The translations under genes were made by a program, and so were the position numbers. The notes beneath the pieces were generated by a model. The model saw only the letters and a list, made by a program, of their open reading frames with translations, was not told the origin of the DNA and ran no database searches. This document shows, piece after piece, positions 1 to 64,000 of a stretch of DNA of 64,000 nucleotides. The first letter of the stretch is position 1, and each line of letters begins with the position of its first letter. Origin of the DNA: Norana najaformis. Taxonomy: Eukaryota; Annelida; Clitellata; Crassiclitellata; Hormogastridae. The stretch is from NCBI GenBank assembly GCA_964023275.1, contig OZ029923.1:2433551-2497550 (forward strand), in the 5' to 3' direction.

Positions 1-138
1 CTCTGCCTGACTTTTGGATCTTGACCAGGAAGAGAAAACCCTTTTGCCTGTCGATTTTGAGCGCCTGTGAATAAGCTGGTCCCCGTGACGTGGCTTTCGT
101 TGGGCGCTGTAGAAATCTCGGGATTACGATTACGATAG
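1..138 (+). mobile_element. 3' end of an L2/CR1-like LINE (family 1)
   Basis: The stretch runs from a CTGCCTGAC...CTTGACC block to GGCGCTGTAGAAATCTCGGG and then a short (GATTAC)n tail. The same block recurs on either strand near 21.6, 30.2, 30.4, 34.7, 43.1, 56.1, 56.8, 58.5, 58.7, 58.8 and 60.0 kb. The copy at 59.6-60.1 kb continues upstream into a reverse-transcriptase C-terminal tail, which is why I call it a LINE 3' end. This copy is cut by the window edge. Confidence 0.6.
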
Positions 139-1081
139 TTTTAGTTTCTTATGTTGGTTTCTGAGTCATTGTTATGAGATAATAAAATATTATAGAGGAC
201 TTCCTCGTCCCTGAGGTGCGCATCGACCCATAGCAAATGGGTCGGGGTTCGGTGCTGGAAAGTCGAGGCCTCTCCTCTGCACGACTCTCTGACGATCGGT
301 TAGGGGAGTTACCTCGGTTGCAGAGGGAAGACATCCTTTAAAAACCTCTAATCATTGTTTAGAAGTTCTATTAAAATTCCACAATGCACTAATCATTAAC
401 ACTCTACAAAATACCAATCATTAAAATTCTACACAGTAAAAATCATTAAAATTATCCCCATCATTCTAGTGACCTCCGCCTTGACAGGACAACCCGGTGT
501 CTTAACGGTGAAAGGTGGTCGCGGTTCTGAGCGAAGGGAATCTGCGGCCACCCAAATGAAACTCTAGAACGTCGTTTGTTTCAATTGTACAATTGGTGTA
601 GCTTACTAGATTAGATTACTCTAGCGATTTAGGTATTTTTGCTTTGATTAGGAAATGTTAGACTGTCAGTCTAACTGTCCGAACTCGACTCAAGACCAAA
701 GAATGCAGTACTAAATTGCTAGGTTTAGACAACCTACAATTTTCTATGTACTGTAGGAGCGATTTATACTCACGGTTATTCAACAATATGTACTAAGCCT
801 TGTCAGTTAGAGTTCAAACTGACTGTCTGTTCTATATGGCGATCTTGAGTTTCTTGTACTAATTCTCCAGCCTAGATGTTCACAAATTCAGATTCACTTC
901 TGCACCATCGCATTCTTTTTACATAATGATTTCCTCCTTTTATCTCGGTGTGATATTTGCAGTACCAGCATGTGTAGTCACTTCATAGCTGACGTCGCAG
1001 GGGGGTGCAGTGGAACAGGGACCTCGAATCATTTTTCTGCCATGGCTGATATTTAAACCTTTGACCTCGCGATAGGCTAAC
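139..1081. other. Unassigned intergenic DNA
   Basis: No open frame with recognisable content is present. Positions 190-330 and 470-545 are more GC-rich than their surroundings but match nothing I know. Positions 960-1080 vaguely resemble a tRNA-SINE body (compare 35140-35230), too degraded to call. Confidence 0.4.
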
Positions 1082-1352
1082 CTCTAGATCAGGGGTGGGC
1101 AGACTACGGCCCGCGGGCCGCATGCGGCCCGCCTGACAGTTTAATGCGGCCCGCAAGTGGCATGGAAATTATTGTGGATTTTTGGCTAATCTTACGTTTA
1201 CAAGACCGTATTGATTGCCTGTCAACAAATTTTTAGATTACCCATCTATGACATAACCCTCCTATGGGTAATCTATGCCACGCTATGTCATCTATTCTAT
1301 TCGAAACTTGACGAATCTATTCTATATTTTATTGTTTGTTGTCTTTGTATTT

Positions 1353-1706
1353 AACAGCGATACAGAAATATTTATTTAATTTAAAAGTTTGTAATCCATC
1401 GTAAAAATGAACTCGAATAAAAAGCGAAAAGTTTCAGACGAATGTCGTGCGTTTAACAAGAACTGGACGTATAATTATTTCTTTACAGATGTTGAAAATA
1501 AAGCCTTGTGTTTAATATGCCAAGATAGTAATAGCGATACAGAAATATTTATTTAATTTAAAAGTTTGTAATCCATCGTAAAAATGAACTCGAATAAAAA
1601 GCGAAAAGTTTCAGACGAATGTCGTGCGTTTAACAAGAACTGGACGTATAATTATTTCTTTACAGATGTTGAAAATAAAGCCTTGTGTTTAATATGCCAA
1701 GATAGT
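1353..1706 (+). repeat. 177-bp tandem duplication inside the hAT element
   Basis: Positions 1356-1529 and 1533-1706 are essentially identical at an offset of 177 bp (59 codons). The duplicated unit carries the 5' leader, the ATG and the first 40 or so codons of the transposase. Divergence between the two units looks close to nil, so the duplication is recent or was homogenised. Confidence 0.9.
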
Positions 1707-3393
1707 GTTGCCGTATTTAAGGAGTACAACCTGAAGAGACACTATCAGTCCAAGCATGAGGATTATGGACAAAATTTGTCACAAGCGGAATTGTAAAATA
1801 GAGCTGATGAACTGGTCAGGCGTTTGAAACAGCAACAAACTGTCTTTTATCGCCAGTCTAACATACAAGAAGCTGCTACAACCGCCAGTTTCGTGGTTGC
1901 TCATATGTTAGCTAAGCAAAACAAGCCATTTTCAGACGGAGAGTTTGTCAAAGAATGCATGCTTAAGATTGTCAACGTTGTCTGCCCCGAAGTCAAGAGC
2001 AAATTAGAAAGTGTATCCCTCTCCAGGAGAACTGTTGTTCGCCGAATTGACGAAATCAGTGAAAATTTACTGGATCAGCTACTTCAGTCAAGTAGGTCAT
2101 TTCATTGGTTTTCTTTGGCTTTGGACGAAAGCACAGATATCCAAGACACAGCCCAGTTACTTATTTTTATCAGGGGAGTTGATGCACAGTTTACCGTTAC
2201 TGAGGAGTTACTGTAATGGAATCTTTGAAAGACACCACAACTGGCCAAGATTTATTTGACTGCGTACAAAACTGTTTTGTCAGAATGAGTTTACCATGGA
2301 ATAAGTTGGCCAGCATGACAACAGATGGGGCACCTGCTCTAACAGGTAAACACATTGGCCTTGTTAAACTCGTTAATGACAAAATAAAAAGTCAACATCC
2401 AGGACATGAAGCACTGTGATTTCACTGCATTATTCATCAAGAAAACCTTTGCAAATCTGTGCTTAACTTCAGACACGTATCTGACATAATTGTTACAGTA
2501 GTTAACTTGATTAGATCACGAGGTCTAAACCACAGACAATTCAAAACTTTTTTGGACGACCTTGAATGTGAATATTCTGATGTGCTGTACCACAACAATG
2601 TGCGCTGGCTAAGCATGGGTAATGTGTTGGAAAGAGTCTGGAATCTCAGAGACGAAATTATGCTCTTTGTGGAAATGAAGAATATTGATTGTGCATTTTT
2701 GCAAATGGTGAAAGACTCAGATTGGTTGTGTGACTTTGCATTTGCTGTTGACATGTTTGACAAACTTAATGAAGTTAATGTGACATTGCAAGGCAAAGAT
2801 ACCTTTGCACATGACTTGTATATAGCTGTTAAGTCTTTCGAAGCTAAGCTTGTTCTCCTTTCAGTGCAGCTGAATAAAAATAACTTGACTCATTTTCCTC
2901 ATTTGCAAACGCAAAATGTTACTCAGGCAATTGCAGAAAAGTACAGTAAACAAACGTCATCGTTGAAAGAAGAGTTTGCAAGGAGATTTATTGAGTTCAG
3001 AAATCTGGAAGAACAATTTAACTTACTCACTTGCCCATTTAATGCCAATCCAGAAACAGCAACAGATGAACTTCAACTTGAGTTGATTGATCTCCAAAGT
3101 GACAACACCCTCCGGGAGTTATTTAGAAATTCAACGCTAACTGAATTCTATTCAGCTTTGAAAATCAGTAAATTTGGCAGGCTGAAAAATTTTGCTGCCA
3201 GATTTTTATCATTTTTGGATCAACTTACATCTGTGAACAGACGTTTTCATGTATGAACATTAATAAGTCGAAAACCAGATCTCAGCTTACAGATGTGAAT
3301 CTGCAGTCTGTGTTGCGCATAACAACGAGCAAACTGAATCCTGAGTACGAAAAACTTCTTGAAAATTTTTCTCCGCTGCACAGGTCTCATTGA
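1407..3393 (+). pseudogene. Decayed hAT transposase (BED finger, GTF2IRD2/ZBED-like)
   Basis: The reading starts with a BED-type zinc finger (CLICQ, then H...KH), continues into a catalytic-core region with LALDESTDIQDTAQL and a later MTTDGAPALTG block, and ends near 3240-3393 with the conserved hAT C-terminal region (EQTFSCMN...SQLTDVNL). Damage visible in the sequence: the first start codon at 1407 leads into a duplicated segment and a stop near 1560; a TAA at 1794; a frame change near 2214; a TGA at 2417; and another frame change near 3240. A duplicate start lies at 1584. Overall layout matches hAT transposases that gave rise to vertebrate GTF2IRD2-type genes. It cannot make a full protein as it stands. 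Confidence 0.9.
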
Positions 3394-3637
3394 TCATAAC
3401 GAGACCTGTGCAGTTAGTCGACTCTAGTGAATAGTGAATAGTCAGTTGTCTACTCTAGTTACTCTAGTAGAGTGAGTAAAATAATAAATGTACACTTGTT
3501 GATGATTGTTACTTATTTTTATATTATTTTGTTTTTAAACGCTTATTCTTATTGTACTTTGGATGCGGCCCACTTCACATACGGCTAACATTGGTGCGGC
3601 CCTCAATCAAGAAAGTTTGCCCAGCCCTGCTCTAGAT

Positions 3638-4154
3638 CCTGCTACCTTTAACAGTTACTTTCAGTAATTACGCTTAATTCTATTTTCCCACGTGTGTCTA
3701 ATTATCATGATCTGTATCTCCATCACGAACAGCTACAAACGCCACAGGATGCATGTTGCTTGGAAGGAGCCCTGTAACCCGGTTGAAATGACGGGTGGAG
3801 TTTGCAGCTGTTTCATGACGGACATATACACCCACGGAATTAGCGCTAACGATGTTAAATGTCATTAAGAACTGAACATTGAGAACATTGAGAACGTTGC
3901 GTTCATGGTATGCAACAATTATTATGGATGGATATGTTGCATGTTTAAATTTATCGGATTTCAACCGGGCTCCTCCCACGCATCACGCTTTATCACGTCG
4001 ACCTCATTGAAATGACCTTAGACTGATGCCTTCTGACACTATGAAAACGGCGTAATAGATATCTTTAGATCAGAACAGATCAAGTCTTATTAGATGTCAT
4101 ATCAGATCACGGTAGAATCGATTATCCACCCTTCATTTATATTTCTGCGATATA
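3638..4154. other. Unassigned spacer between two DNA transposons
   Basis: No gene recognised. A 93-codon minus-strand open frame at 3698-3979 has no domain I know, no signal peptide and no clear splice context. I see no repeat match elsewhere in the window. Confidence 0.35.
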
Positions 4155-6507
4155 TACTGGACAACAAATTTTTACAAAAGTCATGTTACTGAAATGAAAT
4201 TAGTCAGTTCTTATCAATTTGTATGTGCTGAACACGAATATGACAGTGAAAATGCCGAATTGGCTCTAGTTTTTTTGTAATCTGAAATGAAGTAATTTTA
4301 TATCGTACAATGCATGCCAATAGTGATACACTTACAGTTAATATTTGTAAAAACCAGGTCATAGACTAGTTCTTAGATTTTTTTGCCTGTCTCTTGTACA
4401 GCTGTTCGGGAGCATCTCTGCGGAGTGTCCAGCAGTAGTCAGCCAACATTGTAGTGGACCATTTTCCCTGGTACCTTTGCTCCATTGTTGCGATATCTTG
4501 ATGAAAACGTTCGCCATGTTCGTCACTAACCATACCACAGTTGTCAGGGAAGAAATCCAGATGGGAATGAAGGAAATGCATCTTCAGAGACATATTGCAG
4601 TGAAATTTCTGGTACTGCTTGAGCATGTCTTCTACTAGTTCCTTGTAGTTTTCTGCTGTAACATTCCCCAGAAAGTCTGTAGACACTAGACGAAAAGCAT
4701 TCCATGCTTGTTTCGCATCACCCTCCAGCAAGTTGTTGAAGCGGTCATCTTTGAAGAGTTCTCTAATCTGAGGACCCACAAAAACTCCCTCTTTAATCTT
4801 TGCTTCGCTGAGTCGAGGGAATTTTTCATGCAGGTATCGGAAAGCTGGCGAAGTGCGGTCCATGGCTTTCACGAAGTTCTTCACCAAACCTAGTTTGATG
4901 TGAAGGGGTGGTAGTAGGATTTTGTGAGCCTCGACCAGAGCTGGGTGCTGGATATTCTTCTGTCCAACTGCCATGTTTTGTCTGGGAGTCCATTCCTTCC
5001 TCACGTAGTGCAACTCTCTTGCTCGGCTATCCCACTCACACAAGAAACACATATATTTTGTATATCCTTGCTGCAGTCCCATTAAAATGGCAACTACCTT
5101 CAAATCACCACACAGGTGCCATTTGTACCTGTTATAGTCAATGGAATGCAGTAGCTGTTTTAGGTTATCGTATGTCTCTTTCATGTGGACAGCATGCGCT
5201 AATGGAATAGATGGAAGACGGTTTCCATTGTGCAAAAGCACAGCCTTAAGACTCAGTGTTGAAGAGTCTACAAAGAGTCTCCATTCTTGTGGGTCATGAG
5301 TGATCTGTAAGGCATTCATGAGGTCGTCAATATTGGAACAGAATACCAGATTACCTTCCTTCATAAAGAAAGGTTCCAACTGCTGATGGCGCTTTCTATA
5401 TGAAGTAATTGTGACATCTTCTTCTAGAAGATTGCATTGTTGGAGTCTTGATCCTAGCAATTCTGCCTTGTTTTTGGATAAGTCCAAATCACGAACAAGG
5501 TCATTTAGTTCTTCCTGTGTTATTCTGTGTGGGGTTGATGATGCACCACAGTGAAAATCGGGATCACTGCACGCTGACGGACCAGGAGAAGAACATGTCG
5601 GCTCACCCTTGTCCTCATCAGATGAATCAAGGAAAATATATTCTGCTGGAGGTTCTGGAATAGGAAGTCCATCACCATGTGGAACTGGTCTCAATGCTGA
5701 CGGAATGTTTGGGTAGACTATTGTCGACTTCTTTTGCTTCGTTATTCCACCGGAAAGAGGAGGAACCAAGCAGAAGTAACAGTCATCTACGTGGTTGCTT
5801 TGCTCTCTCCACACCATGGGAACTGCAAACGGCATTGATGGTCTTTTGCCATTCAACCACTGTGAAAGCTGTGTTGTACATGTAGCACAGCATATATGCG
5901 GGGCCCATGGCTTGTCTTGGTCACCAACCTTGCATTCGAAGTAAGCATGATATGCCTTCTTGACTTGATAAGTGATACTTTTCTTCTGGTTGGCAAATGT
6001 CACTTCCCCACAAATGTAACAAAAGTTGTCCACAGTATTTACGCACTTCCGAGGCATTACTGTTCTGTATTGTATCTAAATGGATAAAGTAATAATAGTT
6101 TTATAAAACAGTAGCTTAAACTGTCTCGCACAAAGTCTGTAATATTGTAAATGTTCAACCGTTCCGACTCGCTTTATATAGTACACTGCTGACGTCATCT
6201 TACGTCAGCAGCCGACTGGCTGTAGTTTTACATTGCATCAGAAAATGACGTAATCAACTGTGCATGATGTGTCCATGATGGGATTATGCAATGAGGTTGA
6301 ATATTACATCATTCTAGACTTATTTAGGATATTGTCGCAGTCCTACTGCATAAATTTACATGGTGAAACATAAAAAATGAACTATATGAAATATTTTCAA
6401 AACGAGAGCCAATAAAAATTTTTTTGGTTATATTCGTGTTCAGCACACCAAGATGCTACACATTAGGGCCTTTTCCAGTCAGTAACGATTTCTATGTTGA
6501 CCAGTGT
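4155..6507 (-). mobile_element. Candidate DNA transposon with long imperfect TIRs, unknown family
   Basis: The left end (from about 4155) and the reverse complement of the right end (to about 6507) align over roughly 140 bp. Shared blocks in order are ACTGG(A/T)CAACA, GTTACTGA, TGTGCTGAACACGAATAT and ATTGGCTCT. The distance from GTTACTGA to TGTGCTGAAC is the same on both sides. A single intact 563-codon open frame fills the middle. I could not fix the exact termini or a target-site duplication; candidate flanks are AT-rich (TATATA on the left, GTATTATG on the right). Symmetric inverted ends around one gene are what a cut-and-paste transposon would show. Confidence 0.65.
4366..6057 (-). CDS. 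563-residue transposase-like protein with N-terminal Cys-rich domain
   Basis: One intact exon, ATG at 6057 to stop at 4366. Residues 13-96 hold paired cysteines (CYIC 13-16, CCATC 56-60, CYFC 93-96) suggesting a zinc-binding, DNA-recognition module. A Pro/Ser/acidic linker follows (about 110-180). The C-terminal half has a pattern like RNase-H-fold transposases with an inserted zinc knuckle: D264 in FVDSS, D318 in CGDLK, C337 and C340 in CFLC, H386 in PPLHIKLG, and acidic E513/E516 in DEHGERFHQ. The catalytic reading is inference; I cannot assign it to a named superfamily. Proteins with the GDLK...CFLCEWDSR block are, from memory, common in hydra and insect genomes as uncharacterised entries. 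It lies between inverted repeats (4155-6507). The intact frame contrasts with the broken hAT and Tc1 genes nearby, so it is young or under selection. A domesticated host gene is the alternative. Confidence 0.75.
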   Translation of the reverse strand: MPRKCVNTVDNFCYICGEVTFANQKKSITYQVKKAYHAYFECKVGDQDKPWAPHICCATCTTQLSQWLNGKRPSMPFAVPMVWREQSNHVDDCYFCLVPPLSGGITKQKKSTIVYPNIPSALRPVPHGDGLPIPEPPAEYIFLDSSDEDKGEPTCSSPGPSACSDPDFHCGASSTPHRITQEELNDLVRDLDLSKNKAELLGSRLQQCNLLEEDVTITSYRKRHQQLEPFFMKEGNLVFCSNIDDLMNALQITHDPQEWRLFVDSSTLSLKAVLLHNGNRLPSIPLAHAVHMKETYDNLKQLLHSIDYNRYKWHLCGDLKVVAILMGLQQGYTKYMCFLCEWDSRARELHYVRKEWTPRQNMAVGQKNIQHPALVEAHKILLPPLHIKLGLVKNFVKAMDRTSPAFRYLHEKFPRLSEAKIKEGVFVGPQIRELFKDDRFNNLLEGDAKQAWNAFRLVSTDFLGNVTAENYKELVEDMLKQYQKFHCNMSLKMHFLHSHLDFFPDNCGMVSDEHGERFHQDIATMEQRYQGKWSTTMLADYCWTLRRDAPEQLYKRQAKKSKN

Positions 6508-7125
6508 ATTATGAAGCCAATGTTTTTACAGATTTCTGCAAAGATTTGAGCAAGACCGGATGCTGGTCGATAAATACACGTAAATTTATTTGAAGCCATC
6601 TGGAAATTAAATAACTTCGTCATCAGTGTTAAATAAATGAGTAAGCAATCAATTATTGAGATCATAGTAGTAACACGATATATGCAGCTGTTAGCTTTCA
6701 GATCATAAACATGACGCAGACTTTCCACGAACAACTTTCCGGTTTCAGTGGTTACTAAGACCCACACAAAAGCTTCTCATTTCAGATCAGGGTAATTTCC
6801 CATGGCTTCTAATTTTGGGAAACCCTGCACATCACTCGTCTGGCCGTTTTGCTACACGAAATCGTGATATTAAGGCGAAAGTGAAGGAGGAGGTTGGTAG
6901 ATCCTGTACCTTTAACCATGTACCTTTACAGGATTACAAGTTAACAGGAACCCTGATTTGTATATCAAAGGCTTGGTCGATGATTATCACTCACTACAAT
7001 ATAACCATGTTTCCAAGATGGAACTAATAAGACTATTACTGCCACAGGATGTTCTCTCTAGATTGACAGGCCCATAACCAGATTCCGCTGTGGAAAAGTA
7101 CTTCATTATTAACAATAGATGAGAG
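6508..7125. other. Unassigned spacer
   Basis: No coding or structured feature recognised. A 70-codon plus-strand open frame at 6815-7027 has no recognisable content. Confidence 0.35.
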
Positions 7126-7330
7126 GTGCGCGATAGTCTAGTGGTCAGCCTCCTGGATTGTTAATCGAGAGATCGGAGGTTCAAATCCTCTTGAAGAGCA
7201 GATATTTGTTTTGAGATTTCCAACTCAGCTATAATGAGGACACTGACCGTCAATGGGAAGATCAAGGGCGAGGGAGAGGGTTAGCCAAGTTGTAATGGAT
7301 GATTATATGATCATCTTATGTTAAGTGTTC
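7126..7330 (+). mobile_element. tRNA-derived SINE (family with GAGGGAGAGG body)
   Basis: Positions 7137-7190 look like a tRNA: a box A-like TAGTCTAGTGG, an anticodon-like loop (TTGTTAA) and a box B GGTTCAAATCC. The acceptor stem does not pair, so this is a SINE head rather than a working tRNA. The body at 7235-7285 (TCAATGGGAAGATCAAGGGC) matches the minus-strand SINE at 35095-35130. Confidence 0.65.
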
Positions 7331-7491
7331 ATGAAGCATTAACCAAAAGAGTTCCGAACTAATCATAAGTACCGTATACTATTATCAAAAGGTTGGTGTG
7401 CTTTATCCTAAGCTGTTTCATTAGGTGTTCAAGGACAGGCCAGAGTACCGGAAAACGTAATATCGATTGCAACTGAATCTGTACCGTTGAA

Positions 7492-8060
7492 ATGTTCGTC
7501 GGGGGTGAAAGGCTGTTTATACATCGGGTGGCTGTAATCGCAAGGCTCGACGAATATCCCGACGAGTTTCGGCTGTCCTCCCTTCAATCAGTACTAAATT
7601 CTGCGGCCAGGTTAATATCACGTCTTCCTCGGTTCTCTCATATCTCAGATTACATCATTCAGCAACTTCATTGGCTCCCTATCCAATCTCGTATTCAGTT
7701 TTAACTATTGTCTCTGATAATTAGAGCTCACCTGGGCCAGGCTCCAAAATATCTTTGTGACCTTATTCGGCCTTCTCACTGCAACATCCCGTCCTCTACG
7801 TTCTCTAGATCGTCTGGATCTATTTGTTCCTCTTGTTAAGTCCTCGCTTGCGCGGCAGTTTTGCTGTTGTTGGTCCATCTCTATGGAATGAACTTCCGCT
7901 GTCGTTTCGTGCAAGGGTAACTGTTGGTGATAGAGCTGAGTCAGCTCGTTGTTTAAAGACGTTCTTATTTTCCCAGGGGTTCTCATGCTGGAAGCGCCTC
8001 TGAGTAGTTTGTTCTCTAAGAAGCGCTACATAAGTTATCAAATACAATACAATCACAATC
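7492..8060 (+). pseudogene. L2/CR1-like LINE, reverse transcriptase C-terminal end
   Basis: The frame reads through the block typical of the end of L2/CR1-type LINE proteins: LQSVLNSAARLISRLPRFSH, then LHWLPIQSRIQF, then AHLGQAPKYLCDLIRP. Stops and frame changes interrupt it after 7704. It ends with a 3' tail containing GCGCTACATAAGTTATCAAA and repeats of AATAC. Related, more truncated copies are at 16395-16628 and 26985-27212. Its 3' tail abuts the broken V-domain exon at 8061, so insertion of this LINE probably removed the front half of that exon. Confidence 0.8.
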
Positions 8061-8226
8061 TACCAGAGTGATACGGGGATTCTTGAGGCTTATCGGCAGC
8101 GATACAGCGTTGATGCTTCGTCTGGGTGCGACCTGGTCATTAGGAATGTAGAATTAAAGAATGCTGGAATCTTCCACTGCAAAGTTGGCAATGTCGGATC
8201 GCCAAGTGCTTAACTCGTTGTTCTTG
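8061..8226 (+). pseudogene. Broken Ig V-like exon, opposite strand to the cluster
   Basis: Translation from 8061 gives the back half of the same V-like domain that starts receptors A-D: GILEAYRQRYSVDASSGCD, then LVIRNV, NAGIFHCKVGNV and LVVLG. The frame has a TAA at 8211-8213, 5 codons before the exon end. The end is followed by G|GCAAGT, a GC-type donor in phase 1, as in the other family exons. The front half, including the first Cys and the Trp, is missing and replaced by a LINE tail. No membrane or C2-type exon is visible on the plus strand nearby, so this is a solitary relic. It resembles C and D more than A and B. Confidence 0.8.
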
Positions 8227-9114
8227 GCAAGTTAATACTGTTCTTTGAAGCTAAGCGTTGGGATGTCTCGGAGTACGTATGACGTCTCGTGAAAATCAAT
8301 TATAGGAAAGCTGGCGTTAGAGTTCGTTAATAATTACATATTCTCCGATTAATGCTCAAATAGGTGGAATAGCTTCGCTGTCTGATTCCAATGCATTAGT
8401 ACTTTGCACTCCTATTGTCGAAGTGATCGTATTAGACTGGATTTGTTTAGATCGTAGATTTCTTGTGTCCTATTTTCTCTCAAGTTTCTTTTCACACTCT
8501 TGGGTGCTTAAAATAATGATTAGCTTTTAAAAAAACTAAAATTGGTAAAATCAAATTATACTCCACCTGCAGTAGGAGAATGCTGTCCTTAAAAATTATT
8601 TTTTTAAGACCTAAGTCTCAAACAAACTGAGATTCTTCGCCACCGTTTCCTGTTTGAATGAGCGCCAAGCTAATTAAAGTCCATGTCTACGGGCCGTGAG
8701 GCAACGCAATGAATTCCCTTTAATTCAGTTAAGGGGCGCAATGCCTTACCCTTTATTCAAAGTAGGTAAGCAAGTCAATATCTTGCAGATCTATTGCGTT
8801 GTGTTTAATGTTACACTAATAACACGTCGATGTTACAGACGCCATACTAGTCGTCATGACCAAACTCTCGTTAACAAATTTATCGTATCACGTTTCCATT
8901 CACGAAACCAGGCATTGTGGAGGAATGCAAGCACACTTTAGTGCCATTCATTTATTTGTTCATTGCTTCAATTGTTCATTTATATAGCGCATTTGGAAAT
9001 ATTTCATAGGTGAGTGAAAGGCGACTTTCAGATAACGGACGCAGAATCACGTCGCGCGATAGAGAACAGAGACACATAGATACATAGATAATAGGAAGAG
9101 AAAGATAATGAGAA
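8227..9114. other. Unassigned spacer
   Basis: No gene recognised. The only familiar motif is a minus-strand L2-like tail near 8970-9000 (TATATAGCGCATTTG). The rest is AT-rich unique-looking sequence. Confidence 0.35.
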
Positions 9115-9540
<426 letters not shown>

Positions 9541-9727
9541 AGAAGATAGAGTTTGAAATTGAATTTGCTCACACTGAAATCCTTTGCTCATTCACTTGCT
9601 CTTGGTTAATCGTCAGTTTTATTTCCTGTAATAACGCTGAATAGTTTTACACTATATCCCATGCTATTTTTGCAGATGGCCGAAGCAACATTCTAACAGA
9701 CCTTGTCATTGCAGACATCTCTTCGAT

Positions 9728-9836
9728 CGTACATGCATGCATACATACGTACATACTCACATGTATACATATATACGTACATTCATGCATACATACACAG
9801 ACACACATACGTGCATGCATACATACATACACACTA
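9728..9836. repeat. (CATA)n-rich array at the left edge of duplication copy 1
   Basis: Degenerate CATA/CATG tetranucleotides. The array ends at ACACTAATACGATGCCATGCT, cut here to its start; the same array-to-unique boundary occurs at 22327 in copy 2. Confidence 0.85.
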
Positions 9837-10494
9837 ATACGATGCCATGCTGCTCACTCGTCACTTACTCTTACTCCACAGATTGACTGAAGCGCAGAGC
9901 TGATCCATGCGCTCCCTACTTGTGTAAGACAGATACGCACGTGATTAACTCTGGAAAGTCACAATTTGGCATATAGCCGCCTGAAGAAAGTCAGTTACGA
10001 ATTCCAGGTCTCCAAACAGACAGGAATGTCACGTTTTGTGATCTAACATACGATGCAATGAGTTCTCGATAAACGTTTAAGTCTGATCCTAGCACTGTAT
10101 AAATGATGTATAGAGTTTAGCTCATTTACTTCATTTTAACCGTTTACAATTCAACTACTGAGTTAACGCTGACAAAAGCGATTTGGTAATTTGTGAATAC
10201 ACGGGTAATCCTAGCACTTTGTAAATAATGTGGAAAACTTAGCTCAAAAAACTTTGTAAATAATGTGGAAAGCTTAGCTCAACAATTTTGTCATTTTATC
10301 CATTTAACGTTCAACTACATGGTCGAAAGCAACTGATAATAAATCGACATACGTGTAATCCCAACACTGTGTAAATAACGTGGAAAGTCGAGCTGATAGT
10401 TTTGTCATTTTATTCGATTAAAATATCAACTACTTGGTGGAATAAGCTGACATAGGCTCGTCCTTCGAGCGAACGACTCCATTGTGGGTCACTA

Positions 10495-13400
10495 TTAGTT
10501 GCCGCATTGCAGACACTTTTTACAAATGACGACCCCAGCAATGATGACCAACAGAACGACAACGGAGACGCTCACGCCGATTGCAATGCGAATGGCTTTG
10601 CCGTGTTTTGTCAAGGAAACTTCCTCTGCAAATAATTAAGCAATAGTTACGAGAACAACTATAACCTTCGGTAACTATTTATCGAATGCTAAGAACTGAG
10701 TTCATTGAAGCCGTAAATGCCGTTATGTCTTCTAGAAACATTTAAGACAGTAGGCTAGTCTAGAATGCGTTATATCGCATAATAATGATTCACGTTACGT
10801 TGGCACTGTATTGCATCGCATAACATCACTTGCTATCAGAGCACAAATATCAATAGACAAATACAACAACATCGTAATAACAACAAGAACAACATTAATA
10901 GAAATAATTTAAAAAACAATAATAAAAACCAAAAAAAAACAAAAGAAATAATATCATCAACATCATTATCATCATTATCGTCGTAATCATCATCTTCTTT
11001 ATTCTCATCATTGTATCCTTCTCCTCCTCCTCGCCTCCTCATCTTCCTCCTTCTCTTTGACCTCCTCCTCACCCTCATCGTAGTTGGCAATTGTTGGCAG
11101 CGCCCTCATTGCTTCCCTCAACGGCTTGTTTAGGCTATTCATTTACTTTTTGAATTCGTATTGCGCCACTATCTATTTATTCAACCCAATGTTTTCCTGA
11201 ATTAGCAACTGTTCGTACCAATCTTAGCAGCTGCAAGTAGCGGAACAAAGCCAGTTGATTGCTGATTGTGTGACAGTGTCTTGTCGAATTAGAATTTCAT
11301 GCTTAGCATTAGCATTGAAGAATTCACGCATTATATCTTCTCACTTACGTGAATCTTTTACGTGCCACACTCCTCTGACTACATTCACTGCTTGGCATTT
11401 GTACTTTGCAGAAGACGTTCCGTTTTTCAGCTCTGCCACGACCTTCTCACCTTCTGCCAAAAACTCCCATTTAGTGGCGTTGTCCTCCTTAATCCCCCAG
11501 TAAAAAGAGGCCGGTGGATTTGCATCTGCGCTACAAGTGAGTTCTTCCCCGGGACCAACGTACAGCAATGGCCTCGTCAAAACGTTCCTTACGGAATCTG
11601 AAACGAGGTTTTAACAGCAATGAACTAATGGTTTTGCGCGAGCCATTGTAACAAAAATTACTATAGCGCCAGGCAAGATTGAGCTTGGTCGGGTAAAGAA
11701 TACGGCAGTAGTGATGATAGTATTATTGATCGATGTCGGCTGTCTGTTTTCACGCTGTAGTCGACTGCTGTATGAGCGCTAGGCTAGGCCGGGCGACGGT
11801 GATTGCCGCTAGCAATGGATGCCGCTCGCGTCTAAGAGCTGGAGTAGGCGGGAACGAGAAGCGCGCCGAACGATGGATGCCGCCAAAAGGTGCCGCTCGC
11901 GCCTATAGGAGTTGGAGGGAAACAGGCCCGCCTAAGTTGGCGCGCGCGCGCGAACGATGCGAGGGAAAGAAGAACCGCCAAAAGGGCTGGCGCGAAGAAG
12001 AACCGCCAAAGGCTGGCGCGAAGAAGAGCCGCCAATAGCGGGCGCGGAAGAAGAGGCGCGAAACAGTTGGAGCGAAAGAAGAGGCGCGAAACAGTTGGAG
12101 CGAAAGAAGAGGCGCGTACAAAGACGCGGGAGAGTTGGCGCCTAGTCAAAAGCGCGCGGATATCTCCTATATAAAGAACGCAGAAAGAGCGCGGCCGGAC
12201 AGCTCGGCTCACTTGGCGCTAGTTTTTTAGACGGACAAGGATCTCCTGAGAGCTCACTTTGTCGCGCTCAGGCGAGTAATTCGTAGCTATTGCGGAGTTG
12301 TACGTTTAAGCTGATTTTCTGCCGTGGATTATTCTGCCGTCGATGTGCTTAGTCAATACGCTGTCGTTGGGAAGAAAACGGGATAATTCTTGGAATATAC
12401 TTCGTCGTCGTCGCTGTCAACGAAGAGTTCGCCATTTTAATCAGGAAGTTAAATCTTTTCTTTTATGTGTAAATTGTGGGCGAATTCTTTGAGCTCATGT
12501 CAGGCAGCCAATTTTCTATTAGATCGAAGGTTTAGAGTTCGATTGTAGCAATTGTTGAACTAAGAACTCTTGAGGTTTAAAGAACTTGTAATTAGCGAAG
12601 AATTGAGATTGACGAATACGATTAATTAAAATTGAATCTATTAGGTAAGAATAAACTTGTAAAACGAAAGAAATGGCTGATTCAGATTTCCGTAGCGTAG
12701 TAGAGTCTATATTTGCCTCTCTGTCCTCGCTCCGAGAAGATTTAGCACAGCGCCAGGATCAGTTACGAAGTGAATGATAGAGCGCCAAGCAGAGTTGGAA
12801 CATAAACTAGATCAAATTCATGTAGCGCCTATGTCGGACATTATGCAGCGCTCGAGTTTTGAAACAGAAAAGTCTGTCGGGAAAGCCACCACGAACCCTT
12901 ACGCTCTAGGAGAGGGGGTAGCGGCCCATCCGGCTGCCGCGGACAACACTTGGCCATCTGGTGATCGAACGGCGGAAGAATCTAAGCAACTTCCGGTCTT
13001 TCGCAGAAGTTTAAGATTGAGTTCGAAACCGCCCACTTATTATGGAACGGGTGCTGTACGAAGCCGAATTGCAAGTTCGACCGACCAGGATTCGAACCCA
13101 CTACCGATGTCTGACAAATCCTTAGTTCTTTCCTCCGGGCTCTCCCGACAGCTAACGGTGGCGTCATTCCACGCACCAAAGACCGTTACACCATTCACCG
13201 GTGATAATGAAATCTCAAGAAAAATTACAATAACTGAATAAGCCTGTATTTTTTGGCTTTTTCAAATTCTTAATATAAAAATCCACTTACGTCAGTATTT
13301 TGCATGAGTTTGTTAAATCTTTCTAGTGTCAATCTTGTATCAGGGAATTATTTGAGCAAACGTTTTCCATCATATTTTCATTTTTGAGCGGGATTTTAAT

Positions 13401-16400
13401 AAAAATTCTATCTTAACTGAAAGCCATTATGAATTAGAGTTGTGGTTCTCAGTTTTTCGTCCCTGGGACCACTTTACCAGATTGAGACTTGCGGCTGATC
13501 GCTTGCTTCATAGAGCCCAACGACTTTTAAAATCAGAAATAAACAAATTTGACCGTCAAAGGAAAACAGTTTTCACTATGATATGATCAGTGTCGTCACC
13601 AAAACAAAAGAATAGAACCAGTATTATAAAAACAGGCTAGAATGCTAATTTACAAAAGTGGAAAACACAGTCTTATGTGTTATACAGAGAAGGACCTCGC
13701 CATCTTCTGACACCTGCTTCATGCACCCAAACCACAGGCGTTCCGCAGACAGCGCTTAGGAAACAGAGTTTGAGTTAACGAAAATAATTACGTAATGATA
13801 TGACGTCATTTAAAGAAACTGTCCATAAACTATAACATTTCAGGCCTATGCAGTAAATAAACAAGAACAGAAACTTATAAACATAAATTTCAAACATTTT
13901 TGCTTAACTTTTTTAGAGTGGGAACCCATCCAAAAAGTTGCACTCGTTGCTACCAACATGTTTTGAGATCACTCTTTTGAAGATATTAGAATAGGACTAT
14001 TTGGTATGAAATGATTTTTCTCGCTTAGCAGTAGGTTACCATATGTACCAAGGTGTTGCACAAGACAAAACGTTCGCCCTGGCTACTTTATTATGATTGC
14101 TAATAAAATACATTTTACACATTAGAGAATCAAATTTTTTATTTCGATTGTCGTCTAAATTGACAGAATACTCACATAAAATTTTAAATTCCTTAGTTTC
14201 GCAGACCGGCACCTCGGCCTGTTGACCACTAAACGAGGCATAACACACCAGCGTCTGAACCTTTGGCGCTTTAGCGACAGTTGACAAGGTCCCGTGAATA
14301 TGGTAGTCTTGTGAATTATTTCGTGATTGACCTTCAGCCAATTTACCGTCTTTACGAAACCACTTCACCTGAGGCTTTCCAATTCCATAGACTGTCGCTT
14401 CACACTTGTACTCTATAAAGTCGTCTTCGGCCACCAATCCGTTGATACTAGGAGCTGTTGCAGTGCAACTGGGTTGCGGTTCTGGAAGGAAGGGAGAAAG
14501 TCTATGATTTATTGAGATACTGCAATGTAAGACAGGTAAAATATTCGGAGATTTACACAGTTGTGCTTTTCCAAAAGTTTACTACTTGCTCGTCGGAACT
14601 TAGGTAACACCTTTTACAACCTCTTGGTCAGGGCTTAGGTAGTAAGTTTTCATTAGCTCTTTGTCGGGGCTTATGTAATACCTTTCACTGTATACTCATC
14701 TGAACTGATATTACCTTTAACTGCCTTCTTTTCAGCTAATACTTTTAGGTACTAAAAGTATTACCTGCCCATCAGAACCTGATTAGTACCTCATACTATC
14801 TAGTCCTTGGGACATAGATAGTAGCTTTTAGTAGACCAGCTCGTCAGTGCCGATAGTTGTAGCGTCGTTGTTGAAGGTTTAAAATACATTATATGGATGA
14901 ATAAAGAGCTTTATAGTAGCATATTTACAAAGTTACCACTCTCAATAACAAGTCACTTTGAACAATTAATTTTATCTGCAAATAATAATATTTACGAGCA
15001 ATTTTGATAAACTGACCGATAAAATTATAATCCAGATATTTTTGTTACCGATTTCAGATATTCGGTCATGGCCTTGGGATACTTTGTTAAATTAAGGAAC
15101 CCAACGAAAGTTTCCTCTGAGTTTTCCATTTGATACCTATGCGCTGTGTTGTAAACATACATACATACACACATACATGCATATATACATTGATAAATAA
15201 ATACATTGACTGATGGATTCAGTTCATTATAATGCGTGGAACAAATGTAGGGTCCCGAGGTAACTTACCGATAACGAACAGGTAAACATCGGCTGAAGAA
15301 CCAGAGATGGTGCACTGGTAGCGCAAGGCGTCTGTCTGTCCGACGTTTTTGATGATAAGATCACAGCCGTTCTGTTGATTATTGCTCGTGAGTGGCAAAG
15401 CCGCAGAATCGTTAAACTTCTTCCATTGAATCCCTGAGCAACTGTCTGAGCGCAACGGACACTGCACAGTTTCAGAGTTTCCAACGTAGGCCTTAGTGAC
15501 CGCCGCCTTTCCCTCAACGTCTGCACGAACGAAGAGAATATTTTCATCGACTACTGTATATATATATGTATGTATGTATGTTTATTTGTATGCAAGCACG
15601 TATATTGTGTGTATGTGTGTATTGTGTGTATGTATTGTGTATACAGATATGTATGAGTGTATGTATGTACGTATTGTATTCCATTATGTGTTGCATGTGT
15701 ATATCTATATATGTATGTATATTTATATGCATGTATATATGTGCTTAATGTATGTATGTATGCGTGTATATGTACATATGTATATGTATTTGGGTATGTA
15801 TATGTGAAATTATGCATGTTTTATGTATTTATGTATGTAATACTATGTAAGCATGTATGTATGTATCTGAGCTTTTATGTACCGTATTTAAGGACTTCAT
15901 GAAAGCGCGGTGAATATGGCTATTAATGGGATCCAAACAGCTTGGGTCTTAACATAGTAAGAATGCAACTTCTTGCTGCAACTTGAGCTGAGTTAGAACG
16001 AACAGTACTTCAGTTCACGGGAAGACTGTTCCAAAGGACTATAGCACTGTTTTTGACTATATTGAACACAACGTAGGCAGTTACTGCATCATACTTACCG
16101 TATTTACACAAAAGGCTCTATTTTAATTTCTTGCTGACTTAAAGGGCTTATCACTATTCAGTGAACTCCTCTGATTATCTCCACTCGGCATGGCCATGAC
16201 ACTGAAACTAACCAACGAAATTTGTTCCTCAGGATTTGATTTTTTAACGCAGTGAATAAAACTTGTTCTCCTAACGCAGCTTTTGTATGGCAGTGAGATT
16301 TCGGGTACTTACATTACATCAACACCGACATTCAATTACATTTACGTTTACACACGCTGACCGCACCGACGATGAGAGCACATAGCTCTTGGTGGCTTTT

Positions 16401-16954
16401 CAATCGCTCGCATTTGTTCCTCGTGTTAAGTCCTCGCTGCGCAGCAGAGGGCTTTTGCTGTTGTTGGCCCATCTCTATGCAATGGACTTCCGCTATCGTT
16501 TCGTGCAAGCCGAGTCAGCTCGATGTTTAAAGACGTTCTTATTTCCCCGGGGTTCTCATGCTGGAAGTGCCTCTGAGTAGCTTGTTCTCTAAGAAGCGTT
16601 ATATAAGTTATCAAATACCATACAATAGAGTGTTCATTTAGCAGTTTGTGTTGGCCTTTCAATAACGATTGAAACTCACGTCTTCCTTGATGAAATTCCC
16701 GACGGCTGATTATGTGTCTTTCCAAACGCTATGCCATCTGCTACCTTACCACCATGTCATCCTACTAATACAGCACCCTTGAAGAGCTACGCAGAGTGTG
16801 CTAGAAAAACGTTTAGCTGCACATAAACATTATCATGCTAATCTACATATGCTAGAAGTTTAAGAGGAAATATTTTTGTTTCTTTTCCAGGAATACCTGT
16901 AAGTGAAATGACTAGAAGCAGTCCAACGTGTAGTGCTATCGATGTAAGAACCAT
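10495..16954 (-). CDS. Receptor A: signal peptide, three Ig domains, membrane helix, short tail
   Basis: Predicted exons, 5' to 3' on the minus strand: 16897-16954, 15269-15520, 14176-14481, 11349-11597, 10495-10625. All junctions are GT-AG and phase 1; the assembly is 996 nt, 331 residues. Residues 1-19 (MVLTSIALHVGLLLVISLT) are a signal peptide. Residues 20-103 form a V-like domain (VQC...IQW...CDLIIKNV...YQC), 104-205 a C2-like domain (YKC...VKW...VCYAS), 206-288 an I-like domain (LTCSADANP...FYW...YKC), and 289-331 hold a stalk, one helix (IAIGVSVSVVVLLVIIAGVV) and a tail CKKCLQCGN. NGTS is a likely N-glycosylation site. The helix carries no charged residue and the tail no tyrosine motif. 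It should be a plasma-membrane recognition protein; ligand unknown. It is the paralogue of B. Exon borders are my prediction from sequence only. Confidence 0.85.
10626..11348 (-). repeat. Intron 4 of receptor A with trinucleotide tract
   Basis: Intron of 723 bp. Positions 10850-11080 are a purine/pyrimidine-biased, degenerate trinucleotide tract (CAT, CTC and AAC units). It corresponds to the AAT-rich tract at 23185-23500 in the same intron of B, so it predates the duplication. Confidence 0.7.
11940..12125 (+). repeat. GC-rich tandem repeats upstream of a TATA box
   Basis: Several imperfect units built on GCGCGAAGAAGAACCGCC and, at 12066-12118, two nearly identical units containing AGTTGGAGCGAAAGAAGAGG. 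They lie just upstream of the TATA box of the inserted element and could be its U3 enhancer repeats. Confidence 0.65.
12168..12176 (+). promoter_or_regulatory. TATA box of the LTR-like insert
   Basis: TATATAAAG, followed about 30 bp later by a plausible start region. It is oriented like the gag-like frame at 12673. Confidence 0.5.
12673..13240 (+). pseudogene. Truncated gag-like frame of the inserted element
   Basis: ATG at 12673 opens a Glu/Gln-rich, coiled-coil-like N-terminus (RSVVESIFASLSSLRED). A TGA stops it at 12775, while the overlapping frame from 12774 continues the same heptad-like pattern (RQAELEHKLDQI), so a one-base indel is likely. The continuation includes a basic RRSLRLSSKPP block reminiscent of the very end of retroelement polyproteins, implying that most of pol has been lost. 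The frame runs past the right end of the element into host DNA. Confidence 0.45.
13430..13955. mobile_element. Possible non-autonomous hAT-like element in intron 3 of A
   Basis: The stretch begins GTGGTTCTCAGTTTTTCG and ends with GGGAACCCATCCAAAAAGTT, which resembles the GGTTCTCAACCTTTT termini of many non-autonomous hAT elements. Copy 2 (24305-24560) has the same ends but lacks about 280 bp of interior. No clear target duplication was found. Confidence 0.3.
14482..15268 (-). repeat. Intron 2 of receptor A with degenerate minisatellite
   Basis: Positions 14570-14850 contain irregular repeats of roughly 40 bp built on TCGTCGGGGCTTAGGTAATA and ACCTTTTACTA. The same degenerate repeats fill 25190-25470 in the matching intron of B. 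Confidence 0.6.
15521..16388 (-). repeat. Intron 1 of receptor A, first part: (GTAT)n array then unique DNA
   Basis: Positions 15555-15870 are a degenerate GTAT/GTAC array ending in TCTGAGCTTTTATG, the reverse of a SINE tail. Positions 15870-16388 hold no recognised feature beyond homology to 26430-26940 in intron 1 of B. Confidence 0.75.
16395..16628 (+). pseudogene. LINE 3' remnant shared by both duplication copies
   Basis: Similar to the end of the LINE at 7790-8050: it shares TCGTGCAAG, GGGTTCTCATGCTGGAAG and the tail GCGTTATATAAGTTATCAAA. The matching piece at 26985-27212 shows that the insertion predates the segmental duplication. It lies antisense in intron 1 of receptor A. Confidence 0.75.
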
Positions 16955-17120
16955 TTTCACGGAAGGCGCGTCTTGTGGGTCTACAGAAACAGTACCTTCT
17001 CGACAACGTACGCGAAGAAAATACTTTCTGAGGATTTTTCGCCAATTGCAGACGGTCTGGAACTTCCTACTTGAAATCGGAAGTGCAACAAGTGTCAACT
17101 AGTATTCACGATAATCAAGA

Positions 17121-17129
17121 CTTATATAG
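17121..17129 (-). promoter_or_regulatory. Likely TATA box of receptor A
   Basis: Minus-strand CTATATAAG, 167 bp upstream of the predicted ATG. Receptor B has TATATAAGT at nearly the same distance (166 bp). Further upstream, 17155-17275 is conserved with 27740-27855, including a CATGTGAC motif. Confidence 0.5.
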
Positions 17130-17461
17130 GACTGCGGTTCTGCGTTGAAACTCATGTCACGTATTTAATGGAGATTTGTTATAACTTTATGTTTAAAAAA
17201 TAAGATCATGTGACGATATTGATATTACTAATCTAATCAGTGGTAATAAATTTACATTCATACTCTTATTTCACTTTTCACCAATGCGAGAAACAGGCTT
17301 CAAATTCTATTTCCATAATGAAACCTGATAAATGGCTCTGTATTCTTTTTAGGGTGATTGAACTGTAAGTAGCTTAATGCTTTGTATAGACCTTCTTGAA
17401 GCTGAAGTATTATACCTCTCTTCAACTATCAGGCCATAAAAATGTAGGAATTTATTACAGT

Positions 17462-18207
17462 GGAACGCGTTGGTGTAATGGTATGGTCTGTGCCTGGTAA
17501 CCGGAGGGGCACGGGTTCGAATCTGCCTTAAGCCAATACATAGCGACCTTTGACAAGTTGCTCACGCACAATTGTCTGTGAGGAATCTAACTCACTCATG
17601 TCACCCCCGAGTGGCATAAAGCCAGTGGACCTGCCTTCAGACAGAGAACTCATAATCATCTTCATCATCACAACCATCATCATCATCACCATCATCATCA
17701 TCACAATCATCATCATAATCATAATCATCATCACAATCATCATCATCATCACAATCATCATCATCATCATCAATATCATCATCATCATCACCTTGTCACC
17801 TAGTGCCGTCGGTTCTTGGAACCCTAGCGACCGTCATGACCAGACTTCTCCATTCTCTCCTGTCCATTGCCACATCCCTCAGCTGTGCAAGATTCATCGC
17901 TGTCTTCCTCTGTACCTCCTCCATCCATCTAGTTCTCGGTCGTCCTCTTCTCCTCGTCCCCTCTCCACACGCCAACATCATCGTCTTTTCCAGTCCATCA
18001 GCGCGCATCACATGTCCAAAGTACATCATCTTCTGCCTGCTGGCTCTTTGATTCAATGTCAGATCACCTCTTAGGTCACCAATCTCCTGTAGTACTGATT
18101 CATTTGTTCTCTTTTCCCTCCACGATATCCTCAGGAGTTTCCTCCATATCCACATTTCACACGCAGCGATTTTATCCTCCAAACCTTTCATCATCAATAT
18201 CATCAAT

Positions 18208-18250
<43 letters not shown>

Positions 18251-18333
18251 ATATCATCACAATCATCATCATCATCATCATCAATATCATCATCATCAAT
18301 ATCATCATCATCATCATCATCATCAACAACATC
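17462..18333 (+). mobile_element. tRNA-SINE with an RTE-like LINE nested in its (ATC)n tail
   Basis: The unit is flanked by ATTACAGT at 17454-17461 and 18334-18341; copy 2 has an empty site near 28076-28093. It begins with a tRNA-like head (box A TGGTGTAATGG; box B GGTTCGAATC near 17512), followed by a GACAAGTTGCTCACGC core near 17550. A long (ATC)n tail runs at 17640-17790 and again at 18185-18333, split by a minus-strand LINE end. Confidence 0.75.
17791..18190 (-). pseudogene. 5'-truncated non-LTR LINE end with (GAT)n tail
   Basis: Minus-strand frame with blocks common at the C-terminus of non-LTR retrotransposon proteins: RKLLRISWREKRTNE, MMYFGHVMRADGLEK, then GRPRTRW. The 3' end runs into (GAT)n, which is usual for RTE-type LINEs. 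It is truncated at its 5' end near 18190. It sits upstream of receptor A and is absent from the equivalent place in copy 2. Confidence 0.75.
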
Positions 18334-18539
18334 ATTACAGTACATCTGCCACCACCCTAAAAGACATTAATATCCCAGTTGTTATCTTTTTTTGCGATGC
18401 CCCATTCCGGTTTGTATTATCTAACACTTTCATTTCCGACTTGCCTACAGTTTGTTTATGGAGCAGTTATTTTAAATAGTTGTTTTGTCTAATGTCTACA
18501 CTATAATAGTATGGACTATATTATTGCAGGTTCAAGGCT

Positions 18540-18800
18540 GTTGAATAGATTCCCTGAAATGACCCTGGGCAAGTTGTTCGAGCGCATTTGTCTCTGTCAT
18601 AAACAGTCGAACTGCATATCAGCATAAACTGGGATGTGAAAGGCAAGTCCTGCCATGCCTAGGCCTTGCAACCTGAACTTTGGGATTCGTCTAGCGCGTT
18701 TGTGGGGTCCTTAAAAGGCGCTATATAAATAACCAGATACTTATATACATATATACACACATACATACATATATACATACATACATGCATACTTATGTGG
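18540..18800 (+). mobile_element. SINE core and tail running into a (CATA)n array
   Basis: Contains CCTGGGCAAGTTGTT and TTTGTCTCTGTCATAAAC, then TAAAAGGCGCTATATAAAT and ACCAGATAC, and passes without a break into CATA repeats (18750-18790). The same element is at 28262-28470, so it predates the duplication. Confidence 0.7.
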
Positions 18801-19558
18801 TGGGGTTCTGTTTCGCGAATTATGGTAATGTTCAGTTTCAGCATCGATTACGATATAGTTTCTGCTACACCAGCTACGATAAGAGGTTTTTCTTCCAGTT
18901 CGTACTGTTCAGCTTTCATCTTTTATTCGATTAACATTCTTCACAGGCAAAGTCTTTCAATCAATGTCTGACAACGTGGGTGTGATTCTCTAATTCAACA
19001 GAGTTACATTACGGAGCGAGCGAGGAACCTTAGCTTACGACGACTTGAACTATATTCTACCCATAACGATTGTTGCAGCGCCAGTAGACGCTGGGCTCTA
19101 TAACTCGGCTACAGTTTCAACTGTGCCCTATCTCCTAGAGTGGAACCTCTCAGAGCTATTCGACTGTGTTCTCTGACGCCTAACTCTCGACTGACTTCTC
19201 TCGCGTCTAAGCAGACTCCTTTACCCAGTGTGGTCTGTCTGCGTATCTCTCCCTGTACCTCTACCCGTCTGGCTTCCTGTCTCTCTTGCCTCTGATTATG
19301 CAATCTTTCTCTACGTGGGCAGCGTGAGTCACTTCCTAGTTAACAGATTCCATCTCTCTGTCTGAACAAAACAATTAATCAGGCCTCCTACCCCTACTCG
19401 GTTGACCCGACCAGGCATTGACATCAGATAATTTTGTCTGCACTAGCAGTCCCTTCTCTTTCTCCCAAACTTCAACAACTACTAAAGAGTGAGTGTGGTA
19501 ATACTTTCATACTTGCGTACATCCTTAAATTAACTGGGTTATACATATATAGTAACAT
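18801..19558. other. Unassigned spacer
   Basis: No gene recognised. A CT-rich portion at 19130-19300 gives a low-complexity minus-strand open frame without recognisable content. I found no counterpart of this stretch in copy 2. Confidence 0.35.
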
Positions 19559-19875
19559 GCACAGTTATAAATATACATACATACATACACACACATACAT
19601 ACCCACATACAAACGTACACACACATACACACATACATACATGCACACATACATATATACCTACATACATACACGCATACATACTCATACAAACATACAC
19701 ACATGCAAACGTACATATGCATTCATGTATATGAATGCATATGTACGTTTGCATATGTATATATATATGTGAATATATACATTCATACGTACATACATAT
19801 ATATGCATATACTTACACACACGCATTCATACATACACACATACATGCATACATACTTACATACATACATACATT
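19559..19875. repeat. (CATA)n array
   Basis: Degenerate CATA/CATG/CACA tetranucleotides, with a palindromic stretch around 19700-19760 (ATTCATGTATATGAAT). Open frames inside it are composition artefacts. Confidence 0.9.
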
Positions 19876-20084
19876 GCTAGCTGAGAGAAAGAAATGTGTT
19901 CCCTACGTTCCATTACGTAACACGGGAGACTTCTTTAGTAGCAACATTCAGTACACGTTACAGTACTTGAATTGTTAGCATTTAAACCTTCCTATTACAT
20001 TCGCTATTTTGAACGTTTTAAAATTTAATAAATACGACATTATTGGACCTAATTGTAGCTTATTCATAAACTTGGCAATTGTTT

Positions 20085-20165
20085 TGCAGCTTGGTTTTGG
20101 TGCGTCATCGCTTGATGCCCTGCTAATTATAAAATGGCGCTACAGAAGTTTCGAATTAACAATAT
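20085..20165 (+). mobile_element. Short retroposon tail (GGCGCTACAGAAGTTT family)
   Basis: Shares GCTTGGTTTTGGTGCGTCAT and a GGCGCTACAGAAGTT end with 28965-29060, and the end only with 32255-32310. Related minus-strand ends with TAATC tails occur near 44060, 49765, 55920 and 56400. Confidence 0.55.
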
Positions 20166-20231
20166 AATACTAATTAGACATGGAGACAATTTTAGCGCAG
20201 TTACTCAATGTAGCTAAAAACTTTTCGACGG

Positions 20232-20377
20232 TCAGTAGAAACAGTCTGTGCCTCCAGAGCTGAGACAAAAGGCCAATGCCAAGATGGCTAAACCAACGGC
20301 GATTATGCCGCCTAATACTGTCATAGATATGACATGCATCTTACTCTCTGGATACGTAAAGTTGTTAGGAGACCGAT
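20232..20377 (-). pseudogene. Orphan membrane exon of a receptor C-like gene
   Basis: After a good acceptor (TGTTGTAG) the exon reads DRSPNNFTYPESKM, then [19 protein letters not shown] and a short tail ending TDCFY with a TGA at 20232-20234. It is clearly the paralogue of the last exon of receptor C (29119-29261). No Ig exon or signal exon is visible on the minus strand between 20.4 and 22.1 kb, because copy 1 of the duplication ends near 20.68 kb. The exon is intact but has no gene to belong to, unless exons further upstream splice to it. Confidence 0.8.
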
Positions 20378-20454
20378 CTACAACATATACACATACATGT
20401 AAATGTAAATGTACACTTGTTTCTATAGCTACCGTATGGCGGTATTACGCTAGC

Positions 20455-20680
20455 AAATTAGCCGTTATATGGAAATTAGCTCATTACATGGAAATTAGCT
20501 TCTGATAGGGAAATTAGCTGCTTATATGGAAATTAGCTCCTTGTATGCATATTGGCGCATTATATATATAAATTAGCTCCTTATAGACAAATTAGCTCCT
20601 CATATGCAAATTAGCTCCTTAAATGCAAATTAGCTCCTTAAATGTAAATTAGCTCCTTAAATGCACATTAGCTCTGTGTA
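20455..20680. repeat. Minisatellite AATTAGCTCCTTATATGCA
   Basis: About a dozen imperfect units of 17-21 bp. A related array is at 29985-30150, next to the receptor C membrane exon, marking the right edge of the duplicated block in both copies. Confidence 0.85.
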
Positions 20681-21299
20681 CAAAGCTATCGGTAAGACAG
20701 GACACAGAAGTTGTCGCGTTCTTTCAGTCCGTTGCGATCCGCTTACGATTCGGACTTCATTGTTGAATCAACTTAGGATAAGGAGTGTTTGAGAAATAAA
20801 TCGATTATAATCGAACTTCGCAGTTGACTTGGTTCGTGAAATTCTCCTGTTATACCACGGCAGCCTTATTTACAAGGGCTTCAACTCAGGCAGGGGGCCA
20901 GAAGTCGTCCTGGCAATTCGAAGTTCGTAGTCCTACCAGCTACCTTGTCGGAAATCAGGAGTTCGACAGGCCCTGAGCAGTCGACTGGTAAAGAAGGACA
21001 CAGAGGAAAGCGAAAAAGCGCCACACATATTCGTAGAGCGGCTTAAGACCTATTTGTATCGTCTTGCTTTTCTTGTCTGACCGATGTGACCAACACTCAC
21101 GCCTCCGATTCCTCGTTCAGCCAGTGGAAGTTTGGCGTATTAATGAATGCGTTACTTATGTTGTGAGAAAAGCTTACTCACCGATGCTCGGTCAAAGTAA
21201 ATCGATAGGCACATCTAGGGCAGATTTGGTTCCGGGCCAATTTCCAGGCAAGATTTCAGGCAGGCAGACAGTCAGACGGCGACGGTGGATGTGATTTAG
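20681..21299. other. Unassigned spacer
   Basis: No gene recognised. A CCGATTCCTCGTTCAGCCAG stretch near 21104 is similar to GATTCCTCTCTCAGCGAATG near 60247, suggesting another low-copy retroposon end. Confidence 0.35.
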
Positions 21300-21692
21300 A
21301 GTTTAAGCGACATACTTAATATTTGGAAGCTGTTCTCCTTCACCCCTCCAGAATAAACTCCCACCAGAATTACGACAATTATCTGAACCATCTTGCGAAC
21401 TCGCCAACACTTCATCTCTGCAATCGCTGCGCAGGTTTTTCACTCAAAACTGAAAACACTCCTATCCTTATTCCACTTCTTCCCCTTATCTATCCTGCAG
21501 GTACACTTCCAAACACCACCCACCGTACCCTTCTGCTTGTGTGGCTTTGTACCTTCAACTGGAATTGAACTCTTCTTGCATATCGATTTTGTTTTTGACT
21601 GAGCACCTGTGAAAAAGATGGTTCTCTCAACTTAGCTTTCTTTTGGTGTTGTAGAAATATCGAGTTTACGATTACGATTAAGTTTAAGAGGA
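21300..21692 (+). mobile_element. LINE family 1, 3' part
   Basis: Shares with 59730-60075 the order: AATAAACTCCC with an ATTATCTGA stretch; CACTCAAAACTGAAAACACTCC; TTCCTGCAGGTA-like 3' UTR; GATTTTGTTTTTGACTGAGC; TGTTGTAGAAATATCGAG; and a GATTACGATTA tail. Degraded coding remnant with no full frame. Confidence 0.7.
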
Positions 21693-22074
21693 ACAAGAGG
21701 AGCTGTGAACGCCACTTGAAAGAATTCCGGTTCTGCTTTGTAAATAATATCTCTAGCTCTCGCCCAAACAGTAAACTTTTGAGAATTTTGATGTTCAATT
21801 TTTACTGTTGTCAAATAGCTGAGAATCGTTAATTAAAATATGGACTTTTGCTTTCTTAGTTTTCAAATATATTTGTCAATCCGGTGCAATTATTGGCGTT
21901 TATCGTAATTTGATTTTCGAAAATACATACACACATACATGCGTCTGTAATTTGTAAGTGCACAATTGTATAGAGCCGTATCAAGAAAACTCATGAGAGG
22001 CGCTCGCGACCTCAACGTTACAAAACCAGGATTTGATAGAATGGTCTTCAACTGCTGGAGAAATGAGGGTCTAG
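21693..22074. other. Unassigned spacer
   Basis: AT-rich and unremarkable. A SINE-like AGAGGCGCTCGCGACCTC block near 21996 resembles the antisense L2-type tail at 39615. Confidence 0.3.
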
Positions 22075-22330
22075 AAAGTCATACATACATATATACATAC
22101 ATGCATTCATACATGCATACATGCATGCATACACTTGAACATGCATACACGTAGACATACACACATACATACATACATACATATGTACATGCATACATAC
22201 ATGCAAACACGCATACATATATGCATACACACATACATACGTACATACATAGGGCCTACACATAAACATACATACATGCACACGTAGAAATATACATGCA
22301 TGAATCCATACATACATACATACATACACA
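22075..22330. repeat. (CATA)n array at the left edge of duplication copy 2
   Basis: CATA/CATG tetranucleotides ending at the same unique sequence (ACACTAATACAATGCCATGC) as the array at 9728-9836. Confidence 0.9.
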
Positions 22331-22833
22331 CTAATACAATGCCATGCTGCTCACTCATCACTTACTCTTATACTGTAGTTACCAGAAGCGCAGAGCTGAT
22401 CCATACGCTCCCTACTTGTGTAAGACAGGTAAGCAATTGATTACCTCTGGAAAGCCACAATTACGCATACAGCCGCCTGAATAAAGTCAGTTACGAAATC
22501 CACGTCTCCAAACAGACAGGAATGTTTCATTTCTAGGATTTAACATACGATAGAATGACTGCTCGATAAATGTTGAAGTCTGATCCTAGCTCTGTGTAAT
22601 GATGTTTAGCTTAGAGTTTCTTCATTTTAACCGTTTACAATTCAACTCCTTAGTTAATGCTGACAAATGCGATTAATAATTTGTCAATATACGTGTAATC
22701 TTAGCATTGTGTAAATTTTATGGAAAGCATAGCTCAAAATTTTGTCATTTTATCTGATTAAAATACAACAACTTGGTCAAACATGCTGGCGTAGGCTCGT
22801 GCTTCGAGCGAGCGACTCCAGTGTGGATCACTA

Positions 22834-23190
22834 TTAGCTGCTGTAGTTTTTCCAAGCGGCGACCCCACCGCCGATCAAAAGAACGACAACGCAGACGGTC
22901 ACGCCGATTGCAATGCGAATGGCTTTGCCGTGTTTTGTCAAGATAACTTCCGCTGCAAATAATTAAGCAATAGTTATGAGAACAACTTAAAGCTCCCGTA
23001 ACTATTTTTCAAATGCTAAGAACTGAGTTCAGTAAAGCTGAAAATGCTGCTACGTCTTCTAAAAACATCTGTGACATTAGATTAGTCTAGAATACTTCAC
23101 ATCGCATTGCAATGATTCACGTTACGTTGGCATTGCATGCACTGCATAACATCACATGATATCAGAGCACTAATATCAATACAACATCGC

Positions 23191-23238
<48 letters not shown>

Positions 23239-26200
23239 AACAACAACAACAACAATAATAATAACAACAACAACAATAATATGAAGAAGAAGAAATAATA
23301 ATAATGGTAATAATAGTAAAAATAAATAATAATAATAAAAATAATAAAACCAAAAACAAACAAAAAATAATATCCCCTCCCTAATTATCATCACCATTAT
23401 AATCGTAATCATCATCTTTTTCATCCTGATCATTGTATCTTTTTTCCTCCTTCTCCCCTTCTCATCTTCCTCCTCCTCTTTGAACTCCTCCTCGCCTTCA
23501 TCGTACTTAGAATCGTCCATGTCTTCATTCCTCTAGTCAACATCTTGCTTAGGCTATTTATCTACTTTTTGAATGTGTATAGCGCCAGTCACTACTAATT
23601 ATCCATCCCAATGTTTTCCTGAATTAGCAACTGTTCATACCAATCTTAACACCTGCAATTAGCAGAACAAAGGCAGTTGATTGTTGATTGTGTGACAGTC
23701 CCTCGTCGAAGTAGAATTCCATGCTTAACATTAGCGTTGAACAATTCTCGCATAGCCTTCCCACTTACATGACTCGTGATAGTATATCATTCCTCTGATT
23801 TCATTCCATGCTGTGCATTTGTACTTTGCAGAAGACGTTCCGTTTTTCAGCTCTGCCTCGACCTTCTCACCTTTTTCTTCCAAAACCTCCCATTCTGTGG
23901 CGTCGTCCTCCTTAATCGACCAATAAAAAGAGGCATCTGGATTTGCATCTGCGCTACAAATGAGTTCTTCCCCGGGACCAACGAACAGCTGTGGCTTTAT
24001 CGAAACGTTCCTTGGGGAATCTGAAACGAAGTTTAAGCAACAATGAACTAAAGGTTTTGCGCGAGCCATTCACCAGTGATAATGAAATCCCAAGAAAAAT
24101 TACAATAAATGAATAGGCCTATACTTTTTGCTTTTTCAAATTCTTAATAAAAAATCCAGTTATATGTCAGTATTTTGCAGGAGTTTGTTAAATCCTCATA
24201 GTGTCAATTCTTTAACAAGGAATTCTTTGAGCAAACGTTTTCCACCATATTTTCATTTCTGAGTAAAATTTTGATAAAATTTTATCTTCTTTACTGGAAG
24301 CCATTATGAATTGTAGCAATGATTCTCAAAGTTTTTCGTCCAGGCGACCACTTTACCAGATTGAGACTTGCGACTGATCGCCCAAAGATTCTTAAAATCA
24401 GAAATGAACAAATATGGCCGTCAAGGTAAAACAGTTTTCTTCTAGACTTTAACAGTGTCGTCACCAAAACTATAGAACAGAACCAGTTTTATAACAGCGG
24501 GCAAAAGTGCTATTTATCAAACTGGGAAAGCAGTGTTTTGTAGCCAAAACGTTGCATTCGTGGCTATCCACATGTTTTGAGATTACTCTTTTAGAGACAT
24601 TAGAATAGGACTATTTGATATGAAATGATTTCTCTCGCTTAGCAGTAGGTTACCATATGTACCAAGGTATTGCACAAGGCAACACTTCGTCCTGCCTGAT
24701 TTATTATGAATGCTGATAAAATATATTTCACATATTTACTTAATTTAATTGTTTATCTCGATTGTCGTCTAAATTGACAGGATACTCACATAAAGTATGA
24801 AATTCCTTAGTTTCGCAGACTTTCAGCTCCACATCACGTAATGAGGCATAACACACCAGCGTGTGAATCTTCGGCGCTTTAGCGACAGTTAACAAGGTCC
24901 CGGTAATAACGTAGCCCTGTGATTTATCGTCTTGTTTACCTTCAGCCAATTTACCGTCTTTACCATACCACTTCACCTGAGGTTTTCCAATTCCATAGAC
25001 TGTCGCACCGCAGATGTACTGTATTTTGTCGCCTTCGACCATAGTGTTGTTTGTAATAGGAGGATTTGTAGTGCAAGTGGCTGGCGATTCTGGAGGAAAA
25101 GGAGAAAGTCTCAATGATTTGTTCAGATATTTCAATGAAAGATATGTAAGCTGATCGGAAATTTACACAGCTGTGCTTTTCCACCCGTTTCACTACTTGC
25201 TCTTCCGGACTTATGTAGTAATTTTCACTAGCTCTTCGTTGGGGCTTAGGTAATACCTTTTACTACATACTCATCGGAACTTTCGTACCACCTTTTACTG
25301 TCTTCTTGTCAGGACCTAATTGATACATTTAGCTTCTCCCGATCAGAACCTAATTAGTAACCCTTGCTACAAAGTCTTTGGCATCAAGTTATTGCGTATT
25401 GCTTCCTGGTTGTCGGGACCTAGATTGTGACTTTTACTATACCTACTTGTCACGTCCTACCGTATAGCTGAAGTTTTCACTAACTGATCGTTGTGAAAGG
25501 CTTTTAGGGGACAGTTTTCAACTGAATAAAGATTTTATAGTAGCATCCTTACAGAGTCACCATCCTCAATTACAAATTACTTTGAACATTTTATTTTATC
25601 TGCCAAAAAATAATAGTAGAAATAATAGCAATTGTGTTAAGCTGCTCGATAAAATTATAGCCCATATAATGTTGCTACCGATTTTAGATATTCCCTCATT
25701 GACTTGGGCGACTCTGTTGAGAACCCAACAGAAGTTCCCTCTGAGTTTTCCATTTGATGCCTATGTGTTGTATTGTAAACATATATACATATATACATTC
25801 ATACATGCATTGACTGATGAATTCAGTTCATGACAAAACTCAAAAACTAGTGTAGGACTCCAAATGTAACTTACCGAATACGAACAGGTAAACGCCGGCT
25901 GAAGAACCAGAGATGGTGCACTTGTAGTACAAGGCATCTGTCTGTCCGACGTTTTTGATGACAAGATCACATGTGTGCGTTAGAGTATATTTAGCTTGAG
26001 CCGAGTTGGTCGTGATTGCGATAGTTGCAGATTCGTTACCCTTCTTCCACTGTATCTCTGAGCAACTACTTGAGCGAAACGGGCACTGCACAGTTACAGA
26101 GGTTCCCACGTAGGCCTTGGTGACTGCCACATTTGCGACCGCAACGCCTGCATGTATGAAGAAATATTTTCATCGGCTATACTGTATGTATGTATTTATT

Positions 26201-27526
26201 TATGTCTGTTTGCATGTATGTATTTTGTGTGTATATATGTACGTATGTATGTGTGCATTTATACGTGTATGCAGGTCTGTAGGTTGGTATACTTGTATCT
26301 ATGTATTACGTTTCTTTGTATGTATGTGTGTATGTATGTTTGTATTTTTTAAACATCTATGTACGTATATATATGCATATGTGTGAAAGTGTGTATGAAT
26401 GTGTCTAAGTATGTATATATGTATGTATCTGAGCTTTTGCGAAGCTCATTTAAGGACCTCTCAAAGCCTGGGAAGATGGCTTTTAAGGGATCTAAACAGT
26501 TTCGTTTTAACATTATAATGAAACTGCAAATTAAGTTGCGTCAGAAGAAACAGTACTTCAGTTCACAGGAAAACTGTTCCGAAGGGCTGAACTATTGCAC
26601 TGTATTGGACTTTATTGCACACAACGTAACAGTTACTGCATCATACTTACGGTATTTAAACAAAAGACTCTATTTTAATTTCTTGCTGACTAAAAGGCTT
26701 ATTCAGCGAGGTCTTCTGATTATCTTTACTCTGCATGACAACGACACGGAAACTGAACAAACAAATTTGTTCTTCAGGATTTGACTTTTTGACGCAGTGA
26801 AGAAAACTTGTTTTCCAGACGCAGCCCTTGTGTGGCACTACGACATTTCGGTGATTTACATTACATCTACACTGCCATTCGATTACATTTACATTTATCC
26901 ACATCGAACGCATCAAAGATGAGAGCTCATGGCTTTTGGTGGATGCTCTGGAATCTCCTGCTGCCATTGTTCTGGAACTATTTGTGCATCATGTTAAGTC
27001 CTCGCTGCGCAGCAGAGGGCTTTTGCTGTTGTTGCCCCATCTCTGTGCAATGGACTTCCGCTGTCGTTTCGTGCAAGGGTCACTGCTGGAGACAGAGCCG
27101 AGTCAGCTCGTTGTTTAAAGATGGTCTTACTTCCCCGGTGTTCTCATGCTGGAAGTGCCTCTGAGTAGTTTGTTCTGTAAGAAGCGCTATATAATTTATC
27201 AAATACAATACAATACAGTGTTCGTTTAGCAGGGTTTGTGTTGGCCTTTCAATAATGACTGAAACTCGTCTTCCTTGAGGAATAACTCGTCGGCTGATTC
27301 TGTGTCTTTCCAAACGCTTCGCCACCTGCTACCTTACCAACACGCTAGGCCTACCCTAATAATACAGCAAAGGGTGCTAGAAAAATGTTTAGCTCCATAT
27401 AAACATTACAATGCTAATCTACATATACTAGAAATTTAAAAAGATTTTTTTTCTTTTAACGGCAATACCTGTAAGTGAAATGACTACAAGCAGTCCAGCA
27501 TGCAGCGCTATCGAAGTAAGAACCAT
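22834..27526 (-). CDS. Receptor B: signal peptide, three Ig domains, membrane helix, short tail
   Basis: Predicted exons on the minus strand: 27469-27526, 25875-26147, 24790-25089, 23769-24020, 22834-22952. All junctions are GT-AG and phase 1; total 1002 nt, 333 residues. Residues 1-19 are a signal peptide (MVLTSIALHAGLLVVISLT). The V-like domain is 20-110, C2-like 111-210 and I-like 211-294; the last exon adds a short stalk, one helix (IAIGVTVCVVVLLIGGGV) and the tail WKNYSS. Signal, C2 and I domains are close to those of A. The V domain differs strongly between its central Trp and CDLVI, where B has seven extra residues. NNT and NGTS are likely glycosylation sites. A membrane recognition role is inferred from architecture. 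The gene is compact and shows no disabling change. Confidence 0.85.
22953..23768 (-). repeat. Intron 4 of receptor B with (AAT)n and GA-rich tract
   Basis: Positions 23188-23345 are mostly AAT/AAC units and 23400-23510 are CT-rich. Poly-Leu and poly-Tyr open frames on the minus strand come from this tract. Confidence 0.8.
24021..24789 (-). other. Intron 3 of receptor B, uninterrupted form
   Basis: Holds the empty target site of the 1.5 kb insert found in A (near 24060-24073) and the shorter version of the possible hAT-like element (24305-24560). Nothing else recognised. Confidence 0.6.
25090..25874 (-). repeat. Intron 2 of receptor B with degenerate minisatellite
   Basis: 25190-25470 carries the same irregular repeats as intron 2 of A. 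A short CATA array is at 25780-25810. Confidence 0.55.
26148..27468 (-). repeat. Intron 1 of receptor B: (GTAT)n array, unique DNA, LINE remnant
   Basis: 26175-26430 is a GTAT array ending at GTATCTGAGCTTTTGCG, the reverse of a SINE tail. 26985-27212 is the LINE remnant shared with A (GGTGTTCTCATGCTGGAAG and GCGCTATATAATTTATCAAA). The remainder is homologous to intron 1 of A without other features. Confidence 0.7.
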
Positions 27527-27691
27527 TTTCACGGACGGCACTCCTTTTGCATCTGCAGAAACAGTACCTTCTCGACAAAGTACGCGAAGAAATTACTTCC
27601 TAAGTATTATTCGCCAACTGCAGACGGTCTCGAACTTCCTACTTAAAATCGCAAGTGCAACAAGTGTCACCTAGTATTCATGATATTCAAG

Positions 27692-27700
27692 ACTTATATA
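27692..27700 (-). promoter_or_regulatory. Likely TATA box of receptor B
   Basis: Minus-strand TATATAAGT, 166 bp upstream of the ATG. About 120 bp further upstream, near 27810-27830, B has CACTGATAAGATTAG, a GATA-type motif that reads CACTGATTAGATTAG in A. Confidence 0.45.
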
Positions 27701-28261
27701 TGGCTTCGGTTCTGTGGTTATGCTTTGAAACTCGTGTCACGTTACTTAATGGAGATTTTTTTATTACTTTAAGTGTAAAAAGATAAGATCATGTGACGAT
27801 ACTGATATTACTAATCTTATCAGTGGTAATAAATTTACATTCATGTTCTTTATTTCACTTTTCACCAATTCGAGAAACAGGGTTCGAATTCTAATTCGGC
27901 AGAGGGATACCTGATAAATGCTTTCGTATTCTTTGTATTCTTAATTCTTATTATATTCTTGGTATTCTTTTTAGGGTGATTGAACTCTAAGTAGTTTAAT
28001 GCGTTATAAGGACCTTCTTGAAGCCGCAGTATTAGACCCGTCTTCAAATATTAGGGCATATAAATTTAGGAAGCTTTTCACAGTACGTCTGCCTCCACCG
28101 TAAAAGACAATTATATCCCAGGTTTTGTCCTTTTTGCGATGTCCAATTCCGGCTTGTCCTGTCTAACACTTTCATTTCCGACTAGTCTACAGTTTGTTTA
28201 TGGAGCAGTTATTTAAAATAGTTTTATTGTCTAGTGTCTACACAATAATATTGCAGGCTCT

Positions 28262-28745
28262 AGCTTGTTGAGCAGATTCCATGTAATGACAACGGACAGG
28301 TTGTTTGCGCGCATTTGTCTCTGTCATAAAACAGTCGAACTGCATGTCACCATAAACTGGTATATGAACGGCAAGTCCTGCCATGCCCAGCCCCTGCGCC
28401 CAGGACTTTGGGATTCGTCTAGCACGTTTGTGAGGTTCTTAAAAGACGCTATATAAATGCCAGATACATACACACATACATACACACAAACATACATATA
28501 TTAATTACATACATATCTATACATACATAGATATGTATACATACACACATATATACATAGATAATACATAATAATATACATATTTACATACATATGTACA
28601 TAATTATATACATACATACAAATACACACATACATACACACATACATACAAACATATATACATATATATTTATACACATACATACACACCCATACATACA
28701 CACAAACATATATATATATACATACATACATACATACAATACATA
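28262..28745 (+). mobile_element. SINE core and tail followed by (CATA)n array
   Basis: Counterpart of 18540-18800. The core GGACAGGTTGTTTGCGCGCA and TTTGTCTCTGTCATAAAA is followed by TAAAAGACGCTATATAAATG and then CATA repeats to 28745. The array end (TTGCTGGTTCAAGGGCC) matches, in reverse, a repeat at 40262-40285. Confidence 0.7.
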
Positions 28746-28964
28746 CTGTACATTCGTCCATTGCTGGTTCAAGGGCCTAAGAAGAAGAAATGTGTCCATT
28801 ATGGAACACAGGAGACCTCTTTAGTAGCTGCATTCTGTAAACAACAGAGTGCTTGAATTGCTAGTACATGTATTCGTGTCTAACTAACGTTTTGAAATTT
28901 AATAAATACGATAATTTTGGACCTAGGCATAAATGTAGCTTATCCGAAAACTCGGCAGTTGTTT

Positions 28965-29060
28965 TGCGGCTTGGGTTTGGTGCGCCATCGGTGGAAGCCT
29001 TGTTAATAAGACATTGGCGCGGCGCTATAGAAGTTAATAATTAATAATATAATACTAATT
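28965..29060 (+). mobile_element. Short retroposon tail, counterpart of 20085-20165
   Basis: Shares GCTTGGGTTTGGTGCGCCAT and a GGCGCTATAGAAGTTAATAA end with copy 1. It lies about 60 bp beyond the last exon of receptor C. Confidence 0.5.
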
Positions 29061-29118
29061 AGACACGGAAACATTTTTGTAGCGCCGTTACGCAATGTAG
29101 CTAAAAACTGTTCGACGG

Positions 29119-30863
29119 TCAATCAAAGCAGTCTATGCCTCCAGAGCTGAGGCAAAAGGCTAATGCCAGGATGGCCAAACCAACGGCGATAATACCGCCT
29201 AATACAATAGATATGACAGGCATCTTTCGTTCTGGATACGTCACGTTGCTAGGAGACCGATCTACAACATATACACATGCATGTAAATGTAAATTTGTTT
29301 CTATAGTGACCGTATGGTCTCGACCAGGCTTATTTTTCAATGGATTAATCGAGTAAGATCCTTCGACACCGCTGCCCCTTTGAGTGGGTGCAACGATATC
29401 TAAGGTTCCTATGCATGGACCGTGCATGACAGACAGACAGACAGACAGACACACAGACAGACACACAGACAGACACACAGACAGATACACAGACAGACAC
29501 ACAGATACACAGACACCCACAGACACACACACACAAACATACATACAGACAAACACGCAGACACAGATACAGACACACTGACAGGCACACAGGCAGACAC
29601 ACAGAGAGAGGCACAGACAGACAGACACACAGACAGACACATAGACGACAGACCCATGTATTTGTGAGAATATACAACACGTACAAACGTAATGGACAGA
29701 TCGAACGGATTAGAACGGATTTGATCAGATTAACTTAGATTAGATCATTTCAGATGAGCTTAGCTTAGGCTAGGTGAGATTGGCTTACTTTAGAAGTTAA
29801 GTTAGGTTACATTTAGACCAGACTAGATTAGATTAGATTAGATTGGACTGATTGCATTAATATCTATGTCGTTTGGCTTTACATTACAGCAGCCAATTAA
29901 CTGTAAAGATGAAGGTGCATGTAGCGCGATGTTTACACGACTCAAGACATTATCTCGTTAGACACATGCAGCGGTATTCCGATAGTAAATTAGCTCCTTG
30001 TATGCAATTAGGTCGTTGTATTCAAACTTTGTGCTTATATGCAAATTTGCTACTTGTATGCAATTAGGTTGTTGTATTCAAATTTTGTGCTTATATGCAA
30101 ATTTGCTACTTGTATGCAAATTTGATCTTGTTTGCAAATTTGCTCCTTGTGTACAAGCAGACAGTCAGACGGCTAAGGTGGATGGCATTTATCGTAATCG
30201 TAATCGTAATCGTAATCTCGAGATTTCTACAGCGCTCAACAAAAGCTAAGTCGCGGGAACCAGCTTATTCACAGGCGCTCAGTCAAAACAAAATCGGGAA
30301 GCGGCAAGATAGACTGGGAAGACAAGGAATTATGAACGCCACTTAAACGAATCCTTGTTGGTTGTGCTCCGATTTACCTGGAACTGAACCCTTTTGCCTA
30401 TTGATTTTGTTTTGACTGAGCGCCTGTGAATAAGCTGGTCCCCGCGGCGCGGCTTTCGTTGGGCGCTGTAGAAATCTCGAAATTACGATTACGATTACGA
30501 TTAAGGGAACTTTGTGTACCTGTTTCTACTGTCCCTGGTCGCCAACCGTTGCGATCGGCTGTTCAGAGAGACCTGGTGGTCCCTTTGGTCCGCACTACCA
30601 CCGCACAGCACCGCAGCTTCGCCGTTGTTGGCCCTGCTTCATGGAACGAACTGTCTGGCTACCTTCGGCGGGACTTTCTCTTTCTCTCTCTTTCTCTCTC
30701 TTTATTTCTCTCTCTTTCTCTCTCTTCCTCTCTCTTTGTCTCTCTCTCTTTCTCTCTGTCTCTCTCTTACTCTCTCTCTCTTACTCTCTCTCTTTGTCTC
30801 TCTCTCTTTGTCTCTCTCTTTGTCTCTCTGTGTGTCTCTCTCTTTGTCTCTCTCTCTCTGTCT

Positions 30864-30897
<34 letters not shown>

Positions 30898-30903
30898 CTG
30901 TCT

Positions 30904-30937
<34 letters not shown>

Positions 30938-32499
30938 CTGTCTCTCTCTCTCTCTCTATGTCACTCTCACTCTCTCTCTTTTCCGCAAGCGTTTGAAGAC
31001 CGTATAATCCCCCACTAGTTTTGGGACATCGGGCCGGGAGCGCCTCTGATGAGTTTTAACTTTGAGTGTCGCTTAATAAGTTCTTGATTACAATTACAAT
31101 TACAATTCCAGTTTGGACTCCTCGCATGCGACATAAGTTTCTTGTCCTTTCTCCGCCTCTATTTCACCAGCGGTAGAAGACCTTTCCTCTTCATCTTCAA
31201 CCCATGTTGTCAGGTCGGCAGCACTCTGAAGAATTGTCTTAAAAGGCGCTATATAAACGTGCAATTGCAGTTACAATTACCTGCCAGTGTCGCATCCTCA
31301 GCGCCATGCTGCCACCCATCTGTTGTCTCACACCTGGCTTCTGGTACGTTCGATGCTCGGTCCCTTGCAGCTGGAACTCGAAATCTGGTAACACAACGAA
31401 ATGGTTGATCAGCGGAAAGCTGTTCCACTGAGCGAGAGAAAGACCGGCTTATGGTTCCACCGGTTTGTTGCTGAGGCGGAACGCGTTCCACTTGAGTTCC
31501 GTTGTTGGCGTACTGCCAGATCATCGTGGCTTTTTCCACGAGGCCGCTGTATGTCAGCGAACAGCGGTAAGTCAGCCCATCGTTCATGATTTCTTTATTG
31601 CTGGGTTTCTTAAGAAGACGTTCGCATGATGGAATAGACCCTGAAAACGCACCCGCTCAAATGCGAAGCCACTTAGAAACGAAATCGTAAAATGGCGATG
31701 AGTGTTATGGCGGTGGTCAGGGTAACAGAGGGATACTTGGAATCTCACTGAAAGACAGGAAAAGGAATGAGTATATCGAACAGAAATTGGGAGTGGCATG
31801 TATATCTGAAAAGGTACGAGAAGCTAGGTTGAGATGGTACGGTCATGTGATGAGGAGAGAGGAGGAAAATTGCATTAAAAGAATTACGACAGCTGAAGTT
31901 TACGGATGCCGCAGTCGTGGACACCAAAAGAAGAGATGGGGAGATATGATTCAGCAAGACCTAAAGCTCCTCAGATTGAAGAAAGAAGATACTGAAGACA
32001 GAACCAAATGGAAAAGAAGGATTCGTGTGGCTGACCCCTCTGCTATAGGAGGGATTAATTCCAGCCAGAATGAAGAAAAAATGGTAACAGTGGGATGACG
32101 CACGCAATGATGTCATTGATGACGATGGCGAAGATGTTGAAGCTGGTGATGGTGATTGGCATCCAATGTAGCCTGTCTTGGCGTGCTGACTTTCTGGATA
32201 ATGAGTTGATGACGGCTTAGTTTTGGTATGCTATGGGTCGATGCCTTGTGCATTATACATCGGCGCTATAGAAGTTTTAAAGTAATAATAAAATAATAAT
32301 GGTGCTGATGAAAACGACGGCGATGATGCATGATGGTTTTATTGTGATGAGATTATGATGATGATGACGATGATGATGATGGTGATGATGATGGTGATGA
32401 TGATGAGGATGATGATGATGAGGATTACAACTACGACGAGTATGAGGACGACGACAAAAACGACGACGACAATGATGGTGTTGTTGTTTTTGTTGTTGT

Positions 32500-32538
<39 letters not shown>

Positions 32539-33556
32539 CTGTGATGACGTTAATATAGATCTGACGAAAGAAAATTCCTTGTTACTGACAAACTCTAATG
32601 GCTACAACTAACCAAGTACAATAAGAGAGGCGCTCAGCGAGTCCACGTTGGCAATTCTACAGACGAACAGACCAGCATCCGACGTTGTTACGTTATGAAT
32701 GACCAGATCACATCCATCCGTCTCATCAACTCTGTATCGCTGTTGAAATGGCTTCAGAACTCCCGCGAAGTTCTGATAGATGGGTGTATTGTTGTCAGCT
32801 TCCGTCTTCAACCATTCTACAGACGCACAGCCGTTCATACCCGACGAACATTTCAAAGTTGCCGACGCCTTGACGATAGCAAATAGGTTTTCAGGTCCTC
32901 TGATCTCTCCACTAGCACCTGCATGGATTAATCGCAAAGGTAATCGTAAACTCCATATTTCTTCTGCCGGCATATGCTAGTTAGTTTTGGGAACCAGCTT
33001 GTTCACGGTCGATGCATTTCTAATTATTCACTTGCGCATGCCCACTAGTTATATTTGCCTGCCTCACAGTCTTGTTGCTTACTTACTAACCTACTTACTT
33101 ACGTATTTACTTACCCACTGTAGTCTGATTCTGGTATATCTGACTTATCGGATTTCGATCGGGATTTTTCAGCAGATTATGATTTCAGTTGAAACGACCA
33201 TCAGTTAATACCCGGTGCAATGACATATTGGCGCTGTAGAGTTCATTGGCTTAGATTACTAACTTACTAACTTACTTACTAACTTACTTATTAACTTACT
33301 TACTAACTAACTAACTAACTAACTTGCTTGCTAAAAATAAAATAGGTGAGAAAGGCATACAGACATTACAGGGTCAGGTTCGATTCCTCGTCGTCGTCAT
33401 GTGTAATAACTCGCTTATTAAATAATGCTACAATTTATTTATTAAGAAGAGATTAACAGACTAACGTTCATTGATAAATACGATACTAAATAAGGTTAAA
33501 TAAGGCCTACCCACTGATGCGAGAAAAGCAAGCAGCGTAACCACGGTAAACGTCAT
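29119..33556 (-). CDS. Receptor C: signal peptide, two Ig domains, membrane helix, short tail
   Basis: Predicted exons on the minus strand: 33511-33556, 32613-32918, 31281-31640, 29119-29261. All junctions are phase 1; total 855 nt, 284 residues. Residues 1-15 start a signal peptide ([15 protein letters not shown]). Residues 16-117 are a V-like domain (LKC...VEW...GCDLVIHNV...AGLFVC), 118-237 a C2-like domain (YRCSLTYSG...MIW...FRCVT...RCETT), and 238-284 a stalk with NVT, one helix ([21 protein letters not shown]) and a tail ending GIDCFD. There is no I-like third domain. The C2 exon is about 8 codons longer after the CET motif than in A and D and ends exactly at the tail of a retroposon, so its donor site looks recruited. 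V and C2 are closer to those of D than to A or B. Confidence 0.75.
29420..29640. repeat. (GACA)n array in intron 3 of receptor C
   Basis: GACAGACA units with CACAGA variants. The VSVC- and TDRQ-repeat open frames on both strands are composition artefacts; the long minus-strand frame at 29119-29640 is simply the membrane exon read back through this array. Confidence 0.95.
29695..29865. repeat. Degenerate (AGATT)n repeat
   Basis: Pentanucleotide-like AGATT/AGCTT units, clearest at 29825-29855. Similar TAATC runs occur near 44070. Confidence 0.7.
29985..30150. repeat. AATTAGCTCC/ATGCAAATTTGC minisatellite, copy 2
   Basis: Counterpart of 20455-20680, with longer period (TTGTATGCAATTAGGTCGTT twice). 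It marks the duplication edge. Confidence 0.75.
30190..30505. repeat. Inverted pair of LINE family 1 ends, tails outward
   Basis: 30190-30340 is the LINE 3' end on the minus strand and 30375-30505 the same end on the plus strand, with about 35 bp between them. The (GATTAC)n tails lie at the outer edges. Confidence 0.75.
30506..31110 (+). pseudogene. L2-like LINE end with an internal (TCTC)n expansion
   Basis: The start reads a LINE C-terminal block ([19 protein letters not shown], then [14 protein letters not shown]). At 30672-30985 it is replaced by TCTC/TTTG simple repeats, then resumes with CCGCAAGCGTTTGAAGACC and ends in (ATTACA)n. Frames crossing the repeat are artefacts. Confidence 0.7.
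31130..31280 (+). mobile_element. L2-type retroposon tail abutting the receptor C C2 exon
   Basis: Contains TTAAAAGGCGCTATATAAAC and then a TTACAATTAC tail that stops at 31280. On the minus strand the tail supplies the donor (GTAATTGTAA) used by the receptor C exon ending at 31281. Confidence 0.65.
31700..32095 (+). pseudogene. Non-LTR LINE protein C-terminus in intron 2 of receptor C and exon edge
   Basis: The plus-strand frame carries [20 protein letters not shown], then [14 protein letters not shown], then [13 protein letters not shown] and [10 protein letters not shown], a pattern typical of the C-terminal end of RTE/jockey-type LINE proteins. It is short, 5' truncated and antisense to receptor C. 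Confidence 0.75.
32255..32545. repeat. Retroposon tail plus (GAT)n array in intron 2 of receptor C
   Basis: 32255-32310 has the CGGCGCTATAGAAGTTTT end with an AATAATAA tail. 32345-32545 is a GAT/GAC trinucleotide array that yields poly-Met frames. Confidence 0.85.
32919..33510 (-). repeat. Intron 1 of receptor C with (TTAC)n runs
   Basis: 33070-33112 and 33255-33335 are TTAC/TAAC tetranucleotide runs; the second follows a GGCGCTGTAGAGTTCATTGG retroposon end near 33222. A box B-like GGTTCGATTCC is at 33378-33388 without a convincing tRNA around it. Confidence 0.65.
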
Positions 33557-34229
33557 TTTTGCAAAAGTCAAATTTTAAAAGAACACAGAGAGACATCCAC
33601 ATAAAACGTGAAACCGTTAACCCGCGAATTCGAGAAACATAAATATTGCCTTAGAGTTTTAAAGCTACGAATTCTAGGCGTCTATCTCCACGTGGCATGT
33701 TGTTGATTGTTTAACTTTCTGCCTATGATTGTCAGCGCTCAGTCAAGTTGCACCGTCTGACAGACAAATGCGTTTGCGTCAGTGCTATGTGCAGCTATTT
33801 TGCGCTGCTGATTCGTCGTTTAATTTTTCTATTGTGTGTCATCTTCACCAGGATCTTCGCCTTGTGTTTACAGTCACATGCCCTGCATCTTATATAAGCT
33901 ACATCATGGTTCTAAAATCGTTTCCAACTTATTTTGAACGCCGTACTAGGTCAGAAGATAATTACCGTGGAGGATCCGCCCGCATAAAATCTCCTAGGCT
34001 TATTCTCTGTAGCTGGCCCCTTCCATATGGAGAATATTGCCGTATAATTGTTTAAATTGCATATTGCCGTATGATTGTTTAAATTACAATTGTTTAAATT
34101 GTGTACCTGTTTGAACACAGGCTCCGTTACTTGCTTTTGTTTTTTCAATTTGGAACAAGTTTGAGTGGCATTTTCTAGTGGTTCTAAACAATATCGGGTA
34201 AGCTAGCCCTCAGAGCGACTCATAGTATT
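33557..34229. other. Upstream region of receptor C, unassigned
   Basis: No TATA box is evident near the ATG at 33556. No other gene is recognised. A short direct repeat of CGTATAATTGTTTAAATT occurs twice near 34040-34085. Confidence 0.35.
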
Positions 34230-34440
34230 AAAAACAAAATCGGTAGGAAGTGTCAGATTCCGTTCCAGGTCAAGATCCCAAGGTCAGGCAGACAGGCAGG
34301 CAAAAGAGTGTTTTAAGTTTTGAGCGAAACACCTTTGCGGAGATTGCAAGAGGTGAAGTGTCGGTGAGTTCGTAGGATGGGTCAGAAGTGTTGTAATTCT
34401 GCCGGCAGTTCATTCTGTTAAATATAGTCACTCATGTGCG
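34230..34440 (-). mobile_element. LINE family 1 fragment
   Basis: Minus-orientation block with TCCAGGTCAAGATCCCAAGG, GTTTTGAGCGAAACACC and GAGTTCGTAGGATGGGTCAG, matching 43160-43400 and 58905-59120. The terminal tail is missing. Confidence 0.6.
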
Positions 34441-34619
34441 ACCGGTATGCGAACTCTTGCTCGGTAACCCCAGACGAAAGAGCTAACTAGGCTGTATTAT
34501 GACTCACTTAGGTTGGCTTACGGCCATCAAAGAGCTCTGTAGCAATGTCAGTCGAGTCAACAATGAGTCACGTTCTGCAGCTCGTTGCTAATTGCTAGTC
34601 CAGCACTACCTTGATCCGA

Positions 34620-34760
34620 GTCTTGCAGGCAGACAGTCAGTCTTGACACAGAACCGAACCCTTTTGCCTATCGATTTTGTTTTGACAGCGCCTGTGAATA
34701 AGCGGGTCCCCGTGACTTAGCTTTCGGTGGGCGCTGTAGAAATCTCGAGATTATAATTAC
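34620..34760 (+). mobile_element. LINE family 1, 3' end
   Basis: GAACCCTTTTGCCTATCGAT, AGCGCCTGTGAATAAGCG and GGGCGCTGTAGAAATCTCG followed by a short ATTATAATTAC tail. Confidence 0.7.
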
Positions 34761-34859
34761 CACCGCATACCCCAATTCCAAGCAGATTCATTCTCCATTT
34801 AGACTGTCCTGAAACTACGCCTAGGTCCCCCAGTTTATAACCAGCTTTTTCGTGATTTT

Positions 34860-35000
34860 GAGGCGCTGCCCGGTAGCATGCTTCGTCTGTATTCCAACGA
34901 TTGCGAGTTCGAGCCGCACGAGCACACTCCATGTAACGACCCTTGGCAAGTTGCTAGTGTAAACTTGTTTCTGTCACCAAGCAGAATTCAGTATACAGCA
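34860..35000 (+). mobile_element. tRNA-derived SINE head and core
   Basis: Box B GAGTTCGAGCC at about 34908-34918 within a tRNA-like segment, followed by CCTTGGCAAGTTGCTAGTG and TTGTTTCTGTCACC, the same core as at 18565 and 28290. Confidence 0.5.
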
Positions 35001-35275
35001 GTCCTGTAAGGGAGCCTTGAGCGGAGGCATGGATATGAAGCTTTAGCGACTTCATTTTACTCAGCCTCGGCATACTAGAGCGGGTGGCCAGTCCTCTCCC
35101 TCGCCGCCTGATCTTTCCAATGACAGTGTATGTTACGTGTACACATTATAGTTAACTAGAAGGTGCAAGTGGAGATGGAGCCTCGATTCATATTTCTGCC
35201 CTGGTGGGGATTTGAACCTCGGATCTAACATCATACAGTCCAGCATGCTAACCACTACACTATCATGCACCGTGC
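35001..35275 (-). mobile_element. tRNA-derived SINE, minus strand
   Basis: Reverse-complement reading gives a head GGTGCATGATAGTGTAGTGG, an anticodon region and box B GGTTCAAATCC (35207-35217), then a body with CATTGGAAAGATCAGGCGGC and GAGGGAGAGG shared with 7235-7285. The acceptor stem is poor, so a functional tRNA is unlikely. Confidence 0.65.
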
Positions 35276-36245
35276 AATTGATAAGCAAGTACAAATGTAA
35301 TAAACAATCGGGAAATAACAAAAATTCACCAGAAATACTGAAGAAATACTGATGACTAAGAAACAAAAATATGTCAAAGATTTTGTATCAATATGGCCTT
35401 CATTACTTGCCCCATCTCCTAAACTGTAAACTACTTGATCCGCCATAGCCTAGATCTGCCAGATAGCCATGTTTCAGGGCTTTCAAAACAGCCGCTATAT
35501 AAGTGACCAGCTGAAAAGCTGAAAAAAAATATATGCTACAAATATTCTAAAATCAGCTTAGGTTCCGGTCTTCAGTTAATGGTGGCTATAACTGCAGGGC
35601 AAAGTAAACTCAGTTTTAGATGGTACTTTCTTAGGGGGCAGTATTTCCTTTAGTGGACAGTATTTTCTTACTGGCCACAATGCTCAATAATGAAATACAA
35701 ATGTTGGAAGGTGCAAGATTCAGGTTCTGACTATGTCTACGTGTAACTGCCGCCCTATTTACAAATCTTGCTGTGGTGTTATGGTTTGCGCTGATGCGCA
35801 GGACACAGCAAAACGCTACAAAACAAAACCGCATTTATTTCGTCAACATTTTTCTTCAAAACTACAGATGTTTTGTCGAGATTGCATGCTCATACCGGCA
35901 TAAGGAGTGTAATCAAATAATGGCCTGATTAAATATACCAGTTCCACATTCATAAACATGTAATCATCTGCAGTAAACATTGCTAAACACTAACAGTAAT
36001 AGATTATAACTGGAACTGTACAATACATGATCCTTCAACAACCACTGTAGCTAAGGCGAGAGAAACTGCTTTACAAAGGCACTCAAACAAGAACAAAACT
36101 GTTTAAAATACACTGGTTTAGATCATACACTGGTTCAGATCTGGTCCCAATTTCAGGAATCAATAGAAAACATTATAAAAATTGCATTATTACAAACATT
36201 TGTACCGCGCAAAGTCCGAAAGAAAAGTGAATCTGAGGCATGTTT
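35276..36245. repeat. Spacer with dispersed repeat E and SINE tail
   Basis: 35470-35520 has a GCCGCTATATAAGTGACCAG tail. 35590-35810 (CAAGATTCAGGTTCTGACTA; CTATTTACAAATCTTGCTGT) matches 39220-39395. The rest, 35820-36245, holds nothing recognised. Confidence 0.55.
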
Positions 36246-36249
36246 AGTT

Positions 36250-36620
36250 ATACGCCAGATGAAATGCAACAGAAGTTTGAAAGCCAGTGAGAAACAGAGA
36301 TTTCTGAGCCTTTCCTTGAAGGAAGGATATTAGTTTGAGCATTGGAGAAACATTGGCAGATGGTTCCAATCCTTGGGGTCAACAGCATGGGATGCACGAA
36401 AGCCCATAGCAGCTCTACATCGTGTCTTAACCAAGAGACTCGCACCCAAAGATTGCAGGCTGCAGGAAGGAATGTAATTAGAGACTAGTGGTTGGAGGTA
36501 GGTAAGAGTGGTCATGGTATGGATTTTATAGGTTACTTTAAATCTGATTCTGAATTCTGCAGTAAGCCAGCACAGCTGACAGATTATGATTCCTATTACT
36601 GTGGTTCAAGAGTTTGTACA
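36250..36620 (-). pseudogene. L2/CR1-like LINE protein C-terminus
   Basis: Minus-strand frame reading GFRASHAVDPKDWNHLPMF then frame-shifted SFKERLRNLCFSLAF, a common L2/CR1 ending. It is interrupted and 5' truncated. Confidence 0.65.
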
Positions 36621-36826
36621 CCGAGGTGCACGCAGCACCATGGAAGCCGGGGAATTTTGATTCCTGATTCCTCAAGAAAAAACAGCATGGAAGAAACTTG
36701 CGCTGCTCTGAAGTTAGAAACAACAGCATCAAAATAACATGAGAGTGTTTGCAAACACTTGGTGCCTTTCCGAGATTCTTATAATGCAATATATAAAATC
36801 CAGCTACAGATGAATATAAACACATA

Positions 36827-38364
36827 CAGTGGTGTGCAAAAGTTTTGAATCACCTGCCAATTTTTGCAATTCTTTGATTCACTGCTCTGTATTGAGGTAA
36901 ATAATGTTGCGGTAATAATATGGTTATGAAATAATTGTTGTCATATAGTTTGTTTACCATTTCGTAACTTTATTTCTTTGAAAAAACATGACAATAAATT
37001 TTTACCACATGGTGGATAGGCCGATATGAAAAAAGTCAAAAAACCGGCCCATGCCTCTTCTGTGTATAGTACACGTGCATGTGTTGAGATGAAATAACGA
37101 GCATTTCTCTGCGATCGTAAGCCTTCTCTATCATGTTATGGCCTTGAAAAAGGCCGATTTTATGTGTCAATGATGGATCAGTACTTGATGGGCCAGCCCT
37201 TGCTCTTTACCATTTGTCTGCAGCGTGTCGGCATTGAGTGGACCAGCTTGACGAGGTGGTCATGGGTTACGACACGGTTCCAGACGGCAATGAGCGACTC
37301 GATCAGCTGGCGCTTGGTGGTCGGATGTCTCTTGGATATTTCCAAGGCTACTTTGTGCCAGAGATTCTCAATCGGATTCAGATCCGGTGATTGGGCGGGC
37401 CAGACCAGCGTTCTGATGTTGTTCTGGTGCTTCCACTTGGTGACAATTTTGGCATGATGGCATGGCGCATTGTCATCCTGAAACAAGAACTGACGCGGGA
37501 ACAGCTGCTGAGCTGATGGCAACATGCACTTCTGCAGTAGTTCGATGTACTTGGTTGCGTTGACCGTTCCATCGACAATATGCAGACGCCCGACGCCACT
37601 GCAGCCATGCAGCCCCAGACCATGATCTTCAGGGGATGCTTCACCGTCAGGTTCAGGCACTCTGGCTTGAATTCTTCTCCAGGAAACTTTCTCACATACG
37701 TGTGTCCTTGGTTGCCAAACAAGCAGAAGGTGCTTTCTTCGCTGAAAAGCACCTTCTCCACATCTTACAACTCCAGCTGGAGTACCGTCGTGCCCACAGG
37801 ATTCGGTTGCGCCTCTGGACGTCGGTCATCAGAGGCTTCCCCCGTGCCTTGCATCCCCTCAGACCGAACTGCAGGCACCGGTGACGCACTGTTGATGAGC
37901 TGACAGCGACGTTGCACTTCTCCCACCACTCACATAGCAGTTCAGGTGACGACATCTTGCGGTTGGCAAGAGATATGCGGCGAAGTGCGCGGTCCTGGCG
38001 TGACGTCGACACGCGTGGGCGACCGGTGCGAACCCTGTCGACCACTGACCCCGTCTCCTTAATCTTCTTCAGAATCTGGACAACCGCACTCTGACTGCAG
38101 CCGATTCTTCTGGCGATCTGGCGGCTCGAAAAGCCCTCTTGGTCCATCACGGACACACGAACTCGCTGCTCCATTGTGAGGTTCGGACCCTTCTTCATGG
38201 TGCCGTTCAAGTCCCAAACTGTCGATGATACCCAGAATCCCACGTTTATTTATAGCCGTTTCACGCGCACAAGCTGTCTCCTACGTGATTGGTTGACAAA
38301 ATAAACCTTGTGATTGGTCAGCTTAAGGAGCAGTGATTGGTTAATCTCGATCCAACTTCAACGC
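36827..38364 (-). mobile_element. Tc1/mariner-type transposon, one end lost
   Basis: The left end starts CAGTGGTGTGCAAAAGTTTT after TA, a typical Tc1-like terminus. The transposase remnant runs on the minus strand. No matching inverted repeat is visible at the right end. The unit is bounded by a 21-bp imperfect direct repeat (36806-36826 and 38365-38385, one mismatch). Upstream of the transposase, three GTGATTGGT motifs lie at 38285-38340. Confidence 0.75.
37178..38198 (-). pseudogene. Tc1-like transposase with frameshifts
   Basis: From the ATG at 38198 (MKKGPNLTMEQR) the frame reads an N-terminal HTH (SSRQIARRIGCSQSAVVQIL), a GRPR box and a second HTH. Near 37750 it shifts into FSEESTFCLFGNQG (first catalytic-region block), and near 37600 it shifts again into the QDNAPCHH and PAQSPDLNPIENLW blocks, which carry the second Asp and the Glu of a DD34E-type site. 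At least two frameshifts disable it. The family moves by cut-and-paste into TA sites. Confidence 0.92.
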
Positions 38365-38385
38365 ACAGATGAATATAAATACATA

Positions 38386-40139
38386 GCTAACGACATTTAA
38401 ACATGACTTTAAATCAGGGGCAGATTCAGGTGGTGTAACCGATGTAAACCAACCATGAAAACCAGCCACACTGACTTTTCTGATTCGTTTATCTCTGTGC
38501 CCCAGATCTTATTGTCATTTTCATACACCCCAAATTCAAAGAAAGAATCTGCCCCTGATAAAAACAACTACTGGAGTCAGCTATGGTTCTAACCTTCAGT
38601 GGATGCAAACAAAAAAGAGGCAAGATAGTTTGTGCAAAGTATAAACAAAGTCTCTTGAATCATCTGCTTCTAAACTTGGCGCAAAACAATTTCGAGTCCT
38701 CTTAACCGCACCACAATTCAACAATCCTAAAAACAGAAACAACTTCGAGTTACCCAAAACACTAGAATCTCGTCATAATATTTCATAGCTGTTTTAGCTA
38801 TGTGTGCCAATTTACAATGACTTGCGTTTTAACGTCATTTTGCTAAAGCTGAATTCAAAGTTCAAATTCAATATATCAGATCAAAAGTTTATGGGGTACT
38901 GATACAAGTAACAAGGAGTTTCCAGTGCACTCCACCAAAAACAACATTTATTTCACGCACTCTAACATGCACAAAATCAGTGAATTTAATCACAGTTGGG
39001 AATAACTTTCATACAAGTGTACAACAATTCCAGTGGCATTGTCGCATGTTGCTACACAGAAAACTATTCCCAATGACTTTCATAATTTCTTCTACATAAT
39101 GCAGGGCAAAGTAAAAACCCATTAATTTCAGACATTATTCCCTTACTGGCCACGATGCCCAATATTCGCAAATTCTCCACAAGAAAATATTCCCAAAACC
39201 TTCAAATCTACTCAACATAATGCAGTGCAAAGTAAAAACATATTAATTTCAGACTGTATTTACTTACTACCTGCAGTGTCCGACAATGAAACGCAAAATG
39301 TCAAACAGCACAAGATTCAGGTTCTGACTACCTCCACTAGTCCGTTGCTACCTTATTTACAAATCCAGTTGTGGTATTCGGGTTTGAACCGATACACGGA
39401 ATACAATGTATGCATCTAGCTATTTATTTAGCACCTTTTAAGAACCTCACAAATACGTACAATACTAGTACTATGCTTTGTGTAAATAACATAAAAAAGC
39501 TACAACATGGCATTTCTTTAGCACCACTTACGCCCACAGTGACTATCATCAATACGTAACACACAATTGTAATTGTAATCACAGATTTATACAGCACCTC
39601 TTCAAGGGAGACCCATCAGAGGCGCTCCTGGTCTGACAACACAAAACCAGGGTTGAACAGTAACAGAGTATCTTTCTTAAGCACCAATTACATTTACATT
39701 TCCTGTAATCAATCAATAAGTTGTTTAAAAACATCAACTCCCCCACTTTCCTCTTGATTACCAAAGCCCCCTGTGTCACACAATCTACACCCGGTATTTC
39801 CCAGCTCTATTCTTGCAAGGCACACAAAAGGCAAGTTTTCTAGCATACGGTTATACACTGAGCTTCTTTTACACAAATAATTACAATAATCAATTCTTAA
39901 AGTAACGTTTTCTAATACAAGGTTTAATCAAAAATTAGTTTAGATAATAATAACAATAATAATAAGACATTTTTACAGCACCATAGCACGGCCGAGACCA
40001 AAGAAAAGGGTGCTGTAAAAATATACGGGAAATTTGGGATCTCTTTGATTCCCAACAAAAGACGCATTGAGCCAAGACCAGATTTTGCAAATTTTCTGTA
40101 AAGTCTTGATACTCTCACTTTCCACTCTGGATCAGGATC
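38386..40139. other. Intergenic DNA with repeat E and L2-like tail
   Basis: 39100-39180 and 39220-39395 carry repeat E (two partial units sharing GCAAAGTAAAAAC and ATTAATTTCAGAC). 39555-39650 is a minus-strand L2-type end (TTGTAATTGTAATC, then AGCACCTCTTCAAGGG). Nothing else recognised. Confidence 0.5.
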
Positions 40140-40340
40140 AATTAATTTAGCCAGAGACCATTGGTGTCACGCTGCAGTCTGGTCAACCCAAGAGGTATAG
40201 CCATATTCCAGCATAGTAAAGATCCCATGTCTCACTGTGGAACGCAAAAGATGTGCTTATTTCCTACTCTTAGGCCCTTGAGCCAGCAGTGGACGAATCC
40301 CGAAGTCATGGACAAAGGCTGGTAAATCACAGAAAAAGCA
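40140..40340. repeat. Dispersed repeat F, copy 1
   Basis: Shares ATCCCATGTCTCAC and CTTAGGCCCTTGAGCCAGCA with 42535-42640 in the same orientation. The GGCCCTTGAGCCAGCAGTGG part also appears inverted near 28755. Probably a SINE body. Confidence 0.5.
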
Positions 40341-40599
40341 AGCCCAAATTGAGATTCTTAGCAAATCAGATCTTTAAAAAAAGAACAGACCTTTAAAATT
40401 CTTCAAAAATGAATTAACAAAATAAGCAATTGACAGAAACTGAAATTATGAACACAAAACTTAAGTTACACAAAAAAAAAGTCATAGTATTCGAACAGGC
40501 CACATCAGCAAGGCCAGGTCCTTATAGCTTGAGGCCAAAAGCACGTAATTATACTTACAATTCAAGGAGTCCAAAAACTCACACCTCACCTCATGAACA

Positions 40600-40800
40600 A
40601 GGCCAGAGACATGCCAAGGTCAAATTGTTGAGGACTCTGTCCTTAAACACCATCTAGAATCCCAAGCTCTTAAGGACCCTGTCCTTCAAATCTATCTCCA
40701 AGCCCAAGCTCTTGAGGACTTTGTCCCTGAACAACATCTAGAATCCCAAGCTCTTGAGGACTCTGTCCTTTGATGCTTTCTCCAAGCCCGAGCTCTAGAG
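40600..40800. repeat. 42-bp minisatellite
   Basis: Units contain AAGCTCTTGAGGACTCTGTC followed alternately by an AACACCATCTAGAATCCC-type and a TCTATCTCCAAGCCC-type segment, giving an 84-bp higher-order period. Confidence 0.75.
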
Positions 40801-40900
40801 CACAAGCCCTTGGGTGCCTATTCCTCGCTAAGGAACAACCAAAGAGAATCAGAAAAATGAAAATACCCTTCTTCGTAAACTTCTGCTTCGACCCGCTCAT
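40670..40900 (-). CDS. Hypothetical small protein with signal-like start and 14-residue repeats
   Basis: From ATG at 40900 the frame opens with a basic start and a hydrophobic stretch (GIFIFLILFGCSLA), then repeats of 14 residues: LGLGESIKGQSPQE, LGILDVVQGQSPQE and LGLGDRFEGQGP. The repeat is 42 bp and continues beyond the stop at 40670 to about 40600 as a fourth, stop-containing unit. Signal-like start plus in-frame repeats could be a small secreted protein, but a minisatellite that happens to be open is equally possible. It lies downstream of receptor D on the same strand. Not recognised; no function assigned. Confidence 0.25.
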   Translation of the reverse strand: MSGSKQKFTKKGIFIFLILFGCSLARNRHPRACALELGLGESIKGQSPQELGILDVVQGQSPQELGLGDRFEGQGP

Positions 40901-41277
40901 ACGAGATTTTCTCCTGCGTCAGGCCAACCGTGACCATAATCTCAAACTTTCTAAATTTCTTCTTGCTCATGAGCATTGCAAAAAATCAGACAAGAAATTC
41001 AGAACCACAACAGAACAAAAAATCCAGTAACAAAAGAACCAGTGAACCTTTGTGCCTACACCGAACACTGGATTCATTCGTATGTACAAAAATATCAAAT
41101 TATAATCAACTGCATATACAAATCTAACAAAGAGCGCCATATTTGCAGGAATATATTGCAACATACAGACTCTTAAGAATGAACTATCACTTCAGGATAA
41201 GACAATATACAAGAGTGGTTCCTATTTAAGACATGAGCATCAACAAATGTACATGCTTATGAAGCGGAAACAACAAT

Positions 41278-41388
41278 TCAAGCCGTGGTTACATCGGCGT
41301 ACACAGACTCCTGTGGAACGTTATTATTCGTGGTAGCAATATGACGTGGAGCATTTTCCCTTGCAAGCTCAGCATAAGTTACTTCCTC
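41278..41388 (-). CDS. Receptor D last exon carrying both ITIMs
   Basis: After acceptor TTTTTCTAG the exon reads [16 protein letters not shown], a linker, then [13 protein letters not shown] and a stop at 41278-41280. It is 36 codons, too short to stand out alone, and is supported by the acceptor, by frame continuity with the preceding exon and by the two tyrosine motifs 25 residues apart, the usual ITIM spacing. Confidence 0.75.
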   Translation of the reverse strand, partial: EEVTYAELARENAPRHIATTNNNVPQESVYADVTTA

Positions 41389-41591
41389 CTAGAAAAACAG
41401 ACATACAGAAACATTATGTTAAACCGTAGCTAATCTAATCCAACAGTATCTAAATCAAACTTTTATCTAATCCCATTCTGATGTAAACATCCATACAGCA
41501 TACACACCTTCACACATACACACATCCATACATACAGACCAACAAATACATAATACATGTATGCATACATACATAATACACACACAGACAC

Positions 41592-41683
<92 letters not shown>

Positions 41684-44600
41684 CATAATACACACAGACA
41701 CATTATATATATATATATATATAATGTGTGTGTATTATGTATGTATGCATACATGTATTATGTATTTGTTTATATATTTACATACTGAAGATTGGAGGCT
41801 TTTCAGTTATGGGTTGCAGGATGGAGAAGGTTAGCTGGACAGAGCAAAAAACAAAGAGGTGCTTCAACAGATGGAGGAGAAAAGATCTCTGATGGCAACA
41901 ATAAGAATGAGACAGAGGAAATGGATTGGACACATACTGAGAGATGATTCCCTTCTGAGAAATATCATAGAGGGAAGAATGGAAGGAAAGAAAAGAAGAG
42001 GAAGACTGAGACAAATTCTACTATGGTGGACATATAAGGTAAATGGAAGGAGGAGGCATAACAACGTCAGGAGTGGCACCAATGGACGTTAGAACCTGCC
42101 TGGGGGCGGAGAACTTGAAGAAGAAGATCCTACTATATCTAATCTATCAAACAATTATTCACGTATGTATATACCGTGTGTGAAAGTTTGCATATATGGG
42201 GTATGTATGCACAAAGTACAGTGCCTTTAAAGTTATTGCTTAAGATTGCCCCACACATGGTTCTACACATACATACATACTGTTACTAACTAGGGCACTT
42301 CCTTATTCTATGACAATATCCGTCAATTACCCCCACAAGACCACACAAGAAAGCAAATACAGAAACAGGAACTCAGTGAGAATCGCATGCAGGCTTTGCA
42401 AACAGCGGCCAATTTCAGCGCGCTGCAAAACATCGAGTCACGATGCCATCACCAACCAGGATATGTTCTATTAATACACTCAAACATCCTAGCAACACAA
42501 GTCACGCATCACATTACATGTAAAATGTACTAAAAGTTCCCATGTCCCACAGCGGGCTATTAGGGGGACACTCAATTCTTATTAACTAGGCTTTTGAGTC
42601 AGCCATGGACAAATCCTAAGATCCTGGAAGAGTGGCTTGCCATTTACTTCCCAGCTTATGCCGATACCAAATTATTCAGCTTGGTGAAAGAAGTATGTAT
42701 GAGCAAATAACTTGCCTAGGGTTATTAAACAGAGAGCAATCAGCATGCTCAAACCTGCAATGGATGGATTAGAACACTACAGAATAACCAGAACTTATAA
42801 TAAAATGTAGCATTATAAGCCAGCCACAGCTGCATAAGAAATGATTAACATAAAAGCCACACTTGCTGTCTAGCAGAAAGCCACAGTAACTCTGCTCTAT
42901 TATCAATTCAGGCTTACAGAAGCTCTAAACATAATGTCTCTTATTAGCAGATGCTACAGTATTTGCAAGTGTTGTACATACATGTTGGCTATTAACCAAT
43001 ATTACTAGTAAGTGTTGTACATATGTGCTGGTATGGATTTGCTATCATCAGATAATCGTAATTGTAATCCCGAGATTTCTACAGCGCCCAACGAAAGCCA
43101 TGCCACGGGGACCAGCTTATTCACAGGCGCTCAGTCAAAACAAAATCGATAGGCAAAAAGGTTCGTTTCCAGGTCAAGATCCAAAAGTCAGATGAAGAGA
43201 CAGCGTGGCAGCTACGGGGGTGGTGTTTGGGGTTGGAGAGGACAGAGAGATAAGGGGAAGAAGGGGTGTCAGGATAAGATCTGTGAAAGAAGAATGTTTT
43301 CAGTTATAAGTGAAAGGCCGAAGGAGAAATTGCAAACGGTGGAGCATCAGTGAGTTTGTATGATGGGTCAGAAAACTGTCACAGTTCTGGGAGGGGGGTT
43401 TCTTTAAAATACTACTTGTACGGGTTTACTATTAGCAGATACAACTTGTGAGTGTTGTACATACGTGTTGGTAATTATTTACTGGGTTAGCCTTTGGAAT
43501 GTCCGTCCGTGGCTTGGCCTGAGGTGGAGCCTCCTGCGGTCTTTTCGGAGGCTCACTAGTTGGAGCCGATCTTGGCTTGGCTTTCGGTGCTTCACGAATT
43601 TGATTGACGTTGCTGTAAATATCTGGACATACTGTCAACGGTTGCTCCTCTCTGATGCAAAAGAAGGTAACATAATTTAAAAGGTAACTCAACAAAGGTA
43701 ACTCAACTACAAGGTGTAAAGAAGGTACCATAATTGCTCAACATCTGTTAAGTGTCTGAACAGAATGAACAGTACACACTCTATATAAACAGTACCACAT
43801 AAACAGTATAAAAAGTCCATGAACTGTTTAAATGTATAAACAGTACCAACTGCATAAACATTATTAACTGTATTTATTAACAGAATAAACTTTATTAACA
43901 CTACAGACAGGTTACACAGTACCACAATCTCTATAAACAGTATAATCTGTATTAACTGTATAAACATCATGAACTGTAAAGATTTAAACATTATAAACAT
44001 TATAAACAATAAACAGGAACTGAACAGACACTCCATGAACAGACATACCACGGCATCTAACGGGTACTTTAATCTAATCTAATCTAATGACTTTTATTGT
44101 GCTGTTGCCACGGTGAATGAGGCATCAATCGATGTTCGCTTCAAAGTGAAACCACATTAAAAAACCATAAATATAATTGCACACAATGTCCCTCCAAAGT
44201 TGACATTTCAAAATTTCAGGCACAGCTTTTGTGAAAGAGGAATACAAAAACGTTCCTTTCATCAGGTCCCTGATGAAACTCAACAGCCCTGTTTGTGAGC
44301 TATACTGTTCAATAATGAACCACTAGCAGCATATGACAGAGTAGGATCTGTAATTTCTGCACACAGATGACCCTTAATAAAAGCCTGGCATGTTTTAGAA
44401 AACATTTAAATTCATTTTCAAGTTGAAATTAATTTAGAAAGCTGAATTTGTTCAGCATACAGGTTTTTAGCATGGCTACAGAGGCAAAGAGGAAAATGTA
44501 CAGTAAATAAAAGACATGTAAACAGTAAATACCTTGTACATGTAAACAGTAAACACCTTGTACATGTAAAGTAAACAGTAAACACCTTGTACATGTAAAC

Positions 44601-46376
44601 AGTAAATACCTTGTACATGTAAACAGTAAACACCTTGTACATGTAAACAGTAAACACCTTGTACATGTAAACAGTAAATACCTTGTACATGTAAACAGTA
44701 AACACTTTGTACATGTAAAGTAAACAGTAAATACCTTGTACATGTAAACAGTAAATACTGTGGGGCATGGTAAATGATTCAGTAGAGCGCTCGGCTTGTA
44801 AGTCGAAGAGTACGGGCTTGAGCTTCCTCTGAGACGGTTACTGTGTAGGGACCTTGAGCAAGTCCTTCACTCACAATTGTTCAGCACCATCAATTGATGC
44901 TTAGTCATTAAACAGTGGAGCCTAATAAATGCAGAAATATTAATAATAAATAAAAAAAGTACAGTAAATAAAAAACGTGTACCATAAACAAAAAGATAAG
45001 CATAGTAAATAAAAAATGTGTAAAGTAAATAAAGAGGTGTACAGTAAACAAAAAAGACAAGTTGGCTAACCTTATTTTATCTGAAAACAAAAACAGAAAC
45101 AAAAAATTAGTGTTCAGTTTGGAAACAAAATAGTTGCACTGTCGGTATTTTCTGCATCTTATGCACTGGTTACTCGTTTTTAAAACATCATTGTACGAAA
45201 CACCCACAATTTTAAAATAGTTTCAGTCACACAGCAGTCACGATTTCTGATCCAAATTAGGCAAGGCCAGCAGAGTAATATAAAATAACGTGCGCCTTCA
45301 ATAAATCTCTCATAATCAACGGAATACAAGGAAATCAGCAGTTTTAGTCAATAACCACCATTTATTTATATAGCCGGAAAATACATAATTTGATCTGAAT
45401 CAGATATTAAAGACTGCTGTCTGTCATGTGACTATAGATTTTGGAAATGATGAAACATCTAGCTAAGAACCCATGCGATCTATATCACACAGAAAAAGCA
45501 GGGCACCGGCTTATTCTCGAATACTGCATCAAATGAGAGGGCTTGATCCGGTCCCAGAAGACCCCAGAGAACACGACAGTAATCAACCCTCTCATTTACG
45601 CAGCAAAACCAAGATACTCCACTGTAACAATACCAATGACTTACATACAAACTCACCAGCACTTCGCCCCTTGCAATCTCTGCACAGGTCTTCTGCTCCC
45701 CTTCCACAAAACCTATCCTGGTTCTTCCTCTTCCCCTCATCTCAGGTCAATATCCAGAAGATCAGTTCACTAAGACATAGGCAGCTCATGGGAGATAAAC
45801 CGAGTAAAAAGGTGAGTCTTAAGTCGAGAATAAAATGACATAAGAGACTGGGCATAACGCACAGATGCAAGAAGAGAATTCCAAAAATTTTGGTCTAGCA
45901 TCCGAAAAAGCTCGCTTACCAACAACAGTCTTAGTTTCTGGCACAGCAAATAACTAAGATATGTAGTAATATAACGATAATAATAAATTACGTTTTGAAT
46001 TCTTTTCCGGATGGCAGCACTTGTATCCCGGACAGGATCGAACACAAAAACAGATGGCGAGCAAAATTATGAGAACAAGGACTCCAACTCCAGCACCAAC
46101 TGCGATCGATACTATCAAGTGTAAACCAGCAAGAGGATTCACTGTTGTGGTTGTAGCTGTAACACTACCATTATCTTCTGACACAGCATATAACAAAGTC
46201 CATTAGATATGCAATCACTGAAAAACCAAAACTAAAAGCCGCCCTGTACAGCTATGATAATCTTATTCTGGGGCCCGTAAGAAAACGTAAGAAACGGCAT
46301 TAGTGTGAACTGGTAAATATGCGTCTGTGAATGTATGTATTCATGTAGCATAGGTATGTATGTATGTACTTACCAG

Positions 46377-46418
<42 letters not shown>

Positions 46419-49400
46419 TGCATAAGCATATGAATGTATGTACATGAATATACGTATGCAAGCATGTATGTATGTATTTATGCATGTATCTAAGTGAGCA
46501 TATATTTATGCATGTATGACATGATGTATGTATGGATGTATGTATGTATGTATGTATGTATGCATGCAAGTATGTACGTATGTATGTATTTTTTATACCC
46601 CAAGGTGTGTTGCAAACAACGGGCTACGAAAAATCAATCCACTGAGAAGACAATGTACCTGAAACAGCTAAGACTCTGATGTCTGGCAGTGATAAGTATG
46701 TACAACAGGTAAGTACATGCATATACATAAGTATGTATGTATATGTGTTTGTGTACATAAATATACATATGCAAACATGTATTTATGTATGTATTTATTT
46801 ATGCATGTATCTAAGTAAGCATATATTTATGTATCAATGTACTCATGTAAGTTTGTATATATGTATGTGTAACGACACTTTCTATCGAGTGATCAGCCGG
46901 ATGGATATTACCAGCTAGTTACTTTCATAATATTATTTCAACAGATAACATATCACAGTCTAATAATTGGCTCTAGGCATTTCAGTTCATACAAAATCAT
47001 GGTTTGTAGGTTTATATAAAATACATTTAATAATTAAAATGTTAATTAGATTAATGTACAGTAAATAAGTCGAACAATTATCTATACATGATTAGATTCC
47101 ATATTATTTACTTATAAGCCAGCAATAGTCATAATTAGGCTTATTAATTATATTACTCTCCCCAAGACAGCTAGCATGTTCTCACTCGCTTGAACTGTAG
47201 GCATCGTAAGATGATTGCCAATTCTCTTGACCAAGTGAAGGAATGTCACATTTACTCGTGCAAAGCAGTGTCTCTCACTTTAAGACATCAGGATGATAAA
47301 ACTCACAGTTCATTGCATATAAAGCCAACCATAGGAGATTCACAGCCTCTTATAGTTGCAGAAACAATTCTCTAGCTTCTTGAACAGTTCCATGTCCTTC
47401 TCATTCTCTGTATCACTTAGTCCATCGTCGAATCTGATGTCGACCGCATGATGACTCAAAGATCTATATCGGTCGAAGCCAACAAACTCACAGTTTGCGC
47501 TAATTCTGCTGGGTCAATGTTCGGCACTAGTGAAATCGCACTAGTTTTCGATAACACTTGTACAAAATACTTGTAACGTCACAAAACTAACTTCACGGAT
47601 TGTCTGACCATCGAACTACCTTCGAAGCATAGCCTGTTCTGTACAATACAGTGTTGGAAAATCGCCTCATAACTGACACATCCTCCATCCTTTTGACGGT
47701 CGAAACGCAACTCTCAACTGAATCCGCAGTGGAGATGCGCAATGCATCAACGTTGAGCAGACGACATCTGATCTGGCCGTTATAATTCAAAATCCTCCGC
47801 TGAATCTCTGCTCTTGTTGAACCCATGAGACAGTGTCCGGTTGTTCCCCGTTGTGGTTAACAACAACAGTTATATTACCCATCTGTGCTGGCAAGACTTA
47901 ATTTAACATTAATCCAACCTAACTGCTGGCTTTTACATTAAATAAGCACATACTGATAATACCACCAAACACAGATTTAGACACACATACTTTTTATTCA
48001 CATAAAGCATAGATGCATGTGAATATAGGAGAAACGCAATAAAGTACAATCCCACAGCTGGAGAAACTTTTATTACAAGGTTGGAAAATGTGTAACATGC
48101 AACTGGTGAATCTTAGTAGTCAGACACTGGACACATCGACATGAAAACTCACCATGTTATCCAACATTCAATACTCCAGACCCACAAACACTGGCATCTT
48201 TCTATCAGTTGCCTCCAGAAAGAATGGTTTAAAGAAAACAGTTGATAAAGAAATGACTTCTGCACTATGATAACAGGCACCACAGAAGTTATCACATTGG
48301 AAATACATGAAGTATCCATATGCTAATCCTGACAGCTAGACTATGGTATCTGCACAGAACACCTAAAAGAAAATGCTATACAGAAAACAGCAGAATGAAA
48401 ACTAAACATCAAAGACATAACAATACCTCCTGTGTTGTTAACTCGGAACTCATCAGAAGTTGCGTTGTACCTCTTGCCTCTCACTACATTCATTGCCACA
48501 CATCTGTACCCCTTGGAAGTGGCATTGCTAACAGAAAATGTACTGCTGTTCTGATTAGGAATATCTATCCATGTTCCTCCATTTTCTGATTCCAGTGCCT
48601 GCCATTTGAAACTTGCAGCAGGATTTCCCATTGCCGTACACGTAATGGTGGTTCCAGGAGCATAATAAGAATGTGATGGTGACAAAGTGACATTCCTAAC
48701 TGGATCTGAAACAGATTTTTAGAAGAGAATGTATACAGTGATGTGAAGACATTGTAATGATTTACCTGAAGTGGGTTGAAAAGATGAGTTTTCAGGAAGA
48801 TCCATAAGTGACACATAGGAATGTATATTGTTTTTATTTTAAGTCGATTTTTTTCTCTTAGTCGATTATGTTTGCATAGTTAAACATTGTTAATAAAGTT
48901 TAAAGTTCATAGCTGTCAGCTGCTTATCATAATAGACCTCTGCCTTTATACCAAAAATTGGGCTGGATATAACTTAAGCATTAACCTTATCTAACGCCTT
49001 TTGCATTGTATCAATCAATGTTTGTGTCGCTAACTGTGAACAGTTTCTTGTTATTTATTATATTTGTTGCAATTATTGTGCACACAATTTAAGTAAATAT
49101 GACTCTGATGCACGAGACGAGTGTGTGCAAACAACTTGTCCAGAGTCATACTATACAGTCCACTCAGCAGGTTTGAACCCACAATCAACGGCCTGCTAAG
49201 TACTGCGTAAACCATGTGCCGTATGGTGCAGTTTTAGTTCAAAATTAGCATTCAGTTCTAGGCACAGTAAGCAAACGATGTATGACTCAACTATACGAGA
49301 AAAGACAATTAATAAGAGCATCTTACTGGACGAATGAAGATGGGGTTTCTTATGATTTCTTGTGGTTTTATATTGGCTAACAGGGTATTACATGTTACAT

Positions 49401-52400
49401 CTGTGATTTCAGTTACATATAACGGTACCTATTAATGATACATTTATGGCAGCTAGTAACACTACATGTTACTATAGCTATTTATGCTAAGAATTACTGT
49501 TACAATTTTTGTAACACGTTTTGGGAGTTATTTCAATATCTAGGCTCTGTTCAATAGGAAGCCACTAGAGAAACATGGTGCTGTAACGATTATGGTGCAT
49601 TGGAGGCAGAATGAAAGGCCTGTGGTAATGAAAGTTCTGTTGTGACTGAGCCTGCTCACAGTTAGGTTCTAGTATTGAACATCACAAACTGATTAAACAC
49701 TGACATGACGTAAAACTCTCATATCAAGAAGAGAAATTTAATTCTGTCAGGTAACTGCTAATCTAATCCAATCCAGAAATTTTTGTACTGCCATTACAGA
49801 ATATAGTTATATATAGTTACAGAATACAGGTGATGCCATTATAGAATGGCATCAACTGAAAATCACTTTGAAGTGAATCCATATGAAGTCTGTTGTCGGA
49901 AATATGAGAATGTTTAGGGTAGGTTACCTAGGAAAACAAAGATCACCTCTTTCTGATCTACATGTAAATGGAAACTGATGAACTGGTGAAACATCAAGAA
50001 GTTCATCAATAGCATTCTACTCAGCACTTTTTGAATAAAAAGATAAATGGATATTCTTATTGGATATTAACATCATTCAGTTAAATACTTACAGAGGACT
50101 TTGATGGCAGATGTTTCACAAGCAGTAGCTGGAATGTTTAAAGCCAAGCCTGTAACGCCTGTTGCGTTAACTTCAAACGAAGTGACACAAGTGAATGATG
50201 GAACCTCAGGAGCTGAAGCAACAACAGAGTAAGACCGTCGTATGGTATTTCCATTTTCCACAGCAGCCGGAGCACCTTTCACGTCTTTCCACAGCATCGA
50301 TGCATTGTGTGTCCCAGTGTATGTCATCTCACATGTCAACTGCACTCCATCCCCTTCCATTGTGTCATCCAGAGAGGCATTTATTGCACATTTGGGTTGA
50401 GTTTCTACGAACACATATTATATGAAATATATTTAAAACAACAGAAACTTTTATTAATCATTTACAATCACCATTCCCAATGCAATGAACCCAAGGCCAG
50501 GTATTAGTCAAAGTTTAATGATTTTGCACTCATAGTAGACTGCCTATTCAATCTTAGCCTAGAAGACACTTCCAACTGAGGCCTGGAAGGGGAAAGCTGC
50601 TCTCATAAATGACTTAGCCGTTAAATCACGAAAATCAACTGTTTTTGCAGTTATAAAGTCAACAAGAAAAATGGTTGCAGCATAATTTTATTTATTTACA
50701 CTGCATTTTAGTTATTATTTTAGAGCACTGTTTAACAAGGAAGGTGTGATTGTCACCCAGGTGAGACAGAGCTCACACAAAAGAAAACCTGATTCATAAC
50801 TGATCATCAATTTCATGCATCAACAAACAATTGTTATTGGTTATGGGGCTGAAAGATCTTTTCACTCAGATGCTTAAATTTGAAAATTGATTAAATAGAG
50901 ACAAACTTTCTTATGATTGACAGTGCATGTAGCATAATTTCATATGATTAGAACTAAAATTTGAAATAATTTATGCATCTCTGTTTATGTATGCACTTTC
51001 GTTACGCCCTTAAAAGGTGCTATACTAATGTTCAGATACATACATACATGTATACATACACACATACATGCATACATACATAAATACATTCATGTATACT
51101 TACATGTATACATACATGTATCATAAATACACTTCAGAACAAACATCAGAAACTAGCATGCCACGGTGGATCTACGAGAAGTTAAATCCAAGGCCACAAT
51201 GAAAAACTTCTGCTGGAAGCAACTTGATGTGAAAACAACCCTACAATTTGGAAATGCTACCAAAAAGGCAAGTATTCCAGGAAATGTCCATGTGATTTGG
51301 CAAAAGCATACAAAAAACGAACACTGTCATAATAAACTGAATGAAATTGAGATGATTTATTTGTTGCATTTACAATGCATGTAATGTCAGTATTTCTGAA
51401 ACATCCATGTGGCAAATTAGCTATCACATAAGTCAAAATCCTGTTTTCACTACTACAGGTGAACATATCACTAGGTAGAACAGAAGAGGAAGATTTTTAG
51501 CAAATCCTGATTCACCGAAGAATTGGCCAAAATGTGGTATGCAGAGCTAACTGCACAAATTTAGAACAAGCCCTTTAAAAGCCTTACTCTTAGCATTTAC
51601 CCTAATAAGCAGTAGTAAGAATAACTTTCAAGACCATTGGTTTGAGGTTAACTAAGAAGCATGGTATTTAGTGCCCAATATAAAATTACTTTACTAGGTT
51701 ATTGCCTGAACAAACCTGCAATAGGTAGGCAAATTATCTCTTTGCCATTGTCAAAGAGGCTCTACAGAAACATAGCTTTAAGAAATCCATCTTTAACAGT
51801 TCTGTCTGTTTATATTTTATAAAATCATTCTCACCACTGAATCACCTGAAATAAAAATATCTCACCCAATATAGTAAGAACAGCACTCCTTTCAAATGTA
51901 TTTGGTGAAATAAATACTCTACAAAGGAAGCGTCCGGCGTCCGTCAGTTTAACGTCGTTAATAACTAAATCACAACCGGATGAATTGTCGATGCTGTATC
52001 GATCTCTGTAAGCGCTAAGTATTCCATTGCGATCACTGAAAACAGTCTCTGGGTTGTTCGGAGGAATAAATTTCTGCCAGTCGACACCAGTACAGTTTCC
52101 AGATGGAGTTGAACATTTCAAGGTTACTTTTGACCCGACAATGCTCAGAGTGTTTTGAGGTCCTTCCATTTGACTTTGACGAGCACCTAAAAGTAAATAA
52201 AACATTCTGATTTACAAATGTGCTAAATTTAATTTTATTTTATTCAACAATAAAAACATATACAGTAAGGCATACATACAGAGTCACAAAGACAGAGCAG
52301 TAGACAGAGAGACATACAGACACATGTAGACAGACACACACAAACATAGACAGACACAGACAGACTATAGACACACACAAACAGACAGACACACACAAAC

Positions 52401-55400
52401 AGACAGACACACACACAAACAGACAGACACACAAACAGACAGAAAGAGAGACAGACAGAAACAGAGACAGAAAGAAACACAGACAGACAGAAACACAGAG
52501 ACAGAAACATAGACAGACAGAAACATAGACAGACAGAAACATAGACAGACAGAAACATAGACAGACACACAAACAGACAGAAACAGAGACAAACAGAAAC
52601 ACAGACAGACAGAAAAATAGACAGACACACAAACAGACAGAAACACCGACAGACAGAAACACAGACAGACAGAAAAATAGACAGACAGAAACATAGACAG
52701 ACAGAAAAATAGACAGACAGAAACATAGACAGACAGAAACACAGACAGACAGAAAAATAGACAGACAGAAAAATAGACAGACAGAAACATAGACAGACAC
52801 ACAAACAGACAGAAACAGAGACAAACAGAAACACAGACAGACAGAAAAATAGACAGACACACAAACAGACAGAAACACAGACAGACAGAAACACAGACAG
52901 ACAGAAACACAGACAGACAGAAAAATAGACAGACAGAAACATAGACAGACACACAAACAGACAGAAACAGAGACAAACAGAAACACAGACAGACAGAAAA
53001 ATAGACAGACACACAAACAGACAGAAACACAGACAGACAGAAAAATAGACAGACAGAAAAATAGACAGACACACAAACAGACAGAAACACAGACAGACAG
53101 AAACACAGACAGACAGAAAAATAGACAGACACACAAACAGACAGAAACACAGACAGACAGAAACACAGACAGACAGAAAAATAGACAGACAGAAAAATAG
53201 ACAGACAGAAAAATAGACAGACAGAAACATAGACAGACAGAAACACAGACAGACAGAAAAATAGACAGACAGAAAAATAGACAGACAGAAACATAGACAG
53301 ACACACAAACAGACAGAAACAGAGACAAACAGAAACACAGACAGACAGAAAAATAGACAGACAGAAACATAGACAGACAGAAAAATAGACAGACAGAAAA
53401 ATAGACAGACAGAAACATAGACAGACAGAAACACAGACAGACAGAAAAATAGACAGACAGAAACATAGACAGACACACAAACAGACAGAAACAGAGACAA
53501 ACAGAAACACAGACAGACAGAAAAATAGACAGACAAAAAATAGACAGACAGAAACATAGACAGACACACAAACAGACAGAAACACAGACAGACAGAAACA
53601 CAGACAGACAGAAAAATAGACAGACAGAAAAATAGACAGACAGAAACATAGACAGACACACAAACAGACAGAAACACAGACAGACAGAAACACAGACAAA
53701 CAGAAAAATAGACAGACAGAAAAATAGACAGACAGAAAAATAGACAGGCAGAAACATAGACAGACAGAAACACAGACAGACAGAAAAATAGACAGACAGA
53801 AAAATAGACAGACAGAAACATAGACAGACACACAAACAGACAGAAACAGAGACAAACAGAAACACAGACAGACAGAAAAATAGAGATACACACAAACAGA
53901 CAGAAACACAGACAGACAGAAACACAGACAGGCAGAAAAATAGACAGACACACAAAGAGACAGAAACACAGACAGACAGAAACACAGACAGACAGAAAAA
54001 TAGACAGACAGAAAAATAGACAGACAGAAACATAGACAGACAGAAAAATAGACAGACAGAAAAATAGACAGACAGAAACATAGACAGACAGAAACACAGA
54101 CAGACAGAAAAATAGACAGACAGAAACATAGACAGACACACAAACAGACAGAAACAGAGACAAACAGAAACACAGACAGACAGAAAAATAGACAGACAAA
54201 AAATAGACAGACAGAAACATAGACAGACACACAAACAGACAGAAACACAGACAGACAGAAACACAGACAGACAGAAAAATAGACAGACAGAAAAATAGAC
54301 AGACAGAAACATAGACAGACACACAAACAGACAGAAACACAGACAGACAGAAACACAGACAAACAGAAAAATAGACAGACAGAAAAATAGACAGACAGAA
54401 AAATAGACAGACAGAAACATAGACAGACAGAAACACAGACAGACAGAAAAATAGACAGACAGAAAAATAGACAGACAGAAACATAGACAGACACACAAAC
54501 AGACAGAAACAGAGACAGACAGAAACACAGACAGACAGAAAAATAGAGAGACACACAAACAGACAGAAACACAGACAGACAGAAACACAGACAGGCAGAA
54601 AAATAGACAGACACACAAACAGACAGAAACACAGACAGACAGAAACACAGACAGACAGAAAAATAGACAGACAAAAAAATAGACAGACAGAAAAATAGAC
54701 AGACAGAAACATAGACAGACAGAAACACAGACAGACAGAAAAATAGACAGACAGAAAAATAGACAGACAGAAAAATAGACAGACACACAAACAGACAGAA
54801 ACAGAGACAAACAGAAACACAGACAGACAGAAAAATAGACAGACAGAAAAATAGACAGACAGAAACACAGACAGACAGAAAAATAGACAGACAGAAAAAT
54901 AGACAGACAGAAACATAGACAGACACACAAACAGACAGAAACAGAGACAAACAGAAACACAGACAGACAGAAAAATAGAGAGACACACAAACAGACAGAA
55001 ACACAGACAGACAGAAACACAGACAGACAGAAAAATAGACAGACAGAAAAATAGACAGACAGAAAAATAGACAGACAGAAACATAGACAGACAGAAACAC
55101 AGACAGACAGAAAAATAGACAGACAGAAAAATAGACAGACAGAAACATAGACAGACACACAAACAGACAGAAACAGAGACAAACAGAAACACAGACAGAC
55201 AGAAAAATAGACAGACAGAAAAATAGACAGACAGAAACATAGACAGACACACAAACAGACAGAAACACAGACAGACAGAAACACAGACAGACAGAAAAAT
55301 AGACAGACAGAAAAATAGACAGACACACAAACAGACAGAAACACAGACAGACAGAAACACAGACAGACAGAAAAATAGACAGACACACAAACAGAAAGAA

Positions 55401-57488
55401 ACACAGACAGACAGAAACACAGACAGACAGAAACACAGACAGACAGAAACACAGACAGACAGAAACACAGACAGACAGAAACACAGAGAGACAGAAACAC
55501 AGACAGACAGAAACACAGACAGACAGAAACACAGACAGACAGAAAAGCAGACAGACAGAAACACAGACAAACAAAAACACAGAAAGACAGAAATACAGAG
55601 AGACAGAAACACAGACAGAAAGAAACATAGACAGATAGAAACACAGACAGACATACAGAAACACAGACAGACAGAAACAAAGAAAGAAGGAAAGACAGAC
55701 AGACAGAAACACAGACAGACAGAAACACAGACAGACAGGTGGAAGAATTAGATAGAAAAACAAAGGAAAAGAATCAAACTAAAAGGGTAAAGAAACTGGT
55801 AGGCAAGAAGACTAAGCCAGATCAAAGTAAGCAAGAAGCAGTAGAAAGGCAGCATAGACAAGGGTAAGGAAAAATATCCTCCTGACCCTCCTTTGAATAC
55901 TGGAGAATAAGCTGTTTGGTTCTAATCTAAAGACTTCTGTAGTGCTGTTATCATGAAGCCCAATAGTTGCTTCAAGTCAAAATCGCAGTTAAAAATCATA
56001 ATCCATTGGAGAACCCACATCGAATTCATGTTACATGCTTGCTTTTCGATCATGGGCTCAATCGTAATTGTAATCTCTGGATTACTTCAGCACCCAAAAA
56101 ACCTAAATCATGCAAATGAGCTTATTCACAGGCGGCTCTTAATCAAAAAAAAATCAGTGAGGCAGGTATGGTGAAGTTCAGTTCAAAGTTCAGATCAAAG
56201 GTCAGGCAGGTAGATACCGAATGTGTTTTGGTTCAAGTCTGACAAGGAAAGTAACAACTGCGAAAAAGGTTTCTTGTTAGTTCCTGCTGCCACCAAGTAG
56301 AATTTGGAATGACTATGCAAACCGTTGCCAAGAGAGTTTCCTCTAATACACTGTCTGTGGAATCAAGACGGTTATCCCTTGTCTGTTTAGGATCTAAGAA
56401 GGATATAATAACTCTAACAATAATCCAAGAACTTCTATAGTGCCACTGTAATAATGCTCCAGGCATCAGTCGATGGTTGCTGCGACGCAAAATCATTGTA
56501 CAAGCCAAATTCCAGGGCAAGTCTGATTGAAAAGCCAAGAAGGGAAAATGAGTGAATAATATTTGTTGATACTGGAAACAATCTTCATTTGGTATTAATC
56601 AGACTAGATCCTGGTTTAACTGACTGAATGACAACAGTGTAACACATTTCACAGACAGACTAGTTAAAACCAGTTTCTGACTAAGATAGCATTTTATTAT
56701 TCATAAGAAATTGTAAACTTGAGGTTTCTACAGTGCCCAAAGAAAGCTAATTCACAGGAACCAGTTTATTCACAGGCGCTCAGTAAAAACAAAATCGATA
56801 GGCAGGAAGGGTCGGTTTTGGTTTCCGATCAAGATCCAAGTCAGTCAAGTATACAGTCAGATGGCTATGGTGGATGGTGTTTCGAAATGGAGCAGTAAGA
56901 TAGATAACGGAAGAGGGGGAATTAGGATAGGATTTGTGGAAGAGGAGCGTTTTCAGTTTTGAGTTAACGACCTGTGAGAGGTTGCAAGTGGTGTAGTGAG
57001 GGTGAATTCAGGATGAGTAGATAATTGCCGTAATGCCGGCCAGCGGGAGTTTATTCCACAGACGGAGCAGGCAGAAAAGTGACAGGGTCAAACCCCAAAG
57101 ACACTAACTCATTTCTAATGGCAGGCGACCATCAATCTTCCGCCATAAATCTTACAATGGACAACTGAATATTTATCGTCACTAACGCCAAAACTTCACA
57201 GTAGCTGGTCAACGAATGTGGAAGAGGAAGCGAATGAACTTGGAAGAAAAAAGGGTGGAAAATGTAGTGTGACGCAAACCCATTGGCACACACACGAAGA
57301 AACTGGTAGCTAAATCAACCCACTATAAACCTGTTTAACTATAATTAAAATCTGATAAGAAACTGAACGATTTACTTGCCCGAAAGAGTAAACAGGAACA
57401 GGAAAACAACTGTTATGATCGTCTTCAGGCAGTTACTTGGACGAAACACATTAAACAGGCAAAATCGTTTCCGCTCGATTATCGACAT
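41278..57488 (-). CDS. Receptor D: three Ig domains, membrane helix, cytoplasmic tail with two ITIMs
   Basis: Predicted exons on the minus strand: 57380-57488, 51866-52186, 50093-50404, 48427-48705, 45992-46177, 43465-43649, 41278-41388; total 1503 nt, 500 residues. Junctions are phase 1 except the last (phase 0). Intron 1 has a GC donor (G|GCAAGT). Residues 1-36 carry a type-II-like basic start and hydrophobic [14 protein letters not shown] (signal). V-like 37-143, C2-like 144-247, I-like 248-340, stalk and helix 341-402, then a tail with DIYSNV (Y414), a Pro-rich region 422-458, VTYAEL (Y469) and SVYADV (Y494). The last two fit the ITIM consensus [SIVL]-x-Y-x-x-[ILV]; in vertebrate receptors such motifs recruit SH2 phosphatases such as SHP-1 and SHP-2. 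An inhibitory surface receptor is inferred. The exact donor after the Pro-rich exon could instead be at 43482. Confidence 0.82.
41594..41722. repeat. (AT)n dinucleotide array
   Basis: About 85 bp of pure AT, a short CATA interruption, then more AT. It produces a YIYI open frame in both directions that is not a gene. Confidence 0.95.
41785..42130 (+). pseudogene. Non-LTR LINE protein C-terminus
   Basis: The plus-strand frame has the block [20 protein letters not shown], then [20 protein letters not shown], common near the end of LINE reverse-transcriptase proteins. Frame changes upstream show decay. Antisense to receptor D. Confidence 0.8.
43045..43420 (-). mobile_element. LINE family 1, 3' part
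   Basis: Minus-strand copy running from the (GATTAC)n-type tail (43050-43072) through ACAGCGCCCAACGAAAGCCA and GCGCTCAGTCAAAAC to TTTGTATGATGGGTCAGAAA. It closely matches 58786-59120. Confidence 0.8.
43465..43649 (-). CDS. Receptor D penultimate exon: YxN motif and proline-rich region
   Basis: Reads from [18 protein letters not shown] to a run rich in Pro, Lys, Arg and Glu ([17 protein letters not shown]). YSNV is both YxN (a GRB2-type SH2 ligand in other animals) and YxxV. The prolines could bind SH3 domains. The acceptor chosen (CATCAGAG) is the only one nearby that keeps the phase. Confidence 0.65.
44515..44760. repeat. 24-bp minisatellite
   Basis: About ten units built on CTTGTACATGTAAACAGTAA, some extended to 29 bp by an extra AAAGT. 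Each holds the palindrome TACATGTA. The 24-bp period keeps frames open, giving spurious VFTVYMYK repeats. Confidence 0.92.
44765..44935 (+). mobile_element. tRNA-derived SINE
   Basis: Head similar to a threonine-type tRNA (CAGTAGAGCGCTCGGCTTGT, then AAGTCGAAGA and GGGCTTGAGCTTCC as a weak box B), followed by GACCTTGAGCAAGTCCTTCA and CACAATTGT, the core shared with 17550 and 49110. The tail is AATAATAAAT. Confidence 0.6.
45470..45950 (-). pseudogene. L2/CR1-like LINE 3' end
   Basis: Minus-strand frame reading [20 protein letters not shown], then [13 protein letters not shown], followed by a 3' UTR resembling LINE family 1. The open frame on the plus strand (45473-45838) is its shadow. Confidence 0.7.
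46178..48426 (-). repeat. Intron 4 of receptor D
   Basis: 46320-46600 and 46695-46875 are GTAT/CATA arrays with (TA)n at 46381-46412. 47593-47826 is a minus-strand 77-codon frame ([19 protein letters not shown]) that could be a LINE scrap but is not recognised with confidence. Otherwise unassigned. Confidence 0.6.
48706..50092 (-). other. Intron 3 of receptor D
   Basis: 49085-49235 is a minus-strand SINE: reverse reading has box B GGGTTCAAACCTGC and the core CTGGACAAGTTGTTTGCACA. 49755-49860 is a retroposon end with a TAATC-type tail. The rest is AT-rich and unassigned. Confidence 0.55.
50405..51865 (-). other. Intron 2 of receptor D
   Basis: 51005-51050 is an L2-type tail (TTAAAAGGTGCTATACTAAT) that runs directly into a CATA array (51035-51125). 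No gene recognised in the rest. Confidence 0.5.
52300..55737. repeat. 3.4 kb GACA-based minisatellite with higher-order structure
   Basis: Basic units of about 16-17 bp: ACAGACAGACAGAAAC, AGACAGACAGAAAAATAG and GACAGACACACAAACAG, arranged in longer repeating blocks. Two stretches of about 650 bp (around 53.34-53.88 and 54.00-54.54 kb) carry almost the same unit order, implying block duplication. All three minus-strand frames stay open for more than 1100 codons because no unit contains a stop on that strand; these are not genes. Confidence 0.95.
56055..56215 (-). mobile_element. LINE family 1, 3' end (divergent)
   Basis: Tail ATCGTAATTGTAATC, then TACTTCAGCACCCAAAAAAC and TTATTCACAGGCGGCTC, a diverged version of the 43045 copy. 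Confidence 0.6.
56710..57110 (-). mobile_element. LINE family 1, 3' part (divergent)
   Basis: TTTCTACAGTGCCCAAAG, CACAGGCGCTCAGTAAAAAC and TTTATTCCACAGACGGAGCA match the 58786-59140 copy in order. Confidence 0.65.
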
Positions 57489-58414
57489 CGTTCTAATTAA
57501 TTAAAAAACTCCTCTTGTGTGCTTTGATCGTTTAAATCGTTTCTAAGGTAATAAGTTAAACAGGACGTAAATCCCAAACACCAATTCACGCTTGTATCGC
57601 AAGAACATTAATATCGGAGTATAATCGAATCCGGCTTATGGCTAAGCCCCGAAAATGACTATTAGAACCGCCGTCAACAGAAATTAACTAATTTTAAATT
57701 TAAATTTGGTCTAGAAATCTATCACAGCCTTCAAAACCAGAACAGTGATGGCTTTCCATGTTAAGTTTTACAAAGGAGACATATCATTTTAGTCAATATT
57801 TGAAAACACTATTTTAAATAAAATGAATTATTTTAAGAGTAATACTAGTTAAATGTTTCATTTTGGAGTGAAAGACAACATTATTGTAGGAATTGCATAA
57901 CTGACGACGAATTAAGTACCAATGCACGATCGATCCAGTTGATTCCTAATTACTTAAATAAATTTACCGTTTGGAACAGAGACAAGGGTATCCAGGATTA
58001 GACCACGCCTACCTACACCTGAGTTTAAAAAGTAGGCAAACGACAAGAACAGGTGCGGAAGGTGGTTTCGAAGGGGTAGGCTAAAGCCCTTCCCTAGGCT
58101 CAGGTGGGACGGGAAATAGGCCTGTGGCGGGCAGGGTGTCGTGGATCCGTCATAATGATCTGAGATATCTTTACCCGTAGTGTGCAGGTTTGGGGTCGAA
58201 CTATTATTGAGGACGATAGCTTCATACGTTGTTCAAACTGTGGTTAACAGCTATAGTGTTCTTAAGAGATTGAGCCAGTTAACTAGCCTACTAGTAGACC
58301 ATTAGCAGGAAACCAACTCGGGGCTATAATACAATAGGTTTTGTGACCGGTGGTGTTCGTCCGTTCTAAACATTCGTGGCATTTCTTTTTTTTCCATTTT
58401 CACTCGCTAGGAGG
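57489..58414. other. Upstream region of receptor D, unassigned
   Basis: No TATA box or open frame recognised. 58130-58215 (GTGGATCCGTCATAATGATC; GGTTTGGGGTCGAAC) faintly resembles a tRNA-like SINE head but lacks a proper box A. Confidence 0.35.
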
Positions 58415-58570
58415 CAGACACTCACTCATGGATCTTGACCATGGATCCGATCCTTCCAGCTTATCGAATTTTTTCATTGAGCGCCCATGAATAAGCTGAT
58501 TCCCTCGACTCAGCTTTCACTGAGAGCTGTAGAACTGTAGAGCCTACGATTACGATTATGCCTACGATTA
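58415..58570 (+). mobile_element. LINE family 1, 3' end
   Basis: GGATCTTGACCATGGATCCG, GAGCGCCCATGAATAAGCTG and GAGAGCTGTAGAAC with a GATTACGATTA tail. Confidence 0.65.
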
Positions 58571-58607
58571 GGAGTTTACAACAGGTAATCACGTAAGGTA
58601 ATCTCAA

Positions 58608-58960
58608 ACACCACCCACCGTAGCTGCCACGCTGTCTCTCTGCCTGACTTTTGTATCTTGACCTGGAGCCGAACCCTTTTGCCTATCGATTTTGTTTTGA
58701 CTGAGCGCCTGCGAATAAGCTGGTCCCTGCGACGTGGCTGTCGTTGGGCGCTGTAGAAATCTTGGAAGTACGATTACGATTAAGGTAATCGTAATCGTAA
58801 TTCCGAGATTTCTACAGCGCCCAACGAAAACCACGTCACAGGGACCCGCTTATTCACAGGCGCTCAGTCAAAACAAAATCGATAGGCAAAAGGGTTCGGC
58901 TCCAGGTCAAGATACAAAAGTCAGGCAGAGAGACAGCATGGCAGCTACGGTGGGTGATGT
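58608..58960. repeat. Near-perfect inverted repeat of LINE family 1 ends, tails meeting
   Basis: Left arm 58608-58782 (plus orientation) and right arm 58786-58960 (minus orientation) are close reverse complements, about 175 bp each, with only 3 bp between the tails. The two arms therefore give nearly identical open frames on opposite strands. The right arm continues as LINE sequence to about 59260. Confidence 0.88.
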
Positions 58961-59260
58961 TTGGGGTTGGAGAGCAGAGACATATAAGAGGAAGAAGGGG
59001 TGTCAGGATAGGATCTGTGGAAGAGTAATTTTTTCAGTTTTGAGTGAAAGGCCGAAGCAAGAATTGCAAGCGGTGGAGCATCGGTGAGTTTGTATGATGG
59101 GTCAGATAACTGTCGCAGTTCTGGGGGAGTTTATTCCAGAGTGGTATGGCAGCTATGGCTATGGAGCGATTACCAAATTTTAAGGATGAGGTGACTGGAG
59201 GGGGGAGAAGTGTTAGGGCAGAAGAAGAGCGGAAGAAGGTTGGCCGTATTAATACTTCGC
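58786..59260 (-). mobile_element. LINE family 1, longest minus-strand 3' part
   Basis: Extends from the tail to the coding end: reverse reading at 59120-59200 corresponds to the AIAAIPLWNKLP-type block seen in clearer form at 59690-59760 on the plus strand (RCLAIAVPPLWNKLP). Confidence 0.75.
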
Positions 59261-59299
59261 TAAGAAATAAGTTGACGAATTTCCTTCAGTCATGTCACA

Positions 59300-59590
<291 letters not shown>

Positions 59591-59605
59591 GAACCGAACC
59601 TTTTC

Positions 59606-60080
59606 TTATTTACAATACAACCACTTCGCTCAACTCGCTCCACTTCTGCCCTAACACTTCTCCACCCGCCAGTCACCTCATCCTTAAAATTTGGTAATCG
59701 CTGCTTAGCCATAGCTGTCCCACCACTCTGGAATAAACTCCCCCGAAAACTGCGACAGTTATCTGACCCAACACATAAACTCATATAGGCCTATGCTACA
59801 CCGCTTGCAAATATCTGCATGGGTCTTTCACTCAAATCTGAAAACACCCCTCTTTCACAGATTCTATCCCTACTACCCTTCTTCCTCTTATCTCGCTTTC
59901 AGTTCCAATCCCAAACATCACCCACCGTAGCTGCCACGCGGTCTCTCTGCCTGACTTGGATCTTGACTTGGAACCCTTCTATTTTGATTGAACTGAGTGC
60001 CTTTGAATAAGTCGGTTCTCGCGATTTAGCTTTCGCAGGGCCTTGTAGAAATCTCGAGATCACGATTACAATACCTGTCC
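59606..60080 (+). pseudogene. LINE family 1, reverse transcriptase C-terminus and 3' end
   Basis: Reads SSLKFGNRCLAIAVPPLWNK then LPRKLRQLSDPTH, then a stop and a 3' UTR ending GGCCTTGTAGAAATCTCGAG with GATCACGATTAC. The PLWN block is typical of L2/CR1-like proteins and identifies the whole family as LINEs. Confidence 0.8.
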
Positions 60081-60285
60081 TGCAGATCCGATTCCAACCA
60101 CCAACCACCATAGTCGTCTGACGGTCTGCCTGCCTGACTCGTTAGCGCAGTTTATCTTGAAGAGGCGCTATACAAATTTCAAATTAAAATTACAATTATA
60201 AGTTACAACAACCACTACTCGAATCGCCGACGAGGAATCGCCTACGATTCCTCTCTCAGCGAATGGACTTATGGGGTGTTAACAA
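60081..60285 (+). mobile_element. Second L2-type 3' end
   Basis: TCTGCCTGCCTGACTCGTTA, then TTGAAGAGGCGCTATACAAA and an AATTACAATTATAA tail. Confidence 0.55.
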
Positions 60286-60305
60286 ATGCATTACTTACTT
60301 ACTTA

Positions 60306-60348
<43 letters not shown>

Positions 60349-60400
60349 GCTTACTTACTTGGTTACTTGCTTACTTGCTTACTTACTTACTTACTTACAC
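60286..60400. repeat. (TTAC)n array
   Basis: Tetranucleotide TTAC with a few TTGC and TTGG variants; it produces a YLLT-repeat frame. Confidence 0.95.
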
Positions 60401-60975
60401 CGACGCGAGCACTCTGGCCAACACTAACAATTAAGCCAGCACTACACCACACGAGCAACACCAGACAGAACTTGTTCACAGTCCACTGCGTGTCCACTGA
60501 AGCGCAGATACAGTGGCGCCTCATGCGGTCAGTCGCAGTATAATGGTCATCGGCGTAGGTCAGTCAGAGGCTATTAATTGCGCCTGGTGACCACTAGTGG
60601 ACGAAGTTGCTGACCACTAGTGACCACATCGTATAGCGTGTAGAGTGGCCCGTTAATTATGTCACGACCGGGGGCGAGACCGACAACGACGGCGCAATTA
60701 TTTTCAGTTGTCTCATCGTAGTCGTCATCATCATCATTATCGGAGTCGTCATCATTACAGCAATTGGCGTCATCATCTAGGCTTCGTGTATCCGTTGCTT
60801 TTTTATCATCGTCGCCATAATTGCGTCATTGCTGCAGTCATTGACGTCATGTAGGTTTTAATTCTCTGTCTCATCGTCATCGTCAAATCAACGTCATTAT
60901 TGTAGTGATGTCATCATCACTGTAGCCACTGCCGCCATCTATGTATATAGTAAAATTTTCTTCACTGTATTAATC
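60401..60975. other. Unassigned spacer
   Basis: 60540-60640 has a short direct repeat (GACCACTAGTGG and TGACCACTAGTGACC). 60715-60930 is rich in GTCATCATC units. No gene recognised. Confidence 0.4.
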
Positions 60976-61570
60976 TTCACCACCACCACCACCACCATCA
61001 CCATCACCACCACCACCACCATCACCACCACCACCATCTTTTTTTCTTTCTTTCTCTCTGTCTCTGTCTCTCTCTCTCTTCGTCCTTACCTCCTACTCTC
61101 CATATATCATTTCATCTCTCTTTCCCTCATTCTGCCCTTCTGTGTGTCCCCTCGTCCGTCCTTCTCTGCCTCTCTTTGGCTCTCTAATGACGACAATTTC
61201 TACTGCATTGTCAGCAGTTATTCTTGGCCTTGACAATGACTAATGTCAGCGCAAGTAATAAGATTTAAATAACAGATAGAATTTCAATTGTTATTTGAAA
61301 GTATCAGATGGTCCCTCCCTCCCTACCTCTCTCCTTGTCTGTCTGTCTCCCTCCCTGTCTCTGCTTTTCGCACTCTCTCCCTGCCTGCCTCACTCCCTCT
61401 CTGCTCCTTTACCTCTCTACCTCTGTGCCTCCCTCCCTCACTGTCTGCCAGTCTCTGTCTGTCTCTCTGTCTCCCTCCCTTTCTCTGTCTGTGTCACTCT
61501 CTCCCTCTCTGCCTCACTCCCTCTCAGTCTCCCTCGATGTCTCTTTGCCTCTCTACTTCCCCGTCTATCT

Positions 61571-61621
<51 letters not shown>

Positions 61622-61760
61622 TGTCTCCATCCCTTTCTCCGTGTGTCTCTCTCCCTCTCTCCCCGCCTGTCTCACTCCCTCTCTCCATCCATCTCCCTCT
61701 CCCTCTCTGTCTCCCTCCTTCTCAGCCTCTCTTTCACCGTGCGTCTTCTATGAAAACTTC
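60976..61760. repeat. (CAC)n then polypyrimidine CT-rich tract
   Basis: 60980-61037 is CACCAC/CATCAC. 61040-61180 and 61310-61740 are CT-rich (CCCTCTCTGTCT-type units) with pure (CT)n near 61577-61607. Ser/Leu/Pro-rich open frames across it are artefacts. Confidence 0.92.
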
Positions 61761-62060
61761 TCGACTCATGTTCCGTCTAATCCCTCGTCGTCGTCGGCGC
61801 CAGAGGTCGCCAGCGTCTTCTAATCGACGACAACCAGACGCACGCACGCACACTCCCAGACACGGCGGCGATTTTGATCTCGGCGCCGACCACCCACAGT
61901 GCTACATAAAAGCAACGCCGCCCGAAGTTTCCGCGCCACACGAAACATCTACATAGGTGCGAAAACGAACAGCCACCTGTACTACACCATTGGGTGGAAT
62001 GTCTGATGCCAGTGTGGCGAGAACTGTTGCACTTTTGAGAGGTACCTACACGGAGCTATA
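61761..62060. other. CpG-rich unassigned segment and SINE-like tail
   Basis: 61785-61960 is notably CpG-rich (GTCGTCGTCGGCGCC; CACGGCGGCGATTTTG; CTCGGCGCCGACC). It could be a promoter for a gene outside the window, but no exon is visible. 62045-62065 has the GGAGCTATATAAATAGC tail that leads into the next array. Confidence 0.4.
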
Positions 62061-62065
62061 TAAAT

Positions 62066-62405
62066 AGCAACATACATACATACATAAATACACGCATATA
62101 TACATACCCCATACATAAATACATACATGCATACAATCATACATATATGCACACATACATGCACACATACATACATACATATGTCAAAACGCACATATAT
62201 ACATAAATGCATGCCTACATACGTACAAACATACATACATTCAGTCATACATACATACATTAATACATAAATGCATACATACATACGTACGTACATACAT
62301 ACATACATACATACACACATGCATACATACATAAATTCAAATATACATACATAGATACATGAATACATACATACATACATACATACATACATACATACAC
62401 TCAAC
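62066..62405. repeat. (CATA)n array
   Basis: CATA with CATG, CACA and TAAA variants, starting directly after a SINE tail. Confidence 0.93.
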
Positions 62406-62719
62406 ATATAAGATTAATACTCACTTTTTTACTAGTGTCTCGTGTCAGCAGACACTACTCACGTGTATACCGGCGTCGCCGATGACACGACTTGACTCCG
62501 TCGTTCGCCTTCCTCTGTCGGTCCCCTACCGTCCCCTCCCCTCCCTTCATACGCTACCTCACCCCACCCCAACCCCCCGGCCGCGACGAAAGGGCGGGAA
62601 AGGCGAGAACAGTCGCCGCAGGTGCGCGGAGTAGTGTCGTGACTCTTCTTGTGACGCCGTTGACGACGATGATGACTCGTGTCACTTCCTGTCGCGCTCA
62701 TTGTGGCCTCGCCGTTGCA
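62406..62719. other. CpG-rich unassigned segment
   Basis: 62460-62700 is CpG-rich with a C-rich run (62520-62580), like 61785-61960. No exon, TATA box or open frame of recognisable content. Confidence 0.35.
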
Positions 62720-63235
62720 CGCGCACACGACGGACAGACGGATACAGTAGGCACAGACACATGCAGACAGACACACACACAGGCACACATACAGACACAC
62801 ACAGACACACACAGAGATGAACAGCAGACAAACTGATAGCAGGACAGACAGACAGACATACAGACAGACAAAAACAGACATACGGAAAGACACAGATATA
62901 CACATACATACATACAGACATACGGATTGAAGCACAGACAGCCAAATGAACAGACAGACGGACGGATGGACAGAAATAGAGCCGAACGGACGCACATACA
63001 CACAAGCAGACATACAGACATACAAAGATAGTTACAAACGGAAACCAGCCGACAGACAGACATACTTACACACACAGAGACACATTGACCGACAACAAGC
63101 ACACACAGTCAGATAAAGGAACAGATCAACAGACATACATACGGACAGACAGACAGTAATAGACAGACATACACTGAGACAGACACACACAGACCGAGAG
63201 ACATACTTCTACGGACTGAGAGAGACAACTCATAG
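62720..63235. repeat. (GACA)n-based degenerate array
   Basis: GACAGACA, CACACAGACA and CATACAGA units. Cys/Val-rich minus-strand frames are artefacts. Confidence 0.93.
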
Positions 63236-63340
63236 AACGAACGTTCAATTAAGTGAATTAATTTGCGGCACAGTGTACAGCAGTTGAAGAGTCATGTTGT
63301 TCGAACAACTGCTCGTCGAATCACCCATCTAATTCCTCCT
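63236..63340. other. Short unassigned spacer
   Basis: Nothing recognised. Confidence 0.3.
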
Positions 63341-63785
63341 TCTGTCCTCTGCTTCCATCTCTTCATCCTCCTCTTCCTAATCCTGCTCTAGCCTTGCTTC
63401 ATCTCTCCATATTCCTCCTCCTCCACCACCTTCTTCTCCTCCTTCTCCTCATCTTTCTTCTTCTCCTCCTCCTCCTCTTCCTTTTCCTCCTTCTCCTCCT
63501 CCTCTTCCTCCTCTTCTTCCTCCTCCTCCTCCTCTTTCTTCACCTCCTCCTCTTCCTCTTCCTCCTCCTCTTCCTTCTCTTCCTCCTTCTCCTCCTCCTT
63601 CTCCTCTTCCTCCTCCTCCTTCTCTTCCTACTCCTCTTCTTCCTCATTCTCCTCCTCTTCCTCATTCTCCTCCTTCTTCTCCTCTTCCTCCTCCTCTTCC
63701 TCCTCTTCATCTTCCTCCTCCTTCTCTTCCTCTTCCTTCTTCTCCTTGTCCTCCTCCTCTTCCTCTCCTTCCTCGTTCTATTCCT
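63341..63785. repeat. (CTC/CTT)n polypyrimidine tract
   Basis: About 440 bp of almost pure pyrimidine on the plus strand in CTCCTC, TTCCTC and TTCTCC units. It could form a triplex. It gives poly-Leu (plus) and Arg/Lys-rich (minus) frames that are not genes. A second tract begins at 63908 and runs to the window end. Confidence 0.95.
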
Positions 63786-64000
63786 CAGCCGAGCGAGAGG
63801 ATAATACGCAGTCGACGTGGGTGTGTCGCTCAGTGGCAACGCTTGATCAGGTAAAGAGAATGAGCCATAATAGCCCGTCTGACAGTCGCTGACAGGCGAT
63901 TAGATGCATCCTCCTCTTCCTCCTTCCCCTCCTCCTCCTCCTCCTCTTCCTTTTCCTCTTCCTCTTCCATTCCCATCTCCTCATCTTCCTCCTCCTTCTC
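63786..64000. repeat. Short spacer and second polypyrimidine tract, cut by the window edge
   Basis: 63786-63907 is unique with a CAGTCGCTGACAGGCGA stretch. 63908-64000 returns to CCTCCT/CTTCCT units. Confidence 0.85.

Follow-up and report, generated by a model that had tools for sequence, protein, structure and literature searches.

The question raised by this locus of the annelid Norana najaformis is whether a gene for an Ig receptor with two ITIMs, here called gene A, encodes an inhibitory receptor, and which signals such a receptor would oppose. Invertebrate Ig receptors with ITIM or ITAM have already been reported among the allorecognition candidates of Botryllus and Hydractinia, according to PMC12065747, and an ITAM in an oyster receptor, according to PMC11999971. 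A sequence-only reading of the 64,000-nucleotide stretch analysed here (the window) had proposed gene A as an Ig receptor of invertebrate type, with inhibitory signalling inferred from known families. The most informative fact lies outside the view of that reading: beside gene A stands an array of ITAM genes.

Results

Structure of gene A

Gene A lies on the minus strand, and its seven exons join to 1503 nt, that is, 500 residues and a stop codon, with junction phases 1, 1, 1, 1, 1 and 0. Places, phases and length all agree with the earlier claim of seven exons joined in phase. Exon 1 (57380..57488) carries the start codon and, by eye, a signal peptide, and P0002 has a similar junction between signal peptide and V domain. 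An IgV domain is encoded by exon 2 (51866..52186), a C2-like Ig domain by exon 3 (50093..50404), with four cysteines common to all four aligned sequences, and an I-like Ig domain by exon 4 (48427..48705). Exon 5 (45992..46177), which matches P0001, encodes the stalk, a transmembrane helix recognized by eye and juxtamembrane cysteines. The cytoplasmic part is completed by exon 6 (43465..43649), with a YSNV site and a proline-rich stretch, and by exon 7 (41278..41388), with the ITIMs VTYAEL and SVYADV and the stop codon; exon 7 is entered in phase 0, as is the ITAM exon of the array genes.

All six introns end in AG, and all but the first begin with GT; the donor of intron 1 is GC (GCAAGT), a feature absent from the sequence-only reading. 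Exon 6 has two overlapping acceptors (CAG/AG/AGGAGC), of which the one at 43649 is phase-compatible with exon 5, while the one at 43651 needs a possible 10-nt microexon (45071..45080, minus strand). Two donors of identical phase, CAC/GTATGT and CCA/GTAAAT, were also read from the sequence for this exon. The weak points of the model, whose exons are predicted, are the GC donor at exon 1 and the imperfect acceptor of exon 6.

Ectodomain and relatives of gene A

The proposed order of V-like, C2-like and I-like Ig domains followed by one helix was borne out. Pfam V-set, ig, I-set, Ig_2 and Ig_3 all score above their cut-offs on the gene A protein, with Pfam matches on the V and I-like exons. The V domain is predicted to adopt an IgV fold (mean pLDDT 86), and among the best PDB matches of this model V domains of antibody light chains predominate (lowest E 1.7e-7, TM 0.82). 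For the middle, C2-like domain the model has a pLDDT of 84.8 and the best PDB matches are weak (lowest E 6e-3). With a signal peptide, an Ig ectodomain and one transmembrane helix (signal and helix seen by eye), gene A has the plan of ITIM-type Ig receptors.

The best outside relative, P0001 (E 2.4e-38), reads through in a single frame and shows the same signal-V-C2-I-helix-CC-P order as gene A; the exon joins are therefore supported as far as the beginning of exon 6. P0001 carries neither ITIM nor ITAM. Repeat-pattern scans of genome and viral contigs, together with protein pattern scans, returned no relatives.

Cytoplasmic tail

The tail comprises 114 residues. Its scan for S/I/V/LxYxxI/V/L found two motifs, at 467-472 (VTYAEL) and 492-497 (SVYADV), whose tyrosines (469 and 494) are 25 residues apart, and the core YSNV lies at Y414. 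The motifs named in the sequence-only reading (DIYSNV, a proline-rich region, VTYAEL and SVYADV, the last two of ITIM consensus) are thus in place. When the tail was shuffled, at least two ITIMs occurred in 0.27% of 200,000 shuffles. A search of the tail for relatives, as suggested by that reading, covered 75 candidates and gave none with the ITIM tail of gene A at E<=10.

A tandem array of ITAM genes

Gene A stands at one end of a tandem array of ~350 kb on contig 11, which contains 24 V exons of the gene A type. The ITAM last exon (ESAYASLGNDRDTNEYESL) is present in 19 copies genome-wide, all within C11:2132348-2364320 and on one strand; four of them have a stop inside the matched stretch. 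Of the A-type genes with a defined 3' part, 10 of 13 have this exon and a01, a02 and a04 do not. The pattern YxxL-x8-Yxx[L/V] is kept in all 11 copies read in sequence, and among these pN (0.094) is lower than pS (0.24); the exon is under purifying selection. The ITAM consensus is D/ExxYxxL/I-x6-12-YxxL/I, and nine of the 11 sequenced copies match it strictly; of the remaining two, one carries K at position -3 and the other V at the last site. A scan of 324 kb for D/ExxYxx[L/I]x6-12Yxx[L/I], in stretches with at least nine different residues, gave 16 matches, nine of which are the ITAM exon of the array; the shuffled ITAM exon peptide meets the strict pattern at 8e-5.

Gene models that run from the V exon to the stop codon are complete for four array genes, a05-a08, and do not extend to a09-a13 or to signal-peptide exons. 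These four run without an inner stop and have the phase plan of gene A, an agreement that is no independent test because the models were built by choosing splice sites of the expected phase. Helix exons were seen for a09, a11 and a13. Gene a03 has a frameshift in V, and its model contains 20 stops.

The ectodomain exons of gene A are close to those of ITAM genes. Between the V exons of gene A and a13, pS is 0.049; among the other array genes, of which 11 were compared, it does not fall below 0.077. V identity at the protein level reaches up to 89% between gene A and the ITAM genes of contig 11, the labels ITIM and ITAM being read from the motifs alone. The C2 exons of gene A and a06 differ by a pS of 0.026, the array mean being 0.219. 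In both cases similarity ends near the exon edges. The lowest C2 pS among the array genes is 0.013, below the gene A-a06 value, and near-identity is therefore not special to ITIM-ITAM pairs.

Other genes of the window and signalling partners

Genes B, C and D also lie on the minus strand. Gene B has a V exon of a second subtype (32613..32918) and a C2-like exon with an uncertain 3' edge (31318..31641). Gene C consists of exons for a signal peptide (27469..27526), a V domain (25875..26147), a C2-like domain (24790..25089), an I-like domain (23769..24020) and a helix (22834..22952), the last with KHGKAIR at the outer edge, a short tail and a stop. Gene D repeats these elements with its signal-peptide (16897..16954), V (15269..15520), C2-like (14176..14481), I-like (11349..11597) and helix exons (10495..10625; KHGKAIR, short tail, stop). 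KHGKAIR, with its K and R, is found at the helix start, on the outer edge, in all four short-tailed genes (C, D, F and G). On the opposite, plus strand, gene E is a disrupted V exon that is split in two and contains stops (7433..8228). Our first models of genes C and B had used helix exons at 20232-20377 and 29119-29261; in gene C a helix exon lying 1 kb beyond the I exon has taken its place, and the others may be alternative last exons. Rfam and tRNA scans returned no matches.

For the phosphatase side, result tables list six exon match sets for SH2-SH2-phosphatase (SH2-SH2-PTP) in the genome.

Discussion

In this study, the most probable reading is that gene A acts as the inhibitory partner within a paired-receptor locus of an invertebrate, an annelid. 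This reading is based on the observed gene structure, the motifs and their spacing, the ITAM array with its like plan, the selection on the ITAM exon, the near-identical ectodomain exons and the SH2-SH2-phosphatase matches. The IgV-led ectodomain of gene A would bind a ligand that is also bound by closely related array receptors, presumably expressed in the same cell type. Upon binding, a Src-type kinase would phosphorylate both ITIMs of exon 7, and these, with their tyrosines 25 residues apart, could dock a tandem-SH2 phosphatase of the SHP type. Once docked, the phosphatase would damp signals from array members with an ITAM in the last exon. The YSNV site and the proline-rich stretch of exon 6 are probable docking sites for additional adaptors of the SH2 and SH3 kind. 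Architecture, motifs and spacing are as the sequence-only reading described them, and its inhibitory signalling is a step that we, too, infer.

A broader scenario is put forward tentatively, as a possibility that falls somewhat short of even odds. A complete paired-receptor locus may have arisen independently in annelids or been retained from early bilaterians. It would comprise a single ITIM receptor and as many as about twenty ITAM receptors in cis, together with short-tailed members whose helix edges are basic and which rely on an ITAM adaptor. Exon-limited gene conversion would keep the ligand-binding exons alike, so that one ligand is read by opposing receptors, giving a natural-killer-like balance in a protostome. 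Since an ITIM gene ends a row of sister genes, many of them with ITAM, our data suggest that worms evolved the on/off pairing used by human natural killer cells. If true, a protostome locus in which near-identical ectodomains are joined either to an ITIM exon or to canonical ITAM exons would show that this logic was reached repeatedly from IgV receptors. It would also make testable the idea that decisions of worm coelomocytes depend on the balance of ITIM and ITAM.

Several known systems resemble this locus. In mammals, CEACAM1 and CEACAM3 likewise share one locus, in which similar ectodomain exons are linked in cis to cytoplasmic exons of either ITIM or ITAM-like type, and the account in PMC2832619 describes gene conversion centred on their N-domain exon. 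The annelid array differs in ITAM spacing (x8, versus the x7 given for CEACAMs), in its three-domain V-C2-I ectodomain and in having far more ITAM than ITIM exons found; the likeness is one of plan and not of demonstrated kinship with CEACAM genes. In the vertebrate LILR, KIR and PILR families, an ITIM receptor with a long tail is accompanied by short-tailed receptors that have a basic residue at the helix (PMC3533184), an arrangement that the annelid locus may parallel, whereas in the annelid the basic residues lie at the outer helix edge and many members carry their own ITAM. PD-1 and BTLA share the spacing of 25 residues between two tyrosine motifs, as given in PMC8631942, but theirs are an ITIM and an ITSM, whereas gene A has two ITIMs on three Ig domains. 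Among invertebrates, the FcoR proteins of Botryllus resemble gene A: they are described in PMC12065747 as type I Ig receptors, 520-610 aa long, whose genes form a multigene locus and which carry ITIM, hemITAM or core motifs. Unlike gene A, in which a Pfam search gave no sushi match at E<=1, FcoR has a sushi and two C2 domains besides its V domain and is paired with fester proteins. The Hydractinia Alr complex, likened here by description, is an IgSF gene complex whose candidate genes carry ITIM and ITAM motifs (PMC12065747), and the family has 41 members according to PMC11999971. Oyster CgIgIT2 is likewise a lophotrochozoan Ig receptor with an ITAM, but it has five Ig domains and the account in PMC11999971 that we draw on describes no ITIM partner.

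These comparisons also bring in another function. The array might serve allorecognition or cell sorting through homophilic IgV contacts, with ITIM and ITAM tails tuning adhesion and not immunity, a view that we consider unlikely. It is favoured by the presence of FcoR and Hydractinia candidate receptors, with ITIM, hemITAM or ITAM, in allorecognition loci (PMC12065747), as well as by the size of the array and its variable ectodomains. However, we know of no colony formers among annelids of this kind.

Quite improbable, in our assessment, is that exons 6 and 7 serve as alternative exons or persist as relics, in which case the main product of gene A would stop after the helix, as it does in P0001 and in the short-tailed cousins, and would signal through ITIMs little or not at all. 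The imperfect exon-6 acceptor fits this proposal, as does the lack of a second exon-7 copy in 324 kb of fetched array sequence. Moreover, six-frame translation of the window gave 2 ITIM-like pairs 20-30 residues apart (40 shuffles: mean 2.35, maximum 7). ITIM-like pairs are therefore not rare in raw DNA, and the case for exon 7 is built on phase, position and the array, and not on the motif pair by itself. The codon bias of exons 6 and 7 (0.185 and 0.255) does not separate them from random open frames (mean 0.038, 95% point 0.466). On the other hand, the positions and entry phases of both exons match those of the mid and ITAM exons of the array genes, and a copy of exon 6 with 69% identity (G000:C11:2375379-2375564, plus strand) is in frame and has the same donor. 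The in-frame score of exon 7 also exceeds that of its five other frames, although not that of random open frames. Since the neighbours with an ITAM have a pair of tail exons at the corresponding places, exons 6 and 7 most likely belong to gene A, as the paired-receptor reading supposes.

YxN motifs bind Grb2, and the YSNV site and proline stretch of exon 6 could make the tail mainly an adaptor scaffold (Grb2-type YxN and SH3 sites), with YxxL/V sites for endocytosis or SH2 adaptors instead of phosphatase inhibition, but this is very improbable given that both sites fit the ITIM consensus in full, that they are spaced by 25 residues as in receptors which recruit SHP, and that the genome has SHP-type match sets.

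With regard to the genome as a whole, which comprises 17 chromosome-sized contigs against 16 chromosomes in Botryllus, two features mark an annelid, probably a clitellate. Erythrocruorin linkers, which are not known outside annelids, gave 29 matches (best 8.1e-32) in Norana najaformis and none in 14 control genomes, a weak control in that those named are prokaryotes. Hox-type homeoboxes, whose identities of up to 92% exceed those of sponges and cnidarians and make either group very unlikely as the source, are dispersed over several contigs.

Structure of gene A

The window lies at G000:C11:2433551-2497550 in a genome of 608 Mb and 17 contigs, whose sizes (between 19.4 and 63.9 Mb for those inspected) suggest that they are chromosomes. 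Gene A, the Ig receptor on the minus strand at 41278-57488, comprises seven exons that encode 500 residues with join phases 1,1,1,1,1,0. We reproduced the in-phase joins proposed in a sequence-only reading, and that reading had placed exons 6 and 7 correctly to the single base. In a domain-model search, V-set, ig, I-set, Ig_2 and Ig_3 exceeded their curated cut-offs. Modelled from an alignment with seven relatives, the V exon alone gave an IgV fold (pLDDT 86), and most of the nearest solved structures were V domains of antibody light chains (best E 1.7e-7, TM 0.82). Thus, the V-like assignment of that reading gains a modelled fold, but its C2-like domain keeps only a loose label, because the likeness of this middle domain to solved Ig domains is weak (best E 6e-3). 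The middle domain was modelled with fair confidence (pLDDT 84.8), and its four cysteines are kept across the four family sequences aligned. Intron 1 contains about 3.5 kb of tandem repeat of the AGACAGACAGAAA type (52290-55750).

Several exon joins are supported by proteins from outside this genome. Relatives were sought among 5.8 billion proteins, the roughly 8,000 candidates with most shared words being scored in both searches. Gene A as query gave at least one relative, and an alignment of gene A, P0001, and the neighbouring genes C and D gave at least six in all. The relative P0001 (382 aa, 33% identity over 79%) presents in order a signal peptide, three Ig domains, a helix, then a G[FY]xCC-P stretch followed by TVxxDI, residues spanning the exon 5/6 join of gene A; P0001 has no ITIM. 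The join between signal peptide and V domain is backed by P0002. At 50-59% identity, P0002 aligns with V and C2, P0003 with V plus part of C2, P0004 with V, and P0005 and P0006 with C2.

The tail of gene A has 114 residues and five tyrosines, namely Y392, Y414 (YSNV), Y462, Y469 (VTYAEL) and Y494 (SVYADV). The ITIM consensus used here is that of PMC8631942, parts of which describe a distance of 25 residues between the ITIM and ITSM tyrosines of PD-1 and BTLA, and a similar spacing in many receptors. Two or more ITIMs appeared in 0.27% of 200,000 residue shuffles of the tail, and dinucleotide shuffles of the window gave a mean of 2.35 ITIM-like pairs per six-frame scan. Since shuffled DNA yields such pairs this often, the ITIM pair alone is no proof, and the case for it stands on exon context rather than on the motif pair.

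A tandem array of related genes

We read 30 kb on each side of the window and a further 200 kb leftward, 324 kb in all. Within this stretch gene A is the rightmost family member, as the 30 kb on its right yielded no family exons. Leftward follow gene B (a second V subtype), the short-tailed genes C and D, and another two C/D-type genes (F in the fetched piece L010, G in L011). Beyond G there are mixed B- and C-type pieces plus A-type genes roughly 4-14 kb apart. A genome-wide V exon search, in which the best 150 of 339 candidates were scored and 100 matches listed, revealed among the matches listed at least 24 A-type V exons including that of gene A (at least 50% match to gene A), all at C11:2.135-2.485 Mb. 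In this count two pieces at 2316470-2316786 were taken as one; this pair and the V exon at 2221719 are broken. Partial V matches of 51-56% at 2441596, 2381308 and 2349064 were classed as the gene B subtype, to which a broken plus-strand V exon at 7433-8228 (gene E) also belongs. More distant IgV-like exon clusters, 26-43% identical to the V exon of gene A among the matches listed, lie at C2 0.58-1.29, 5.75-5.82, 39-40.5 and 47.7-50.2 Mb and at C4 28.6-29.0 Mb, and possibly represent much larger receptor families.

Many genes of the array end in an ITAM exon. In fetched DNA, a last exon with the frame xGQQESAYASLGNDRDTNEYESLEQR follows TTTAG at eleven places, and the 19 matches genome-wide all fall on one strand of C11:2132348-2364320. 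A stop lies inside the matched stretch in 4 of the 19 copies, after the ITAM in the two read. Both YxxL/V cores are intact in all eleven copies read (pS 0.24, pN 0.094 over 25 codons). Among the 13 A-type genes with a defined 3' part, ten carry this exon (a03, a05-a13) and a01, a02 and a04 lack it. The ITAM consensus is D/ExxYxx[L/I]x6-12Yxx[L/I], and nine of the eleven copies satisfy this strict form. Scanning the 324 kb for the strict form, limited to stretches with at least nine different residues, gave 16 matches, the seven beyond these nine being scattered. A second last-exon type, with YVEVSQRRGMPSYTTL and YVEV/L-x8-Y(T/K)xL, occurs on the minus strand at three places (C11:2378000, 2321345 and 2309853), including a02 and a03, and fits the ITAM form if V is allowed. 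Both types occur in a03, perhaps as alternative ends. In CEACAMs, YxxLx7YxxI/M is termed a non-canonical ITAM in part of PMC2832619.

Gene A and the array genes share one plan. The array helix exon has a phase 1 donor (two read), a conserved middle stretch SCFVADVAQPMKQEKSPSSHQLSSIPSRETAS stands between helix exon and ITAM exon, and the ITAM exon begins in phase 0. Gene A follows the same course, with phase 1 ahead of exon 6 and phase 0 at the start of its last exon. With splice sites of the expected phases picked by the modelling script itself, four array genes (a05-a08) could be joined from the V exon through to the stop codon free of internal stops; a03 is broken in V. An inverted copy of exon 6 at C11:2375379-2375564 (69% protein, 83.5% DNA identity) has the same donor as gene A but a different acceptor. 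It may be a relic, because the 324 kb showed no A-type V-C2-I set next to it on the same strand.

Possible exon exchange between ITIM and ITAM genes

In DNA, the V exon of gene A shares 93.7% identity with its counterpart in the ITAM gene a13, over 350 bp ending near the exon edges. For the C2 exon, identity with the ITAM gene a06 is 93.5% across 383 bp, of which about 65 bp extends past one exon edge. Synonymous differences are 0.049 between the A and a13 V exons, against an array mean of 0.202 (11 genes, minimum 0.077), and 0.026 between the A and a06 C2 exons, against 0.219 (12 genes); here the array minimum is 0.013, so array genes are very close among themselves too. Because neighbouring exons of gene A have different nearest genes, these data suggest ectopic conversion or unequal exchange between gene A and ITAM genes, as described, in part of PMC2832619, for ITIM/ITAM CEACAM pairs. 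Ectodomain and tail types may also be shuffled between genes. At C11:2364210-2370601, minus strand, a C-type V-C2-I set precedes an A-type helix exon and, after that, the ITAM exon copy at 2364320, which falls outside the 13 genes.

The last exon of genes C, D, F and G is a helix exon, in which xEV(S/I/T)LTKHGKAIR precedes a hydrophobic stretch of about 20 residues and a short tail (about 6 to 12 residues). Activating paired receptors of vertebrates, as presented in sections of PMC3533184, combine a short tail with Arg/Lys within the helix, whereas in C, D, F and G the K and R lie at its outer edge; hence, an activating role is suggestive only. Two near-identical extra helix exons ending (T/I)DCF(Y/D) stop, at 20232-20377 (2.5 kb past the helix exon assigned to gene C) and at 29119-29261 in gene B, are possible alternative last exons.

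Candidate partners and genomic background

The genome search placed SH2, SH2 and PTP matches in order on one strand at no fewer than six places: C8:26284869/26290171/26293035, C8:26305659/26306861/26310994, C6:6254453/6252866/6249510, C1:56781925/56778154/56770177, C10:11763056/11764200/11775606 and C10:11663931/11662738/11652713. The tables, read by eye, held the best 150 of 353 and best 150 of 207 candidates (131 matches). These sets are exon matches rather than assembled genes, and several of the single matches contain an internal stop, as expected of read-through at exon edges. For a further SH2 pair (C10:11587033/11591100), no phosphatase was nearby among the matches listed. The fetched pieces L001-L008 hold phosphatase genes whose intronless open frames span 747-1021 residues; as judged by eye, some of them encode a helix and two phosphatase domains. 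Elsewhere among invertebrates, ITIM receptors include Botryllus FcoR and Hydractinia candidates (part of PMC12065747), and an oyster ITAM receptor appears in portions of PMC11999971.

Homeobox matches of up to 92% identity, spread over several contigs, indicate a bilaterian, and erythrocruorin-linker matches indicate an annelid; scattered Hox genes fit a clitellate. In the window, open frames resembling mobile-element proteins lie at 1797-3256, 4366-6075 and 37178-38249, one with 569 residues; we take one to be hAT-like and one Tc1-like. A dispersed repeat core, CTCAGTMAAAACAAAATCGATAGG, has seven window copies with up to 3 mismatches (30278, 30397, 34667, 43130, 56779, 58682 and 58863) and also occurs at the start of C17.
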